64,000 nucleotides of DNA from Slackia isoflavoniconvertens. Lineage in GTDB: Bacteria > Actinomycetota > Coriobacteriia > Coriobacteriales > Eggerthellaceae. The notes below the pieces were generated by a model, which was given only the letters and a program-made list of their open reading frames with translations, ran no database searches and was not told the origin of the DNA. Positions within the stretch are counted from its first letter, which is position 1. Each line of letters opens with the position of its first letter. Shown one piece after another: positions 1 to 64,000 of the stretch. A program made the position numbers and the translations under genes. The stretch spans positions 62,001 through 126,000 of the forward strand of contig NZ_QIBZ01000002.1 of the NCBI RefSeq assembly GCF_003725955.1, in the 5' to 3' direction.

Positions 1-1386
1 AGCGCCATCGCAAGCGGCGCCGTCGCCTATCTGTGCCAGGGCGAGCTCGACGAGCAGGGCAAACTAACCGCGCCCGCCGACTTGGCCGCCGCAGCCGCAG
101 GCACCCCCGCAATCGTGGCCGCCGACGTGCGCCGCGCCATGGCTACGGCATCGAAGGTCGCCTATGGCGACCCGAGCACCGGGCTGAACATCGTGGGCAT
201 CACGGGCACCAAAGGCAAAACCACAACCTCGTACATGCTGCACGCCATTATGGACGCCGCCGAGGTGAGCACCTCGATTCTTGGCTCCATCGAAACCGAC
301 GACGGCATCGAGGAATTCGAAAGCTGCAACACGACGCCCGAATCGCCCGATTTGTGGCGCCACCTTTCCAATACCGTGGCTTCGGGCCGCGCCCATATGG
401 TCATGGAGGTTTCCAGTCAGGCGCTCAAATACGACCGCGTGCTGGGGCTCACCCTGAACATCGCCTGCTTCCTCAACATCGGCCGCGACCATATTTCACC
501 CGCCGAGCACCCCACGTTCGAAGATTATTTCGAAAGCAAACTCCGCATTTTCGACCAATGCGAATGCGCCGTGGTAAACCTTGGCACCGAACACGTCGAT
601 GAGGTCATGGCAGCCGCGAAAGCTGCCCCACAGCTGTTCACCGTCGGCGTCGACTGCGACAGCGCCGATTTGGTCGCCTGCAACGTGCGCACGGTTAAAG
701 GCGGCATCGAGTTCGATATCGCAGAAAGCACCAAACTCGCCGCAGCAGCAGGCGAAGAAGATGCTTCGGCCAGCGCTCACACGATAAAGCTGAGCATCGC
801 AGGCCTGTTCAATGCCGAAAATGCGCTGTGCGCCATCGCGTGCGCGCGTCTTTTGGGCATCGGCTGGAACGCGATTGAGCAGGGCCTTTCGCACGTACGC
901 GTGCCTGGCCGCATGGAAATCATCGCTTCGCCGAACGAGCCCATCACCGCCATCGTCGACTACGCGCACAACAAACTTTCGTTCGAAACGCTGTTCAAGT
1001 CGTTGAAGAAGGAATACCCAGGTCAGCAGATTATCGCCATCTTCGGCGCGCCAGGCGGCAAGGCGTACGAGCGCCGCGAGATGCTGCCGCAAACCGCCGG
1101 CGCCTATGCCGACCTGCTCATTTACGCCGAAGAGGACCCCGCGCACGATCGCGTGGAAGACATTTGCGCCGAGATGGCCAACAACACCCCCGAAGGCGTT
1201 GCGCACGAAATCATCTACGACCGCGAAGAAGCCTTCAAGCGCGCCGTGGAAGTCGCCCACGAAAGCAGCAAACCCACGGTTATCGCATTTCTCGCCAAAG
1301 GCGAAGAAGAGCTGCAGCATCGCGGTGACAACTTCGAGCCTATCAAGAGCGACTCAGCCATTGCCCACGAGGTTCTGGGCGCTTAA
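1..1386 (+). CDS. murE: UDP-N-acetylmuramyl-tripeptide synthetase, L-lysine type (partial, 5' end outside window)
   Basis: Cytoplasmic Mur ligase that adds the third amino acid to UDP-MurNAc-L-Ala-D-Glu during peptidoglycan synthesis. The reading frame is open from base 1 with no convincing start, so the N-terminus lies outside; 461 residues are visible against 480-500 usual. The ATP-binding loop ITGTKGKTTT is near bases 196-225 and the Mur-ligase C-terminal domain follows about base 950. Two features point to a lysine-type rather than a diaminopimelate-type enzyme: DYAHNKLS (DAP enzymes usually have DYAHTPDS) and an EEDPAHD segment in place of the DNPR motif of DAP enzymes. The call of MurE is firm; lysine specificity is inferred from motif memory. 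The next two genes fit a Lys-D-Asx cross-bridge. Confidence 0.88.
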   Translation, partial: SAIASGAVAYLCQGELDEQGKLTAPADLAAAAAGTPAIVAADVRRAMATASKVAYGDPSTGLNIVGITGTKGKTTTSYMLHAIMDAAEVSTSILGSIETDDGIEEFESCNTTPESPDLWRHLSNTVASGRAHMVMEVSSQALKYDRVLGLTLNIACFLNIGRDHISPAEHPTFEDYFESKLRIFDQCECAVVNLGTEHVDEVMAAAKAAPQLFTVGVDCDSADLVACNVRTVKGGIEFDIAESTKLAAAAGEEDASASAHTIKLSIAGLFNAENALCAIACARLLGIGWNAIEQGLSHVRVPGRMEIIASPNEPITAIVDYAHNKLSFETLFKSLKKEYPGQQIIAIFGAPGGKAYERREMLPQTAGAYADLLIYAEEDPAHDRVEDICAEMANNTPEGVAHEIIYDREEAFKRAVEVAHESSKPTVIAFLAKGEEELQHRGDNFEPIKSDSAIAHEVLGA

Positions 1387-1411
1387 CGTCGCACGCAACC
1401 CACCCCAAACA

Positions 1412-1437
1412 AGAAAGCCGCCCCGGGGCGGCTTTCT
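1412..1437. terminator. bidirectional intrinsic terminator between convergent murE and asparagine synthetase genes
   Basis: A perfect 26-base palindrome with a G+C-rich centre (CCGCCCCGGGGCGG) lies between the two converging stop codons, flanked by short T-rich tracts on each side. Confidence 0.85.
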
Positions 1438-1445
1438 TTCGTTCG

Positions 1446-3290
1446 CTATTCGTCGATGAAGTAGCGCTTGTACCAAATAAGGAACACAAGCGGCGTATAA
1501 ATCTTGCGTTGGTTCTGCGCCTTGCCCTCGTAGTGCTCGTCAAGCAATCCCATAAGCACGTCGCAATCGAAGAACTCGCTCGCCCACGGCGCCGTGAAGT
1601 ATTCCTTCACCCAGTTGTACCACTTCTCTTCGCGCAGCCAATAAATCATAGGCACGGGGAAGCCGACTTTCGGACGCGTCGCCCACTCATCGGGCAGGCT
1701 CTTGTTCGCGGCGTGGCGCAGCACGAGCTTGTTGCCGTTTTCATTCACACGATAGCGATCGGGAATATGCTCGGCAAATTCCATCACACGGCGATCAAGG
1801 AATGGAACACGCAATTCAAGCGAGTGCGCCATGCACATCTTGTCGGCCTTGAGCAGAATATCGCCCGGCAACCACATGTTCATGTCGAGGTACTGCTTGC
1901 GAATGAGCTCGCTCTTATCGGAAACGCGCGCATAAATGGGCGCGGCCAGCTCGAAAGCGCCTTCACCCTTGTCATATTCGGGGCGCAGCACGCTCGAGAC
2001 TTCGCGCTCAGGCCACACGAGCGCCTGGCCAACGAAGTATTCCTCGGCCATTTCGGCACCCTTCATAAGGAAGTTATGGCCCTTGAAATACGGCATGTGC
2101 TTCGCTGTCTTGCCCAGCGCGCGGCGCACGCCGAACGGCACCATGCGCTTGTATTTCGCGACCGACGGGTTGTCCTCATACCATGCATAGCCGCCGAAAA
2201 TCTCGTCGGCGCCTTCGCCCGAAAGCACAACCGTAACCTGCTCAGCAGCCATTTGTGCCAAGAACCACAGCGGCACGCTCGACAAATTCGACTGCGGCTC
2301 GTCCATGTGATACTGAATCTCGGGCAAGGCTTCGAAAAATTCGTCCGCAGAAATCATCTTGCGGTAGTTCTCGATGCCCAGCTTGTCAGAAAGCTCCTTG
2401 GCGTAATTGGTTTCGTTGAACTTGTTGTAATCGAAACCAACCGAGAACGTTTTGTCGGGCATGAGGCATGCGGCGATGTAGCTCGAATCGACACCGCCCG
2501 AAAGGAAGCTGCCCACCTTCACGTCGGCGATGCGGTGCGCGCTCACGCTTTCATGCACCACTTCATCGAGCTCGTCGACATATTCCTCGAACGGCTTGTC
2601 GATTTCCGAGAAATCGCAATCCCAATAGCGGCGCACATCCATCGTGTGGGTGGCCAGATCGTAAGTGAAGCAATGCGCGGCCGGCAGCTTGTACACGCCC
2701 TCGAAGAACGTTTCGTCGGTCGCGGAGAACTGCAGCGTGAGATACGGACGCAGCGCATTGTGGTTCACGGCCTTGTGGAACTTCGGGTGCGCGAGGAAGC
2801 TCTTGATCTCGCTGCCGAACATCAGGCCGCTGCCATCTTCGGCCTCGGAGTAATAAAACGGCTTGATGCCGAAAATATCGCGAGCGCCGAACAGGCGATT
2901 CTTCTTCTTATCCCAGATAACGAACGCATACATGCCACGAAGCTTGTCGACGATTTCCTCGCCCCACTCCTCGTAGCCATGCAGAAGCGACTCGGTGTCG
3001 GCGCCGCAGTGGAAGGTATAGCCCTTCGCCTCGAGCTCGCCGCGAAGCTCCATGAAGTTGTAAATTTCGCCGTTGAACACGATGACGACGCTGCCGTCTT
3101 CGTTGCTCATGGGCTGGGAGCCCGCCGGCGTAAGGTCGAGAATCGACAAGCGGCGGAAGCCCAACGCCACGCCCGGCGCGAAGAACGTATCGCCCATGTC
3201 GGGACCGCGGTGGACGATGCGGTCCATCATGCTCGTGAGCACTTGCTCCTTGTTTTCGACATCACCGGTAAATCCGACGAATCCGCACAT
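1446..3290 (-). CDS. asnB: class II asparagine synthetase (glutamine-hydrolysing) homologue
   Basis: 614 residues. The start was set at the ATG giving MCGFVGFTG, because class II glutamine amidotransferases use the Cys after the initiator Met as nucleophile; an upstream in-frame start would bury it. An AAAGGTG ribosome site lies 7 bases before this ATG. The N-terminal half is the glutaminase domain with HRGPD; the C-terminal half is the synthetase domain with the PP-loop SGGVDSS near residue 263, SGEGADE, and the RPKVGFPVP segment. The family amidates Asp with Gln and ATP. Since it lies between a lysine-type MurE and a D-aspartate-ligase-like ATP-grasp gene, it may instead amidate the D-Asp of the peptidoglycan cross-bridge, as known for AsnH of lactic acid bacteria. 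Free Asn synthesis remains possible. Confidence 0.9.
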   Translation of the reverse strand: MCGFVGFTGDVENKEQVLTSMMDRIVHRGPDMGDTFFAPGVALGFRRLSILDLTPAGSQPMSNEDGSVVIVFNGEIYNFMELRGELEAKGYTFHCGADTESLLHGYEEWGEEIVDKLRGMYAFVIWDKKKNRLFGARDIFGIKPFYYSEAEDGSGLMFGSEIKSFLAHPKFHKAVNHNALRPYLTLQFSATDETFFEGVYKLPAAHCFTYDLATHTMDVRRYWDCDFSEIDKPFEEYVDELDEVVHESVSAHRIADVKVGSFLSGGVDSSYIAACLMPDKTFSVGFDYNKFNETNYAKELSDKLGIENYRKMISADEFFEALPEIQYHMDEPQSNLSSVPLWFLAQMAAEQVTVVLSGEGADEIFGGYAWYEDNPSVAKYKRMVPFGVRRALGKTAKHMPYFKGHNFLMKGAEMAEEYFVGQALVWPEREVSSVLRPEYDKGEGAFELAAPIYARVSDKSELIRKQYLDMNMWLPGDILLKADKMCMAHSLELRVPFLDRRVMEFAEHIPDRYRVNENGNKLVLRHAANKSLPDEWATRPKVGFPVPMIYWLREEKWYNWVKEYFTAPWASEFFDCDVLMGLLDEHYEGKAQNQRKIYTPLVFLIWYKRYFIDE

Positions 3291-3732
3291 AGGGCACCTT
3301 TCGTTTGTATGGCACAGCATTAAAGCCGATAAATCGCTGAAATCTGAATTTTACCGCGCTTGCACATCTTCGCGCGAATCTTCGTCAAAACGCCTAATGC
3401 CGCCGTTGTTCACACGCGTGCGGAAGAAACGACGCGCGTGATTGCGGAAACGACCGCATTGGCAACCGCAGAAGCAACTGGCTCCGGCGCGATCGCGGAA
3501 GCCACCAGGGTCGGCAACCGCCAAAGCCACGAGGGTTCAAGCCAAAGCAAACGCGCAGAAAGCCAGGGCGCCGCGACCCGACCTGCGGCGGGGCGCCGGG
3601 GCGTAGCGTCTGCACACAACGCCCGTGCACCATGCGCCGCATACGACGCCGCCCGTGCGCCTCGGCGCCGCACCGCATCTCGCACGTCCACGCATGCAAA
3701 AGGCCAGCACGGGCTGGCCTTTCAACTTTCAC
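3291..3732. other. intergenic region, no gene supported
   Basis: About 440 bases between two minus-strand genes. Short frames exist on both strands but give low-complexity Ala/Arg/Thr-rich products without ribosome sites. Bases 3430-3560 contain short degenerate repeats of the form GCGGAAnCnAC. The region must hold the promoter of the asparagine synthetase gene and, at its right end, the terminator of the ATP-grasp gene. Confidence 0.6.
3699..3722 (-). terminator. intrinsic terminator after the ATP-grasp ligase gene
   Basis: Ten-base stem AAAGGCCAGC/GCTGGCCTTT with a 4-base loop lies 11 bases downstream of the ATP-grasp stop codon and is followed on the minus strand by a short T run. Confidence 0.8.
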
Positions 3733-4986
3733 TTAGCGATAGTTCTCGGGGTTTTTGAACTTGTCGAAGTAACGGAACACGTGAATCTTCACCCAAGCCC
3801 AACGCATGGGGTTGAAGCGCAAATCATACGGGTAATCAAACGTCATCGATTCCTTGCCGCCAGCCACGAGCTTCTTCGCGCGTTCAACGAACGCGGGGTC
3901 TTTCACGTAATCGTAAACGACCTTGCGCGGCACGGAATGCCAGAACACCTCGTTGGTATTTTCGACGCATTCACCCAAATCACGCTTATACACGCGGTCT
4001 TCCACGACGAACTTTGCGAGGTTGTGGCCGGCAGCGGTCACATGGTAGTTCGTGCGGCCTTGGCGCAGGTTTACCTCGAACACCTTGTACGAGCCGTCGC
4101 GATCGTCGCGCTTAATGTCGAAGTTCGCGAAGCCCGTGAAATGAATTTCCTCAAGGAAGTTCTTAATGAGCTGCTGCAACTCAGGATTGGGCTGCGTGAT
4201 AATGGCGCACGGGTTGCCAAGCGCGGTGGGCGTGTGCTCCTCGAGGCCTTCGCGACCGAAGCAGATGAGCTTCACCTTGCAGTTGCGATCGCAATACGCG
4301 GTGAGCACGTTCATGTTGCAATCTTCGCCGACAACCATGTCTTGCAGCAGCACTTCATCGGGATAGCCCGCACCGAAAATGAGGCCCAAAATATGCGCCG
4401 CCTCGGCGGGGTTTTGCGCGGTGTACACCTTCTTCATGTGGTCAAACGGGTGCTCCCAATACGTGGAACTCATAGACGGCTTCACGATGATGGGGTATTT
4501 GAAACCGATTTTCTCCTCGGTAAGGTCGGCCTCGGCCACGCCCTGTTCCCACTCGCTAGGGCGCACCACAAACGTTTTGGGGTACGGAATGCCATACTTG
4601 TCGCACATCTCGTAAAAGCTCAGCTTGCTTTCGAGCTTGTCGCGCAGGTCGGGCTGAATGTAGAGCGTGACGCAGTTTTCGGGCAAATCGTTCTGAATTT
4701 CAGAAATGACCTGCGCATATACATCAGCACAGCCCCACACTAGATGCGTTTTATCGGGGTGCTGCGCAGCAAATTCCTTCACCTTCGCCAACACTACTTC
4801 GGGCTTGTCCATATGCTCGTCATAGAAGCACTCCACGATGCGGCTATGCATGGTGTCGCCCGCGGGGAAGCGACCAAACGCGTAGCTCTTCACGCCATAT
4901 TCCTCATGAATGGCGCGCGCGACGCTGTAGCAATTCATATCGCCGCCGATGAGAACGGGAATGAAATCGGGTTTTTCGGTTGCCAT
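3733..4986 (-). CDS. ATP-grasp ligase, probable D-aspartate ligase of the peptidoglycan cross-bridge
   Basis: 417 residues. The start at MATEKPDFIPVLIGGD was chosen because a GAAGGAA ribosome site lies about 10 bases upstream and because the beta-strand PVLIGGD resembles the usual N-terminus of the family. It has a preATP-grasp domain (ARAIHEEYGVKSYAFGRFP), an ATP-grasp core with PIIVKPSMSS, and the metal-binding FEVNLRQGR near residues 300-310. Overall length, N-terminal pattern and core resemble the carboxylate-amine ligases that include AslFm, which joins D-Asp to the lysine side chain of the peptidoglycan precursor. A lysine-type MurE and an amidotransferase lie beside it, which supports this role. 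The ATP-grasp call is firm; substrate is inference. Confidence 0.75.
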   Translation of the reverse strand: MATEKPDFIPVLIGGDMNCYSVARAIHEEYGVKSYAFGRFPAGDTMHSRIVECFYDEHMDKPEVVLAKVKEFAAQHPDKTHLVWGCADVYAQVISEIQNDLPENCVTLYIQPDLRDKLESKLSFYEMCDKYGIPYPKTFVVRPSEWEQGVAEADLTEEKIGFKYPIIVKPSMSSTYWEHPFDHMKKVYTAQNPAEAAHILGLIFGAGYPDEVLLQDMVVGEDCNMNVLTAYCDRNCKVKLICFGREGLEEHTPTALGNPCAIITQPNPELQQLIKNFLEEIHFTGFANFDIKRDDRDGSYKVFEVNLRQGRTNYHVTAAGHNLAKFVVEDRVYKRDLGECVENTNEVFWHSVPRKVVYDYVKDPAFVERAKKLVAGGKESMTFDYPYDLRFNPMRWAWVKIHVFRYFDKFKNPENYR

Positions 4987-5120
4987 AAATGCAGTTCCTT
5001 CAAAAGATGGTTTGCAGAAAGCTTGTGCGATTATACGCCGCATTGGGCACTTCCGTCGCACCTCAAAAAAGAGCGCACGAACGGCCCTGGGGCAAGGTTC
5101 TTGCGCATTGCTTCGTTATC

Positions 5121-5152
5121 AAAGAAGCGCGATTCGAAAACCGCGCTTCTTT
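5121..5152 (-). terminator. hairpin terminator after yqeY
   Basis: Perfect 11-base stem AAAGAAGCGCG/CGCGCTTCTTT with a 10-base loop, about 37 bases past the yqeY stop codon. The T run is weak. Confidence 0.6.
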
Positions 5153-5188
5153 ATGCTTAAAACTCTGTTCGATGGTGTTGAGCGCCAG

Positions 5189-5632
5189 CTACGACAGGCG
5201 GCTGCCAACTTCCTTGGCGGCCTGAGCCTTGTCGAAGTTTCCGCCGGTGGCAGCGGTAAGCGCACCCATAACCTTGCCCATTTCGCGCTTGGTGGTGGCG
5301 CCAAGATCGGCAATGGTTTTCTCGACAAGCGCCACAAGCTCGTCGCCCGCGAGCTGCTTGGGCAGGTAGCCCTCAAGAATCTCGACCTGCTCCTTCAGCA
5401 TGGCCGTGCGCTCGTCGTTGTTCGCGGCTTTGATAGAGCCCTCGAGCGTTTCGCTCGTCTGCTTAATGACGCGCTTGAGCATAGCATCGACGTCGGCGTC
5501 GGTCACCTCGCGACGCTCGTTGACCTCGATATTCTTGATCTCGCCGTGCACCTGGCGCAGAATGTCGCGACGCACATTGTCGTGCGCCTTCATCGCGGCC
5601 TTGATTTCATCTTTGAGCTCTTCGTATTTCAT
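5189..5632 (-). CDS. yqeY: GatB/YqeY domain protein
   Basis: 147 residues, the normal length of the YqeY family. It starts MKYEELKDEIKAAMKAHDN and has the family pattern VRRDILRQVHGEIKNIEV, then a helical tail with GYLPKQL and GKVMGALTA. The fold is that of the C-terminal tRNA-contacting tail of GatB, so it may act on tRNA or aminoacylation, but the role of the free-standing protein is not established. A purine-rich AAAGAGG site precedes the ATG. A minus-strand TATACT at 5666-5671 is a possible -10 element. It is transcribed alone, with terminators on both sides. Confidence 0.85.
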   Translation of the reverse strand: MKYEELKDEIKAAMKAHDNVRRDILRQVHGEIKNIEVNERREVTDADVDAMLKRVIKQTSETLEGSIKAANNDERTAMLKEQVEILEGYLPKQLAGDELVALVEKTIADLGATTKREMGKVMGALTAATGGNFDKAQAAKEVGSRLS

Positions 5633-5964
5633 GAGTGCCTCTTTCTAAAGTGCCATCTATCAGCGAGTATAGCGCGAACACGTACGCGTGTGGAAAACGG
5701 CAAGCCAAAACCATGCACGAAGGAGCACGTGCGGTGCGGACGCGCGAAAGCGGAGCCGGGGCGCAAGCTTGTTTGAGAGCGCACCGCGAAAGCAGCGTGG
5801 CAGAAATATGCGCAAAAAGGTGCCCGAATGTGGCATTTTAACCGAGCACAGACCTGACTTAAGCGACTTGCAATTAGAAAAGCCCAGGTCGCAACGCATC
5901 ACACTACAATCGACGCGCAAGCGAGCATAGATCGTTGCCACATTCGAAGCTATTTTTGAACAAG
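5633..5964. other. intergenic region between nagA and yqeY, no gene supported
   Basis: About 330 bases downstream of nagA and upstream of yqeY. It carries the probable yqeY promoter (minus-strand TATACT at 5666-5671). Short overlapping frames on both strands have no ribosome sites or recognisable motifs. I see no clear nagA terminator in it. Confidence 0.5.
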
Positions 5965-7083
5965 TTAGCGAATGCGTTTGCCGCGCAAAATGACGCCCGC
6001 GACGTTCAGGTCGGCATTGAGCAACACCACGTCGGCAACCTTGCCCGCGTCGAGACTGCCGCGCTCGTCGAACAGGCCAATCGCGCGTGCGGGGTTTTCC
6101 GTCGCAGCGCGCACAGCCACCTCGAGCGGCAAGCCCATTTCAGTAGCGGCAACCTTCATGCAGCCCATCAGGTCGGTCGCGCTTCCAGCCAGCGTACCGT
6201 CGTGCAGCGTGGCATGCGAGCCGTTCTTCGTCACGGCCTGACCGCCCAGGCTATATTCGCCATCGGGCATGCCGGTGGCTTCCATGGAATCGCTGATCAG
6301 AATCATGCGCTCGGCACCAAACATCGAGAACGCAAGGCGCACCATGGCGGGGTGAATATGCACGCCATCGGCGATGATCTCGGGAGTCGCGCCTGCCTCG
6401 AGCGCCGCAGGAATCACGCCCGGCTTGCGATGATGCAGCCCCGGCATGGCGTTGTACAAATGCGTCACATGCTTGGCGCCGCGGCGGAAGGCCTCGGCCG
6501 CCTGATCGTAATTCGCACACGTATGGGCAACGGAAATGCGCACGTCATCGTGCATTTCATCAACGAATTCGAGCGCACCGGGCTCCTCGGGGGCAATATC
6601 GACAAGCTTGATTTTGCCGCCCGACGCATTCTGCAAGCGACAAAACATTGCCGCATTGCACTGCTGCACGTAGGCGGGGTTTTGTGCGCCCACCTTTTCA
6701 GGGCTGATAAACGGACCTTCCATATTGATACCCACCAGCGCGGCAGCATCGGGGGCATCAACATGCTCGGCGGCGCATTCCATAATGCCCGCGAGCTTTT
6801 CCTCGGGGAACGTCATGGTCGTGCCGCACCATGCAGTTACGCCACGACTGGCCTCATAGCGCGTGATGGCGTCGATTGACTCATGCGTGCCGTCGCAGAA
6901 ATCATGCCCCACCGCACCATGGGAATGCACGTCGACCAAGCCAGGAATGGCGAGCAGTCCCTTGGCATCGATGACCTCGCCCATCTCGTCGCCGGTCGCA
7001 ACGATGCGGTCGCCTTCGATGAAGATATCGTCTTCGACGAATTCGCCGTTCTTGAAAACTTTCGCACCAGCAATTTTCAGCAT
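5965..7083 (-). CDS. nagA: N-acetylglucosamine-6-phosphate deacetylase
   Basis: 372 residues of the amidohydrolase superfamily. It removes acetate from GlcNAc-6-phosphate, the first committed step in GlcNAc and amino-sugar recycling, and feeds GlcN-6-P to NagB encoded just upstream. Diagnostic motifs are GLVDVHSHGAVGHDF, the metal-binding Glu in NMEGPF, the His motifs VAHTCANY and THLYNAM, and the catalytic Asp in LISDSMEATG. A GGAAG site precedes the ATG. nagB has its own strong terminator before nagA, so nagA is probably transcribed from a promoter in the 190-base gap. Confidence 0.93.
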   Translation of the reverse strand: MLKIAGAKVFKNGEFVEDDIFIEGDRIVATGDEMGEVIDAKGLLAIPGLVDVHSHGAVGHDFCDGTHESIDAITRYEASRGVTAWCGTTMTFPEEKLAGIMECAAEHVDAPDAAALVGINMEGPFISPEKVGAQNPAYVQQCNAAMFCRLQNASGGKIKLVDIAPEEPGALEFVDEMHDDVRISVAHTCANYDQAAEAFRRGAKHVTHLYNAMPGLHHRKPGVIPAALEAGATPEIIADGVHIHPAMVRLAFSMFGAERMILISDSMEATGMPDGEYSLGGQAVTKNGSHATLHDGTLAGSATDLMGCMKVAATEMGLPLEVAVRAATENPARAIGLFDERGSLDAGKVADVVLLNADLNVAGVILRGKRIR

Positions 7084-7233
7084 GCCGCGCTTCCTTTCGT
7101 TATAGGCAGAAAACCCTGCCTCAATTTAATCGTGACCAGTTGAAATACACGTTGCGAAGATGGCGCCGCGACGAGCGCGCAGCATCCACGCTTTGACGAA
7201 ACGTTGCGCAAAGGCCAATGTCGCCACCTAGCC

Positions 7234-7264
7234 CAAAAAAGAAGCGGCCACAGGGGCCGCTTCC
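7234..7264 (-). terminator. strong intrinsic terminator after nagB
   Basis: Nine-base G+C-rich stem GAAGCGGCC/GGCCGCTTC with a 5-base loop, followed on the minus strand by six T. It lies 10 bases past the nagB stop and separates nagB from nagA. Confidence 0.9.
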
Positions 7265-7273
7265 TTGGTTTCA

Positions 7274-8092
7274 CTATTCGTGGCAGGCGCAGCCTTCGCC
7301 ATGCTCGTGGTCGTGGTCGCAATCGCAATCGGGATCGCCGCAACCGCAGCCTTCATCGGCAAGGTCGCCGCACAGCGAGAACGCCGCTTCGTCCACAATA
7401 GCCACCGCATTGGGATGGAACTGCAGAATGGACGCGGGAACCTCGGGGGTCACGGGGCCGAAGAAGGCATCGCGCACGATTTGCGCCTTGTCTTCGCCGC
7501 TCACCACGACGAGCACCTGCTTGGCGGCCATGATGGTACCAATGCCCATGGTGTATGCCTGACGGGGCACTTCGTCGGCGGAATCGAACAGGCGGCTGTT
7601 CGCGTTAATGGTGGACTCCGTAAGGTCGACGCAGTGGGTTTCCTTCGGGAATTCGGGCGCGGGCTCGTTGAAGCCGATGTGGCCGTTGTGGCCCAGGCCC
7701 AGAAGCTGCAGGTCAACGCCGCCGGCAAGCAGGATGGAAGCCTCGTAGGCATCGCATGCGGCCTGAGCATCGGGGTTGGCGCCATTGGGCACATGCGTGT
7801 TCTCGGGGCGCACGTTAATTTTGCTGAACAGGTGCTTCTGCATGAAGTAGTGATAGCTCTGCTCATGGTCGGCAGGCAGGCCGCGATATTCGTCTAGGTT
7901 GAACGTTGCAACGCGCGAGAAGTCGATGTCCTCGGCTTCGTGGCGCTTGGCGATTTCGGCGTAGAGGCCCTCAGGCGTGGAGCCGGTGGCCAAGCCCAAC
8001 ACGCAGCCAGGTTTCTCCTCGACCAGGTCGACAATCATGTCGGCGGCGGCTTCGCTCATTTCCTGATAGTCTTTGGTCACGAAAATCTGCAT
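7274..8092 (-). CDS. nagB: glucosamine-6-phosphate deaminase with Cys/His/Asp-rich C-terminal tail
   Basis: 272 residues. It converts GlcN-6-P to fructose-6-P and ammonia, linking amino-sugar use to glycolysis. The core has LATGSTPEGLY, FNLDEYRG, the LGLGHNGHIGFNEP active-site block, and the order expected for the family. The core ends near residue 240, as usual; then comes a tail of about 30 residues containing six Cys and four His among many Asp and Glu (pattern CGCGDPDCDCDHDHEHG then CACHE). The tail looks like a metal-binding appendage and is not part of the standard enzyme; its role is unknown. Paired with nagA downstream but ended by its own terminator. Confidence 0.94.
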   Translation of the reverse strand: MQIFVTKDYQEMSEAAADMIVDLVEEKPGCVLGLATGSTPEGLYAEIAKRHEAEDIDFSRVATFNLDEYRGLPADHEQSYHYFMQKHLFSKINVRPENTHVPNGANPDAQAACDAYEASILLAGGVDLQLLGLGHNGHIGFNEPAPEFPKETHCVDLTESTINANSRLFDSADEVPRQAYTMGIGTIMAAKQVLVVVSGEDKAQIVRDAFFGPVTPEVPASILQFHPNAVAIVDEAAFSLCGDLADEGCGCGDPDCDCDHDHEHGEGCACHE

Positions 8093-8639
8093 GAACGCAT
8101 CCTTCTCTTCGTTGTATTTTGCGACTATTCATAATACATGCTCACGCGGCAATTTCCAGGTGCGGCGAGAAAGCAACAGAAGCCTTAGGGCGTTCGCGAG
8201 GCGCAACGCGCGACGGCCAAGGGGCGCAACGCGCGATACCAGATAAAACAGCGAACGCGAGACGAAACATGCGCGCAACGAAACCCAACTGACGCCCACG
8301 ACAGTCGCCTAAAGACACACCGAGAAACTCGACAGTCCGAGCAGGCTGACCCCACCAAACAAACCAGTCCCGCCGAGCACGATGGCGAACCCGCATGACC
8401 AGCTGGCCCCTCTCGAGCAAACGAGTCTCAAGGGAGCCCGAACAAACTGGCATTCCCTCAAACAAGCAAACGAACATGCCCGCAGGCCGACCCCTTTCTC
8501 GAACGAGCGACCAGTCCCGCCGAGCATGCCGACACCTTTTCGGAAAACACCCACCACACGCGCGTCAAATGCGACAGGTATACTGCGAGGCGGTCAAAAC
8601 TTGCGCGGCACAGCCGCGCCAACACGAAAGGATCCCACG
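8093..8639. other. long intergenic region with short direct repeats, no gene supported
   Basis: About 545 bases between divergent nagB and the HAD phosphatase gene. It contains a 17-base perfect direct repeat ACCAGTCCCGCCGAGCA at 8363-8379 and 8510-8526, and a 13-base repeat GCGCAACGCGCGA at 8201-8213 and 8224-8236. Frames on both strands give Arg-rich products without family motifs. A TATACT at 8579-8584, about 55 bases before the HAD start, is a plausible -10 element for that gene. Confidence 0.55.
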
Positions 8640-9305
8640 ATGGAATTGCTTCGCACCCACGAACCGCTTGAGGCGTTCGTGTTCGATATGGACGGCACAC
8701 TGCTCGATTCGCTGCCCGATTTGGTCGACGTGACCAATGAAACGCTCACGCACTTCGGCTACCCCACGCACACCACCGAGGAAATCTTGGCCATGATCGG
8801 CAACGGCTTGCGTTCGCTTATTCTGCAAGCGCTGCCGCAAGACCTGAATGACAACGCCACCGAAGCGGCGCTCGCCTGGTGGAAAGCGCGCTACGACGAA
8901 GTGGGCAACCAGAAAACGACTGTGTACGACGGCATGCTCGACACCTTGGCCGAGCTGAAGGCGCGCGGCATGAAGCTCGCCGTGCTATCGAACAAATACG
9001 ACGGCGGCGTGCAAATTCTGACCAAGCATTACTTCGCTGACCTCATGGATTTCGCGCTTGGCGATGGTCCCGTGCCGCGCAAGCCCGACCCGAAAGGCCT
9101 CACGCTCGTCGCGAAAACGCTCGACGTGCCAATCGAACGCGTGGCGTATGTCGGCGATTCTGACGTGGACATGCAGGTCGCGAACAACGCTGGCGCATTC
9201 CCCATTGGCGCGAAATGGGGCTACCAAACGCTCGACCACCTTACGAACAATAACCCCGGCGCGCTCATCGACGCGCCCGCCGAGCTACTGAAATTTGCGG
9301 AATAA
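8640..9305 (+). CDS. HAD-family phosphatase, phosphoglycolate phosphatase-like
   Basis: 221 residues, typical for the Gph/PgmB branch of the haloacid dehalogenase superfamily. The ATG was chosen because an AAAGGA site lies just before it and motif I follows soon after (FDMDGTLLDS, two catalytic Asp). Motif II is LSNKYDGG, motif III KPDPKG with its Lys, and motif IV YVGDSDVDM. A helical cap domain lies between motifs I and II. The enzyme hydrolyses a small phosphorylated metabolite in the cytoplasm; the exact substrate cannot be read from sequence. Monocistronic, ended by a clear terminator. Confidence 0.85.
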   Translation: MELLRTHEPLEAFVFDMDGTLLDSLPDLVDVTNETLTHFGYPTHTTEEILAMIGNGLRSLILQALPQDLNDNATEAALAWWKARYDEVGNQKTTVYDGMLDTLAELKARGMKLAVLSNKYDGGVQILTKHYFADLMDFALGDGPVPRKPDPKGLTLVAKTLDVPIERVAYVGDSDVDMQVANNAGAFPIGAKWGYQTLDHLTNNNPGALIDAPAELLKFAE

Positions 9306-9329
9306 GCAAGCAAATCAGACATGACGAGA

Positions 9330-9368
9330 GCGGCATGACGGGCTAAACGTTCGTCATGCCGCCTTTTT
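9330..9368 (+). terminator. intrinsic terminator after the HAD phosphatase gene
   Basis: Perfect 11-base stem GCGGCATGACG/CGTCATGCCGC with an 11-base loop and a following T5 run, 25 bases past the stop codon. Confidence 0.9.
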
Positions 9369-9386
9369 CGGAAAGGCATCGCTTTG

Positions 9387-10553
9387 ATGCAGATACCTTC
9401 TCGCGAGCATGAATCTCGCACCATATCCGCGCGTTTTGCGGCGCTGTTTGCTGCCATCGCCCTTGCGCTGTGCTGCACGTTGCCGCTCGCCGCGTGCGAG
9501 AGCGGCTCTTTCAGCGGCGCCCAAACGAGCAACCCCGCCGCCGTGCAGATTGCCGACATTCCCGAATACTCGGGCGCGCTTTGCATTGACGTCAACAACG
9601 GCGAGCCAGGCTTTACCGACGACGACTTCAAACGCGGCGCATTCATGGAATTCTCCGACCTCGATTTCGAAGGGCGCTGCGGCGCGGCATTCGCGCGTAT
9701 CGGCACCGACACGCTGAGCAATGCGCCTCGCGGCGATATTTCGCAGGTGCACCCAAGCGGCTGGGAGCAGCACCGCTACGATTTCGTTGACCAGGAAATG
9801 CTCTATAACCGCAGCCATCTGATCGCGCATCAGCTTTGCGGAGAAGACGCCAACGAGAAAAACCTCATCACGGGCACGCGCACCATGAATTCTGTTGGCA
9901 TGACTTATTACGAAAACATCGTGGCCAATTACGTGAAGCAAACGGGCAACCACGTGCTCTATCGCGTGACGCCCATTTTTGCCGCGAACGACCTCGTAGC
10001 ACGCGGCGTGCAAATGGAAGCGGAATCGATCGAAGATGGCGGGCAAGCCGTTCGCTTCAACGTGTTCGTGTACAACGTAGAACCCGGCGTGGAAATCGAT
10101 TACGTTACGGGCAAAAGTCGGGAGTCGAGCGACGTGCCACATGTGGCGACCGGCGGCGAGGCAACCACTACCGGCGCGAGCACGGCGCCGAACGCGACCG
10201 GCAAAGAAGCCAGCGACGCATCTGCCAAAAGCTCCAATGGAAATGCTCGCTCGGAGAGCACGAATAATACGACTCCGAGGAGTAATACCGAAAATAGCCA
10301 AACCAACCAGGCAAACAACGCATCCGGTTCGAGCGACGCAAAGAATCCCAGCAACGGCGCGGGTTCCGAGAAAGGCTCGGCCACCTCATATGGGTCGCAA
10401 GAATACGTGCTCAACACCAAGAGCATGAAGTTCCATTGCCCGACCTGTTCTTCGGTCAACGACATAGCCGACAACAACAAGCAAGAGGCCACAGCCACGC
10501 GCGACGAGCTTATTTCGGAAGGCTATTCGCCCTGCAAACAGTGCAATCCGTAA
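9387..10553 (+). CDS. lipoprotein DNA/RNA non-specific endonuclease with C-terminal zinc-ribbon-like domain
   Basis: 388 residues from the ATG at 9387; a TTG one codon earlier shares the same GGAAAGG site. The N-terminus is a lipoprotein signal with lipobox LAAC near residues 33-36. Residues of about 55-235 match the EndA-type nuclease family: YNRSHLIAHQLCGEDANEKNLI contains the His motif, followed by GTRTMNSVGM and an HVLYRVTPIF strand. A Ser/Thr/Asn/Gly-rich linker of about 110 residues leads to a C-terminal module with CPTC and CKQC pairs and a conserved-looking EYVLNTKSMKFH start, like the Ada-type metal-binding tail seen on other nucleases. It probably degrades extracellular DNA at the membrane surface, for nutrition or uptake. 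Monocistronic. Confidence 0.85.
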   Translation: MQIPSREHESRTISARFAALFAAIALALCCTLPLAACESGSFSGAQTSNPAAVQIADIPEYSGALCIDVNNGEPGFTDDDFKRGAFMEFSDLDFEGRCGAAFARIGTDTLSNAPRGDISQVHPSGWEQHRYDFVDQEMLYNRSHLIAHQLCGEDANEKNLITGTRTMNSVGMTYYENIVANYVKQTGNHVLYRVTPIFAANDLVARGVQMEAESIEDGGQAVRFNVFVYNVEPGVEIDYVTGKSRESSDVPHVATGGEATTTGASTAPNATGKEASDASAKSSNGNARSESTNNTTPRSNTENSQTNQANNASGSSDAKNPSNGAGSEKGSATSYGSQEYVLNTKSMKFHCPTCSSVNDIADNNKQEATATRDELISEGYSPCKQCNP

Positions 10554-10646
10554 AAATGCCAGCGCGAAAAACAACCGCGTGGGAACGAGAAGAGTCACGC
10601 GCATAGAGCGCCGTTTCCCACTCAAACTCAACCGCCGCGCTCAAGC

Positions 10647-10677
10647 AAAAAGGCCCGCTCATCGAGCGGGCCTTTTC
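10647..10677. terminator. bidirectional intrinsic terminator
   Basis: Twelve-base stem AAAAGGCCCGCT/AGCGGGCCTTTT with A and T runs on opposite sides. It serves the nuclease gene from the left and the giant surface protein operon from the right. Confidence 0.9.
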
Positions 10678-10751
10678 TGATATTTCAGGGAGGGCATCAA
10701 ACCCAAGCGCCAAGAATCACCTCGCACGTTGACCAAGCAACCTGCTGCATT

Positions 10752-11267
10752 TTAGGCAGCCACAAGCGCCTCTTTCAAGGCTTGCTCGTTGTCGAAGCCG
10801 ATTTCCTCGTTACCGTTTTCGCGGTCGATGCGAATAACCGTGCCTTTCCAAGTGCCTTCTTCCTGCTTCTCTTCATCGGCAGGCTTGAATTCGTCGGTTT
10901 GCACCACAAAGCGATAATCGAACTTAGCCTGCTCGGGCATAGCCTTTTTGTCAAACCCATACTTCAGGTTCCGCAGAATACTCTGCATGCCCTCAACTGC
11001 TGTAGCGCCCTTGAGTCCCACAACGCCGCTTTCGCTGTTGTACAGCGCCGTCGGCGACACGTAAATCGTGCGAATCTGGCGTTGGCGTTGGCGCTCAAGA
11101 CGGGCGATGACCACCGCGATAACCGCAATACCAACCCACCACACAATGGCAAGAACCAAATCGAGTGGGTTATCGATATGGTTGAAGCCCAGGTAATACC
11201 ACAGCGCAAGCAGCAGGGCGGCAGCAATGGCGGAAATGCCCAGCACGATGAAATTGCTCTTCTTCAT
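10752..11267 (-). CDS. small membrane protein coupled to the giant surface protein gene
   Basis: 171 residues, no family recognised. Two transmembrane helices lie at about residues 7-27 and 36-56, then a basic stretch (ARLERQRQRQ), and a charged soluble domain of about 110 residues rich in Glu and Lys. The ATG lies 3 bases after the stop codon of the 15-kb upstream gene, and its GGAGG site overlaps the end of that gene, so translation is probably coupled and the protein made in step with the surface protein. A role in export, anchoring or folding of that protein is inference from position only. Confidence 0.75.
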   Translation of the reverse strand: MKKSNFIVLGISAIAAALLLALWYYLGFNHIDNPLDLVLAIVWWVGIAVIAVVIARLERQRQRQIRTIYVSPTALYNSESGVVGLKGATAVEGMQSILRNLKYGFDKKAMPEQAKFDYRFVVQTDEFKPADEEKQEEGTWKGTVIRIDRENGNEEIGFDNEQALKEALVAA

Positions 11268-11270
11268 GGC

Positions 11271-14200
11271 TTAGGCCTCCATTCCCGCGGGATGATTGGT
11301 GGCAACAGGGGACCCGCTTGGGTCTTTCCCGTCGTCGCCACCACCAAGAATGTTGTTCATATCGTTCTTCAGCTTACGCGTGTGGTTTCCGCGACGCAGC
11401 CACACCGCAACACCGTAGAGAGCAGTCAAAATCATGACCAGGATCATGTACCAATGCACGCAGCAATGCGCGGCCTGTTCCTTACCCAACGGGTTCTCGG
11501 AATCGTAAATCTGCTCTTCGGTGGCCTTATCGCCCGTCACCGTTTCGTAAGCCCCCTCGAGCGCGTCAGCAACGACATCTGCAGGACCGGCGGGTTCAGT
11601 CGCCGTGGGGGGCACGACAACCGGGCCACTGGGCTGCTGCGGACCAGGAGCAACCGGAGCAACGGCAGCTTCGACAGTGAGCACGCCGAGCTGCTCGGTA
11701 ATCTCGTAGTTCGCCGGGTCAACCTCGCCCCACGTCAGGGTATAGGTGTTCGCGCTCGAGCCAACTTCAGTCTGGCTTCCCGTCGTGCGACCCGTTACGA
11801 CATCGCCCGCAACCAAGCCGTCAACCTTCAACGTGGCGTTGGTAAGCGCGCTGCCGTCATAGGTCTTCGTGGCCGAGCCGGTTTCGACGCTCAAAGGCGC
11901 CGGGGTGACCTGGATTTCGCCGTCGATCTTGCGAATCTTCAGCTCATTGGTCACGTCTTTGCCCTGGGCGTTGCGAATCACGAGCGTGTCGGCAGTAGCA
12001 ACAACCGTGCCGTCGGCGACATTGGTCGCGCTCGCGTTCGATTCAGCCTTCTCAAGCGTGTAGCCCTCGGGAAGCTCGCTCACCGAAACGGTGGCGCCAT
12101 GCGCCTGGCCGTCGTAGGCGAAGGTTCCGCCCGTGGTGGTGACCACGATTTCGTCGGCGTTCTCGGTAACGGTGAGCGTACCGAGCTGCTCGCTGGCGAG
12201 CGTATAGTTCTTGGCCATCTGCTCGCTCGCAAACGTAAGCTCGTAGGTGTTGGTCGAAGAGCCAACACCGGGCTGCTCGCCCGTTACGACAAACGCCGCG
12301 TCGGAATCGCTCACAAGGCCATCGACCGCGCTGCCCTCAAGGTCGGCGCCCACGATGCCCGTGCCGTTGTAGACCTTGGTCGCGGCGGCGGTCACAACTG
12401 TGTAGGGCTTCGGCGTAATCTGGTAAGACTGAGCGACGCTGCCCGCATAGTTGCCCATGCCCGTAATAGTTACGGTAATGGAGCCGGTCACGTTGGTGAA
12501 GTCGGCCTTGGCCTCGCCGTTGGCGCCCGCGTAGGAAACGGCGTAGTCCACGCCCTCAACGAGCGTCTTTTCGCCGTCGGTCACAACGGGCACGAACTTC
12601 TGCTCGGCGCCGGTGTACACCTTATCGGAAGGCGCGCTCACCTTCATGCCGTTGGCATCGCCGGGCACGATGGACTTCGGCGTCACGGTAAGAGAGCCGA
12701 ATGCCGCCTCAATCGCATAATTGTCAAGGTTCGTGCCGGGCTTCGCTTCCCAGGTGAAGGTATTGCCCTGAAGCGTGGTGCCTTCATCGGTGCGCGAACC
12801 GGTGAACGTAAGGTTCACGCCCTGGCCGTCAACGAATCCGTCGTTGGTCGCCAACGCCACGTCGCCATTCACGAGCGGAGTGCCGTCATAAGGCTTCGTA
12901 AGGTCACTCGATACGAGTTTCACGGCCTTCTTCAGAATTTGATACGTCACATCAACGGAGCCCTCATAGTTGCCCTTACCCTTCACGGTCACGGTCACCG
13001 TGCCCGCGTTGGTGGTATCGGCGCTATACGAAAGCTCGTAGTCGGTGCCTTCGGAAAGCGTGGTCTCGCCATCTTTCACCACAGGCTTCTGCTGCTGAGA
13101 GGCACCATTGTAGACAACATCGCTCGGCGTCTGCGCTTCGAACGCGCGCTTCAGGCTCGGGCCGTCAGGCTCGCTCGGGTTAGGCTGCGGCGTGTTGCCG
13201 ATAGTCTCGGTGTCGCTGCCCGTAACCGGGTTGCCCTTCGGGTCGCTGCCCGTGGCGGTCGCGACGTTCGCAAGCGTACCGGCAGCGACGTCTTCCATCG
13301 TCACCGTATAGCTCGTGGTGAACGTCTTTGTCTCGCCCACGGCCAAATCGCACGTCTCATCAAGGCCGGTCTTCGCATCGACAACCTTCACGTTGGACAA
13401 AGCTACGTTGCCCGTGTTGGAAACCGCAATGGCGTAGTTCACAGTATCGCCCGTGCCATACACGCCCGCTTCGGCCTTCTTCTCAACGATCAGCGCACCG
13501 TTCATGGCCTCGGTCGTGGTGGTGGCAGAGCCTTCGTCCGTCACCGTGCCGCCCTTGGGATCGGTACCCTCGCCTTTGGCGACATTCACGATGGAGCCAT
13601 TCACGATGTCAGATTCCTGCACGGTGTAGGAAGTGTCGAAGGTCCTCGATTCGCCCTTGGCCAAATCGAACGCATCGCTCGTGAAGCCGGTGAGCTCGTC
13701 GGTAACCACGACGCCCGTCAGGTCAACGTTGCCGTTGTTGGTAGCGGTGATGGTGTAGCTCACCGTGCTTCCGGCAGCAACATCAGCGGAGCCGTTATTC
13801 GATTTCTGGATGCTCAACGAAGGTTTGGCGGTCTCGGTCGGGTCATCCTTGGTGCCGGGCGCACCGGGATCAACCGGCTTGTTCGGGTCGGGCGACACGC
13901 CAGAAGCCGTGGCCTCGTTATGCACGCTGCCCGCAACCACGTCGGCCTGGGTGACCTCGTACACGTAGTTCACGCTGAATTGCTCGCCGGGAGCAAGCTC
14001 GGCACGCGTGTCACTCTGGCCCGGGGCAAGCGTGGCACCAGCCAGGTTATCGGCCGCCTTCACGTTGGTGAGCGTGAGGTTGCCCGTGTTCTCGACCGTC
14101 ACCGTATAGGTAACTGCATCGCCTTCCTTGAGCAGCGTGCCTGCAGCGACGTCGCTCGTCTTAGTAATGCGCAGCGCCGGGTTTGAAGGCTCGATGGGCC

Positions 14201-17200
14201 TGTCGGTGTTCGCGCCGATGGTCTCGTCATCGGAGCCCTGCGGCGTAACGTCGGCGCCAGTCTTCGGGTCGTGAATCGGGTCGGCAGTCGCAGTTGCCAC
14301 ATTGGTATAGGAACCAGCGATGATGTCGGCTTCATCAACCACATGCGTGGTGGTGAAGGTGCGCGTCTCGCCCACGGCCAGCATATCGATGGTCTCGTTC
14401 AGGCCAGTCTGCCCGTCTGCGACCTTCACGTTCTCGTAGGGAACGTTGCCGTTGTTGGTCACCTTGATAGTGTAGACAACTCCCTCGCCGAGCTTGTAAG
14501 AGCCACTCGCGGAAGCTGCAGCGGTCTTTTCAACGTTCAGCGTGGCGTTCACCGCATCGACCGGCTGATCGTTTTCGCCAGGCGTAGGCTCAGGGTCGAC
14601 CTTCGGGTCGGGCGTGGTGCCGCCAGCAGTGGTGGCAACGTTGAACACGCTGCCCGCCAGAATGTCATCGCTCGTCACCACATGCTTCGCGGAAATGGCA
14701 TCGGTCGTAGCGCCGGGGGCAAGCTCGTCAATAGTAACGGGCTCGAAGCCATCGGCGTTGTTATCGATAACCTTGAAGCCCTTGGCGGTGAGGGTGCCGT
14801 TGTTGGTCACGGTAATCTTGTATTCGATGGTATCGCCCAACTTGAAGGCGCCGGATTCGCCCGTGCCCTCATTGGTGACGACCTTTTCAACCGCCAGGTT
14901 CGCGCTGCCGGGGACGAGAGGCTTATCGGTGTTCGCGCCAATGGTTTCAGTCGCTTCGCCCTGAGGCGTATGCGACGCGCCATTGCCGTCGAAAATCGGG
15001 TCGGCCTTTGCCGTAGCGGTGTTCACATACACACCGGCAACGATGTCTTGTTCGGTAATGACATGCTTCGCTTCGTACGTCTTCGTCTCGCCCACGGCCA
15101 GCGTGCCAATAACCTCGTTCAGGCCAGTTTGAGCATCGGAGACCTTCACGTTGCTGTACGCGACGTTGCCGCTGTTGGTCACGCTAATCGTATAGACAAC
15201 CTCTTCGCCCAGCTGGTAGGCCTCGCCATTGGCGGGTGCGGCCGCTTGCTTGGCCACCGTAAGCGTCGTGTTCACGGGATCGACGATCTTCGTATCTTCG
15301 CCAGGCGTCACGGGAACTTCGGGAGCGGTCGGGTCGGGCGAGGTGCCCTTCGCCGTGGCGACATTATTCACCTTGCCCGCAAGCACATCGGCCTCGGTCA
15401 CCGTATGGGAGGCGGTGAACGTTTCGGACGCGCCGGGCGCCAGGCTCTCGATGGTCTTCTCACCGAAGTTGTCGGCGTTGGCGTCGGAAACCTTCACGCC
15501 GGTCGCCGTGAGGTTGCCCGTGTTGGTAACCGTGATGGCGTATTCAATTGTCTCGCCGAGCTTGAAGGCACCAGCCTCGCCCGAGCCATTCTGCTCGGCA
15601 TGCTTGACGATCGTGATGTGCGCGTTCGGCGTATCGGTGGGTTCGTCTTTCGTGCCCGGGGTCACGGGAACTTCGGGAGCATTCGGGTCGGGCGAAGTGC
15701 CCTTCGCCGTGGCAACGTTGGTCACCGTGCCCGCGAGCACATCGGCCTCGGTCACCGTATGGGTTGCCTCGAAGTCTTCAGACGCGCCGGGCGCCAGGCT
15801 CTCGATAACCTTCTCGCCGAAGTTGTCCGCGTTGGCGTCGGAAACCTTTACGTTGCTAGCAGTGAGGTTACCGTCGTTCACAACATGGATGCTGTAAACG
15901 ATCTTTTCACCGAGCTGGTAGGCCTTGCCGTTTTCAGGCGTGCTCGTGGTGGTTTTAACCACAGTGATGTGGCCCGCCGCAGGACCCGTGGGGTCGGTGG
16001 TAGTGCCAGGCGTAACGTCGAGCGTACCGCCGCCGTTGGGGGTGCCCGTTGCGGTAGCGTTGTTGCGCACGTTACCAGCAAGCACGTCTGCCTCGGTCAC
16101 CGTGTACACATAGTTCACCGTGGCAGATGCGCCCGGAGCCAGTGTCCCAACGTTGGCATTCTGGCCCTCAGCAAGCTGAACGCCAGCAAGCTCGTCGCTT
16201 ACCGCAACGTCGTTCGCGGTAAGGTTGCCGTCGTTGGTCACCGTAACGGCGTATTCGATTGTCTCGCCCAGCTGGTACGCGCTGCCGTTGGCGGGCGTGC
16301 TCGTGGTCGCTTTTACGACGCTCAGGTGCGCGTTGAGCTTAGCAACGTCAACCTCGTCGGTATTCTTGTAGCTCTTGCCGTTGCCGAACGTGACAGTCGC
16401 GGTATTCACGAACGTGCCAGCCAGCAGGTCGGCCTCAGTGATGGTATAAGTCGCATGCGCCTCGATTGACGCGCCAGGGGCGACGTTCTTAAACACGCTC
16501 TGGTCGAGCGTGACGCCCTCGATTTCCGAGATGGTCATGGTCTGCGGCGTATCGTAGACGTTCTTCGCCGTAATAGCGAAGTTCACCGTGGCGCCAAGGT
16601 CATAGGTACCGCTCTCGTGGCCCTTATTGATGACCTTGCTGTTGTCAATATTGTCGGTCACCTTGAGCTTGCCGATGATTGGCGCAACGGTGTAGTTGCT
16701 TTCCTTAGCAGTACCATCCCACGCGATGCTGTAAGTGTTATCGCTTTCGCCCACATAAGTCTGCGAGCCCGTGGTGGCGAAGGTCACGGTTTCATTGTTC
16801 ACGAAGCCTTCAATGGTGCCATCGGCGGTAAGCGCGTTGCCGTTGTACTCGGCCTTTGCGCCGTAGGTGGTCACCGTGAGTGTCGCAGGCGTCACTTTGA
16901 TGGTGCCGGGGATCTTCTTGATATTGAGCTTATTGGTCACATCTTCGCCCTGGGCGTTTTTAATGACCAGGGTATCGGCGTCGGCAATCACGTCGTCGGT
17001 CGTGACATCGGTAGCCATCGCGCTCGACTCGGCCCTCTCAAGCGTGTAGCCCTCGGGAAGCTCGCTCACCGAGACGGTGGCGCCATGCGCCTGGCCGTCG
17101 TAGGTGAACTCGCCACCCGTGGTGGTGACCACGATTTCGTCGGCGTTCTCGGTAACGGTGAGCGTGCCGAGCTGCTCGCTGGCGAGCGTATAGTTCTTGG

Positions 17201-20200
17201 CCATCTGCTCGCTTGAGAACGTGAGCTCGTAGGTGTTGTTCTTTGCGTCGCCGCCGACCTCGGTCTGAGAGCCGGTCACGGCGAAGGTAGCATCGCTGCT
17301 GTCCACCAGACCGTCGACCGCGTTGCCCTCAAGCTCGGCGCCCTTGAGCGGCTTGCCGTCATAAACCTTGGAGCCGGTTGCGGTGGTAACGCTGTAGCCC
17401 TTGGGCAGGACCTGGTAGTTCTTCTCAATAGCGCCCGTGTAGTTGCCCTTGCCCATGATGGTCACGGTAATAACCCCGGTGACATTGGTGCGATCCTCGG
17501 TACTGTAGCTCACTGTGTAATCGTCAGCGGAGAGCTCCTTATCGCCGTCTTTCACGACGGGCGTCCAGGTTTGGTCGGCGCCGTTGTAGGTGACGTCGCT
17601 CGGGCTGCTAACGCTCATGCCATTATCGTCGGTAGGCATGATGCTCTTAGCCGTAACAGTGAGCTTGCCGTCGGTCAGAGACTGGATGTAGTAGTTGTCT
17701 TTGTTAGTAGCAGCACCCCACTCGATGCTCTCCTTTGCAGTATTGACGGAGGAGCCAACCTCGGTCTGGGAGCCTTCGGTTTGAGCAGTAGCGGTCTCAC
17801 CGTCCACAAGGCCCTCGATAACGCCGCCTGCGGTGAGCGGCTTGCCGTCATAAGGCTTGGAAGCGCTGTCGGCAATGACCTTGAGCGGAGCAGGCGTAAT
17901 CTTGTAGGTCTTGGTGGCGACGCCGGTGTAGTTGCCGGTGCCGGTAATAGTCACCTTGATGGTCTTCGCATCAGTGAAATTATCCGTGTCGTAGGAAACC
18001 GTGTAATCGGCACCCTCGACCAGTACGTTGCCCTTGGCGTCTTTGACCTCGGGGGTCCACTTATGCTCCTCGCCGTTATAAACGGAATCGGAAGGATTGC
18101 TCATAGTGACACCCGTGTAGCTCTCGGGATTCTTGGGGTCAGACACGATGGACTGTTCCGTTACCTCAAGGGTGCCGAGGTGTTCACCAATGATGTTGTA
18201 ATTGCTCGCAGCACCAGCTTTGAGCTTGTACGATATGGTGTTTTCGCTCTTCCCAACCACAGTTTGGGAGCCAGTCGCATGAACCTGGCCGTCGTCGGCG
18301 AGGTCGGTCCAGATGAAACCGGTGTCAGCACGGTTCGGGCCCATGTCGACCCAATCCTTGGTGAGGGCAGTACCGTCGTAGACCTTGGTCGCACTTGCGG
18401 AAGTCAGCTCGACGTCGCGCTTATTAATAGTGAGGGTTTGTTCGGCGTACTTGTAACCGCTGTAGTTATCAGCAGAGGCGCGAACCTCGATCGTCACCGT
18501 ACCGGCATTAATTGCCGTAATCTCAGACACGTTGCTGCGCCATTCGGCGTCGGGCGAGCCCTTAACGCGGTACTCAAGGCTCACATTAACGCCAGCAACA
18601 GACGCACTTGCGCTTGCCAAACCTGCGGAATGAGACTCGGCATTGTAAGTGTATTCGACGTTGTTGGGCGTGATGACCAGACCATCCTCTGCGGAAAGCG
18701 CAGTGATGGAGAGCTTGCCCTCTTTCTTGGTGATGTCGTAGTTGCCCGCCTTGAAGTTGACGCCCTCGTCGTAAACGATGGTATTGACAACCTCGCCCTC
18801 GGCAACCGTGGTCACGGAGCCGGTAGCGCGAACGTTGGTGACTTCGCCCTCGACAAAGCCGTCGCCCGTCACAGTGACATTAGGCCTGGTAAGAGCAGTG
18901 CCATCGTAGGGCTTAGAGTCTGTCGCGCTTTCGAGAACCACAGAGCGCTTGAGAATCTGGTATTCCACGTCGGCGCTGCCGGAGTAGTTGCCCTTACCGG
19001 TCACGGTAACGGTAACGGTGCCGACGTTTGTAGTGTCCTTGCTGTAAGAAAGCGTGTAGTCAACGTTCTTCGCCAGAGTCTTATCCCCGTCCTTAACGAC
19101 GGGCTCCTCCTGCTGAGGCTGGCCGTTGTACGTGACGTTTGCAGGAGCCTCCACCGTCATGTTCTCGCCAGTCTTGATGTCCTTGGGCGTGATGTTCAGC
19201 CGACCATCGACAACCACGAACGTAACCTTGGAGAAGTTCTGGTTGTTGTTGGTGAAGTCGCTAGGCTTGAGCTCCATGTCGTAGGTGCCGACGTTTGTAC
19301 CCTTGACAGTGTCGTTGCCGCTGAAGATGAAGTCGGATTTCTTGTACAACTCATTAGATGCCGAGAATTTATAGCCAGAGACAGACTTCTCGGTGCCATC
19401 GTACTCAACGTTGCCGCCGTTCTCGGCAATAGTGACGACGACCTCGTTCTCGTCAGCGGTCACAATGAGCTTGCCGTACTTGGGCGTGACCCAGTAGTCG
19501 GCCGCGCTGGTGCCCTCGTTGAAGGTATAGTCGAAGGTGTTATCGCTTTCGCCCTTCTCGGTCTGGGAACCGGTAACGTTGAAGGAAACGCCTTCGCCGT
19601 CGATAAAGCCAACACCTTTACCCTTGGCGGTTGCGGTGACGGTGCCGTTGGTAAGCGGAGTTCCGTCATACGGCTTGTTGCCGCCCTCGGAAGTCAGCGT
19701 CACAAGACGCTTGGTGATCGCGATGCCCTCGAAGCTGGTGGCGTACTGGCCTTCTGCATAGTTGGAGCCAGTGGCGCGCAGCTGCACGACCTGGTAACCA
19801 AAGTGGGTAATCGTGATCTGGGACGGGTCGCTCGTCCATGTTTTGCCATCAATGCTGTATTCGACATTCAGTGCATTGCCATGCTTATCGGTCGCGGTCG
19901 CGGCGTAGGCGGCAAGAGGCGTGCCCTCATAGACCTTCTGATTGTCGTGCGTGTTCCACGAAACACCATTCTGGTCGATTTCGCCGCCATCAATTTTGAG
20001 CCAGCCGTCCTCAACCACGAACTCGACGTTGGAGAAGTTCTCATTGGTGTTGGAGAACTGCTCCTTGGCAAGGTTCATATTGTAGCTGCCAACAGCGATA
20101 CCCTTTGCGGTAGCATCGCCCGTAAACTTGACGTTGGTCTGTGCATAGAGGCTGTTATTGGTGGAGAAGTCATAGCCGGTCACGAACTGCGTGGAGCCGT

Positions 20201-23200
20201 TGTAGGACTTAGTGTCCTGCTTGCCCTTGATGGTGACGGTGACCTTATCGGTAACGGGGTTCACCTTCAGAGTGCCGTACTCGGGCTCGGCGAAGGTGTA
20301 GTTGTCCGCGCTCGTATTGGCGTTGAGTGTATAGGTATAGGTGTTTTCCGCCTCGCCAACGTTAGTGATGGCGCCGGTATAGGCAAAGGTCGCACCCTCA
20401 CCCTCGGCGAAGCCGTTCACAAACTCCATATCTTGCTTGGCGTGCTCGTTACCGTCATAGGTCCACTCGTCAGAGGCGGATTTCATGGTGACAGCGGCCC
20501 TGTCGATGACGAGAGAACCGTTCTTTGTCGTAACCTCAAACTGGTCAGACACATCGTTGCCGTTAGCGTCCGTCACCACAGCGGTGCCGGTGATGTTGTT
20601 GGGGTAGGTGCCAGCGTTGGTCTTGACGGGGTTCTCGGTAGTAAGGCCAGAGACGGTATACGTGTTACGCTCGACCGTGGTGAACTCATTGGTCTCGATG
20701 CCAGTGGCAGAGTGTTGCTTGCCGTCGTAGGTGGCGGTATCTGAGTTGGCCTTGACCGTGATCTGGTACTTGGCGTCACGGTTGGTGACGGTCAACGTGC
20801 CGGGGGTGACGGTAATGTTGTAGTTCTCGGCCTTGGTGCCTTCGTTCAGCGTGTAGTTGAAGGCGTTGGCGCTCGAGCCGACAACAGTCTGGGATCCAGA
20901 GAAGCTATAGGTCGCTCCCTCGCCCTCGGCGAAGCCAGATTCCGTCGCAAGAGGAGTCTCGGTCTCGCCACCATTTTTGTTTGTGAGGGCCGTACCGTCG
21001 TAGGGTTTGGTGAGGTCGGCGGATTTCAGGGTCACGTCAGCCTTGGCGATGTCGACGTGACCGTCAGTCACGACAAAGGTGACGTTGGTAAAGTTGGTTG
21101 TATCGGCATTGGCGAACTTGCCGGGCAGGCCCATCTCGGTCTTGCCGGCATCGGTACGGGCAACCTTGCTATCTCCAGAAAACGCAACTTTGTCCTGCGT
21201 GTAGTACGTATTGTCGGACGCAAAGGTATAGCCCTCGGCCGTAAGCTCTTTGCCGTTGTAGGTGCCAGTTGCGGTTTTACCAGCAATGGTGATCGTTACA
21301 GGGGCCGTAATGGGGTCTACCGTCAGCTTACCCTCGGATTTTGCAATAGTGTAATTACCGTTCTCGCCCTCGGTCGCGCCGCCGGTGAGCTCATAAGTGA
21401 AAGTGTTGTCGCTCGAACCAGCATTAGTCTGCGATCCGGTCACATTTGCCGTAAAGCCCTGGCCGTCAACGAAGCCGTCACCGGAAACCGTAACAGTATC
21501 ATTAGTAAGGGCGTCACCGTCGTAGGTCTTTTTGTCAGTCGCAGAGGTCAACGTGACCGCACGCTTAGTAACGGTCATGGAGCCGTCTTCGACTTCGAAG
21601 GTGACGTTAGAGAAATTCTTATTTGCGTTCTTGAACTGTTCGGCGCTCAAGCCCATTTGAGTAGTGCCCGCATCGGTGCGTGCCGCAGTCGCGGCGCCGC
21701 TGAAAGTAAAGTCAGTTTCGGCCGCAGGGTAGAGCGTGGACTCCTGGCCATCGACAGTCACACCGGTAACTTTGTAGCCAGAGACGCTCTGTTCGACGCC
21801 GCTGTACTTCTGGCTATCTTTATTACCTTCGATTTTAACAACAACGACAGCATGCGAAGCGGTGACCTCGAGAGTACCCGGCTTAGGGGTGATGTTGTAG
21901 TTCTCGGCCTTCGTGTTGCCCTTGAGCCTGTACGCGTCAATCACGTTGCTGGAACTACCGACCTCAAGTTGACTGCCGGAAACAGTCACGGAGTCCAGAC
22001 CCTCATCGCCAACAAAAGCACCGTTAGTGATGTCATAACCATTGTTGGTCAGAGCGGTGCCGCTGTACGGCTTATTATCGCTTTTTGCGGTAAGCTCAAT
22101 GTCGATAGGCTTAACAACGAGCCTCTCGGTACCGGTAACGTAGCTACCCTCGCCATAGTTCGCAGGAGAAGAGACGCGGACATTCACAATTCCGTACTCG
22201 CCGACATTCACGGCATAGACCTCATTGCGGTCAGTGGTCCAGTTGCCGTCCGACTTCTGGTATTCGACCACAAGGCTGTTGCCGTTTTGATCGATTGCGG
22301 TAGCCTCGCCCGCAATGTGATGCTCGCCGTTGTAGGTTTCCTCAACGTCGGTTGTGTTCAACGTCACATATTTATTGATATCACCCGCGCTCACAGCAAG
22401 AGAGCCGTAGCGTTTGGTGATGTTGTAGTTCTGCTCTTTAGCGTTACTCCAATCGAAATCAAAGGAATTGTCCTTCGTTCCAACATCCTTGATCGAAGCG
22501 AAATCCTTATAGGCAACGCTCTCACCATTAACAAAGCCATCGGAGTTGGGGTCGACATTCACCTTTTGCCAATCGTGATCTAGGCCATCGTAGGTGAAGC
22601 CGTGAGACTCGGAAACGAGAACCACATTGCGCTTATTGATAACGAGCTTGCCGTCAACCGTGGTTACATTGAACTGAGAAGTGACATCGTTGCCCTGGGC
22701 ATCCTTCACCACGGCGGTGCCGACCACCTTATTGTCGTACTCGCCCGCATCGGTGGCGGAGACACTTGCGCTCAGGCCTTCAACGATGAAAGTTGCACCC
22801 TTGTCGTTGGTAAAGGTGGTATCAGCCACGCCAGAAACAGTGTACACGTTGCCGTTATAGGGCTTGGTGTCAGACTTAGCGGTAACCGTAATCTGGTACT
22901 TATCCTTATCGGAGCGAGCGTTGACTACCAATTCGCCAAACTTGAGCGTGACCTCGTAGTTATCAAGGTTAGTACCCTCGGTATAAGCAGGTTCAAACTC
23001 ATTCTCGTACGTTCCAGGAAGAATGTTGTTCTCGTCGTACCAGGTGAGCTTGTCTTTGGCGAGAACGCCATCGTTGCCCACAAAGCCGTCGCCGCCTACC
23101 TTAAGGTTGGTACGGCGCTGCAGCGTCTTACCATCGTAGTTCTTGTGACCGTCCTCAGACGTAAGCGTAACGGCACGCTTATCAATCTTGAGTTCGCCAT

Positions 23201-26200
23201 CGGTCACAACGAATTTCACGTTGGTATAGTTTTTGGCAGCATCGCCGGTAAGCGAGAACTGTTTTTCATTCAGGTTCATTGGGTAGGTGCCAGCATCGGC
23301 AGCCTTGACTTCCGCGGAGCCATTGGAAGCAATGTCATCCTTGCTCACGCCAGAAGGAAGGTCAGACACATCGTAACCCTCGACAGTCTGCTCATCGCCG
23401 TTATACTTCTCGCCACCCTTGTGGCCGGCAATCGTGATGGTGACCTCATTTTTAACGGGGCTGATATGCAAATTACCAGGGTTCAACTCAGTGACGATAT
23501 AGTTATTGTCGGTGCTCACCTTGCCCACGGTGCCGTCGGCAAACGTGTAGGCATAGTCACCAGCATTGGTACCCTTGCCGCCATTGAGCGTAACGCCGTC
23601 GAAGGAAGCGATCGTTCCTTCGCGCAGATTAGTCGTGTACCCGTCGACGCTTTGCTCGGAGCCGTTATAGGTCTTGGTGTCGGAGTTCGCCGTAAGCGTC
23701 ACGTTCTTGTAGTAGTAGAACTTGACAACGTTTTTGTCTTCATCGCCAGAAAGCGTGAGGCTTTTCGGATTGGGGTTCACCGCGGTATAGCCGCTGAACG
23801 ATTTAGGCGCAATGCCGCTGATGGTATCGCCGCACTTATCAGAAGCTTTGTCGGTTTCAAACGGTTTATCGGAACCGTTCCAGTAGTATTCAACTCTATA
23901 CTTAACGATATTCGCCCTGTAGAAGAAATCGATCGACGCATCGGTACCCACGACGCCCATCTTGGCCTCACCCGATACAGGAGTGTATCCGGGAATAGCG
24001 ATCGGCTCCTGCGTGACCCTTTGGCCCTTCATATATCCGGTAAGGGTCTTAGACGGGGCAACAGGCTTCGTCGTTCCCTCGAGATAGTAGTTCACCTGGA
24101 TTGACTGGTCGCAGGGCACATATTTGCCGTAATAGAAAACGTTTTCGCTTGTCGTAATGGGGAAGGTAACCGCCTGCGTGCAGGCTTCGTCGGAATACCA
24201 ACCCATGAACTTGTACTTCGTGCCGTCGACGGTCTTCTCCGCCTCAGGAGCCTCGGGAGCAACGACCTGCGCCACGCCATCTTTGACTTCAAGCGTCGAA
24301 ACCGAATATTGCTCGTCAAAGCCAGTCGCGCCGGGAGACTGAATCCAGAACGTCGCCGTCACAACCTGCTTAACTTTGATTTCGACCTTGCAGTCGAGAT
24401 GGTAGACACCGCTGTTCTTGGAAATCTTGTAGGGGTGCAGAACAATAGCCTCGACGTCATCTTCGGTAATCGAGACGTGCAGCTTGTTCTGTATTTCGTT
24501 TTTGTAGTTGTTGAAAACCTGGCTCCAATAGGAATTGGCGCGCGGCAATGTCCAAGTGGTGCCAGTGGAACCATCGGGCCAACTTACGACACGGTTCGCA
24601 ACGTTGTCCCACGTGTTTTTGCCGCTAAAAACAGCGCCATCGACATTCACTTTGACATTAAGATTGCTACTTCCGCCAGTCGGGAACCAGTCGCGCGCGG
24701 AGTTCGAATCGGGATTGCTCGTCGGGCCCTTCAGGAAGAAGAGCTTCGCGGAGTTCGTTTGCGCGGTCGACTTCGTTACCGTGACGTCATGCGTTGCCGT
24801 GAGCACTTTGCCGTCGGCGGCAATAGCGGTCGCCGTAATAGTGACTTTTCCTTCGGCCACGCCAGTCACTTTGCCGCTCGCGTCAATGGTAGCGATAGAT
24901 GGATCGCTCGACGTCCACGTGACATCGGTGTCGGCATTGGTTTTAAGTATGATATTTTTGAATTGTTCGACGGTATCGGGGCCAGTGATTTCGAACGTCT
25001 CGTCGTCGGGCTTTTGGGTGGGAATCGGAATAACGATTTCGGATTGGTCGCCTAAATCGTAAATCCAGCCTTTGTCGGGCTTGATTTTCACCGTGTAGTT
25101 GCCAGGCTGTTTGAAATCATCGGGATTATGCCAGTATTGTGACGCATTAAGCTTCACGCCATCGCGATAGTATTCGAATGGGTAGAAAGACCCGCTAGGA
25201 GCATCTCTCATAAGATCGATGATTTTGCCGGTTTCGTTGTCTTTAATCTGGGGGATCCAGAAGCAATCGTCACCAACCGATTTTGCTGCGGGCTGAACGA
25301 CGGTAAACGAACGCTTTTTAACGGTCACGTTAAACTTGAAGCAATCGTCACCTTGGTTGTGCCACACACCTTGCCCGTCGATGTAACCCAAAGAAATCGT
25401 GGTGGGTTTCGAAGAACCGATAAAAGCCCAATTGCTGGTTGCTGTCAATTTAAGGGTTTTCTTATCGGCGGAAACTTCCCAACCGGGGAACAGCCCAGTG
25501 TCGCCATACCAGTTGTCGATTTTCATATCACCGTTGTAGGTAAGAGTAATCGAATCACCCTGGGCAACAACATTCGGCCCAGAAATGGGGCCATCACTGA
25601 CAGCCTTTGCGGCATTGCTTTCCTGGGTTACGGGTTCGTCAATCGATACGGCATTTTCAACAGACGCAGTAACTGCGTCTTTTTCGGTTTCAAGGGTGAT
25701 GGTCACGCCGGCCTCGAAGGCAGAGGCCTCAATGGTGTAAACACCGGCATCGTCGGCAGCAAGGGGCGATTGCTGTCCGCCAACGTTTACGAGCACGCGA
25801 TTCAGCTTGTAGCCGTTATCGGGCACCACGGTGAATTTGAAATCATTGCCCGAAGGCACGGTGACTTTGGTTGCGGGCAGGCTGATAACGGCATCGGTGC
25901 CGTCGGCCTTTTTAATAGATGCGTTGTTCAGCTCAAGTGCGATATCGTACTCAGATTTCACCTGAGCGGCGGCATCGGCAGAAGCTGCCTTGTTGGCGGA
26001 AGGCTGGGAGGGCTGCGTCGCGGGCTGCTCGCTTGCCGCTGCAGCGCTCGTCGAAGCGGCCGTATTCGCATCGGCAGCCTGATTGGCGCTGGAAGCTTCA
26101 ACCGCTTGCTCGCTCGAGGCCGGCACCGCCGGCTGTGCAGCAGACACATCGGTCGCACCCGTCGCGCTTTCCTGCGTTTGGGCCACTTCGCTTTGCGCGG

Positions 26201-26363
26201 CAGAATCGTCGTTCGCGAACACTTCAGCCGGGTTTACTGCGGGCCAGCCAAAGCCCAACAGAACCACCGACAACACCACCGAGAGGGCCTTGTGCCCAAA
26301 CGAGTAGCGATCAGCCAAGCTTGCCGCTTTGGTTTTCTGAGCCTTCTTCGTTTTCTCGTTCAT
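11271..26363 (-). CDS. giant cell-surface repeat protein (MBG and DUF11-like repeats), about 5030 residues
   Basis: Start chosen at MNEKTKKAQK; an alternative ATG lies 5 codons earlier (26378). A signal peptide resembling YSIRK types (RYSFGHKALSVV) ends about A50. Then: a low-complexity Ala/Ser/Gln region (51-135); a Big_2 Ig-like domain (about 452-529); InlB/MucBP-like modules (670-885); about 27 MBG-like units marked by KPYDGTALT or similar and TGSQT (888-3235); about 10 DUF11-like units marked by YQLGETIEY, LAPGAS and TEADVLAG (3240-4395); 6 more MBG-like units (4410-4905); a Pro-rich linker; one transmembrane helix (about 4970-4990) preceded by HCCVH and followed by RRGNHTRKLK. There is no LPXTG motif, so it is probably membrane-anchored rather than sortase-linked. 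Most likely an adhesin or long stalk reaching through the wall; the ligand is unknown. Confidence 0.9.
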   Translation of the reverse strand: MNEKTKKAQKTKAASLADRYSFGHKALSVVLSVVLLGFGWPAVNPAEVFANDDSAAQSEVAQTQESATGATDVSAAQPAVPASSEQAVEASSANQAADANTAASTSAAAASEQPATQPSQPSANKAASADAAAQVKSEYDIALELNNASIKKADGTDAVISLPATKVTVPSGNDFKFTVVPDNGYKLNRVLVNVGGQQSPLAADDAGVYTIEASAFEAGVTITLETEKDAVTASVENAVSIDEPVTQESNAAKAVSDGPISGPNVVAQGDSITLTYNGDMKIDNWYGDTGLFPGWEVSADKKTLKLTATSNWAFIGSSKPTTISLGYIDGQGVWHNQGDDCFKFNVTVKKRSFTVVQPAAKSVGDDCFWIPQIKDNETGKIIDLMRDAPSGSFYPFEYYRDGVKLNASQYWHNPDDFKQPGNYTVKIKPDKGWIYDLGDQSEIVIPIPTQKPDDETFEITGPDTVEQFKNIILKTNADTDVTWTSSDPSIATIDASGKVTGVAEGKVTITATAIAADGKVLTATHDVTVTKSTAQTNSAKLFFLKGPTSNPDSNSARDWFPTGGSSNLNVKVNVDGAVFSGKNTWDNVANRVVSWPDGSTGTTWTLPRANSYWSQVFNNYKNEIQNKLHVSITEDDVEAIVLHPYKISKNSGVYHLDCKVEIKVKQVVTATFWIQSPGATGFDEQYSVSTLEVKDGVAQVVAPEAPEAEKTVDGTKYKFMGWYSDEACTQAVTFPITTSENVFYYGKYVPCDQSIQVNYYLEGTTKPVAPSKTLTGYMKGQRVTQEPIAIPGYTPVSGEAKMGVVGTDASIDFFYRANIVKYRVEYYWNGSDKPFETDKASDKCGDTISGIAPKSFSGYTAVNPNPKSLTLSGDEDKNVVKFYYYKNVTLTANSDTKTYNGSEQSVDGYTTNLREGTIASFDGVTLNGGKGTNAGDYAYTFADGTVGKVSTDNNYIVTELNPGNLHISPVKNEVTITIAGHKGGEKYNGDEQTVEGYDVSDLPSGVSKDDIASNGSAEVKAADAGTYPMNLNEKQFSLTGDAAKNYTNVKFVVTDGELKIDKRAVTLTSEDGHKNYDGKTLQRRTNLKVGGDGFVGNDGVLAKDKLTWYDENNILPGTYENEFEPAYTEGTNLDNYEVTLKFGELVVNARSDKDKYQITVTAKSDTKPYNGNVYTVSGVADTTFTNDKGATFIVEGLSASVSATDAGEYDNKVVGTAVVKDAQGNDVTSQFNVTTVDGKLVINKRNVVLVSESHGFTYDGLDHDWQKVNVDPNSDGFVNGESVAYKDFASIKDVGTKDNSFDFDWSNAKEQNYNITKRYGSLAVSAGDINKYVTLNTTDVEETYNGEHHIAGEATAIDQNGNSLVVEYQKSDGNWTTDRNEVYAVNVGEYGIVNVRVSSPANYGEGSYVTGTERLVVKPIDIELTAKSDNKPYSGTALTNNGYDITNGAFVGDEGLDSVTVSGSQLEVGSSSNVIDAYRLKGNTKAENYNITPKPGTLEVTASHAVVVVKIEGNKDSQKYSGVEQSVSGYKVTGVTVDGQESTLYPAAETDFTFSGAATAARTDAGTTQMGLSAEQFKNANKNFSNVTFEVEDGSMTVTKRAVTLTSATDKKTYDGDALTNDTVTVSGDGFVDGQGFTANVTGSQTNAGSSDNTFTYELTGGATEGENGNYTIAKSEGKLTVDPITAPVTITIAGKTATGTYNGKELTAEGYTFASDNTYYTQDKVAFSGDSKVARTDAGKTEMGLPGKFANADTTNFTNVTFVVTDGHVDIAKADVTLKSADLTKPYDGTALTNKNGGETETPLATESGFAEGEGATYSFSGSQTVVGSSANAFNYTLNEGTKAENYNITVTPGTLTVTNRDAKYQITVKANSDTATYDGKQHSATGIETNEFTTVERNTYTVSGLTTENPVKTNAGTYPNNITGTAVVTDANGNDVSDQFEVTTKNGSLVIDRAAVTMKSASDEWTYDGNEHAKQDMEFVNGFAEGEGATFAYTGAITNVGEAENTYTYTLNANTSADNYTFAEPEYGTLKVNPVTDKVTVTIKGKQDTKSYNGSTQFVTGYDFSTNNSLYAQTNVKFTGDATAKGIAVGSYNMNLAKEQFSNTNENFSNVEFVVEDGWLKIDGGEIDQNGVSWNTHDNQKVYEGTPLAAYAATATDKHGNALNVEYSIDGKTWTSDPSQITITHFGYQVVQLRATGSNYAEGQYATSFEGIAITKRLVTLTSEGGNKPYDGTPLTNGTVTATAKGKGVGFIDGEGVSFNVTGSQTEKGESDNTFDYTFNEGTSAADYWVTPKYGKLIVTADENEVVVTIAENGGNVEYDGTEKSVSGYKFSASNELYKKSDFIFSGNDTVKGTNVGTYDMELKPSDFTNNNQNFSKVTFVVVDGRLNITPKDIKTGENMTVEAPANVTYNGQPQQEEPVVKDGDKTLAKNVDYTLSYSKDTTNVGTVTVTVTGKGNYSGSADVEYQILKRSVVLESATDSKPYDGTALTRPNVTVTGDGFVEGEVTNVRATGSVTTVAEGEVVNTIVYDEGVNFKAGNYDITKKEGKLSITALSAEDGLVITPNNVEYTYNAESHSAGLASASASVAGVNVSLEYRVKGSPDAEWRSNVSEITAINAGTVTIEVRASADNYSGYKYAEQTLTINKRDVELTSASATKVYDGTALTKDWVDMGPNRADTGFIWTDLADDGQVHATGSQTVVGKSENTISYKLKAGAASNYNIIGEHLGTLEVTEQSIVSDPKNPESYTGVTMSNPSDSVYNGEEHKWTPEVKDAKGNVLVEGADYTVSYDTDNFTDAKTIKVTITGTGNYTGVATKTYKITPAPLKVIADSASKPYDGKPLTAGGVIEGLVDGETATAQTEGSQTEVGSSVNTAKESIEWGAATNKDNYYIQSLTDGKLTVTAKSIMPTDDNGMSVSSPSDVTYNGADQTWTPVVKDGDKELSADDYTVSYSTEDRTNVTGVITVTIMGKGNYTGAIEKNYQVLPKGYSVTTATGSKVYDGKPLKGAELEGNAVDGLVDSSDATFAVTGSQTEVGGDAKNNTYELTFSSEQMAKNYTLASEQLGTLTVTENADEIVVTTTGGEFTYDGQAHGATVSVSELPEGYTLERAESSAMATDVTTDDVIADADTLVIKNAQGEDVTNKLNIKKIPGTIKVTPATLTVTTYGAKAEYNGNALTADGTIEGFVNNETVTFATTGSQTYVGESDNTYSIAWDGTAKESNYTVAPIIGKLKVTDNIDNSKVINKGHESGTYDLGATVNFAITAKNVYDTPQTMTISEIEGVTLDQSVFKNVAPGASIEAHATYTITEADLLAGTFVNTATVTFGNGKSYKNTDEVDVAKLNAHLSVVKATTSTPANGSAYQLGETIEYAVTVTNDGNLTANDVAVSDELAGVQLAEGQNANVGTLAPGASATVNYVYTVTEADVLAGNVRNNATATGTPNGGGTLDVTPGTTTDPTGPAAGHITVVKTTTSTPENGKAYQLGEKIVYSIHVVNDGNLTASNVKVSDANADNFGEKVIESLAPGASEDFEATHTVTEADVLAGTVTNVATAKGTSPDPNAPEVPVTPGTKDEPTDTPNAHITIVKHAEQNGSGEAGAFKLGETIEYAITVTNTGNLTATGVKVSDANADNFGEKTIESLAPGASETFTASHTVTEADVLAGKVNNVATAKGTSPDPTAPEVPVTPGEDTKIVDPVNTTLTVAKQAAAPANGEAYQLGEEVVYTISVTNSGNVAYSNVKVSDAQTGLNEVIGTLAVGETKTYEAKHVITEQDIVAGVYVNTATAKADPIFDGNGASHTPQGEATETIGANTDKPLVPGSANLAVEKVVTNEGTGESGAFKLGDTIEYKITVTNNGTLTAKGFKVIDNNADGFEPVTIDELAPGATTDAISAKHVVTSDDILAGSVFNVATTAGGTTPDPKVDPEPTPGENDQPVDAVNATLNVEKTAAASASGSYKLGEGVVYTIKVTNNGNVPYENVKVADGQTGLNETIDMLAVGETRTFTTTHVVDEADIIAGSYTNVATATADPIHDPKTGADVTPQGSDDETIGANTDRPIEPSNPALRITKTSDVAAGTLLKEGDAVTYTVTVENTGNLTLTNVKAADNLAGATLAPGQSDTRAELAPGEQFSVNYVYEVTQADVVAGSVHNEATASGVSPDPNKPVDPGAPGTKDDPTETAKPSLSIQKSNNGSADVAAGSTVSYTITATNNGNVDLTGVVVTDELTGFTSDAFDLAKGESRTFDTSYTVQESDIVNGSIVNVAKGEGTDPKGGTVTDEGSATTTTEAMNGALIVEKKAEAGVYGTGDTVNYAIAVSNTGNVALSNVKVVDAKTGLDETCDLAVGETKTFTTSYTVTMEDVAAGTLANVATATGSDPKGNPVTGSDTETIGNTPQPNPSEPDGPSLKRAFEAQTPSDVVYNGASQQQKPVVKDGETTLSEGTDYELSYSADTTNAGTVTVTVKGKGNYEGSVDVTYQILKKAVKLVSSDLTKPYDGTPLVNGDVALATNDGFVDGQGVNLTFTGSRTDEGTTLQGNTFTWEAKPGTNLDNYAIEAAFGSLTVTPKSIVPGDANGMKVSAPSDKVYTGAEQKFVPVVTDGEKTLVEGVDYAVSYAGANGEAKADFTNVTGSITVTITGMGNYAGSVAQSYQITPKPYTVVTAAATKVYNGTGIVGADLEGSAVDGLVSDSDAAFVVTGEQPGVGSSTNTYELTFASEQMAKNYTLASEQLGTLTVTENADEIVVTTTGGTFAYDGQAHGATVSVSELPEGYTLEKAESNASATNVADGTVVATADTLVIRNAQGKDVTNELKIRKIDGEIQVTPAPLSVETGSATKTYDGSALTNATLKVDGLVAGDVVTGRTTGSQTEVGSSANTYTLTWGEVDPANYEITEQLGVLTVEAAVAPVAPGPQQPSGPVVVPPTATEPAGPADVVADALEGAYETVTGDKATEEQIYDSENPLGKEQAAHCCVHWYMILVMILTALYGVAVWLRRGNHTRKLKNDMNNILGGGDDGKDPSGSPVATNHPAGMEA
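12056..12228. repeat. copy 1 of a near-identical direct repeat inside the giant gene
   Basis: This stretch, coding for the MBG unit with FTYDGQAHGATV-like sequence and SEQMAKNYTLASEQ, differs from bases 17039-17211 at only a few positions although the copies are 5 kb apart. The other MBG units are far more divergent at DNA level. Confidence 0.85.
13180..16640. repeat. DUF11-like repeat block within the giant gene
   Basis: About ten consecutive units of 105-125 codons, each with an opening strand such as LxVxK, LGExIxYxIxVTNxGN, SLAPGAS and VTEADVLAG, followed by a Pro/Asp linker. Adjacent units around 15290-15500 and 15650-15860 are nearly identical in DNA. Such modules are found in tandem in many bacterial surface stalks. 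Confidence 0.8.
17039..17211. repeat. copy 2 of a near-identical direct repeat inside the giant gene
   Basis: Partner of 12056-12228. The two copies bracket the DUF11-like block, which suggests a recent duplication or gene conversion between the two MBG blocks. Confidence 0.85.
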
Positions 26364-26572
26364 TTCAATCCACCCCATCGACCGTTTGCCTTCGGTCGGT
26401 TGTCTTGCTGTTTTCGGCAGCACATGCCCCCTAGCCCAAAATCGAATATGAGGTTTGATTTTGGGCCAGGGGCACATGGCACTACTTAATCAGGATGATT
26501 TTACCATTAAAGTAAATCTACGTATACAGCGCGAATTTATCGGTTGCCTTCATAATGCCTGTTCATTAGACC

Positions 26573-26601
26573 GTTACAGCAAATTTATAAATTGCTGTAA
26601 C
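26573..26601. promoter_or_regulatory. operator-like inverted repeat upstream of the giant gene
   Basis: Perfect 10-base arms GTTACAGCAA and TTGCTGTAAC around a 9-base A+T spacer (ATTTATAAA), about 210 bases upstream of the giant gene start in an A+T-rich island. The spacing fits a dimeric repressor or activator. No T run follows, so a terminator is unlikely. The cognate regulator is unknown. Confidence 0.6.
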
Positions 26602-26863
26602 CTTTGTTCCATTTTTCGCCGCAACAAACAATTCACATTGCGCCCCACCAAAAGCTGAAACAATCCTCAAAACTTTCTTCACTTGGAGCATGAAAAACCG
26701 CGCACCGCGCACACATGGGCAGGCGCTCGACCTTGACCGCAGCGGGCGCATACCAAACTGCAATCCCGAATCGCCCTGCACATGCCGCGCGCCGCAGAAA
26801 CCACAGGCGCCCGTTAGAAGCACCCCGCCAATGCCGCCGCTCCCTCCTTCGCCGCTCCCTCCT

Positions 26864-26874
26864 TGGTATATACT
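26864..26874 (+). promoter_or_regulatory. extended -10 promoter, near-leaderless
   Basis: TGGTATATACT gives an extended -10 or an offset TATACT that ends 8 bases before the ATG at 26883, and no Shine-Dalgarno site exists. Transcription would begin at or within a few bases of the start codon. Confidence 0.55.
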
Positions 26875-26882
26875 GGCTCTCG

Positions 26883-27839
26883 ATGAACACGTCTAACGCA
26901 AACCCCGCCTTGCCGCGCGCGCCCAAATGCGGGGCGCGCCTGTTAACTGTGCTTGTCACCTTCGTCTTCATCCTTCTCGCTGGCGCAAGCCTTTCCAGCT
27001 GCAGCCAAACCAACCAGGCAGAAGGCGCCGCATTTTCGCCCGCCCCAAACATCACGCCTGCAGCATTCAACCCTCAGGCCGCCACAGGTGACGCCACGGC
27101 GAGCATCGACACAAGCCAAACCGAAAACGGATTCGTAGGGGCTTGCGCCACAAGCGACGCCCATCTGAAACTCCAAATCACGCAAGGCGACCACAGCGCG
27201 AACTGCGATTTGCCGAACGACGGCACGCCTATCGTATATCCGCTCGCCTTCGGCGATGGCACCTACACCTTCCGCATTATGCTGAACACGCAGGGGAACA
27301 ACTACGTGGAGCTCTACAGCACCACGGCCAGCGTTTCGCTCAAAAGCGAATTCGCGCCTTTCGTAAGGCCTAACGTCTATTGCGATTTCAATGAGGAAAG
27401 CTCGTGCGTGAAAAAGGCGCGCGAGCTCGTTGCAAACTCGACGAACGAGGCCGAGGCGCTTGAGGCCATATGCACGTGGATCGTCGACAACGTATCGTAT
27501 GACGACGCGAAAGCCGAACAGTTGAAAAGCGCGGCCGGGTATGTGCCCAACCCCGACGAAACGCTCGCAAGCGGTACGGGCATCTGCTTCGATTACGCGA
27601 GCCTGGGCGCGGCCATGCTGCGAAGCCAAGGCATTCCCACCAAAATCGTCACCGGGTACGTTTCGCCGGGCAATATCTATCACGCATGGATTATGGTCTA
27701 TATCGACGGCACATGGAAAAGCGCCCAATTCAGCGTAAGCCCGAATACGTGGAGTCGCGTTGATTTGACGTTCGCGGCAAGCGGCGGCGGCGAAAACGTG
27801 GGCGATGGCAAAAGCTATACCGACCGATTTGTGTACTAG
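26883..27839 (+). CDS. transglutaminase-like lipoprotein
   Basis: 318 residues. The ATG at 26883 starts MNTSNANPAL and leads to a signal peptide with lipobox LSSC near residue 40. Residues of about 170-300 form a transglutaminase-like domain: catalytic Cys in GTGICFDYASLGAAML, IPTKIVTGYV, His in YHAWIMVYIDGTW, and a following Asp in SRVDLTF. The domain belongs to the group usually found as exported putative proteases or cross-linking enzymes. There is no ribosome site and a -10 element sits directly before the start. The pilus-like operon follows after about 90 bases on the same strand and may be co-transcribed. Substrate unknown. Confidence 0.8.
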   Translation: MNTSNANPALPRAPKCGARLLTVLVTFVFILLAGASLSSCSQTNQAEGAAFSPAPNITPAAFNPQAATGDATASIDTSQTENGFVGACATSDAHLKLQITQGDHSANCDLPNDGTPIVYPLAFGDGTYTFRIMLNTQGNNYVELYSTTASVSLKSEFAPFVRPNVYCDFNEESSCVKKARELVANSTNEAEALEAICTWIVDNVSYDDAKAEQLKSAAGYVPNPDETLASGTGICFDYASLGAAMLRSQGIPTKIVTGYVSPGNIYHAWIMVYIDGTWKSAQFSVSPNTWSRVDLTFAASGGGENVGDGKSYTDRFVY

Positions 27840-27926
27840 GTGCCAGCAAAAAATTTGCTCTGGTGCCCCCACCGCAGGCAAAACGTGGCACAATACGGGC
27901 ATTATTTGAAGGAACGAGGAGATGCG

Positions 27927-28979
27927 ATGGCAGATAAACTCTTAGAAAGCAGCGCCATTAGCGCGTTTTGCTCAAGCGTGGCAACCATGCTCGCTGCAGG
28001 CGTGCAAACCGACGAAGCGGTGCACATGCTTTCGGAAAATCGGGCCGAATCGCAGTTCAAGCGCGTATGCGACAAAGCGTATTCGCACTTGGTAGCTGGT
28101 GAAACCCTTTCGGAATCGATGCAGGCGACAGAAGCATTTCCCGCCTATGCCGTCGAGATGGTGCGCGTGGGCGAGGCATCGGGCCGTACCGAGCGCGTGC
28201 TGCGCAGCCTTGGCTCGTATTACGACAGCGAGCGGCGATCGTTCGCGAAGCTACAAAACGCAGTTGGCTACCCAGCTGCGCTTTTGTGTGTAATGAGCAT
28301 CATCTTGGCATTCACGGTCATTTGGATTTTGCCCATCTTCTCGAAAACCTATGACAACATCGCAGGCTCGCTGACAAACGGGTCGTTTTCCATGGTGGGC
28401 GTTTCGGTCGCCATTGGTTGGGTCGCACTCATCGTGGTGTTAGTGGCCACCATCGCCGCACTCGTTTTATGGGGGCTTTCCCATAACGAAAGCGGCCGCA
28501 TGCGCGTCGCAAAGCTGTTCGAGAAGTTCCCCGCAACACGCCAGGCGATGTATCAAATAGCCTTGTCGCGCTTCACCAACGCGCTCGCAGCGTTCGTCGC
28601 GAGCGGCGTGCAAGACGAAGAGGCGCTGCGCCAAGCCATAGCCACGGTCGACCACGAAGCCCTTATGCCAAAGCTGCAGGCCACGCTCACGAGCATGGCC
28701 GATTTGGACAACCCGCGCAGCCTAGGCCAGGCCATCGTAGAAAACGAAGTGTTCGAGCCCGTATACGGCCGTATGCTTTTGGTGTACACGCGCTCGGGTT
28801 CGACCGACGAAGTTCTGCGCAACCTTTCCGACATTTTCTTTGAAGACGCGAACGCGCAAATTGGTGCTGCCATCGACAGTGTCGAGCCCGCGCTCGCCGC
28901 GTTCCTTACCGTTGCCGTTGGCGCCACGCTCATCGCCGTTATGCTGCCGCTCGTCGGCATCATGGGATCGATTGCGTAA
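27927..28979 (+). CDS. pilC: type II secretion/type IV pilus inner-membrane protein, GspF/PilC family
   Basis: 350 residues, slightly shorter than the usual 400. Start chosen at MADKLLESSAIS with a GAGGAG site 6 bases upstream. It has two T2SSF cytoplasmic helical domains: the first with LAAGVQTDEAVHML and VRVGEASGRTERVLRSLGSYY, the second with LAAFVASGVQDEEALRQAI. Membrane helices lie near residues 118-142, 155-185 and 325-350. PilC-type proteins form the platform on which pilus ATPases act. First gene of a six-gene operon ending with pilT. Confidence 0.88.
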   Translation: MADKLLESSAISAFCSSVATMLAAGVQTDEAVHMLSENRAESQFKRVCDKAYSHLVAGETLSESMQATEAFPAYAVEMVRVGEASGRTERVLRSLGSYYDSERRSFAKLQNAVGYPAALLCVMSIILAFTVIWILPIFSKTYDNIAGSLTNGSFSMVGVSVAIGWVALIVVLVATIAALVLWGLSHNESGRMRVAKLFEKFPATRQAMYQIALSRFTNALAAFVASGVQDEEALRQAIATVDHEALMPKLQATLTSMADLDNPRSLGQAIVENEVFEPVYGRMLLVYTRSGSTDEVLRNLSDIFFEDANAQIGAAIDSVEPALAAFLTVAVGATLIAVMLPLVGIMGSIA

Positions 28980-28988
28980 GGTCGCGCC

Positions 28989-29315
28989 ATGTTTCACGAA
29001 ATAACAGATTCGCAACTCGCAAAACGCCGCACGCGCCGCATAGCCGTGACATGCGCCGTGGCATGCGTGCTCGTTGCAGCGTTCCTCATTGTAGGTGCGC
29101 TGCAGACGCACGCACGCGAGCAGGGCGCCGCCGCACTTCGCGAGAGCATCATAAACGCAGCCAAGCAATGCTGCGCAATCGAAGGCAGCTATCCGTCAAC
29201 TCTGGAGCATTTGGAGGAACACTACGGCGTCGTGGTCAACGACGATGACTATGTTGTTTCTTACGAAAGCTTCGCCGACAACGTGATGCCAACCGTGGTG
29301 GTGACGCCGCGATGA
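28989..29315 (+). CDS. pseudopilin-like small membrane protein
   Basis: 108 residues with a basic N-terminus (KRRTRR), one helix at about residues 18-40 and a short soluble domain with CCAIEGSYPSTLEHLEEHYG, which resembles the post-helix region of minor pseudopilins. A standard prepilin cleavage site (Gly then Phe-Thr-Leu-x-Glu) is not evident. Starts 9 bases after pilC and overlaps the next gene by 4 bases (ATGA), so it is part of the operon. Confidence 0.7.
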   Translation: MFHEITDSQLAKRRTRRIAVTCAVACVLVAAFLIVGALQTHAREQGAAALRESIINAAKQCCAIEGSYPSTLEHLEEHYGVVVNDDDYVVSYESFADNVMPTVVVTPR

Positions 29316-29875
29316 ATACGCATGACGAAATGGCGCCCACGCCCGAAGAGCTCGAAGCCGAACAGCGCACACGCGCCTATTCATCGCTCGCTCACCTTGG
29401 GCTCGAAACCGAGCGGCGAACGTTTTCGCCCAAGCGTATTTTTCCCCAGTTGGTTTTAGGCGTGTTCTTTATCGCGCTGCTGCTGGCGCTCACAACGGGC
29501 GCGCTCGTGTACAAATCAATCATCGATTCGGCCGCGCAGAGCAGCAGCTCGCGCCAGGGCGCCGCCCTTGTATGCAACGCGGTGCATGCCAACGATGCCC
29601 AAGGGGCGATTGCAACGGGAACGGGTCCCGAGGGTCGCTCGCTTGTTATTGTGGAAGAGCTGCAATCGGGCACGTTTGAAACGCGCTTCTATTTGTACCA
29701 GGACCAAATTTTGCAGGAATACAGCATCGCCGGAACCCCGTACACACCCGAGAAGGCATCGGTCGTGGCCGATTCCGACACATTCGAGTTCACGTATTCG
29801 AAGGGCCTTTTAAGCGTGACCACCGACCAGGGCACGTCGAACGTGGCTCTGCGCAGTGCGCAAGGGGGTGCTTAA
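29312..29875 (+). CDS. pilus-operon membrane protein, DUF4860-like
   Basis: 187 residues: a charged cytoplasmic segment of about 45 residues, one transmembrane helix near 49-72 (FPQLVLGVFFIALLLAL), then an exported domain of about 115 residues with FETRFYLYQDQILQEYSIAGTPY. It resembles DUF4860-type proteins seen beside pilin-like genes, but this is from memory of pattern only. ATGA overlap with the preceding gene. Confidence 0.65.
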   Translation: MNTHDEMAPTPEELEAEQRTRAYSSLAHLGLETERRTFSPKRIFPQLVLGVFFIALLLALTTGALVYKSIIDSAAQSSSSRQGAALVCNAVHANDAQGAIATGTGPEGRSLVIVEELQSGTFETRFYLYQDQILQEYSIAGTPYTPEKASVVADSDTFEFTYSKGLLSVTTDQGTSNVALRSAQGGA

Positions 29876-29876
29876 C

Positions 29877-30314
29877 ATGCCTCGTCAAGAACACTACGAC
29901 TTCCTGGCACGCAGCGGCGGCGCATCGCGCAATAAACGCCGTTCGAACTGGTCAAGCACCGCATTTCTGGTCGAATCGCTCGTGTTGCTGTTCTTCCTTA
30001 TCGCATGTTTGGCCGTATTCACGCAGATGTTCGCCCATTCATGGCAGGCATCCTCGAACGCAAGCAGGCTCTCGGCAGCCTGCGTCGTTGCGCAAAACGC
30101 CGCTGAGGATTTTGAAGCAAACCCCCAGGGTGTGCAAAACGGCGCATTCGACGTGAACGACGCGGACGGCGCGAGCTTCCACGTGAACCGCACCGTCGAA
30201 AGCGAAGCTACGGCAGCCGGCACCATGTATACCGTTCACATTGCCGTAAGCGACGATACCGGTGAGGTTTATTCGCTCGAGGCACAACGCTATATGGAAG
30301 GGGGCGCGCGGTGA
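29877..30314 (+). CDS. pilin-like membrane protein
   Basis: 145 residues from the ATG after a strong AAGGGGGTG site; an in-frame start 7 codons upstream overlaps the previous gene and lacks a site. The N-terminal helix STAFLVESLVLLFFLIACL has a Glu at the fifth position of a hydrophobic run, as in type IV pilins, but no clear Gly before it. The exported part has strand-rich character (FHVNRTVESEATAAGTMYTVHIAVSDD). Probably a minor pilin; overlaps the next gene by 4 bases. Confidence 0.65.
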   Translation: MPRQEHYDFLARSGGASRNKRRSNWSSTAFLVESLVLLFFLIACLAVFTQMFAHSWQASSNASRLSAACVVAQNAAEDFEANPQGVQNGAFDVNDADGASFHVNRTVESEATAAGTMYTVHIAVSDDTGEVYSLEAQRYMEGGAR

Positions 30315-30790
30315 CGAAGAAAACCGAAGGCTTGCGCGTTGGCCCCATTACGCTGGTCACGCTTATTGCCGCATTGCTCTTGGCTGTGCTCGCCGTACTG
30401 TGCGCAACCACCGCAAACGCGCAGGCCACCATGGCGAATCGCCAGGCGACGTCGCTCACCGAGGCGTACGCGATTGACTCATGCGGGCAGCGCATGGTCG
30501 CAGGTATCGAAGAGTCGCTTAGTCAGGGCGACGTCGCAGCCGCGCTCACGACCGCCAAGCTCGATGCCATCGCGAACAACGCGAAAGCCGCAGACGGCGC
30601 ATGCGATTTGAATATCGAATCGGAGTACGACGGTTCAACGGTCTCTTTCACTATTTCGGCGCCGAGCGGCAAAACGCTGTGCGCAAAAGTAACCCGTGAA
30701 AACGCGTCGGTCTCTGTCGAGGAATGGAAACTGACGACAGCACAAGAAACGCCGCAGGACGAGCTGTGGTCTTCGAACAACACGAAGTAG
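30311..30790 (+). CDS. pilus-operon membrane protein, function unknown
   Basis: 159 residues from a GTG start that overlaps the previous stop (GTGA). One N-terminal helix (residues 11-33, VGPITLVTLIAALLLAVLAV), then an exported domain of about 125 residues with three Cys. It belongs to the pilus-like operon by spacing and by its single-helix exported layout. No family recognised. Confidence 0.65.
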   Translation: MTKKTEGLRVGPITLVTLIAALLLAVLAVLCATTANAQATMANRQATSLTEAYAIDSCGQRMVAGIEESLSQGDVAAALTTAKLDAIANNAKAADGACDLNIESEYDGSTVSFTISAPSGKTLCAKVTRENASVSVEEWKLTTAQETPQDELWSSNNTK

Positions 30791-30807
30791 ATTCGCGAGG
30801 AGTTAGC

Positions 30808-31881
30808 ATGAATTTGCAGAGCCTTTTGAAGAAAATGATCGACGTCAAAGCCTCCGACGTATTCGTCAATGCCGGACTGCCGCTTTCATATCAAACGAAC
30901 GGCGTACATGTGCGCACCGACACCGATCCTTTCACCCCTGCCGACACCAAGGAGTTCATCTCGCTTGTCTACGAGCTCGCCGGCCGCAATATGAAACCGT
31001 TCGAGCGAAGCATGAATCACGATGACGATTTCAGCTTTGCGGTTTCTGGCGTCGGGCGCTTCCGTGCGAACATTTTCCGCCAGCGCGGCTCGTACGGCGC
31101 GGTTATTCGTGTGATTCCCTTTGGGCTGCCCACGCCCGAAGAAATGCACATTCCCGAGCAGGTCATGCAGCTGGCCGATGTGAACAAGGGCCTCGTGCTT
31201 ATTACCGGCCCCGCTGGCTCAGGCAAATCGACCACGCTCGCATGCTTGCTCGACCGCATGAACCACGGCCGCACGGGACACATCATTACGATGGAAGATC
31301 CCATTGAGTACGTGCACAAGCATGGCACCTGCATTATCACGCAGCGTGAAGTGCCTACCGATATCGCAACGTTCCCTGAAGCGCTGCGCTCGGCCATGCG
31401 CGAGAGCCCCGATGTGATTCTGCTTGGCGAAATGCGCGACGCCGAAACCATCGGCACCGCAGTGAACGCGGCCGAAATGGCGCAACTCGTGCTTTCCACA
31501 TTGCACACCACCAGCGCCGCCGATACCGTCGAGCGCATCGTTGACGCATTCCCGCCTAGCCAGCAACGCCAAATGCGCATTCAGCTTTCCATGGTACTGC
31601 AGGCGACGGTGGCCCAGCAGCTCGTACCTACCGTCGATGGCGGAAGCATGCCGGTGTTCGAGATCATGATTATGAACACCGCTATTCGCAATTTGATTCG
31701 CGAGGAAAAAGCGTACCAGATCGATTCGGTTATCGCGTCGAATGCGAAGGCTGGCATGCAAACCATGGATCAAGCCCTGTTCGCGGCTTTCAAGGAAGAC
31801 AAAATCACCAAGGAAACGGCCTTGAATTACGCCAATCACCAAGAAGCGCTCGTCCGTCGGTTCGATGCAGAACACCTGTAA
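30808..31881 (+). CDS. pilT: type IV pilus ATPase of the PilT (retraction) type
   Basis: 357 residues, the normal PilT length. Start chosen at MNLQSLLKKMIDVKASDVFV with a GAGGAG site. It has the N-terminal PAS-like domain, Walker A GPAGSGKST (residues 134-142), Asp box EDPIEYVH, Walker B VILLGEMRD, His box LSTLHTTSA, and a C-terminal AIRNLIRE motif, which marks PilT rather than the extension ATPase PilB. In the family it powers pilus disassembly and retraction from the inner face of the membrane. It is the last gene of the operon; no PilB, major pilin or prepilin peptidase is present in this window. Confidence 0.92.
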   Translation: MNLQSLLKKMIDVKASDVFVNAGLPLSYQTNGVHVRTDTDPFTPADTKEFISLVYELAGRNMKPFERSMNHDDDFSFAVSGVGRFRANIFRQRGSYGAVIRVIPFGLPTPEEMHIPEQVMQLADVNKGLVLITGPAGSGKSTTLACLLDRMNHGRTGHIITMEDPIEYVHKHGTCIITQREVPTDIATFPEALRSAMRESPDVILLGEMRDAETIGTAVNAAEMAQLVLSTLHTTSAADTVERIVDAFPPSQQRQMRIQLSMVLQATVAQQLVPTVDGGSMPVFEIMIMNTAIRNLIREEKAYQIDSVIASNAKAGMQTMDQALFAAFKEDKITKETALNYANHQEALVRRFDAEHL

Positions 31882-31940
31882 CCGACGAGCTTTGCCCATA
31901 CGCTGCACCCGCATTGGCAGGCGCAGCTCTCGCGAATACA

Positions 31941-31982
31941 AAAGAGGGAATGCGGCCTGGGCCGCATTCCCTCTTTTTTTCT
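31941..31982 (+). terminator. strong intrinsic terminator after pilT
   Basis: Stem of 15 bases (AAGAGGGAATGCGGC and its exact complement) with a 4-base loop and a following T7 run. It closes the pilus-like operon 60 bases after the stop codon. Confidence 0.95.
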
Positions 31983-32072
31983 TGCGAAGAACACACCGCT
32001 CGAAAACGCCGATTGCGCGAGCGACGATTGATTACACCCTTGAGCAAAAACGTGTAGCGCCCAGCTCACGGC

Positions 32073-32426
32073 TCATTGCAAGCAGGGCGTGAGCACTTCT
32101 TTCGTTTTACGGTACTCGGCCGCCACTTTCGCGTACAACTCGTCGGCGCCTTCGAGGCTGCCAGCACGTAACACCTCGGTAAGCTCGCTTGAGGGCGCAT
32201 ACAAATTGTCGAGTCCGAGGTTTTGACACACGCCCTTCAACGTATGAGCCGCCATGAACGCTGCCTTCACGTCCTGCGCGGCAAGAGCCTCTCCGAGCTT
32301 GGCGAAACTCTCGTCTTCGAAAAATTTGCCCACAAAACGAGCGATCAGCGCATCGCCCATCAGGCGATTCGTGACCCCTTCATAATCACAACCAAGCTCA
32401 TGGTATGCTTGCTCGAGAGTCGTCAT
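32073..32426 (-). CDS. free-standing histidine phosphotransfer (HPt) protein
   Basis: 117 residues, all helical, one HPt domain. The phosphoacceptor is His61 in AAHTLKGVCQNLGL, the classical HPt signature. It begins only 3 bases after the stop of the GGDEF-REC-HD-GYP gene and is surely in its operon. HPt proteins carry phosphate from the receiver of a hybrid kinase to the receiver of a response regulator. The hybrid kinase encoded 10 kb upstream on the same strand, and the receiver in the neighbouring c-di-GMP enzyme, are the obvious partners by position; that pairing is inference. Confidence 0.88.
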   Translation of the reverse strand: MTTLEQAYHELGCDYEGVTNRLMGDALIARFVGKFFEDESFAKLGEALAAQDVKAAFMAAHTLKGVCQNLGLDNLYAPSSELTEVLRAGSLEGADELYAKVAAEYRKTKEVLTPCLQ

Positions 32427-32429
32427 GCG

Positions 32430-34319
32430 TTAACTCCTTTTCCTTGCTACTGTCTGGGGGGGGAAGAATTCGCCCACCGACTTTTTAACCTCTTCTGCAA
32501 TACGATCGCTCGACTCTTCAAAGCACTCTATGAGCAGCGGGTTGAATTCGCCGCATTCTCCATGAAGAATCATTTCTACGGCACGCTCATGCGGCAGCGC
32601 GCTTTTATACACGCGTTCGCTCACAAGGGCGTCATAGGTATCGGCTAGCGAAACGACCTGCGCGGAAATAGGGATTTGCTCGCCCTTCAGCCCGTCGGGG
32701 TAGCCGCCGCCATCCCAGCGTTCGTGATGCCAACGGCAAATTTCGCACGCCGTTCGGAAAAAGCGGGGATATTCATCGTATGCATCCAAGCCGGCGAGCA
32801 TATCGGCGCCCTTCACGGTATGCGTTTTCATAATCTCGAATTCTTCGCTTGTCAGGCCCTGCGGCTTGTTGAGCACATTATCGGGAATAGCCAGTTTGCC
32901 AATGTCGTGCAACATGGAAGCCGCCACGATATTCGAGCGGTCTTCCCCCGTAATGTCATATTTATCGGTTTTGGCAATAAGGCATTCAATAAGAAGGTTG
33001 GTGATGGCGCACACATGCCGCGCGTGTAGACCGCTTCCGCCATTATGCATATCCATGGCGCCGCCCACGATGCCCAGCAAAATACTGTTTGCCCTTTCGC
33101 GCTCGAAATACTGGCGCGACAGCAATGCGCTCAGCCTACGCTGGCGAGCATACAGGCGCATGATATTGCTCACGCGTTGGCGCACCACGCGCGCATCGAA
33201 CGGCCGGCTGATATAGTCTGAAGCACCCAGCTCGTAAGCGCGCAGCGCCGCATCGTCGGAATTTTCGCCGGAAATCATGATAACGGGCACGTCGTCGATA
33301 AGGTCGGTCGACACCATATAGGAAAGCACATCGAAACCGTTCATCACGGGCATGATGATATCGAGCAGCACGAGTGAGATTTCTTTGCCATGCTCTTGCA
33401 ACAGCTTCACTGCTTCGCGCCCGTTCACGGCTTCGATAACTTCGTACTCGTCACCAAGCATTTCACGCAGAATCATGCGATTCACCTCGGCGTCATCGAC
33501 AATAAGCAAAAGCGGCTTGCAAAATTCGCTCGACTCGAGGGGGTTGATATCGGTAGCCACGCAGCCCCTTGTGCTTTTCGCGCGATACATAAGCCCATCG
33601 GCTTGCTGCATGGCAGCCTCGACGGTCTCGCCATTGGCAACAACGCCACCGATACTCACCGAAAGGAACTGGTTATCATAGTTAGGTATCGGTGTTTGCG
33701 CCACGGCATCGCATATGGCGTGAAGGCGGTGCGAAAAGGTCTCTTGATCGATATTAGGCATCACGAGCAAGAATTCGTCACCGCCGAAACGCACGAACAC
33801 ATCGGAGTCATGCATGCATCGCTTCATTGCCTCCACAGCGGCATGCAGCGCCAAATCGCCCGCATGATGGCCCATGGAGTCGTTCACAAGCTTGAAATCA
33901 TCCAAATCGATAACGGCAACGCCCGCGAAAATACGTTGGTGCCGCAACTCGTCTTCATAGAAGCGGCGATTGTATATACCCGTCAACGCATCGGTATACA
34001 GAAGATGGCGATTTCGCAGGTCAATTTCCTCTTCAGGAGCCGATACGCACAAAAGCACGCGAGGGTCACCGGCGACACTTACATAGCGAGCCGTGGCCTT
34101 GAAGCTTTCGCCCGCCAAACGCAGCGTCCAATCCCTTTCCCCGCCGCCTTGGTCGAAAAGCTCTTCGGCGACCATTTTTCCGCATTCTTCAAAGAGCAAA
34201 CATTTATTGCAGAGCACATCGCTCTTCGTAATAAGGCGCACCACAGGATATTCGTTGAGCAGGAGTGCAATCTGCTCTTGCGCTTGAGAGTTTGACAACT
34301 CTTGTATTGCGTCGTCCAT
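32430..34319 (-). CDS. response regulator with GGDEF, REC and HD-GYP domains (c-di-GMP turnover)
   Basis: 629 residues, soluble. Start chosen at MDDAIQELSNSQ after an AGGTAC site; upstream in-frame starts lack one. Order: an N-terminal sensor-like segment with Cys residues (DVLCNKCLLFEECGK); a GGDEF domain (about 115-275) with intact RFGGDEF near residue 177; a receiver domain with the phosphoacceptor Asp near residue 319 in LLDIIMPVMNG; an HD-GYP domain with MLHDIGKL near residue 467 and HHERWDGGGYP. Both the cyclase and the phosphodiesterase motifs are intact, so one polypeptide could make and break c-di-GMP, switched by phosphorylation. It is followed by an HPt gene. Confidence 0.9.
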   Translation of the reverse strand: MDDAIQELSNSQAQEQIALLLNEYPVVRLITKSDVLCNKCLLFEECGKMVAEELFDQGGGERDWTLRLAGESFKATARYVSVAGDPRVLLCVSAPEEEIDLRNRHLLYTDALTGIYNRRFYEDELRHQRIFAGVAVIDLDDFKLVNDSMGHHAGDLALHAAVEAMKRCMHDSDVFVRFGGDEFLLVMPNIDQETFSHRLHAICDAVAQTPIPNYDNQFLSVSIGGVVANGETVEAAMQQADGLMYRAKSTRGCVATDINPLESSEFCKPLLLIVDDAEVNRMILREMLGDEYEVIEAVNGREAVKLLQEHGKEISLVLLDIIMPVMNGFDVLSYMVSTDLIDDVPVIMISGENSDDAALRAYELGASDYISRPFDARVVRQRVSNIMRLYARQRRLSALLSRQYFERERANSILLGIVGGAMDMHNGGSGLHARHVCAITNLLIECLIAKTDKYDITGEDRSNIVAASMLHDIGKLAIPDNVLNKPQGLTSEEFEIMKTHTVKGADMLAGLDAYDEYPRFFRTACEICRWHHERWDGGGYPDGLKGEQIPISAQVVSLADTYDALVSERVYKSALPHERAVEMILHGECGEFNPLLIECFEESSDRIAEEVKKSVGEFFPPQTVARKRS

Positions 34320-34475
34320 ATGTGTACCTGTTCCTATTGCTTCCCACTGTTGAGGTTGCGCGCGCTCGTCACACGGCACCGCAATAATACTCTTTCTCAA
34401 ATGAATCGGGTAAAACAATTGAAGAAGGGACGCCAAAAGTTGCCCTTGTGCTCCTTCTTCGTTTCACCTTGCGAT

Positions 34476-37400
34476 TCACGCTTCCGCATCGTTCGAACCG
34501 TTCTGCTCGGACACAATGACCGTAGACGATTCAACAGTGGGCAGCCCGAGCATTGTACGGAGGCGATTTTCTGGCTCAAGCAGGATTTCGGCCATGCGCG
34601 CGCGAATATCGTCCTCCGTCGGCAAGACGCCAGTCTCAAACGAGTCCATGAGCATATCCCATTCAATGGCGCTGTAACAATCATCGTAGTCGCTGTATCC
34701 CAAAAGGTTATAGACCCATGCGTTTATATAAGCCCGCTCTTCGCCCTCAGGCACATGAAGCGAAATGCGATCAGCCTCCTCGTTGGCTTCAACCGCGCCA
34801 TCGAAGACGTAGGCTATTTTCGGCGAAGGATACACGAGCTGCGGCACCGGGCTTCCCACCGTGAGGCTCACAAGCGCAGCGTCACCCGAAAACACCCCAA
34901 AGCCGATGTTGTTTTTATTCAAGTAATGCACATCGTCAGAGGTCGGGGATTCATTCGCAATGAAACACGCGCTTTTAAGCGCCGTGCAATTCGCGAATGC
35001 CGTATCGCCAATAGAGAGCGTTCTCGCGGTGACGCTCACATGCGTGAGGTTTGCGCATCCCTCGAAGGCACTTTGCTCCATACCGAACTTTACGGAAGGG
35101 GCATAAATATCGACGCTTGCTACGCTCGACCCGGCGAATGCGCGCGAACCGATGTATCGCAAGTTCGGCGCACTCGACCAATCGATAGCCCAGTCTCCCA
35201 TCGTGTTCTCGAATGCGCCCACGAGATTCAGGCCCGCCGTGCTTGTGGCTCCGAAGATTTCGGTCGTCGTCGAACGCAGCTTAATGGTGCCATTCAAAGC
35301 CGCCGGCGAGCCCAAAAGCAGGCTCGCCTCGTTGGGCGCCTCGCCGCCAAGGCAGCCATACAAAATAAGGGAGCCGTCATCTTGCCTATCGACCGCAAAA
35401 TCGTTCACGTTGTCAATGCGCACGAATCGGCTGTCATAACCGCCGGAAATGTTGCTCGGGGCATACCATTTGCACGCTTCGGCATTGGGGTTTTCAGTCG
35501 TGGCAAAGTTCACAGCGCTCGATCGCGATGCCACAAAGCCCAAATTCGCGCAGCCCCTTAACGCATTGGCCCCAACGTCAACCGCGTTCGGCGAGCCGAT
35601 GAACAGCGCCTGGAGGTTCTCGCAATTCTCGAACGCGCCCCTGCCGATAGACGAAACGCTCTCGGGAAGCGAGACCGACCTCAATGAGGCATCTCCCGCG
35701 AATGCGTAGGGAGCAAGGGCATTGACGTAAACCGTTTCGCCTTCTTTATTTACAAACGTGCCGTCGAATTCTTCTGCGCCCTCGTTATCGTAAAGCAAGG
35801 TCGTTTTTCCATCTGCCGTGTAATACACGAAGCCTTCCCGGGACCCCTCGAGCACCGTCACCGTTGCATTTGGCGCACCCGCAGCCGCCTTGCGCTGCTC
35901 GACCTTAGCCGCTATGTCTTCGTTTGTGCACACGATTGTTTGCACATTGCCGCCCGCAAGGCAGCCGTCTTCGAGCTCGATGGATTCACATCCGCTATCG
36001 AGGACGAGTGTGGTTGCTGACGAATTGCCCTCGAACGCGCCTTTTTCAATGCGAGACTGCATTTGCAAGAAAACGGTATCGATGCCCAATTCGGGCACGC
36101 GGAAAACGCTATCCTCAGTTTGGAGCACGCCATTGCAGAAAGCCATCTGACATTTAGGGTCGCTCGCCAAGGCGATGGAAATCGTGCGCGATTCCTCGAT
36201 GGCATCGACATACCGCACAATGAACGCGTCGAGCACGTCGTCCTCCACCACGATGTCGCAATTCTGGAGTTTCGTGAGGTCAATGTCGGGTAAATCGTCG
36301 GCCGACGCTGCGTGCACGACGAGCGTTTTAATCGCGTTCCCATCGGGCACCACCACTCGATGCACCCCCTCGGGCACATCGAGTTTGGTCACACCGTAGG
36401 GTATGCCGATATATTCGGTACCATCTTTCGATTCAAGAATGCCCTTGTCGGTTACGACGTACGCAGGATTATCGCTCGCCACGTTGTAGCCATCAGTCAC
36501 TCGAATGCCCGAATTCACATTCACATACACAGTCGAAGACGGTACCTCCATAGTATTGACGCTCAAAGCGAAACTCGAACGTTTCGTTTGGTCGTTGAAA
36601 CTATCGACCGCCTGCACGCCCTGGGGCACCGAAAGCGTCGTGGTACCGTCGACGTTTTCATGAATCACCGACTCATCGGCATCGACAAGCGTTTGCAGAC
36701 GACAGGCATTCCTATTGCCCAATTCAGCGTTGTAGCGATAGTTCTCGTCGATCGAATACGTCTGGAAACGCACCCGATACGCAGGGTCGAGCCGGGTCAC
36801 GTCGCCAGGAATAATCACATGTCTGCCAGGCGTTACGGAATAGTAATAGGGAACGCTGGCATCGCCTTCTTTCCACCCCTGCAAAAGCGCATTCAAGTAT
36901 CCCTCGTCATCGATGTTGCCGTTGCTTCTCAAAAACGCCTCTTGGGCATTAACGCTGAAAAGATTGATGGGCAAGAATACGCCCTCGGTCTCTAAGGGCG
37001 CAGTCGACCACACCACATCGCGGTTGCCAAACTCGTCAGGCTCGCCCACAACGAACACATGCGATTCACGCGGCACTATTTCCACTGTGCGCGAAACCCA
37101 TGCATCATCGGTCGAAAGGCGAAACGAAACATTCACGACAGTGGTGGTCGATGGGCAATACCCAGGGTTTTTCTCGCCCGTCGCCGCGTTTTCCCACGAA
37201 TCGATGCGAAAATACGGGTAAGTCGCAAACGATGCCTGATCGCAGCCGAAATAGAGCAAATTGAGGCCATCGTCGGTGAAAAAAGCGTCGATTCCGCAGA
37301 AAATCGTCCACGCATCGAGTTTTTGGCCCCTGTAAAACGCATCGCCCATAGCGCTAATCGTTACCTTGTCGGGGTCGACGCTTCCAAAGGAGGCATTGCC

Positions 37401-38051
37401 GTTGTAGGGTCGGAAATACGTCGTGTCGTTAAGCGGAGGGAGTTTCTCTGGAACGGGGTCCTCTTTCAAGTATTTGTACGAGTTCGCCGTCGGGTTTGCG
37501 GGATAGATTGCGGAGCCGCCGCCGTTGGTGCTGCCGTTGCCGCCAGCATTCGCGCCCCCATTGGAACCATTGCCGTTTTCGACAAGGCCATTATTGCCCT
37601 CGATGGCGCCCGGCGCACCATCGGCGACATTGCCCGATTGGCCGCTGCCAGCAGCTGTAGTTATAGACCCTTGGGCACCATCTGTGACATTGTATGCCGT
37701 GGTGCCGCTTCGGTCGTTGATGGGAGCCTGCGAAAACGCGTCATCGCCCGCCTCGTTCTCTTTGACGGCGGTATCTTTTTCTTCTTCGTTTTCACCGTGG
37801 CGATTCGCCTGCGAGTCGACCTGCGAATCCTTCGCCTGATAACCGATTTCCGTATCTTCTGCGCCATGATTATAGGAAAAGGCAAATTGAGAGGGGTCGA
37901 AAGAGACATCCGATTGGGAAAACGCGATCGCCCCCGCACCCACGACGCCCGCGAACGCCACCGATATCGCCGCCACTGCAATGCGCTTCTGCGTTGTACC
38001 ATGCGGCACGAGTTTCGTTGTATGCTTCATATGCTTCGCCACAATGATCAC
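34476..38051 (-). CDS. BspA-like leucine-rich-repeat surface protein
   Basis: 1191 residues from a GTG that touches the stop codon of the upstream gene; an ATG 7 codons later (38030) is an alternative. An N-terminal hydrophobic helix (AVAAISVAFAGVVGAGAIAF) acts as signal or anchor. A charged and Gly/Asn-rich region (about 50-180) leads to a large exported domain. LRR_5 (BspA/Treponema) units recur in the second half: SLRSVSLPESVSSIGRGAFENC, NLRYIGSRAFAGSS, AFEGCANLTHVSV and IGDTAFANCTAL. No C-terminal anchor is visible. Such proteins mediate adhesion or protein contacts. It is the last gene of the kinase-moxR-DUF58-transglutaminase operon, which suggests that operon concerns surface display. 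Confidence 0.82.
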   Translation of the reverse strand: MIIVAKHMKHTTKLVPHGTTQKRIAVAAISVAFAGVVGAGAIAFSQSDVSFDPSQFAFSYNHGAEDTEIGYQAKDSQVDSQANRHGENEEEKDTAVKENEAGDDAFSQAPINDRSGTTAYNVTDGAQGSITTAAGSGQSGNVADGAPGAIEGNNGLVENGNGSNGGANAGGNGSTNGGGSAIYPANPTANSYKYLKEDPVPEKLPPLNDTTYFRPYNGNASFGSVDPDKVTISAMGDAFYRGQKLDAWTIFCGIDAFFTDDGLNLLYFGCDQASFATYPYFRIDSWENAATGEKNPGYCPSTTTVVNVSFRLSTDDAWVSRTVEIVPRESHVFVVGEPDEFGNRDVVWSTAPLETEGVFLPINLFSVNAQEAFLRSNGNIDDEGYLNALLQGWKEGDASVPYYYSVTPGRHVIIPGDVTRLDPAYRVRFQTYSIDENYRYNAELGNRNACRLQTLVDADESVIHENVDGTTTLSVPQGVQAVDSFNDQTKRSSFALSVNTMEVPSSTVYVNVNSGIRVTDGYNVASDNPAYVVTDKGILESKDGTEYIGIPYGVTKLDVPEGVHRVVVPDGNAIKTLVVHAASADDLPDIDLTKLQNCDIVVEDDVLDAFIVRYVDAIEESRTISIALASDPKCQMAFCNGVLQTEDSVFRVPELGIDTVFLQMQSRIEKGAFEGNSSATTLVLDSGCESIELEDGCLAGGNVQTIVCTNEDIAAKVEQRKAAAGAPNATVTVLEGSREGFVYYTADGKTTLLYDNEGAEEFDGTFVNKEGETVYVNALAPYAFAGDASLRSVSLPESVSSIGRGAFENCENLQALFIGSPNAVDVGANALRGCANLGFVASRSSAVNFATTENPNAEACKWYAPSNISGGYDSRFVRIDNVNDFAVDRQDDGSLILYGCLGGEAPNEASLLLGSPAALNGTIKLRSTTTEIFGATSTAGLNLVGAFENTMGDWAIDWSSAPNLRYIGSRAFAGSSVASVDIYAPSVKFGMEQSAFEGCANLTHVSVTARTLSIGDTAFANCTALKSACFIANESPTSDDVHYLNKNNIGFGVFSGDAALVSLTVGSPVPQLVYPSPKIAYVFDGAVEANEEADRISLHVPEGEERAYINAWVYNLLGYSDYDDCYSAIEWDMLMDSFETGVLPTEDDIRARMAEILLEPENRLRTMLGLPTVESSTVIVSEQNGSNDAEA

Positions 38052-40391
38052 CTATAAAACATCCCCAAAGTATCGAACCATAGCCTCAAGCGTGTTCGCG
38101 GGCTTAGGCAGCATGCCATGTAGGCGCTCGTCGAAACGGCGCAACGTGCGCAACTCATTGGGACGCAAGTCGCGACCGCCAAATGCGTAGGCCCGATACA
38201 ACCCAACGACGCGTTGGTATTCCAGCGAATCGATACCTGGAAATGCGGTCTCGAAACGCTGCACGCAATCGAGCGGGCGATTCTTATCGTACTCTGGGCA
38301 CCCCACCGCCATAACTTGCGACATCAAACTATAGAGCGCAGGCACGCACACACTCTGCTTTTCGCTCGAGCATCGGCGCCTGCGATAGATGCGTCGCACC
38401 TGGCGCTGGCCGAAAAGCACGATCGCCAACCCCACGACGACAAGCACACATGCGCATGCGACAGAAACGCCCAGAACCAGTGGCAAGAATCGAGTCTGGC
38501 GATTCTCCCCATGCTCCTTATCGACATCACCTGCTACCGCCGTATCGCTCGCTACGTTTTCATGCGCGCCGCTGCTGTAGGCTTCACCCACATCGACGAC
38601 GTTATCGGGCTGAATAGCTTGGTTGTAAAAACCGGGCGTCACTTCAATAGGAGTCCAACCGATACCTTGGATATAGATCTCACACCAGGCATGCGCTTGA
38701 TTCGCGCCAAGCAGCACATCTCCGTCGTTGTCGCTCGCAGTATCGCGCTCGTCCGTACCGACACGGTACCCTTCGACGTATCGGGCGGGAATCCCCTGCT
38801 CGCGGAAAGCCATCGTGGCGGCCGTGGCGAAATAGGCAGAATTGCCCTCGTGGGCGCTAGAGAAGAACCACCGCGCGAAAGACGTATCCTGGGGAACATC
38901 GATGGGGCTTTCGGTATAGCTCGCAACCGTCGACAGCATCGTGCGCACGCGACTCACCACCGCGTATGTCGATTCACCAGCGGTTTCGTCCCATGTTTCT
39001 TCGTCGAAGATATACGCACGCACCGCTTCGGCATCGTCAGTGGAAATATCGAGGTAATGTTCTTTCGAAAAAGCGGCGAACACCGCCTCGGCGCGAGCAT
39101 AGCCTGTCTCATCTTTAGAAAGAAACGTTGCATCGGCGAGCAGTTCGCTCGGCGCCACATCGTCATATTCCACGGTATACGCGTCTTTGCCAACCATGCC
39201 GCTCAGAATGGTTCCATCGAGATTCGCCTGCACGTCGCCGCGATCGAGCGAGCGCGCGCTGGCAGGCGCATACACGTAGCGCGTTGAGGCGTCGTGCGCG
39301 ACAATGCGCATCGTTTTCGCAGATGCGGCCCCCTCGCCCGCCGCGGCACGGGCATCGTCGAATGCGGCGCGTTGGAAACTCGGCCGTAATCCGCTGTTGG
39401 CAAGCCATGGCACCACTCCATGCCAATCGCCCTCGAACGCGCTTTCGGGAAGCGCCGACCACTTGCCGTTTACAAACTCCGCACCCGTGAATCCTCGAAG
39501 CAGCATGTCACCCGACGGCACGCCATCAAAATGGATGGCGAGGCAGTCATCAGACCCGGTATTCATGGTCGCTGCTTTTGCAAGATTTCCCAGAGGCAGT
39601 GAATCGGAACCGAAACGAACGCCGTCGGCAGCTCTTTCGATCGACTGAGACACATGCGATATTTGAGACGCGGGCTTATAGAGAGCCGAAGCAGCAGTCA
39701 TAATGACGAAATTCGAAACAAGAACGAGCACGATAAGACCCACGAAGTAAGAAGTAGTAAGTTTCGAATAACGGAGCTGCGAAAAGCGGCACTGAAGCAG
39801 CCACGCGGTTATGGCGAGAGAAGAGCCAAGCGCAGCCATGCCCATGTTCAAACGCATAGAAAACGCGCCATAGAGCACTACCGCAAGCAACACCACGCCC
39901 GAAGTGCGCACGCGAGAGAACATCCACGACAAAACGCCCACCAGCACGCCCGCCAACACGGCAAATGCGGTCGACGTCGCTACTGTTTGCCCATTGGCGA
40001 TCAAGCCGAAATACGCATTGAATTCCTCGTTGACGTGAGAAAGCGTGCAATTCACCACGGCGAACGCTCCCTCGCGCGCAGGCGCGATGAACACGATTCC
40101 CGCCAGACACACCGCGATTACACAAGCAAGTACAGGCACGCGATACGCCCGAAAGGACGCCAATGCTTCACTAGCCACACTCAAAAGGCACGCGGCAAAA
40201 ACGCCGACAATCGCCATGAGCTCAACAACTTGAACGGCAGACGCCGATGCAGCCACAAGCGGTATGGCGACAGCATAGAGTATGGATGGTATTGCTCCAC
40301 ACAGCGCATCGATAAGAACATAGGGGGCTTTTTCTCGAGGCGAAGGGAGGTCCTCGGAAACATGGATACGCGCATTCACCGTTTCGGCCAT
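38052..40391 (-). CDS. polytopic transglutaminase-like protein (TgpA type) with Cys-to-Ser change
   Basis: 779 residues: about seven N-terminal membrane helices (residues 23-245), an exported transglutaminase-like domain (about 470-610), one more helix (about 655-680) and a cytoplasmic tail. The pattern around the usual catalytic Cys reads EGNSAYFATAATM then GIPARYVEGY, so residue 518 is Ser; the His in NQAHAWCEIYI is kept and the usual Asp position reads GWTPIEVTPGF with Glu. The protein therefore probably has no standard transglutaminase or protease activity. DUF58 and MoxR genes upstream are the usual partners of this family. The start lies 3 bases after the DUF58 stop, with a GGAGC site. 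Confidence 0.87.
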   Translation of the reverse strand: MAETVNARIHVSEDLPSPREKAPYVLIDALCGAIPSILYAVAIPLVAASASAVQVVELMAIVGVFAACLLSVASEALASFRAYRVPVLACVIAVCLAGIVFIAPAREGAFAVVNCTLSHVNEEFNAYFGLIANGQTVATSTAFAVLAGVLVGVLSWMFSRVRTSGVVLLAVVLYGAFSMRLNMGMAALGSSLAITAWLLQCRFSQLRYSKLTTSYFVGLIVLVLVSNFVIMTAASALYKPASQISHVSQSIERAADGVRFGSDSLPLGNLAKAATMNTGSDDCLAIHFDGVPSGDMLLRGFTGAEFVNGKWSALPESAFEGDWHGVVPWLANSGLRPSFQRAAFDDARAAAGEGAASAKTMRIVAHDASTRYVYAPASARSLDRGDVQANLDGTILSGMVGKDAYTVEYDDVAPSELLADATFLSKDETGYARAEAVFAAFSKEHYLDISTDDAEAVRAYIFDEETWDETAGESTYAVVSRVRTMLSTVASYTESPIDVPQDTSFARWFFSSAHEGNSAYFATAATMAFREQGIPARYVEGYRVGTDERDTASDNDGDVLLGANQAHAWCEIYIQGIGWTPIEVTPGFYNQAIQPDNVVDVGEAYSSGAHENVASDTAVAGDVDKEHGENRQTRFLPLVLGVSVACACVLVVVGLAIVLFGQRQVRRIYRRRRCSSEKQSVCVPALYSLMSQVMAVGCPEYDKNRPLDCVQRFETAFPGIDSLEYQRVVGLYRAYAFGGRDLRPNELRTLRRFDERLHGMLPKPANTLEAMVRYFGDVL

Positions 40392-40394
40392 AGC

Positions 40395-41564
40395 TTACAG
40401 CTCCATATTCTTGACGCTTGCACCAACCGAATCCACCGAAACGGCGATGACGCGATACAGGCGTTTTTCGCTAAAAGCAGTCACGTTCCGTGCTCCTACC
40501 ACGACCACCGAAAGGTCGCCGTAGACGCCCAATCGTTCCAATTCCGCGTTTTGAAGAAAATTCGTCACCAGGATGATTTTCGAAAGCTGCTGCATTGAGC
40601 TAAGCCGCTTTTCGTCTTCCGCGCTGATTACCACGTCGGAAGGCAGCGGAAGGGCGATGAATTCATCGATCATCGTATTGAAGTCACCCTCGTTTTCAAC
40701 GGGGCGAGCATCAATAATAATACCGTTGGCTTTGTGCAGCACCGTATGCACCACGCCTTGGCGCAGCAGCGACTGGCTAGTGCCAACGAACAGGGAAGCC
40801 GCTGAGTTGAGCTCTGCCTTGGCTTCCTCACTCTCGTTAGCCCCTGTTATGCCGCCGAAGATGAGAACTGTTCGTGAATCAACGGGGCGCGATGCCTCAC
40901 GAACGACCAGTTCATCAAAACGAGCAGTACGCTTCCAGTGCACAGTGCGCATCGCATCGCCCCGACGGAATTCACGCAAATCGAACACTTCGCTTTCGTC
41001 GCGCCCTTTCATGCTTTGGTCATACGAGGCATTCGACAATTCGCTTTGCGCCATGCGGTCGAAATAAGTATCGACTCGAGGAATCGACGGATACACCGCA
41101 TAGCTTCCCTCAAATGCGCAAGAGAGCGGCGAGCGGCTCAGTCCTATTGCGTCGATGAGCGTGGCTTTTTTTAACGTGATCGATATAAGGCCCACGCATG
41201 AAGTATCCAGAGGCACATCGAAACGCTCAAGGCCGCGCTGACCAGGGCAAAGCGTCACAGGCAATTCGACTATGGCACCCGTGAAGCGATTTTTGCATTC
41301 GAATACCATGTCGATATGGCCACGCAATCCACGACGCCTGGCAATCTCAATGCGCATGCACTTGTTCATTCCCACAACGCACGCACCCGAAAGTTCAAAA
41401 TTGATTTTCATGCGCCGCGCCATAAGAAGAGAGTCGACAGAGAAAAACACGGGGAAGAAGAGGGAGATGGCAAAAATGCTAAGCGATGTGGGGGTATTCA
41501 ACGCAATGAACGAGAAACCCGCAATCATGCAGGCAAAAATTGCCACAGCTTTATTCTTCAGCAT
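40395..41564 (-). CDS. DUF58 domain protein
   Basis: 389 residues. Two N-terminal helices (about residues 9-25 and 28-45) anchor a cytoplasmic or exported domain. The DUF58 signature is clear: FDLREFRRGDAMRTVHWKRTARFDELVVREAS near residues 195-225, followed by a vWA-like strand TVLIFGG. DUF58 proteins occur beside MoxR AAA+ ATPases and transglutaminase-like proteins, as here, and are thought to act in MoxR-dependent assembly or envelope stress. Direct function is unknown. Confidence 0.88.
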   Translation of the reverse strand: MLKNKAVAIFACMIAGFSFIALNTPTSLSIFAISLFFPVFFSVDSLLMARRMKINFELSGACVVGMNKCMRIEIARRRGLRGHIDMVFECKNRFTGAIVELPVTLCPGQRGLERFDVPLDTSCVGLISITLKKATLIDAIGLSRSPLSCAFEGSYAVYPSIPRVDTYFDRMAQSELSNASYDQSMKGRDESEVFDLREFRRGDAMRTVHWKRTARFDELVVREASRPVDSRTVLIFGGITGANESEEAKAELNSAASLFVGTSQSLLRQGVVHTVLHKANGIIIDARPVENEGDFNTMIDEFIALPLPSDVVISAEDEKRLSSMQQLSKIILVTNFLQNAELERLGVYGDLSVVVVGARNVTAFSEKRLYRVIAVSVDSVGASVKNMEL

Positions 41565-41600
41565 ACCGAATCCGCGCCTTTCGCCTTCGCCGCCGCGCGC

Positions 41601-42555
41601 CTATGCGCGACCGTACGCTTTATCCATGGAAGGTGCCGGCACCTCTTCAAGCACTCGATCCAAAATATCGTTCGCAGAAATAGATTCGATACGCGCCTGA
41701 GGCTTCAGCATAAGGCGATGAGCGCACACAGCATGGAAAACCTCGCGCACATCTTCAGGCACAACGAAATCGCGCTCGCGCATAATGGCGCACGCGCGCG
41801 ACATGCGGGAAAGCGCCAAGATGCCGCGAGGGCTTACGCCCAATTGAACCATTTCGAGTTCGCGCGTGCGTTCGCATAGGTTGACGATATATTCGAGCAC
41901 CATGTCGGAAATGAATACATTGCCCAAGTAGTTCTGGATTTCGACCAAATCGTCTTTTGATATTTTCGCTTGAATGTCGTCTAGCAGGTTGCTGTATCGC
42001 TTTGCCTTCAAGATAGCCACTTGGCTTTCCGTCGATGGATAGCCCACAGAAAGACGAACCATGAAACGGTCGAGCTGGCTGTCAGGCAAAGGCTGCGTGC
42101 CTATTGACCCAACGGGGTTTTCGGTAGCAATGCAAACGAACGGCTGGGGGTACGGGGCGGGTAACGCCGTCGACGGTAACCGAATGCTCCTCCATAACCT
42201 CAAGCAGCGCCGACTGCGTTTTGGCGCTCGTGCGGTTGATTTCGTCGCCCAAAAGCAGATTACAGTTTACGGCACCCCAATTGAATTCGAATTCTCCCTT
42301 ATGGGGCACATATACCGAGAAGCCCGTGATATCGGAAGGCATGGTATCGGGCGTAAACTGAACACGTTTGTAATCGAGGTCGAGCGCACGGGATAACGCA
42401 AGAGCAAGCGTGGTTTTGCCCGTACCCGGCACATCTTCAAGCAACACATGGCCGCCAGCATAAATCGCCATAAGCGTTTTCTCGATCACATCGCGCTTTC
42501 CAAGCAACGCCTTGCTAACTTCGGCCACAATAGCCTTTGATCGCTCAACAATCAT
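41601..42555 (-). pseudogene. moxR: MoxR-family AAA+ ATPase, interrupted by a one-base insertion
   Basis: The first part (42555 down to about 42150) reads MIVERSKAIVAEVSK, Walker A EDVPGTGKTT, Walker B LLGDEINR and EEHSVTVDG. It then leaves frame, while the continuation PQPFVCIATENPVGSIGTQPLPDSQLDRF to the C-terminus lies in another frame down to 41601. The total of 955 bases equals 318 codons plus one base, so one extra base explains all. The likely site is the G5 run at 42146-42150 (C5 on the coding strand): with C4 the reading VPQPFVCIATENP is restored. It may be a sequencing error, a true mutation or slippage. The ATG directly follows the kinase stop and has an AAGGAGG site. Confidence 0.87.
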
Positions 42556-44196
42556 TTAATCGTTCCTCCTTAGGCGCTTCTCGGCCGAAGCGGCTGCGAG
42601 CTGAGCTTTCAGTTCATTGAAATCAATGGGCTTACCTACATGTCCATTCATGCCCGCCTCTCGCGGCGCACGTGCATCTTCGGCGTTGTCATTCGCCGAA
42701 AGCGCGATTATCGGCACGATTGCGGCCTCGGGCAAATCGAGAGCACGAATGCGCCGCGTGGCCTCCCAGCCGTTGTACGTGGGCATTTGGATATCCATGA
42801 GAATGGCGTCATACGTGCCTGGTGCCGCCTTTTCAAACATATCGACCACTACGGGGCCATCATTCGCAACATCAACCTCGGCGCCCCGTATTTTGAGCAT
42901 TTCGGTAGTAATCATGGCGTTAATCTCATTGTCTTCCGCCAAAAGGAATCGCCGTCGTTCAAAATTGTATTCAATTTCGGAATTGGAGCTTTCTTTCCAC
43001 AGCTCAAGAGTTTCCCTTTGCCGCTCAAGATATTCCACCTGTTCGCTTTTGGCTTTCTCAAATGAGATATAGGCCATGAAATCGGAACCTTTGCCCAACT
43101 CGGTATCTACGACGATTTGCCCACCCATAAGCTCGACGAGGCCGTTTGCAATAGGCATTCCCAAACCAGTTCCCCCGTAGTGGCGAGCAATGGATGTATC
43201 TTCTTGCTCAAAAGGCTTGAAAATACGGCTCACGAAGCACGGATCCATGCCTTTCCCCGTGTCATGCACGCGAATGACGTAGGACGCCGTATTGTCGTTC
43301 GCGCGCATCTGGCGAAAAGTGACGCTGACGTCGCCGCCTTTGGGCGTAAACTTAAGCGCATTTGAGATAAAATTCACGATAACCTGACTTAGGCGCATCT
43401 TGTCGCCTATTAAGAAATGGTCGGGGCACTCCTCGCACGACACAGTGTAGTTCAGGCCTTTGTCCTTCGCCTGCAAAGCGAACATGTATTCCATCTCGGT
43501 CGCCACGACACGTATATCGAACGGTATGGCTTCCAATTCGGTGCGGCCGCTGTTCAATCGGCTCATGTCGAGCACATCATTGATGAGCGTGAGCAAATAC
43601 GATGAGAGCTCATCGGCACGAGTGAGGTCGTCTATAACGCGCGATTTTTCGTCAGGATGCTGCATGGCGAGAGAAATCATGCCCTTGATGCCGTTAAGCG
43701 GTGTGCGAATTTCATGGCTCATTTGGCTGAGGAAGTCGGTGCGGTCTTGCGCCATGGCGAGAGCCCTATCGCGCTCGGAGATGGCTTGCTCCACCTTGGC
43801 ATGAGTCGTCGTAATATCAATCGCCACCATAAGTATATGGGTTCCTTCAAGCACGTTTGTAAACCGTAGCCGGAAGAGCTTTTCTTCGCCGCTGTTCGGC
43901 ATGATATACAAGACATATGTCTCTAAGGGCTTTTTTCGGTCCCATTGCATGATTTCATTCTTCACACGGGGGCGATCGGCTTCAACGACGAAGCGGAAAA
44001 GCGTTTCTACGTCGTCTTCCATACGCTCGGGCTCAACGGAAAAAACGCGCTCGAAGCTGCTAGAGATATATACGGGGTAAAGATCAGTGGCGCGAAACAA
44101 GATTTGTACATTCACGCCCGCCTGCCGGTACGCTTCAGTAAACAGATCTCTACCGCGCGCCGCGGCTTTCTTTTTCGATGAAGCAAACAGGCCCAT
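42556..44196 (-). CDS. cytoplasmic hybrid sensor histidine kinase (PAS-HisKA-HATPase-REC)
   Basis: 546 residues. Start chosen at MGLFASSKKK after a perfect GGGAGGTG site. No membrane helices. Residues 25-135 resemble a PAS domain (FRATDLYPVYISSSFERVF). HisKA has His161 in QMSHEIRTPLNGI; the ATPase domain has NFISNALKFTP, DTGKGM and GGTGLGMPI; the C-terminal receiver has its acidic pair LLAEDNE and phospho-Asp near residue 467 in LMDIQMPTYNGW. Phosphate on this receiver would need an HPt protein to go further, and one is encoded at 32073-32426. It is the first gene of the operon with moxR, DUF58, transglutaminase-like and LRR genes. Confidence 0.92.
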   Translation of the reverse strand: MGLFASSKKKAAARGRDLFTEAYRQAGVNVQILFRATDLYPVYISSSFERVFSVEPERMEDDVETLFRFVVEADRPRVKNEIMQWDRKKPLETYVLYIMPNSGEEKLFRLRFTNVLEGTHILMVAIDITTTHAKVEQAISERDRALAMAQDRTDFLSQMSHEIRTPLNGIKGMISLAMQHPDEKSRVIDDLTRADELSSYLLTLINDVLDMSRLNSGRTELEAIPFDIRVVATEMEYMFALQAKDKGLNYTVSCEECPDHFLIGDKMRLSQVIVNFISNALKFTPKGGDVSVTFRQMRANDNTASYVIRVHDTGKGMDPCFVSRIFKPFEQEDTSIARHYGGTGLGMPIANGLVELMGGQIVVDTELGKGSDFMAYISFEKAKSEQVEYLERQRETLELWKESSNSEIEYNFERRRFLLAEDNEINAMITTEMLKIRGAEVDVANDGPVVVDMFEKAAPGTYDAILMDIQMPTYNGWEATRRIRALDLPEAAIVPIIALSANDNAEDARAPREAGMNGHVGKPIDFNELKAQLAAASAEKRLRRND

Positions 44197-44349
44197 AGCA
44201 CCTCCCGATACAATGCGTTTCATTGTCGCATATCCTCACATAGCAATATGAATAATTCGATGCAAGAACAATAAAATACGCTGTATAAAGGTGAAGGCGT
44301 CGGGAGCTGGACGCGAATATGGGACACTGCGTAGACGAACTATGTCCAA

Positions 44350-44378
44350 CAAAAAAGCCGCTCGTTTGAGCGGCTTAA
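44350..44378 (-). terminator. intrinsic terminator after tRNA-Arg
   Basis: Nine-base stem AAGCCGCTC/GAGCGGCTT, 4-base loop, then T6 on the minus strand, immediately downstream of the tRNA. Confidence 0.9.
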
Positions 44379-44387
44379 ACATGTAAG

Positions 44388-44464
44388 TGGTGCGCCGTGA
44401 GGGATTCGAACCCCCGACGTACTGATTCGTAGTCAGTCCCTCTATCCAGCTGAGGTAACGGCGC
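44388..44464 (-). tRNA. tRNA-Arg (anticodon ACG)
   Basis: 77 bases including an encoded CCA. The acceptor stem is GCGCCGT/ACGGCGC, the anticodon stem-loop CTGACTACGAATCAG gives ACG, and the T arm contains GGTTCGAATCC. A 76-codon frame across it is spurious. Confidence 0.95.
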
Positions 44465-44633
44465 ATTGCTTTGTCAGCTCGTCTATAATAACAAGCTTTC
44501 CTAAGATTTGCAAAGACTTTTTTAAAAATTTATTCAGCTCGATTATGGCCTCGTATTTTGTATTAATTCTCACGAGATGCGTGAGCTATTGGCCTTAAAG
44601 CAGGAGCAAATTCTTCTCTTGCCGAACGCGCGT

Positions 44634-44639
44634 TATACT
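44634..44639 (+). promoter_or_regulatory. -10 element of a leaderless promoter
   Basis: TATACT ends 7 bases before the A of the start codon at 44646, the usual -10 to +1 distance, and no Shine-Dalgarno site is present. The transcript probably starts at the ATG. Confidence 0.55.
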
Positions 44640-44645
44640 TCGGTC

Positions 44646-45266
44646 ATGCAAAACGATACGATACATATCAAGAAGGAGCTCCGCCACGAGGTGCTTACCC
44701 GGCGTGACGCCATGTTAGCTTCCGCTCGGGAGCAAGCCTCACGCGCCATTAGCCGGAAGCTCAAGGATCAACTCACATACCTGAGCGCAGGTTCGACGGT
44801 TGCCGTATACGCCCCAATGAAAAGCGAGGTCAACCTTGAGGATTTCATTGTCTGGTGCTATACGCAAAAGTTAACCGTGGTTTTCCCTTGCATGAATACA
44901 AAAGGTTCTACCCCTCGCATGTATATGCGCCTGGTCGAATACCGGGCTTGGCGAGATGGAAACGTCCCTTTTATCGCCAACCCCCTTAAACACTTTGCGG
45001 AAGACGATGGATCAGTTTCCGATTTCCCTATTTGTGCACCTGGATTCATTGATGCGGTAATCGTACCCATGGTCGCATTCGATGGCGACTTTCAACGCTT
45101 GGGGTACGGCGGTGGCAATTACGATGAATACCTCGGGCTCGTTTCACGTGAAAGAAGCCCTGGAGCCAATGTCGAAATCATCGGTGTGGCATTCGAAGCG
45201 CAGCGAGTCGATCGGGTTCCAACTGAGCCGCATGATTTGCCTTTGCCGTGCATTATTTCCGCATAG
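44646..45266 (+). CDS. 5-formyltetrahydrofolate cyclo-ligase
   Basis: 206 residues, usual length. It converts 5-formyl-THF to 5,10-methenyl-THF with ATP, returning folate to the one-carbon pool. Motifs: the N-terminal basic helix IKKELRHEVLTRRDAM, STVAVYAPMKSEVNL, the substrate-binding VPMVAFD, and the glycine-rich GYGGGNYDEYLG (GYGGGYYDRYL in most homologues). The start at 44646 was preferred over an in-frame ATG at 44577 because the family begins with the KKELR helix and a TATACT sits at the right distance for a leaderless message. It stands alone between a tRNA gene and a repeat. Confidence 0.88.
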   Translation: MQNDTIHIKKELRHEVLTRRDAMLASAREQASRAISRKLKDQLTYLSAGSTVAVYAPMKSEVNLEDFIVWCYTQKLTVVFPCMNTKGSTPRMYMRLVEYRAWRDGNVPFIANPLKHFAEDDGSVSDFPICAPGFIDAVIVPMVAFDGDFQRLGYGGGNYDEYLGLVSRERSPGANVEIIGVAFEAQRVDRVPTEPHDLPLPCIISA

Positions 45267-45637
45267 GCACGCTTCTTTTACTATCTTAATCAAATTTCAT
45301 GCAGACATCGCCAAGCGGCAAGGCATCAGCTTCCCAGTGTTTTTGCTGGCACGTTCCACTAGCTTCTGGCGCAAATCAACTTTCTAAATAACCCCATGCC
45401 AGAGGGCTTTTCTCCATTCATGCACCCTTAGTGGGATGGGGCCGTGGAGATACGGCAGCGTACGACGCATGCGGCCTGGAGGGGACGACCGCATGCGTTG
45501 TACGCGCGCGAGTGGGATGGTCGTGGAGATAGGGGGGTTGACGGCAACGTCGACGCATGCGGCCTGGGAGGGAGGGGCGACCGCATGCGTCGTACGCGCT
45601 CGGGAGGGAGGGTCGTAATACGATTTGGTTGAATGAA
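45267..45637. other. intergenic region between convergent genes, holding a tandem hairpin repeat
   Basis: About 370 bases. The first 160 are unremarkable; from 45431 a two-copy G+C-rich repeat with strong hairpins runs almost to the flavoprotein stop codon. Short plus-strand frames over the repeat (Arg/Gly-rich) are not credible genes. Confidence 0.6.
45431..45603. repeat. two-copy tandem repeat with an internal hairpin in each copy
   Basis: Unit 1 is 45431-45511 and unit 2 is 45512-45603. Both open with GTGGGATGG and CGTGGAGATA and contain an inverted repeat: GACGCATGCGG facing CCGCATGCGT. The stem is 13 of 14 bases in unit 1 and a perfect 12 in unit 2, with loops of 14-20 purine-rich bases. 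Lying between converging genes it could act as a bidirectional terminator or be a REP-like element. Confidence 0.75.
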
Positions 45638-47332
45638 CTATTCCGCGGTTTCGCCGTTTACAATGTGCTCGCCGGCAAGGTAACCATAGGTTAGTGCGGC
45701 TGCGTGGCTGGCGCCCGACAGGCTGAACGGATAATCGTCGACGAACCTGCCGCCTTGAACGTTTCCAACCGCATACAGCCCCTGGATGGGATTCAGGTCG
45801 TCGTCAAGAACTCGTGCGTTTGTATCGGTGACAAGACCGCCCATGGTGACAAGAAGACGCATGCAGCTTACATCTTCGACGGACGTATGCTTGAGCGTAT
45901 CGTAGGTTACCGCCTTAAACGGAGGCTCGATAATCGGATGCATTTTCTCGGCGGCTTTTCCGAAGTCGTCGTCATGTCCCTTTTCGCAAAGTTCATTGTA
46001 TCTTTCGATGCTGGCCACAAAGGTGCTTGCGGCGTCATTATCGAATCCAAGCTTGGCGGCGAGTTCTTCGAGGGTGTCCGCCTCTGCAGAGTACGTCTCA
46101 CCGTCTCCATAGCTTCTCATCATGGGAAGCATCTCGTCAATCGGATAGTAGTCGTTCGCCTTGGCGTCGATAATTTGGAAGACTTTGCTTCCAGGCTGAT
46201 TCAGTATTACCTTCGCGATGTTTGTCATGCTGAGGTCTTCATTGCAGAAGCGTTCTCCGCGCTCGTTCAGCTCGATAAAGTTTTCGACGCCGAATTGGAA
46301 GATATGCGCCATGATTGCATGGGGGGCGATATCAAGGTGTCCGCCGACGCTGATTCCGAGCTTCTGGCCGTCGCCAGTGCTTGCGTGGTTTCCTTTGCAG
46401 TCCATTCCTTCGTGAGAGAAAAGGTAGTTATCCTTGTGGGCATACACCCAGGGAGCATACTTTTGAAGCATCTCGTCGTTATAGCTGTAGTCACCCGAAG
46501 CAAGAATCACACCCTTCGAGGCAGTATAACGCGTGTAGGTGCCATCCTGCAGGTTTTTGCATACTACCGCAGACACCTTGCCGTCTTTCGTTTCCAGCTT
46601 CACTGCAGGAGAGTCGAAGACAGTTTCGGCGTTGCCGGTCTCCAGGGCCTTTTCGATATTCGCCTCGAGAATCGGTCGATGGGTTTCGTCTCCGCCGCCT
46701 ACGCAGCAGCATGCTTCGAACAGATGCTCATGATCAATGCCGGGCCTATATGTCGATCCCCCAACGCTTTGCGCATACAGATAAATCTGGTCGGGGTTTT
46801 CGGGAAAGGCATCTTCCGGGCCTAGGAGCAGAAGGTCCTTATAGGCTCCCGTATACCACTCAAACGCTTCCCCACAATGCTTGAGCCAGGTGTTGATTAC
46901 CCTGTAGTCTGCGCGATGCGCCATCTGAGTCATGAGCTCATTGCCGATTTCCGTTGGGTCGGTATCGGGAATTCCCAGTTTCCGAGCGGTATCACAATTG
47001 AAAGCGGCGAACATGTTCGAGCGACAATTCGCGATGCTCGTTTTTTCAACGGCGATGACGTGGGCTCCTGCTTCGGCTGCAGACCTCATCGCCGCGACGC
47101 CGGCCACTCCCAAGCCGACCACTACAACGTCCGCTTCTTTTGTCTCTTTAATCTCGCTTTCGGCGATTTCAGGGACTGTCTGCGCCTGTTCGGCATCAGC
47201 ACCAGTTTCAGACGGCTTGGCCGGGGAGCACCCTGCGATTCCCGATCCTGCAATAACAGCGCTTGCAGCCGCCAAGCCTAAAAATCCACGGCGTGTGACC
47301 CCAGCTTTGGCAACTTGACAGCTTGTTTTCAT
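45638..47332 (-). CDS. Tat-exported FAD-binding fumarate reductase-like lipoprotein
   Basis: 564 residues. Start set by an AAGGAGG site before MKTSCQVAKAG. The signal has twin Arg (14-15, VTRRGFLGL) and a lipobox IAGC with Cys35, so the protein is exported folded and lipid-anchored outside the membrane. FAD binding: VVVGLGVAGVAAMRSAAEAGA near residue 70 and the C-terminal GLYAVGNVQGG. NERGERFCNED matches the catalytic region of fumarate reductase-type flavoproteins. Such proteins reduce fumarate or related double-bond substrates as terminal acceptors; the substrate here is unknown. A membrane LuxR regulator gene lies 250 bases upstream on the same strand, a pairing typical of Eggerthellaceae. 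Confidence 0.88.
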   Translation of the reverse strand: MKTSCQVAKAGVTRRGFLGLAAASAVIAGSGIAGCSPAKPSETGADAEQAQTVPEIAESEIKETKEADVVVVGLGVAGVAAMRSAAEAGAHVIAVEKTSIANCRSNMFAAFNCDTARKLGIPDTDPTEIGNELMTQMAHRADYRVINTWLKHCGEAFEWYTGAYKDLLLLGPEDAFPENPDQIYLYAQSVGGSTYRPGIDHEHLFEACCCVGGGDETHRPILEANIEKALETGNAETVFDSPAVKLETKDGKVSAVVCKNLQDGTYTRYTASKGVILASGDYSYNDEMLQKYAPWVYAHKDNYLFSHEGMDCKGNHASTGDGQKLGISVGGHLDIAPHAIMAHIFQFGVENFIELNERGERFCNEDLSMTNIAKVILNQPGSKVFQIIDAKANDYYPIDEMLPMMRSYGDGETYSAEADTLEELAAKLGFDNDAASTFVASIERYNELCEKGHDDDFGKAAEKMHPIIEPPFKAVTYDTLKHTSVEDVSCMRLLVTMGGLVTDTNARVLDDDLNPIQGLYAVGNVQGGRFVDDYPFSLSGASHAAALTYGYLAGEHIVNGETAE

Positions 47333-47584
47333 GATTCCTCCTTGGTTTTGGCATCGGTGTCGATTCCGTTGAGGGGAAGCATGACCCATGGCGTTTGGGA
47401 GCGATAGATGCGAAGTGCACCTAATTGCGGGAAAAAGAAGTTACATACAAAATATATGCATTACATGAGCTGGGGTTTCAGGGCAGCCTATAGGATATAG
47501 GACATGCTGGAACCTGCCGTGTCCCAGGTAGCGATTCCTATGAAAACGAATGGGAAGAGATTTCATCTTGTTTGCACCTGTGGG

Positions 47585-48982
47585 TTATTCGGACGTTTCT
47601 TCGACAAGAGAGATGAGCTCTTGTCGGGAATGAACCCCACATTTCGAATACACTTTTTGGAGATAGGAACGTATTGTGTTTTCGCTCAAAACGAGCTTTT
47701 CCGCAATGAAGGGGCAGCTTCGTCCGACTACGGCCAGATAGAAGACGTCAGCTTCTCTGGGAGTGAGCTTGGACCGTTGGGCGACAAGCTCGGCCTTTTT
47801 CTTGAAGGCTCCCGATGCGGGGCTTTCGTTCGCTCCGATGGGACGAAAAGGATTGATGAGCGTGTCGATTCCCCTATCTCCCATAAGCCAAATTGCTCCG
47901 CAGATAAAAATGAAGCTTAAGGCAATCACAAAGTGGGAGCTGGTTATATCGACGCCCAATCCGACAAGCACGAGCAGAATCAAGGAGCTGAAAGAGAGCA
48001 TTGCGTACGTGGTTCCTACCGCTTTTAGCGTGTGATACGTGCGAGACTTAACAACGAGCGCCAAGGCGTAGCTTGCAATGCTCGAGAGCACGGAGAAGGC
48101 GATTTGGGAGAGGAAATACGATGACGGGGGCGTTGCTCCTGGCATTAAAAGAAGAAGCAAAGCCCCGGCGGTAAGCGATGAAATAATCTTAAGCGCAGTT
48201 GAAAGGCGTACGTCGGGTGCGTTGACGATGATTGCGACGACGATGACAAGCGCAATGGCCGACGGAGCTACGGAATAGAGGGAGCAAGATGGGTCCTCTA
48301 TAAGGGCTATGCTTTGCGTGGTTCCCGCGACAAGCCCCACAAGACACAGTCCTGTGATGGTTCGCGCGACGGTGCTCGTATCGATGGTGGAGGCGTTTTC
48401 CGAGTGCTTAGGCGGCGCGGATGTTACGGTGTCGTCGGCGTATTTCAAACAAAGAAATCCGAGCGCAAGCGAGAGGATACCGAAGTACTCGTAAAAGGAA
48501 AGGTAATCCGTTATGAGCGTTACCAGGATTGTGGCAAGTGTATTCCCCGCAATAATCACCATAAGCTCGAACGCGGTAACGGAGGCGAGCAATTCAATCC
48601 AGTAGAAGGTCATGAAGGCGCATCCAAATGAGAATGAGATATACAGGCACATTGACAATTCCGGCATTCCGGTAGTCCACATAGCCGAAAGCCCAACCAT
48701 TGCGACGCCGGCAGAAAGGTAGAGCGAAAGGGGATGTCTCCTCAGTGACTGCCACTTCGCGCTCAGGGCGATAAGGATGAGGGAGGCTATTGCGGTGGCA
48801 ACAACAAAGAGCGTGGGGTGGAAAAAACCAGAAGGAAATTGAACACTGGGTGTTTTGGACAATGCTGCAATCACGGATTGCGCAGAAATGTCGATGCACG
48901 ACGCGGACAGCACGAGCGCAAGAATACGGCAAACAACTTTTTTCGATAGTCTGCCTATGTTCGAAAAAAACGGGATCTGCAT
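47585..48982 (-). CDS. membrane-bound LuxR-family transcriptional regulator
   Basis: 465 residues. Residues 15-390 hold about 10-12 hydrophobic helices (for example FVVATAIASLILIALSA and TALKIISSLTAGALLLLLMP). The last 65 residues are a LuxR helix-turn-helix: KLTPREADVFYLAVVGRSCPFIAEKLVLSENTIRSYL. The layout, a multi-pass sensor with a cytoplasmic DNA-binding end, fits direct sensing of a small molecule in or outside the membrane. Its neighbour is a flavolipoprotein reductase gene, so it probably controls that gene in response to the substrate (inference). The ribosome site is weak. Confidence 0.88.
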   Translation of the reverse strand: MQIPFFSNIGRLSKKVVCRILALVLSASCIDISAQSVIAALSKTPSVQFPSGFFHPTLFVVATAIASLILIALSAKWQSLRRHPLSLYLSAGVAMVGLSAMWTTGMPELSMCLYISFSFGCAFMTFYWIELLASVTAFELMVIIAGNTLATILVTLITDYLSFYEYFGILSLALGFLCLKYADDTVTSAPPKHSENASTIDTSTVARTITGLCLVGLVAGTTQSIALIEDPSCSLYSVAPSAIALVIVVAIIVNAPDVRLSTALKIISSLTAGALLLLLMPGATPPSSYFLSQIAFSVLSSIASYALALVVKSRTYHTLKAVGTTYAMLSFSSLILLVLVGLGVDITSSHFVIALSFIFICGAIWLMGDRGIDTLINPFRPIGANESPASGAFKKKAELVAQRSKLTPREADVFYLAVVGRSCPFIAEKLVLSENTIRSYLQKVYSKCGVHSRQELISLVEETSE

Positions 48983-49217
48983 GTTCGGCTTCTTTTATCG
49001 ACAATGAGGGTACGGGGTAAGTCTATCAGTTCCATTGGAGACTGGTGGGGGTACAGGAATCGATTATTGATGCAGAATTGTTAATTCCTATCTCAAATGC
49101 CTGCATTTGTGGCCGTCAAGTACACCGACGAATTCAGGCGCGAGACCGCTACGGCGGCAGGCTCGTCCCGGGACTCGTAGACGGCGAGGGAAAGCATGGA
49201 CTTAAGGAGGATTCCCG

Positions 49218-49245
49218 GTGACAAAGCTGCACGATACGCTATACT
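49218..49245 (+). promoter_or_regulatory. promoter of tRNA-Gly
   Basis: -35 GTGACA at 49218-49223 and -10 TATACT at 49240-49245 with a 16-base spacer, about 15 bases before the tRNA. Confidence 0.65.
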
Positions 49246-49259
49246 ATCAACGCTAAATT

Positions 49260-49333
49260 GCGGGCGTGGTTCAATGGTAGAACTTGAGCTTCCCAAGCTT
49301 ACAACGCGGGTTCGATTCCCGTCGCCCGCTCCA
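49260..49333 (+). tRNA. tRNA-Gly (anticodon CCC)
   Basis: 74 bases with encoded CCA. Acceptor stem GCGGGCG/CGCCCGC; anticodon loop TTCCCAA gives CCC; T arm GGTTCGATTCC. A promoter lies just upstream. Confidence 0.95.
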
Positions 49334-49342
49334 TGGAATCCG

Positions 49343-49373
49343 AAGCCAGGGACATGTTCCTTGGCTTTTTTTG
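49343..49373 (+). terminator. terminator after tRNA-Gly
   Basis: Hairpin AAGCCAGGGA/TTCCTTGGCTT followed by T7, ten bases past the tRNA. Confidence 0.8.
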
Positions 49374-49466
49374 TTTACGAAAACGTGGCGGGGCTCGAGT
49401 CCGTTAAATGCTCGCAAGTCGATTAACGAAACAACCGAAACGGGCAACCACCCGAGAAGCCATATT

Positions 49467-49488
49467 AAAAAGCCCCTTACGGGGCTTT
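49467..49488 (-). terminator. intrinsic terminator after the zinc-ribbon gene
   Basis: Eight-base stem AAAGCCCC/GGGGCTTT with TTAC loop and T5 on the minus strand, 10 bases past the stop codon. Confidence 0.85.
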
Positions 49489-49497
49489 GATGATGCT

Positions 49498-49647
49498 TTA
49501 TTTTGCAGCTCCAATGCGGCAGATGGTGGTTCCGCAGTCGGGGCACTTACCCTTGGTGATGGGCTTACCGTTTTTGGTAACGCCCTCAACGGGATCCTGC
49601 ATTTCCTTCTTAGCCTTGCACTTCACGCAGTAAGCCTCGATAGCCAT
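49498..49647 (-). CDS. DUF5679 zinc-ribbon protein
   Basis: 49 residues from the ATG after a GGAGGT site (in-frame upstream starts lack one). Two Cys pairs, CVKC near residue 7 and CPDC near residue 36, form a zinc ribbon; between them is KEMQDPVEGVTKNGKP. The sequence matches the small DUF5679 family common in actinobacteria; its molecular role is unknown. It has its own terminator and is transcribed alone. Confidence 0.85.
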   Translation of the reverse strand: MAIEAYCVKCKAKKEMQDPVEGVTKNGKPITKGKCPDCGTTICRIGAAK

Positions 49648-49803
49648 AAGTAACCTCCAATGGTTCATTTGGCAAGCACCCGAGGGGCGCTCCTTAACAC
49701 AACGACCTTCCACGAGGCCGTTTGAGTACCGACATATAATACCGTATTTTCTAACCTCTCACCTCGCGATTTGTCTCCGAAGAGAACAGGAATCGCCTGG
49801 GGT

Positions 49804-49834
49804 ACAAAAAAGCCGCCGAATGGCGGCTTTTTCA
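49804..49834 (-). terminator. intrinsic terminator after the M28-like gene
   Basis: Eleven-base stem AAAAAGCCGCC/GGCGGCTTTTT with GAAT loop, 5-10 bases past the stop codon, T-rich on the minus strand. Confidence 0.9.
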
Positions 49835-49838
49835 TAGG

Positions 49839-52800
49839 CTAGATATTCTTCAGCAGTTCCACAACGAAATCGGCAGCCGCATCGACACTCTGGGAATCGA
49901 TATTTTCCACCATGTCGTTCGCTTGAGCGTAGCGAGCCGGTGCATAGCCATCCATGCCAACGAGCGATACGGCCTGCATGCGATGCTTCGCGGCATAGCT
50001 TGCCGGGCTTTCTTTCCAATCGATAGAGGCGCTTGCCAACTGCACGCCCGACGCTTGAGACGCCTTCTTGATGAAGCGCTTCATGCGAGGCGAGCATTTA
50101 GCCTGCGAGAGGTCGCCTTCACGCTCGAGATAGGAAAGCGTGCCGCCGCCCAACGCCTCGAGGTTCACGATAACAGCGCCGCGCATTTCGGGCGCATGCT
50201 CGGCGAGGAACACCTTGATGCCGCCGTTGTTGGCAAGTTCGGAACCAAGAGCAACGAACCACACCTCAGTGTTGATATCGCCGGCCGCGAAAGAATAGAT
50301 TTGCTGAATCTCTTCAGCGGTTTCGATCTTATCGCCCTCAGATGCCGCATGGCGCAACGCAGCTTCATACGCTGAAGCGAACAAATCGGACGAAACCGAA
50401 GCGCCCTGCGACAAAGGCTGAACATCGGACGCTACCGCAGACGCAGGGGCCGGAGCCGCCGCATCGTCGGAAGCGGTCCCATTCGCCTCACCCAAAACGC
50501 GCGCACGCATATTCGAAAATGCGCCGCCGTTCCAATCGTCGTCTTCGTCACGGAAGCTCTCCCAGCCACCGCGGGCCTTTCCAACTTCACGTGCGTCGAA
50601 ATCGTCGCCCACGCCGAGCCATTCGGAAGCGCTTTCCTCTTCTTCCTTTTTCTTGCGACGGAATTTCCCGAAGAACTTGCCAACGCGCGACTGGGGCATT
50701 TCAACATAGCCGGGGCCAGCAAATGCGCCGGTCTCGGTGAAATCGCTCTGGAAGACAGAGTCGTCGGCGTCATCAATATACATATCTTCAGGTTCAACGC
50801 CATCGAGAAGCTCATCACCCACAGGCTCAGCGCCAATAGAGCTGATAGCCGAGAAAGAACCCGTGAGGCTCACATTGGAGCGTTGCTCGGCAGAAGGCAC
50901 CTCATAGGCACCAGCGCCAACAGCAGGCGCGGCAGGCGTAGAAGGCATTGCAACGGTGGCGCCCGGTGCCGGGGCTTCTATTTGAGGGACCGATGTCGAA
51001 AGCAAGCTCTTGGCTGCTTCGGTGCCGCGATTCTCGGCGGCGCTGGCAAGCGGGGCGCGCTGACGCAGTTCGTCGAACGAAATAGGCTTCGGCTCAGGCG
51101 CCACTATGGCGGGCAGCTCGATGCGTGGCAAATCAACCACAGGAATGTTCGCTGAAATAACCTTCGCGGCAGGCTGGGCCGGAGCTGCGCCTTCGACACC
51201 CTCAGAAATGCGAGCACTTCCAGCGATTGCCGCTTCGTATGCAGCAACGCCTGATTGCTGGGCTGCCACTTTTTCATCCACGGCGATATCCACAGCTTCA
51301 GCAGCCGTCGCTTCGACAATCACGCGGGGCGTTGTCGCACGCTCGGCCTGCACGGCAGAACGATCGACGGGCGGCTGGTAGTACATCATTTGGGGAAGGC
51401 GCGTCGTAGCAGCGGCGGGGCTCACGGGAGCCTTGTCGGCAGCGGGCTGCTGCGCTTCAGAAAGGGGCTCCTCGGAAGCGGAGACGGTCGCGACTTCGAT
51501 TTCGGATTGAATGGGCTGATTCTCCTGAGCAGGTTCCTGCACGGGATTGGCCACCTCAATTGCGGGTTCGACGGCAACAGGCTCAGCAACCTTCACGGCA
51601 TATATATCAGCGGAAGGCTTGGGAGCTTCGATTTCCTGGGATTCATCCGCAACGGATGCGGCCAAAGGTTCCGCAACACGTGCGGCCTGAGCGGCGGGAG
51701 CAGCCGACTCAGAAACAACCGGCTCAGAAGCCGCAATGACCGCGGGGGCGGCAGCTTCATCCTGAACCTTTGCGGACTCGGCGGCGGCGCTTGCCTGAGC
51801 AGCACCCGTCGGGTAATCGGCGAAACGGGAGCGATACGTATCGTCTGCGGCGGCCTGTTCGTTCGATTCAGCCATTTTCTCGCGAGCCTTTTCGGTCGCC
51901 TTCTTATACCAATCGGGCACCGAAGCCGGGCGGCTCGCAGCCGCAGCAGCGCTCGCTGCCTGCTTCTCGGCGATGCGTGCAGCCTCGGCGGCTGCGGCTT
52001 CGGCCTCGTGGCGAGCGCGTACGCGCTCTTCATACGCGGCGCGCGCGTCGGCAGCTGCTTCTTCCTGAGCATGTTTCTCGTTCAATTCGGCAGCCTTCGC
52101 GGCAACCTCGGCGAGCGGGCCTTCGGGGGCGCCGGTCAACGCGGCCATCGTTTCTTTTCGCTGCTGCGCGGTATCGGCAACGATGGGGCCGTCTTTCAAC
52201 TGAACCAGATTGTCGGAAATGCTGGAAGGCTCACGCTTTTCGGAAACAAAAGAGACATTTTCGCCGGCAGCGATAGGCGCATCGGCAGAAACTTCGCCAT
52301 TGCCAAGGCGGCGGGCAACTTCAAGCATGACAGCAACGCCGGAAGCGTTATCGTTCGCAGCTTCGGTAAAGGGACCGAATTTCTCAAGCAGGGCAAACAC
52401 AAGCAGAACAGCACTCGGAACAAGGCATACCCCCGCGAGCACGGCGAGCACCAAAGAAGCGGCGCCTTCAGAAAGCACCACCCCGCGCAGAAGCATGAAC
52501 ACCGCCGCAACGACCATGCCGCCAAGCGCGCCATAACGCAGAGGGCGCAGTGCGCGAACGAAAACGCCAGCAGTTTCGCGGCGCACCTTGCCGCTGTCGT
52601 AGTTAGCAACCACGATAACCTTGCGACGACGCGAACCCGCTGCATCGCTCGACTGGGTGGGCTCGTATTTCGCGACGATGTTCTGGCTCACGCCCTTCGT
52701 GAACGCCTGCGAAAGAAGAGGGTGGTCGAGCGCTTCGCAAATGGCGATACCGGCAGCAGCCAGGGCCAGCACGGTAGCCGGAATAGCAATAACAGGCAGA

Positions 52801-53024
52801 ATAATGCCGAGCAGCACCGCGACGATTGCCACGCCGTAGCAAATGATCGGCGTCATAAGCGCGTTGGAATTACAGGTGAAGTCTTCGATTTGCGCAGATA
52901 GATGGGCATCTTTTTGCAGACGCTCGGTAATATAGAGCGCCGCTTGCTGTTCCTCTTCGGTTCCCGCGGGACGCGGGCCAATTTCTTGGGAGAGGTATGC
53001 TATATGATCCATTGGTGTGCTCAT
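49839..53024 (-). CDS. membrane protein with a split, degenerate M28 peptidase-like domain
   Basis: 1061 residues; start MSTPMDHIAYLSQEIGPRPAG follows an AAAGGTG site. The N-terminal 240 residues resemble M28 zinc aminopeptidases (EIGPRPAGTEEEQ, VIVVANYDS, DNASGVAVMLEVARRL) with hydrophobic helices near 57-98 and 165-213. A low-complexity Ala/Glu/Pro-rich insertion of about 660 residues follows, then the rest of the fold from about residue 905 (TEVWFVALGSELANNGG, AVIVNLEALGGG, ARYAQANDMVENID). Metal ligands look lost: the HxD His reads Asn141, the last His region reads YAQAND instead of a YHTPDD-like motif, and the Asp in the NLD strand is Glu; Asp225 is kept. Probably not an active peptidase; maybe a scaffold. 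Last gene after dinG and a coiled-coil protein. Confidence 0.72.
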   Translation of the reverse strand: MSTPMDHIAYLSQEIGPRPAGTEEEQQAALYITERLQKDAHLSAQIEDFTCNSNALMTPIICYGVAIVAVLLGIILPVIAIPATVLALAAAGIAICEALDHPLLSQAFTKGVSQNIVAKYEPTQSSDAAGSRRRKVIVVANYDSGKVRRETAGVFVRALRPLRYGALGGMVVAAVFMLLRGVVLSEGAASLVLAVLAGVCLVPSAVLLVFALLEKFGPFTEAANDNASGVAVMLEVARRLGNGEVSADAPIAAGENVSFVSEKREPSSISDNLVQLKDGPIVADTAQQRKETMAALTGAPEGPLAEVAAKAAELNEKHAQEEAAADARAAYEERVRARHEAEAAAAEAARIAEKQAASAAAAASRPASVPDWYKKATEKAREKMAESNEQAAADDTYRSRFADYPTGAAQASAAAESAKVQDEAAAPAVIAASEPVVSESAAPAAQAARVAEPLAASVADESQEIEAPKPSADIYAVKVAEPVAVEPAIEVANPVQEPAQENQPIQSEIEVATVSASEEPLSEAQQPAADKAPVSPAAATTRLPQMMYYQPPVDRSAVQAERATTPRVIVEATAAEAVDIAVDEKVAAQQSGVAAYEAAIAGSARISEGVEGAAPAQPAAKVISANIPVVDLPRIELPAIVAPEPKPISFDELRQRAPLASAAENRGTEAAKSLLSTSVPQIEAPAPGATVAMPSTPAAPAVGAGAYEVPSAEQRSNVSLTGSFSAISSIGAEPVGDELLDGVEPEDMYIDDADDSVFQSDFTETGAFAGPGYVEMPQSRVGKFFGKFRRKKKEEEESASEWLGVGDDFDAREVGKARGGWESFRDEDDDWNGGAFSNMRARVLGEANGTASDDAAAPAPASAVASDVQPLSQGASVSSDLFASAYEAALRHAASEGDKIETAEEIQQIYSFAAGDINTEVWFVALGSELANNGGIKVFLAEHAPEMRGAVIVNLEALGGGTLSYLEREGDLSQAKCSPRMKRFIKKASQASGVQLASASIDWKESPASYAAKHRMQAVSLVGMDGYAPARYAQANDMVENIDSQSVDAAADFVVELLKNI

Positions 53025-53087
53025 GTTGCACCTTTCACAGACTTTATTCGCCATGATGTGGGCATATTCGTTTGAAAGTATACTCCA

Positions 53088-54362
53088 TCAGCCGCCAATG
53101 CCGAGATAATCACGAAGAAACGCATCGCATGCGGCTGCCTGGGAGCGTATTTCCATATACTGCCGACGCGAATCGCCGAGCGATTCATCGAGCGCCGCCA
53201 CAATGGGCCCTTCTGTGGTTTTGGGAAGCTTGGCCGCGAGTTCGGCGGCGGCAGCGTCGCATTCGTTGTACTTTTCATTGTTCGAATCGGCGGTCGCCTT
53301 GTCTTGCACGTAAATCGCTTCGTCAGATGCGATGGCATACGCAATCGACTGCTGCCGCGCCGCAATGTAGTCGTCGAACGGGCCATAATCGGCGGGATAC
53401 AAGGCTTGCGCTTGTTCGAATTGCGACGACGCTTGCGTCAAAAGCTCGCGGGCCTGCTCGCATTTCTTTTGGGAAGTGCGCGTGTTTTCCTCATTGGTAT
53501 CGGTCACCAATTCGGCGGCCTCTCGAAGAAGGGCGTCGGCGCTGAGCACGTTTTCCCAGCACGAAGCCATGAGGTTTGAGGCTTGCTTGGCAGCCTGCTC
53601 CTCGGTCAAAATTGCTTCGGCGACTTCGAGCATGGTTTTCCGAGCTTCGGCCGAAGCCGCAAGCTGATCGGCGGCCTTCTCGTCGTCGCCCGAAACACCC
53701 TCTTTGGCCGATTCGGCAAACGATTTCGCGGCGGAAAGCTTCACGTTGACATCGGGAATTTTGCCTATTACATCGGGAATCTTCGATTCATCGAGGTCGT
53801 CAAAAGAAGCCACCACCAATTCATCGGCGGCGAGCACGACCTCATCGGCCGAGGTAAGTTCACTGAAACCTTGGCTGAGCAGCGATTTGTGTTGTTGATT
53901 GTCTTCATACGCGGTCGTAAACACGTGCACTGCGAACGCCGAAGCACCCGCAAACGCCGCAAGCGCGAATGCGAGGCCCACTGCGCGCCAAGCGCGGCGC
54001 GCAGTTTTGCGGCGTTTGATTTCGGCTTCGGGGTTCGCGAGCGCACGATCTCGCGCCTGGGCGCTTCTGTTTCGACGGTCGGAAATCGACAGAGCGATGC
54101 CCGCGACGTCGGCACCCGTAATGGGCTGCTTTTTCGAGGAAGCGCCCGGTGCGCGTTTCGACTTCCCTGAAAAAACGTGGGGCATGGTGAATGAGGGGGA
54201 AGCGCCCGAACCGCCTTGCGACGCATCTTCTTCGTCTTTTTGCGCGCTGAGGCCACCGAGCACCGAAAGCGACAGCTCGTTGGACGTTCCCTTGGTGTTT
54301 CTTTTCAAATGGAGGTTCGCCGCAATGGTGCGGTGCTCACCAGTATGGGCTTTTTTCTTCAT
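53088..54362 (-). CDS. single-pass membrane protein with exported helical domain, function unknown
   Basis: 424 residues. A basic, Ser/Lys-rich cytoplasmic part of about 120 residues, a helix at about 121-146 (AWRAVGLAFALAAFAGASAFAV), then about 275 mostly helical residues rich in Ala, Glu, Asp and Gln that look coiled-coil (LAASAEARKTMLEVAEAILTEEQAAKQ). Three or four Cys lie in the second half. It starts 4 bases after the dinG stop and precedes the M28-like gene by 63 bases, so the three genes form an operon. No family recognised. Confidence 0.75.
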   Translation of the reverse strand: MKKKAHTGEHRTIAANLHLKRNTKGTSNELSLSVLGGLSAQKDEEDASQGGSGASPSFTMPHVFSGKSKRAPGASSKKQPITGADVAGIALSISDRRNRSAQARDRALANPEAEIKRRKTARRAWRAVGLAFALAAFAGASAFAVHVFTTAYEDNQQHKSLLSQGFSELTSADEVVLAADELVVASFDDLDESKIPDVIGKIPDVNVKLSAAKSFAESAKEGVSGDDEKAADQLAASAEARKTMLEVAEAILTEEQAAKQASNLMASCWENVLSADALLREAAELVTDTNEENTRTSQKKCEQARELLTQASSQFEQAQALYPADYGPFDDYIAARQQSIAYAIASDEAIYVQDKATADSNNEKYNECDAAAAELAAKLPKTTEGPIVAALDESLGDSRRQYMEIRSQAAACDAFLRDYLGIGG

Positions 54363-54366
54363 GCGG

Positions 54367-57300
54367 CTATTGTATCGCAGAGCTCACAACGCCCCGACGC
54401 AGCGCCTCGATCGCTTCGGCGCGCGTGCATTTCACGATGTTTTTCGACGGAAGCGAACGCAGGAACACCCTTCCGTAGCCCTTCGTAACCAATCGCTTGT
54501 CAGCCAACACAAGTGTACCGGAATCGGTTTGAGAGCGAATAAGGCGACCTGCCGCCTGCTTCACTTCGATAACCGCCTGGGGCAGGGTGTAATGCGACCA
54601 GGCGCTCGAATCACGCACTGCGCGCTCGCACGAAAGCGGGTCGGTCGGCTTGGCAAACGGCAGCTTCGGAATAACCACGCCTTTCAATGTGGCACCGGGG
54701 GCATCGAAGCCTTCCCAGAAGCTCTTCAGGGCGAACAGCGACAAGTGCTCGTCTTTCAAGAAATCGTCTCGCAGGCCCTTCGTGGAAACGCCCCATTTTT
54801 GGCATACGAGCCGCAGCCCCGCTTCTTTCAGCGAGGGGTCGACCGCGCCGAAGCATTCTTCCATTTCGCGACGATTCGTGAACAGCGTGAGCATGCTTCC
54901 GTTTTGCGCAAGATGCGCTTGCATAAGGAAATCTTCGAGCGTTTCCAAGTAGCCAGGCTGATTAGGCTCGGGAATATCGGTGAGCACAAGCACCTGCATA
55001 TTTTTGTCGAAATCATAGCTCGAGCCCAGCATGCAGGTATTTGCCCGCGACTCCTCGGTCTCGCCAAGACCCATGGCACCGAGGAAGTTCTTGAAATCGT
55101 CTCCCACGGCGATTGTCGCGCTCGCATACACCACGGAATGCGTTTTCTCGTAGAGGGTTTCGTCGAGCGTAGCGCCAATATTCACGATAAGGGCCTCGAG
55201 GCATTCGGCGACACGCTCGGGCTTGCGCGAAAGCTTCGCGGCATACACGTAGTTCTCGTCGACTTTATTCAGAATAAGGTCGCACGCTTGCAGCATGCCC
55301 TTCGCATCGATGACTACTGTGGCAACATCTCGCTGCACATCGGCAACACCGTCGACGCCTTCGAGGAATGCGACGAGCTCGCTCGCCGCGGCGACGAGTT
55401 TTTCGGCCGATTCTTGAAATTTCTTGCCATATTCGCGCAGGCCAGCGAACTGCTGGCTCCCGCGCACCTCGTCGTTGATCCACAGCTCAATGTTCTCGTA
55501 GTTGCGATTCTGACGATTCGTGTCACACGCCACCAGGTCTTTCATGTGGCGGGAGAACGCGATTGCATCGCCCGAGAACGCACGGCCGGCCTTGGCTGCC
55601 TTTTCGGTGAGGCCATAGAAAAGCGAACTCGCTTCGGGTATCGTCGCCTCGTTCATGGGCGCGCGACGCTCCAGACGCACGAACGGGTTGCGCTTCGCGT
55701 CGGTCGCGGCCAAACGATTCGCAAGGCGCACGATTTCGGCGGCATCGAGCTTCACGGCAAGCGCGCGGCGAGCTTCCGCCTCGGCGCCGTGGGCCTCATC
55801 GACGACCCAATAGCGCGTCGGAGGCAGCAAGAAACCCTCGGCGGCAAGGTCGCAGAAGAACAATGAGTGGTTCGTTACGAGCACGTTCGCCGATTCGGCG
55901 CGCTTGCGCAAGCCATGCACGAAGCACTGCGGGCCAAAGAAGGGGCATTTGCGCTTCAGACATTCACGCGACGTGGTGGTGATGGCATAGCGGGGAAGCA
56001 CACGATAATCGAGCTTCAGGCCGTCCATGTCATCATATTCAGTTTGTTCAATATACGAAAGCAGGGCGGCGATTGACGGCGCCTGACTCACATCTTTGCC
56101 CGTCACATTTACCGTGCGCGCTCCGTCGCTTACGATATGCGACACTTTTCGCATGCAGGGGTAGTGCGAGAATCCCTTCAAGGCCACGTATGACAGGTCG
56201 CCTACACCGGCATCGGCAAGCGTGCTTTTCAGCAGCGGCAGTTCCTTATAGACGATTTGGTCAAGCAGGGCATTGGTTTTCGTAGCCACACCAATGCGCG
56301 AGCCGCTGCGAAGGGCGCCAAGCGCGGAGGGCAGCAGGTAAGCCATCGACTTACCGACGCCCGTACCCGCTTCAACCACCAAATTCGTGCTCGTGGAGAA
56401 CGCCTTGAGCACTTCTTTAGCCATAACGACCTGCTCGTCGCGCGGCTCGAAGTCGTTATACAGGCTGCCTACCAGGCCATCGGGGGAAAATGCCGCTTCA
56501 ATTTCCTCGGCAGCGGGGAATTCCATCGGCAAATCTTCCGATTGCGCATTGGGGGTATTATTTTCGGAAGCAGGCTTCGGCTGGTTCGCCTGCGAGAAGC
56601 GACCTCGGCGCATAGCCGAAAGCGAAAACGGGAAGGTTTCCGCCTTCTCGCCCGCCGCCGATGTCGCATGTTCGCGCTGCTGGGTCGCGATGAGTGCAAA
56701 CACCGCGCCCGTCGACCATTCCTCAATGGGCGCAAGTTTGGAAATATACTCGACCAAATCGTTCGGCATATCGCTCACAGCGGCCAAAAGAATGCGGTAT
56801 ACCGCGCACAGAGCCTCGACGTCGGCGTCGGCACGGTGGGTTGAAATAGGTGCGTCGAACGCGTGAACCAAATCGATCAGGCGATGCGACTTCAAACGCG
56901 GAAGCGCGATGCGCGCCAAATCGAGGGAATCGATCCAAAGGTTTTCTTTCAAGCATGCGCCACCCGCGTTTTTCGTCACGAAATGGCGGTCGAATGCGGC
57001 ATTATGCGCGACGAGCGTGGCGTCGCCCACGAAACGCGCGAGCTGCTCGCACGCCTCAACGGGCGTGGGCGCATCGGCGACATCGGTATCAAAGATATTC
57101 GTAAGATGAGAAATTTCATCGGGAATAGGCTTGCCGGGATTCACGAACGTCACAAACCATTCAGTGATTTCGCCGCGCTCAAGACGGGCGGCGGCAATTT
57201 GCGTGAGCTCGTCTTTCCGTTCGGAAACGCCCGTGGTTTCGGTATCGATAACCACGATATTGCGGTCGAGGTCACCATAGTCGGCATGCAAAGCTTGCGT

Positions 57301-57390
57301 TTTTAACGAGGCGTAACGCGCCACCACATCGGCGGGCGTGCCATCGGTCACAAAGTCGTATACACTCGTGTGTTGATCGTCTATTTGCAT
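54367..57390 (-). CDS. dinG: DinG-type helicase fused to a DnaQ-like 3'-5' exonuclease
   Basis: 1007 residues. The ATG at 57390 was chosen because a GGAAG site precedes it; a GTG 3 codons earlier overlaps that site. Residues 45-210 are a DEDDh exonuclease (IDTETTG with Asp49, VAHNAAFDRHF, and HRADADVEAL). The helicase part has Walker A EAGTGVGKS near residue 342, Cys residues of an XPD-type iron-sulfur cluster (YPCMRK and CLKRKCPFFGPQC), DEAH box WVVDEAHG near 530, and motif VI KQAAGRLIRS. It unwinds DNA 5' to 3' in DNA repair; the exonuclease fusion is known from Gram-positive DinG proteins. First gene of a three-gene operon. Confidence 0.92.
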   Translation of the reverse strand: MQIDDQHTSVYDFVTDGTPADVVARYASLKTQALHADYGDLDRNIVVIDTETTGVSERKDELTQIAAARLERGEITEWFVTFVNPGKPIPDEISHLTNIFDTDVADAPTPVEACEQLARFVGDATLVAHNAAFDRHFVTKNAGGACLKENLWIDSLDLARIALPRLKSHRLIDLVHAFDAPISTHRADADVEALCAVYRILLAAVSDMPNDLVEYISKLAPIEEWSTGAVFALIATQQREHATSAAGEKAETFPFSLSAMRRGRFSQANQPKPASENNTPNAQSEDLPMEFPAAEEIEAAFSPDGLVGSLYNDFEPRDEQVVMAKEVLKAFSTSTNLVVEAGTGVGKSMAYLLPSALGALRSGSRIGVATKTNALLDQIVYKELPLLKSTLADAGVGDLSYVALKGFSHYPCMRKVSHIVSDGARTVNVTGKDVSQAPSIAALLSYIEQTEYDDMDGLKLDYRVLPRYAITTTSRECLKRKCPFFGPQCFVHGLRKRAESANVLVTNHSLFFCDLAAEGFLLPPTRYWVVDEAHGAEAEARRALAVKLDAAEIVRLANRLAATDAKRNPFVRLERRAPMNEATIPEASSLFYGLTEKAAKAGRAFSGDAIAFSRHMKDLVACDTNRQNRNYENIELWINDEVRGSQQFAGLREYGKKFQESAEKLVAAASELVAFLEGVDGVADVQRDVATVVIDAKGMLQACDLILNKVDENYVYAAKLSRKPERVAECLEALIVNIGATLDETLYEKTHSVVYASATIAVGDDFKNFLGAMGLGETEESRANTCMLGSSYDFDKNMQVLVLTDIPEPNQPGYLETLEDFLMQAHLAQNGSMLTLFTNRREMEECFGAVDPSLKEAGLRLVCQKWGVSTKGLRDDFLKDEHLSLFALKSFWEGFDAPGATLKGVVIPKLPFAKPTDPLSCERAVRDSSAWSHYTLPQAVIEVKQAAGRLIRSQTDSGTLVLADKRLVTKGYGRVFLRSLPSKNIVKCTRAEAIEALRRGVVSSAIQ

Positions 57391-57457
57391 TCGTTGCACT
57401 TCCGATTCGATTCATTCATCCATATATGTTTTGAAGCCTACCACGAAAGGACGCCGC

Positions 57458-58117
57458 ATGACCTCTCATAAGCCCGGCGATATATATTTTGGCGAGTATG
57501 TTCGCTTTTCCACCTCGGATAAAAAAGTAGGAGCAGCGCTCGCGGGCCCCGATAATGCCGTGGGCGACATTGGCACCATTGAATTCGTGCTCGACGACTC
57601 CAAAAGGCAAGTCGCGTGGCTTAAAAACCCTTACGGGCAATTGGTTGGCTTTTTGAATAACCACGACTCATACAACGCGGCCGTCATGGCCGCAAAAGGC
57701 TGGGAGCTGCATTACGTGCTCAGCTTCACCGCCTACAGCGAAGAGCCTGAACCGGGCGAGTATTGGGGCCAGGTTGCCCTTATCGCCTTCGCACCGCGTT
57801 ACGCCGAGGAATTCAATGTTTTCTTGAAGGCGTTCGCAAAGGCAGCTGGCGACGGATCGCGCCCTGATCCCAAGCTCAGCAACGACAGCATCGTTTCCGT
57901 GCTTGCCAACCCTGCCGAATGGAAGCCTTCCTCAAAAATCAAAATCCCGCGCGGCGGCGGACGCACTGCGATTTTGAAAGACCATCGCAGCGTGCACGAC
58001 TCCATGCTCGACGCCGCTCGTTCCAAAAAGGTCGGCTGCTACATCGTAAGTTGGGCCTTTATTCTGGCGGTTGTCACGCTCGTGGTTTGGGCGCTCCATA
58101 AATTCGGCCTTTTCTAA
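57458..58117 (+). CDS. tail-anchored protein of unknown function
   Basis: 219 residues from the ATG after an AAAGGA site. A soluble domain with KGWELHYVLSFTAYSEE and a final hydrophobic helix (CYIVSWAFILAVVTLVVWAL, residues about 190-212) followed by HKFGLF suggest a C-terminal membrane anchor with the domain in the cytoplasm. No signal peptide and no family recognised. It diverges from dinG with only 67 bases between the starts, so the two may share control. Confidence 0.7.
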   Translation: MTSHKPGDIYFGEYVRFSTSDKKVGAALAGPDNAVGDIGTIEFVLDDSKRQVAWLKNPYGQLVGFLNNHDSYNAAVMAAKGWELHYVLSFTAYSEEPEPGEYWGQVALIAFAPRYAEEFNVFLKAFAKAAGDGSRPDPKLSNDSIVSVLANPAEWKPSSKIKIPRGGGRTAILKDHRSVHDSMLDAARSKKVGCYIVSWAFILAVVTLVVWALHKFGLF

Positions 58118-58152
58118 GCCGTTCTAAGACATTTTCGAAGCCTTAGTAGACT

Positions 58153-58193
58153 AACGAGCCCTGCGGAGGAGAAAACCCACCGCAGGGCTCGTT
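58153..58193. terminator. bidirectional terminator between convergent genes
   Basis: Stem of 14 bases, AACGAGCCCTGCGG and its complement, with a 13-base loop, between the unknown gene and ddl; T-rich on the plus side. Confidence 0.85.
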
Positions 58194-58216
58194 TCATTTG
58201 ATTTAAGCGATTTGGT

Positions 58217-59170
58217 CTATTCCAAACCGAGCGCAACGATTTTTTCGCACAGCTCAGGGAAGCTCATTCCTGCAACTTTCGCCGCATCGGGAACAAGCGA
58301 GGTTCCCGTCATGCCGGGCAGGGTGTTCGTCTCAAGAAGCCAACATACGCCGTCGGCATCCATCATCACGTCGCTGCGGGAAATGCCGCGGCAACCCAAA
58401 ACCGAATGTGCCGCAACCGTGAGCTCCTGCACAGCTTCGGTTGCCTCTGCGGAAAGCGGAGCGGGGCACAAATGTTTGCTGCCGCCTTGAGCATACTTCG
58501 CATGGAAGTTATAGAACTCATCCTCAGTGGGTACGATTTGGATAACAGGCAGCGCGCGCGGGTCGTCGTTGCCAATAACGCCCACGGTAAGTTCGGTGCC
58601 TTCGATAAACGCTTCGATCATGGCTTCCTCGTCGACGCTCAAAGCCAAGTCGATCGCGCCGCGCAATTCATCATACTCATGGACGATCGTCATACCGAGG
58701 GAGCTGCCCTCGGTCGTGGGCTTCACCACACAGGGAATGCCAATCTCGGCGGAAATCTCTTTGAGGTCTTCGTCATCAAGCTCGTCGCCCTTGCCAATAA
58801 CGGCGGAAGCAGCAACGTTCAAACCAGCGGCGGCATACAGCTCTTTTGCCTTGCCCTTATTCACGGCCTGCGCACTTGCGAGAATGCCCGATCCTGTATA
58901 AGGAATGCCTACTGTTTCGAGGAACCCCTGAATCGTGCCGTCTTCGCCGCCTTTGCCATGCAGCGCCAAAAACGCGATGTCGTAATTGCCGTCGATGAGC
59001 TTCTTCAGATCCTCTTTCACCGAGGAGTCGACAAGGTCAACAGCGAAGCCAGCTTCTTTTAATGCATCGGCGCATGCGACGCCGGAATTCAAAGACACCT
59101 CGCGCTCGCCGCTTGTGCCGCCATACACCACAGCGACGGAATAATCCTTCGGGTTGCCTGAATACGCCAT
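58217..59170 (-). CDS. ddl: D-alanine--D-alanine ligase
   Basis: 317 residues. Start chosen at MAYSGNPKDYS after a GAGG site. It joins two D-Ala for the end of the peptidoglycan stem peptide. Motifs: VVYGGTSGEREVSL, HGKGGEDGTIQG, PCVVKPTTEGSSLGM, EAFIEGTELTVGV, the omega-loop segment NFHAKYAQGGS, and LETNTLPGMTGTSLVP. The Lys/Tyr pair of the omega loop is that of D-Ala-D-Ala rather than a D-lactate enzyme as far as I can judge. Monocistronic between two terminators or gaps. Confidence 0.94.
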   Translation of the reverse strand: MAYSGNPKDYSVAVVYGGTSGEREVSLNSGVACADALKEAGFAVDLVDSSVKEDLKKLIDGNYDIAFLALHGKGGEDGTIQGFLETVGIPYTGSGILASAQAVNKGKAKELYAAAGLNVAASAVIGKGDELDDEDLKEISAEIGIPCVVKPTTEGSSLGMTIVHEYDELRGAIDLALSVDEEAMIEAFIEGTELTVGVIGNDDPRALPVIQIVPTEDEFYNFHAKYAQGGSKHLCPAPLSAEATEAVQELTVAAHSVLGCRGISRSDVMMDADGVCWLLETNTLPGMTGTSLVPDAAKVAGMSFPELCEKIVALGLE

Positions 59171-59373
59171 TTCATTCCTCACTCTTATCGCAGCTTTTCG
59201 CGATGGGCTCGCGCCCTCTTAAATTGCCTTTGCCCAATATAACCCATGCACGTAAGCCATGCTTGCATTGGGCGTATTTTCTGCCGACACAACATACGCC
59301 GAACCGCATTTGAAGTTACCAATTCTTCGTATCGACGATGCGAATCTCAGCGTTTTTGAATCGCGTACGGATC

Positions 59374-60405
59374 CTAGCGTTTTTGATTTTTAAGCTGGCC
59401 GCACGCCGCCGCAATGTCGCCACCACGCGAATCTCGCATGGTTGCTTCGACGCCCGCGCGTTCAAGCGTTCGAATGAATGCATCGACGCGATGTTTGGAG
59501 GCGGGCTGAAAAGGAGAGCCCGGAACATTATTGAGAGGCAGCAAATTCACGTGGGCGGAAATGCCCTCGCAGAAATCGATGAGCGCCTGCAGGTGGTCGT
59601 CATCGTCGTTGAAGCCTTTGATAAGAAGGTATTCGAGCGAAACTCGACGGCCACAATCGGCTTGGTATTCCTCAATTGCCCGATGTAAAGCGGAAAGCGA
59701 TTGATTTTTCACGCGAGGCATAAGAGTATCGCGAGTTTCCTGGATGGCGGAATGCAGGGAAACCGCCAGAATAAACTGCTCGGGTTCTGCGCCGAATGCT
59801 CGAATGCCATCGAGAATGCCGCACGTCGAAACCGTAATGTGGCGCGCGCCAATGTTGAGTCCATCTTTGCCATTCAGAAAACGGAGGGCTGCAAGGGTAT
59901 TGCCGTAATTCAAAAACGGTTCACCTTGACCCATGATAACCACGTTGCTCACGCGGGTGCCCATATCGTTCTGAGCGATCAGTACTTGCTCGACAATTTC
60001 CCCGGGGAGCAAATTGCGCGTGAATCCCTCTTTACCTGTAGCACAGAATGAGCACGCCATCGCGCAACCGACTTGCGACGAAACGCATACCGTAAGGCGA
60101 TCGCCCGACGGCATGGCAACCATTTCCGCCGTGCAGCCATCGGTATATCGAACGATATATTTCCTCGTGCCGTCACAAGAAACCTGTCGATCGTCGATTT
60201 CCGCACTATACAGCGGGGCAGCTTCGGCGAGCTTCTCGCGCATGCCCTTCGAGAGATTCGTCATTTCATCATACGAGGTAGCTCCTTTTTGATAGAGCCA
60301 TTGCTCGATTTGCTTCGCGCGGAATGCAGGCATGCCGGCGCTTTTCATAAACTCGGCAAGGCCTTCCCTTGAATACGCTTTAATGCCCTTTTCGATATCT
60401 ACCAT
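59374..60405 (-). CDS. rlmN: dual-specificity rRNA/tRNA adenine-C2 methyltransferase RlmN
   Basis: 343 residues, normal length. A radical-SAM enzyme that makes 2-methyladenosine at A2503 of 23S rRNA and A37 of some tRNAs. The CxxxCxxC cluster is CAMACSFC, preceded by CVSSQVGC; other motifs are MGQGEPFLNY, VSTCG, SLHSA and the C-terminal DSRGGDIAAACGQL with the reactive Cys. A GAGGG site lies before the ATG. Followed by no clear terminator; preceded by the parB terminator. Confidence 0.95.
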   Translation of the reverse strand: MVDIEKGIKAYSREGLAEFMKSAGMPAFRAKQIEQWLYQKGATSYDEMTNLSKGMREKLAEAAPLYSAEIDDRQVSCDGTRKYIVRYTDGCTAEMVAMPSGDRLTVCVSSQVGCAMACSFCATGKEGFTRNLLPGEIVEQVLIAQNDMGTRVSNVVIMGQGEPFLNYGNTLAALRFLNGKDGLNIGARHITVSTCGILDGIRAFGAEPEQFILAVSLHSAIQETRDTLMPRVKNQSLSALHRAIEEYQADCGRRVSLEYLLIKGFNDDDDHLQALIDFCEGISAHVNLLPLNNVPGSPFQPASKHRVDAFIRTLERAGVEATMRDSRGGDIAAACGQLKNQKR

Positions 60406-60427
60406 GTTGTATATCCCTCGTCGAAAG

Positions 60428-60459
60428 AAAGGGCCTTCGGAATATCGCGAAGGCCCTTG
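60428..60459 (-). terminator. intrinsic terminator after parB
   Basis: Eleven-base stem AAGGGCCTTCG/CGAAGGCCCTT, 8-base loop, T-rich on the minus strand, 15 bases past the parB stop. Confidence 0.85.
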
Positions 60460-60473
60460 GTTGTATGTCGGCG

Positions 60474-61841
60474 CTATTCAGCAGAATGCTTCATAAGGTC
60501 GTAGAGACGATGCAAGTCTTCTTCGTCCTTGAATTCGATTTCGATCTTATTCTTTCCGTTCACGCTGCGAACTTGAACCTTTGTATCGAACGACTCAGAA
60601 AGGTCTTTCGCGGCACGGCGGAAGAAGCGGGGCTTCGGCGGCTTTTTCACCGGATTGTTCTTTTGCTTCTCGCGGCCAGCAATCAGGCGAGCGAGCGATT
60701 CGGCCTCGCGAACCGAAAGCTTTTCTTTGGCAAGCTTTTCGGTGAGCTTTGCACGACCTTCATCGGAAGGAATGGCCAAAATCGCGCGGGCGTGACCGGC
60801 CGTGATTTTCTCCTCGTACAGCATCTGTTGGGCGTCTTCGGGAAGGTCAAGCAAACGCAAAGCGTTCGCGATGGTCGAGCGGCCTTTTGAAACCGCACTC
60901 GCAACTTCAGACTGCGTGCGGTTTCCACGCTCCATCATGCGTTTGTAGCCATATGCCTCTTCGATAGGGTTCAAATCACTACGTTGGAGGTTCTCGATAA
61001 GCGCAAGCTCGAGTACCTTCATATCGTCGGCCTCTTTGATGCGAACCGGAACCTTCTTCAGGCCAGCAAGTTGGGAAGCCTGCCAACGACGCTCGCCGGC
61101 AATAATCTCATAGCCCTCAGCATCTTCGCGAACCAAAATAGGCTGCAACAGGCCATCTTTCTCAATTGAAAGAGCCAACTCGTCGAGCTCTTCCTTATTG
61201 AAATGCATACGTGGCTGGTTCGGATTCGGATGCACCAATTCGATAGGAACCTCATCCAAATGATGAGGTGCTGCTTCAGCGGAAGATTCAGGAGCTCCAG
61301 CGGTTTCAGCTTGAGGTTGAGCCTGGGTTGCGGCGGGAGCCGTCGCTTGAGGCGAGGGAACTGTCGCTTGAGGCGCGGACGCAACCTCGCGCTGCATCAA
61401 ACGCGCATCAAGAGCGCTCGGACGATTAACTTCCTCCATATAGCGGGCAGCGGGCGTCGCGGGACGTTCGGTGACGCTTTTAATGGTTACGCCATCGGGC
61501 TCTTCGATGAGCTCCGTCTTCGCTACCACATCTTTCACCGCAATGCGCGAACTCAGCGGCTCGGTTGCGGCGGTCGGCTTCGCGTATTGCTTCGGAGCGG
61601 AATACTTCTCGCCATCGAGCGTTTCGCGATCTTCGGGAGCGAGGTCTTCCTCACGAATCACTTCACGTTCGACAACGGGGACAGGTGCGGCGGGTATGGG
61701 TTCCGCGACCGAAGCCGCCTGCGTCTCAATGCGTTCCACCTGACGTTCGGGCGCTACACGAGCAGGCTCGGCGGGCGCTTCATACCCGCCAAGAAGAGAA
61801 TTCAAACCACGGCCGAGACCGGCCTTCTTATTTTTAGCCAC
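60474..61841 (-). CDS. parB: chromosome partitioning protein ParB with long N-terminal extension
   Basis: 455 residues from a GTG with an AGAGGTGAG site; it overlaps parA by 8 bases. MAKNKKAGLGRGLNSLLGG is the conserved N-terminus that contacts ParA. About 170 residues of Ala/Glu/Pro-rich sequence follow before the ParB core starts near residue 195 (DEVPIELVHPNPNQPR); the CTP-binding box II is AGERRWQASQLAG, then the helix-turn-helix TQSEVASAVSKGRSTIANALRLL and a C-terminal dimer domain (EFKDEEDLHRLYDLM). Typical Spo0J has about 280 residues, so the linker is unusually long. It binds the parS sites nearby and organises the origin region. Confidence 0.95.
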   Translation of the reverse strand: MAKNKKAGLGRGLNSLLGGYEAPAEPARVAPERQVERIETQAASVAEPIPAAPVPVVEREVIREEDLAPEDRETLDGEKYSAPKQYAKPTAATEPLSSRIAVKDVVAKTELIEEPDGVTIKSVTERPATPAARYMEEVNRPSALDARLMQREVASAPQATVPSPQATAPAATQAQPQAETAGAPESSAEAAPHHLDEVPIELVHPNPNQPRMHFNKEELDELALSIEKDGLLQPILVREDAEGYEIIAGERRWQASQLAGLKKVPVRIKEADDMKVLELALIENLQRSDLNPIEEAYGYKRMMERGNRTQSEVASAVSKGRSTIANALRLLDLPEDAQQMLYEEKITAGHARAILAIPSDEGRAKLTEKLAKEKLSVREAESLARLIAGREKQKNNPVKKPPKPRFFRRAAKDLSESFDTKVQVRSVNGKNKIEIEFKDEEDLHRLYDLMKHSAE

Positions 61842-62871
61842 GCTGGCTCACCTCTCTTGCAAGGGCGCAGTACGCCTCCGCGCCTTTACCAGTCGGGTCG
61901 TATTCATTAATCGGTTGGCCGAAACTCGGCGCTTCAGAGATTTTAACCGTACGAGGAATCACCGTATCGAAAACCGTGCGACCGAAGAAATTACGCACCT
62001 CGGCGGCAACCTGCTTCGAAAGCGTGGTACGTCCGTCGTACATCGTGAGCAGCACGCCGTAGATTTCCAAGCCGGGATTCAGAAGGCTCTTCACGCGCTT
62101 CATTGAATCGAGCAGCTTCGTCACGCCTTCCAACGCATAAAACTCGCATTGGATAGGAATAAGCAGCTTATCGGCAGCAACGAGTGCATTCACCGTAAGC
62201 AGACCGAGCGAAGGCGGGCAATCGATGAAAATGTAATCGTATTTGCCGCGCACATGGCCAATCGCTTCCTTCAGGCGTCCCTCGCGAGCCATTTCGGAAA
62301 CGAGCTCGACTTCGGCACCTGCAAGATTGATAGTTGCGGGAGCAACATCGAGGCCTTCGCACACATCAGGAATGATGATATCGGTAAGCTGGGTGTCGCT
62401 GATGAGCACATCGTAGATACATTCATTCAAAAGGTTCTTTTCGATGCCCAAGCCGCTCGAGGTATTGCCCTGCGGATCGAGGTCGATAAGCAGCACCTGT
62501 TTTCCCATGGCGCCTAATGCCGCACCAAGGTTAATGGTCGTCGTCGATTTACCGACGCCACCCTTCTGATTAAGAATCGCAATAACCTTCGTAGTGCCCA
62601 CGACGTGCCTCACGGGTTTCTTTTCAGCATACGAGCGGAGCGGAGTCGCGGTATATACCGCCTCAGAAGGAGCGGGTTCATTCGTGTATGCGTCAGCCTG
62701 AAGATCTTCCTGGGTGGAAGAAACAACGGATGTTTCACGTGAAACATTTGGATCGCGCTCGATAACCGGAGCGTTCTCAGGGTTGTAGCCGATCTGTTCG
62801 CTTTCGGCGGCGTTGCCTTCCTGATCTTTAGGCTTTCGACTCTGGTTCTTCAAACCATCAAACAGTCCCAC
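61834..62871 (-). CDS. parA: chromosome partitioning ATPase ParA/Soj with N-terminal extension
   Basis: 345 residues from a GTG 5 bases after a GGAGGACGC site; the longer frame upstream lacks one. Residues 1-92 are an acidic, low-complexity extension absent from standard Soj (about 255 residues). The ATPase core starts VIAILNQKGGVGKST with a deviant Walker A (103-110), then DLDPQGN, DCPPSLGLLTVNAL and PSFGQPI near the end. A perfect parS site lies within the extension and encodes NVSRET. Works with ParB for origin segregation. Same strand as rsmG upstream. Confidence 0.95.
   Translation of the reverse strand: MGLFDGLKNQSRKPKDQEGNAAESEQIGYNPENAPVIERDPNVSRETSVVSSTQEDLQADAYTNEPAPSEAVYTATPLRSYAEKKPVRHVVGTTKVIAILNQKGGVGKSTTTINLGAALGAMGKQVLLIDLDPQGNTSSGLGIEKNLLNECIYDVLISDTQLTDIIIPDVCEGLDVAPATINLAGAEVELVSEMAREGRLKEAIGHVRGKYDYIFIDCPPSLGLLTVNALVAADKLLIPIQCEFYALEGVTKLLDSMKRVKSLLNPGLEIYGVLLTMYDGRTTLSKQVAAEVRNFFGRTVFDTVIPRTVKISEAPSFGQPINEYDPTGKGAEAYCALAREVSQRG
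62731..62746. promoter_or_regulatory. parS centromere site inside parA
   Basis: Perfect 16-base palindrome TGTTTCACGTGAAACA, the consensus bacterial parS. It lies in the coding region of the ParA extension. Confidence 0.95.
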
Positions 62872-62939
62872 GCGTCCTCCTTCATTGATACTGCGTGTAT
62901 ATGTGAGGCTTATAGCCAATGTAGAACGAAGATGAAGGA

Positions 62940-62955
62940 TGTTTCACGTGAAACA
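62940..62955. promoter_or_regulatory. parS centromere site upstream of parA
   Basis: Second perfect TGTTTCACGTGAAACA, about 70 bases before the parA start, 209 bases from the first. ParB bound here may also affect parAB transcription. Confidence 0.95.
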
Positions 62956-63089
62956 TCGAAACCGACGGTAAAAAAACGCGAGGCTCAAGCCATTGCAAAT
63001 TTCACAGGCGAGCCGTCAAGCGCATTTCCATCGCTAAGCTGTTCCATTATATATTCAGTAAGGGAATTAGCCGCAGCAATCCACAGCCG

Positions 63090-63122
63090 TGCCAAAAATT
63101 CCTGGTTCGCCAATTTTTGGCA
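63090..63122. promoter_or_regulatory. perfect inverted repeat between rsmG and parA
   Basis: Arms of 11 bases, TGCCAAAAATT and AATTTTTGGCA, with an 11-base spacer. The A+T-rich arms and absence of a T run argue against a normal terminator; it may be a protein-binding site or an origin-region element. Confidence 0.5.
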
Positions 63123-63240
63123 CATCGACGGTTTTGACGCGGGAAGAACCGAACACGAGATCGACGCTTCTTAGAGCAACCCCGAGACGCGGATACTCAA
63201 CCGCACTGTAAGCGGTCTTGGGAAGAGGGGATCGGGCTTG

Positions 63241-64000
63241 TTATCGGCGTTTCCTGCTCTTCTGACCGCTCTTCTGACCACTCTTCTGAGCGAAGTCGGC
63301 AGGCGTAAGGGGGTTGCGCTGCGCCATGCCGACGCGGCGAGGAAGCGCGATACGCGGGTTTGCCGCTTTCTGGAACACGAAAATACGGCGCGTGGAACCA
63401 TCGCTTAGCTCATGGCTGTCATCGCATACAAGGTCGAAGCCAAGCGGTTTCATAATGCCGAAGGCGATTTCAAGTTCCTCTTCAGTCGGTTGCGCCTTGT
63501 AGCACACCAAACGACCGCCCTTACGCAAAAGGGGCGAGGCCAGCTCGAGCAGTGACCCGAGCGAACTCAAGGCGCGAGCCGTGAGCACCGAAAACTCCCT
63601 CGGACGCTCAAGGGCGAGGTCTTCAATACGGCCGCCATATGTAGAAAGGCGATCGCCAACGCCGAGCTCTTCGGCAACAGGCTCCAGAGCGCGAACCTTC
63701 TTCTTAACCGAATCGACGAGCAGAGTTTCGCGGCCTGTAAGCACGCACAGGGGAATGCCAGGGAAACCGCCGCCGGTACCTAAGTCGCCATAGAGGCCAG
63801 CCGGCGCATCGTTCACGTACGGCAAACCGAGCACACTGTCTTCCAGATGCAGCACCATACCGTCTTCCTCGGAGAGAATGCGCGTGAGGTTCATGGTCTT
63901 GTTGATTTCCATAATGGCATGGAGGTCGTCGAACAGGATTCGTTCCTGCTGTTCGGTGATATCGATGCCGTGGCGCGTGGCCAGAATATCGCGAAGCGTG
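63241..64000 (-). CDS. rsmG: 16S rRNA (guanine-527-N7)-methyltransferase RsmG (partial, 5' end outside window)
   Basis: The frame is open to the window edge, and residues before the internal Met (LRDILATRHGIDITEQQERILFDDLHAIMEINKTMNLT) fit the RsmG N-terminus, so the start lies outside. The SAM-binding motif is YGDLGTGGGFPGIPL, followed by DSVKKKVRALEPVA and TARALSSLGSLLEL. It methylates G527 of 16S rRNA. The C-terminal tail is short, basic and repetitive (AQKSGQKSGQKSRKRR). rsmG before parA is the classic origin-proximal order. Confidence 0.95.
   Translation of the reverse strand, partial: TLRDILATRHGIDITEQQERILFDDLHAIMEINKTMNLTRILSEEDGMVLHLEDSVLGLPYVNDAPAGLYGDLGTGGGFPGIPLCVLTGRETLLVDSVKKKVRALEPVAEELGVGDRLSTYGGRIEDLALERPREFSVLTARALSSLGSLLELASPLLRKGGRLVCYKAQPTEEELEIAFGIMKPLGFDLVCDDSHELSDGSTRRIFVFQKAANPRIALPRRVGMAQRNPLTPADFAQKSGQKSGQKSRKRR

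Follow-up and report, generated by a model that had tools for sequence, protein, structure and literature searches.

Genes of the locus

The window, as we call the whole stretch of 64,000 nucleotides from Slackia isoflavoniconvertens that was analyzed, contains seven genes between positions 32073 and 44223, all of them on the minus strand. Based on their open reading frames and Pfam matches, they lie in the order that a previous sequence-only reading of this DNA had claimed. In the direction of transcription, they encode a hybrid histidine kinase (HK), a MoxR ATPase, a DUF58 protein, a transglutaminase-like protein (TG), an LRR protein, a GGDEF-REC-HD-GYP regulator, and a free HPt protein. Table 1 compiles these genes and the features that surround them.

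Table 1. Features of the locus, with their positions in the window, strand, and the evidence used to assign them.
Feature	Position	Strand	Evidence
Hybrid histidine kinase (PAS-like, HisKA, HATPase_c, REC); first gene of module B	42556..44223, or from internal ATG 44196	-	Pfam
moxR (MoxR AAA+ ATPase), frameshifted; N-part frame 42082-42555, C-part frame 41601 to ~42150	41601..42555	-	AAA_3 and AAA_lid_2 on two frames
DUF58 protein	40395..41564	-	PF01882, 24.3 bits, just above the Pfam cut-off of 23.4
Polytopic transglutaminase-like protein, Ser for catalytic Cys	38052..40391	-	PF01841; alignments, including TgpA chain 6g49
BspA-type LRR protein with N-terminal hydrophobic segment	34476..38051	-	PF13306; related proteins in the operon of relatives
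GGDEF-REC-HD-GYP c-di-GMP regulator; likely start ATG 34319, ORF open from TTG 34436	32430..34319	-	Pfam; relatives
Free HPt protein	32073..32426	-	PF01627, 42.9 bits
Strong terminator hairpin, 17-pair stem, between convergent pilT and HPt genes	31940..31977		Terminator scan
Convergent pilus operon: transglutaminase-like lipoprotein, PilC, four pilin-like proteins, PilT	26715..31881	+	Pfam; gene order in relatives
tRNA-Arg (ACG), just upstream of the kinase gene, followed by its own terminator	44388..44464	-	ARAGORN, Rfam, terminator scan

The genes are closely packed. The stop codon of the kinase gene abuts the ATG of moxR, the TG gene abuts the LRR gene, and 3 bp separate the stop of the regulator gene from the start of the HPt gene, while moxR, the DUF58 gene, and the TG gene are consecutive in one operon with a spacing of 0 to 40 bp. 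The other genes abut or are a few bases apart, and the widest gap, of about 157 bp, is found between the LRR gene and the regulator, whose start was placed at ATG 34319 because the protein of a relative begins at that position. The terminator scan predicted no strong terminator in this gap. Two modules touch here: module B, comprising the kinase, MoxR, DUF58, TG, and LRR genes (34476-44223), and module A, comprising the regulator and HPt genes (32073-34319). Upstream of the kinase gene, Rfam gives the tRNA-Arg alone, with its terminator, and no c-di-GMP riboswitch was found. Elsewhere in the window, an ORF of 5068 codons on the minus strand (11271-26477) likely encodes a giant surface protein.

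The gene parts described by the sequence-only reading were recovered with one exception, since the motifs of the kinase, HPt, GGDEF, and HD-GYP are intact and moxR is frameshifted. No single ORF covers this gene. Its frame shifts near the C5 run at 42146-42150. Walker A and Walker B are encoded by the first frame, sensor 1 and the lid by the second, and both halves are still conserved. Because the moxR frame of the relatives is intact and undisturbed at the same site, we favor a mutation or a sequence error as the probable cause over a programmed frameshift, which is less likely.

The kinase-led operon in other genomes

For comparison, we used 138 genomes from the family and about 400 from the class. 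A TG profile search detected the TG gene in 11 of the 138 family genomes, including that of the window, at E < 1e-130, and also in one genome of another family (G306). The order HK-MoxR-(DUF58)-TG-LRR is found in the window and in G056, G066, G106, and G306, in the last of which no intact ORF was called for DUF58; G042 has HK-MoxR-DUF58-TG, and the genera g23 and g46 have HK-LRR-MoxR-(DUF58)-TG, with DUF58 called in G022 only. Conservation of the gene order beyond close strains, which the sequence-only reading had set in advance as its own check, therefore holds for HK-MoxR-DUF58-TG-LRR, which recurs in other genera and in a second family. Two individual loci should be mentioned. In G042, a Ser/Thr kinase gene lies directly upstream of the module B kinase gene (L020, 3033-5294), and in G114 the HK and MoxR share one reading frame (L101, 12576-15278), which probably reflects assembly frameshifts and not a true fusion.

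No transmembrane segment was seen by eye in the module B kinase, and its motifs (SHEIRTP and the receiver Asp) are intact. The genome of the window has 15 receiver domains, just one of which belongs to a kinase, and this kinase, the only hybrid one in the genome, is that of module B. In a tree that included 45 other hybrid kinases, the operon-linked kinases form a single clade with a support of 0.99. The distances of the kinase, MoxR, and TG correlate at 0.91-0.95 over nine genomes, which, as calculated without a species-tree control, shows only joint inheritance; for this alignment alone, the two readable moxR pieces of the window were joined.

The TG protein has lost its catalytic Cys: each of the nine aligned TG sequences, as well as six from more distant loci, has Ser or Ala at this position, with the His retained. 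In the window, a Ser lies opposite the Cys of the solved TgpA chain 6g49 (E 1.4e-10), so the protein was rightly called a pseudo-transglutaminase from its sequence, and the catalytic Cys-His-Asp/Glu set of the TgpA-family transglutaminases is incomplete. Among 396 genomes from elsewhere in the phylum, with the two best candidates per genome scored, no close TG relatives were found at E 1e-30. Separately, more distant MoxR-DUF58-TG loci (L103-L106 and L113) have Ser for Cys and no hybrid kinase, and some of them adjoin large Ig-like, cadherin-like, or LRR proteins.

Taken as a whole, the gene content suggests that module B probably builds a large surface protein. MoxR and DUF58 would form a cytoplasmic ATP-driven assembly pair, the inactive transglutaminase would handle the LRR protein as a scaffold in the membrane, and the kinase that heads the module would report on or gate the assembly of this protein. 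It has also to be considered that the kinase might control its own operon by directly touching a partner such as MoxR, leaving c-di-GMP as a side branch. The precedent is the PFNA operon of Bifidobacterium, whose Ser/Thr kinase Pkb2 phosphorylates its MoxR (PMC6803598, PMC8430577), and the abutting kinase and MoxR genes, together with the lack of an adjoining HPt or c-di-GMP gene in most module B loci, fit this idea. However, every intact copy of the kinase retains its receiver, an indication of a relay. Moreover, no His-Asp kinase is known to phosphorylate Ser/Thr residues of such targets. We regard direct contact as unlikely.

The HPt and c-di-GMP pair beside the pilus operon

The regulator of module A possesses the HD-GYP motifs LHDIGK and HHERWDGGGY and an intact GGDEF catalytic motif, and the HPt protein, the only one in the genome, has an intact AAHTLKG motif. 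The GGDEF domain of the window is devoid of the I-site Arg (HDSD), which relatives keep (RGTD, RDTD).

To describe the surroundings of this pair, 20 loci around REC-HD-GYP relatives were fetched. The HPt gene adjoins a REC/c-di-GMP gene in all 20, a hybrid kinase lies no more than 2 kb away in 16, and the pilus operon, in the gene order of the window (TG lipoprotein, PilC, pilins, PilT), is present within 10 of the 20 stretches, some of which stop too early to show it. The operon also lies beside the pair in G062 and in G106, where it is convergent as in the window and its PilT and PilC are 79% and 72% identical to those of the window. Including the window, in which REC-HD-GYP and HPt likewise adjoin the TG-lipoprotein-PilC-pilins-PilT series, the combination of the HPt/HD-GYP pair and the pilus operon is found in nine genera, which supports the part of the sequence-only reading that names a neighboring pilus operon. 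The lipoprotein at the start of the operon (26715-27839 in the window) is conserved in this position across genera, and the Cys of its transglutaminase core is preserved (GICFDYA). At L189, L196-L201, and L205, we observed a family-wide cluster formed by the pilus operon, REC-HD-GYP, HPt, and a membrane hybrid kinase of ~990 residues.

This dedicated kinase is absent from the window. The regulator form with an N-terminal GGDEF also occurs in G012, G056, G085, G106, and a genus of another family, and no hybrid kinase adjoins it at the loci inspected (L107-L109, L162, L188). Most genomes with a close relative of the GGDEF-REC-HD-GYP regulator (about 20, of one genus in a second family) lack module B, which indicates that the pair works with other kinases there and rules out an exclusive pairing of this regulator with module B. 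We also considered whether the module B kinase descends from that of the pilus module, and the tree gives no support for this.

The missing kinase and the moxR frameshift would both be explained if the cluster were a decaying or inactive copy, with a moxR pseudogene and a pilus module deprived of its kinase. We consider this very unlikely, as the remaining frames are all open, with intact catalytic motifs, moxR is conserved past the shift as expected of a recent change or a sequence error, and HPt/c-di-GMP pairs without a kinase also exist in G106, G056, G085, G012, and G306.

The junction of the two modules and its relation to known systems

The four phospho-residues of a relay (kinase His, kinase REC Asp, HPt His, and output REC Asp) are all present, in agreement with the complete His-Asp-His-Asp set of parts that had been proposed for this locus. 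With a single HPt and a single hybrid kinase in the genome, no hybrid kinase other than that of module B is available to feed this HPt. Phosphate would pass from the kinase His to the kinase REC Asp and then to the free HPt His, which would hand it to the REC Asp of the regulator, and the HD-GYP (and GGDEF) would change c-di-GMP. The enzyme may in turn act on the convergent pilus operon, directly or through c-di-GMP. This route is likely because the module A kinase is missing and the genome has no hybrid kinase besides that of module B. Every phosphotransfer step, the c-di-GMP effect, the link to the pilus, and the role of MoxR, DUF58, and TG in LRR assembly are inferred from the sequence.

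The same seven-gene plan recurs in G066 and G114, which represent two other genera, with an EAL protein (REC-PAS-GGDEF-EAL or REC-GGDEF-EAL) in place of the HD-GYP protein and an HPt of a different type. Both output types carry a c-di-GMP phosphodiesterase domain. The arrangement in these two genomes may be one event, as they share metG upstream. G114 appears to carry frameshifts. Since both the window, with HD-GYP, and G066/G114, with EAL, show it, a receiver-bearing c-di-GMP phosphodiesterase with an HPt has reached the end of module B at least twice. In G042, where a REC-GGDEF-EAL and HPt pair is encoded at another site, and in G106, with the GGDEF-REC-HD-GYP pair on a different contig from module B, there is likewise one HPt per genome. 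The recurring junction, along with these single HPts, is the best evidence that the kinase and the c-di-GMP output may belong together.

On the other hand, several observations count against a joint relay: the frameshifted moxR, the Arg that replaces the usual Lys in the receiver of the regulator (DYISRPF) and is shared by the relatives checked, the position of the module B kinase in the tree, with no special closeness to the pilus-module kinases, and the absence of module B from 11 other genomes of the genus. The last of these would also be expected if modules A and B were unrelated neighbors, brought together by chance or by a shared insertion site at the tRNA-Arg gene, in which case the HPt/HD-GYP pair would serve the pilus and be fed by some other donor, such as an orthodox kinase, and module B would have a kinase that signals elsewhere. 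Module B does lie beside a tRNA gene, and the modules are apart in most genomes, including G106, which has both on different contigs. This explanation, in contrast, does not account for the REC-EAL and HPt pairs that G066 and G114 also carry at this end of module B, the genome offers no second hybrid kinase, and no copies of the tRNA 3' end mark a genomic island within the window; we consider it possible, although doubtful.

The joined form is rare, and the two conserved modules are usually separate. The HPt/c-di-GMP pair is mostly accompanied by its own membrane hybrid kinase and not by the MoxR operon, so the suggestion that the whole arrangement is one conserved system did not stand. Our preferred reading, to which we assign a probability of about 0.5, is that two conserved modules lie side by side, a PFNA-like module B and a module A that represents the end of a phosphorelay, with the relay running from the module B kinase. 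More tentatively, one soluble hybrid kinase might read MoxR-driven LRR assembly and switch the pilus through a borrowed HPt and c-di-GMP enzyme, the unrelated HD-GYP and EAL types having been recruited independently to the same place; two surface machines would then be coordinated by one relay. Overall, the sequence-only reading is largely plausible and partly supported, and the locus combines partly known parts in an unusual way. Operons of the MoxR-DUF58-transglutaminase type occur widely, and little is understood of what they do. The version seen here, which is headed by a hybrid kinase and includes a surface LRR protein and a transglutaminase that is inactive throughout the relatives checked, provides a testable handle, its predicted signal output being a defined relay. 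Across the family, the association of HPt and HD-GYP with a pilus operon likewise outlines a defined candidate c-di-GMP circuit for this group of bacteria.

Our literature search found no paper that joins MoxR, BspA, and a histidine kinase, and none on Eggerthella or Eggerthellaceae with c-di-GMP. Among described systems, the PFNA cluster of Bifidobacterium, which is the operon pkb2-fn3-aaa-duf58-tgm (PMC6803598, PMC8430577), comes closest. According to its published description, it shares with module B a signaling kinase, a large surface protein, MoxR, DUF58, and a polytopic transglutaminase-like protein in one operon, and its order of kinase, surface protein, MoxR, DUF58, and TG is matched in g23 and g46. 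However, the first gene of PFNA encodes a transmembrane Ser/Thr kinase, whereas that of module B encodes a hybrid His kinase; the FN3 protein is second in PFNA, whereas the BspA LRR protein is last in the window and second only in g23 and g46; and the window adds an HPt and a c-di-GMP gene. Because these two defining features, the Ser/Thr kinase and the FN3 protein, are lacking, we describe module B by analogy as PFNA-like and do not file it as PFNA. The Ser/Thr kinase gene upstream of module B in G042 is a possible bridge to the PFNA plan.

Other MoxR (MRP)-DUF58-transglutaminase triads, such as those of Kallipyga (L013-L016), have the same three genes in the same order, but no hybrid kinase or LRR match of the module B kind. 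TgpA of Pseudomonas has a eukaryotic-like transglutaminase domain (PMC3507681) whose core aligns with TG, although the catalytic Cys is changed to Ser or Ala in every family member checked. LapD/LapG adhesin control (PMC4359373) offers an analogy only, as it too brings together c-di-GMP, a large surface protein, and a transglutaminase-like fold; no LapD-like receptor was seen, and the transglutaminase-like protein of module B lacks the catalytic Cys. Finally, the relays formed by a hybrid kinase, an HPt, and a receiver with HD-GYP or EAL output resemble the window in their intact His-Asp-His-Asp parts and in an output enzyme with c-di-GMP domains, but differ in that the output pair described here adjoins a pilus operon and, in the window, a surface-assembly operon as well.
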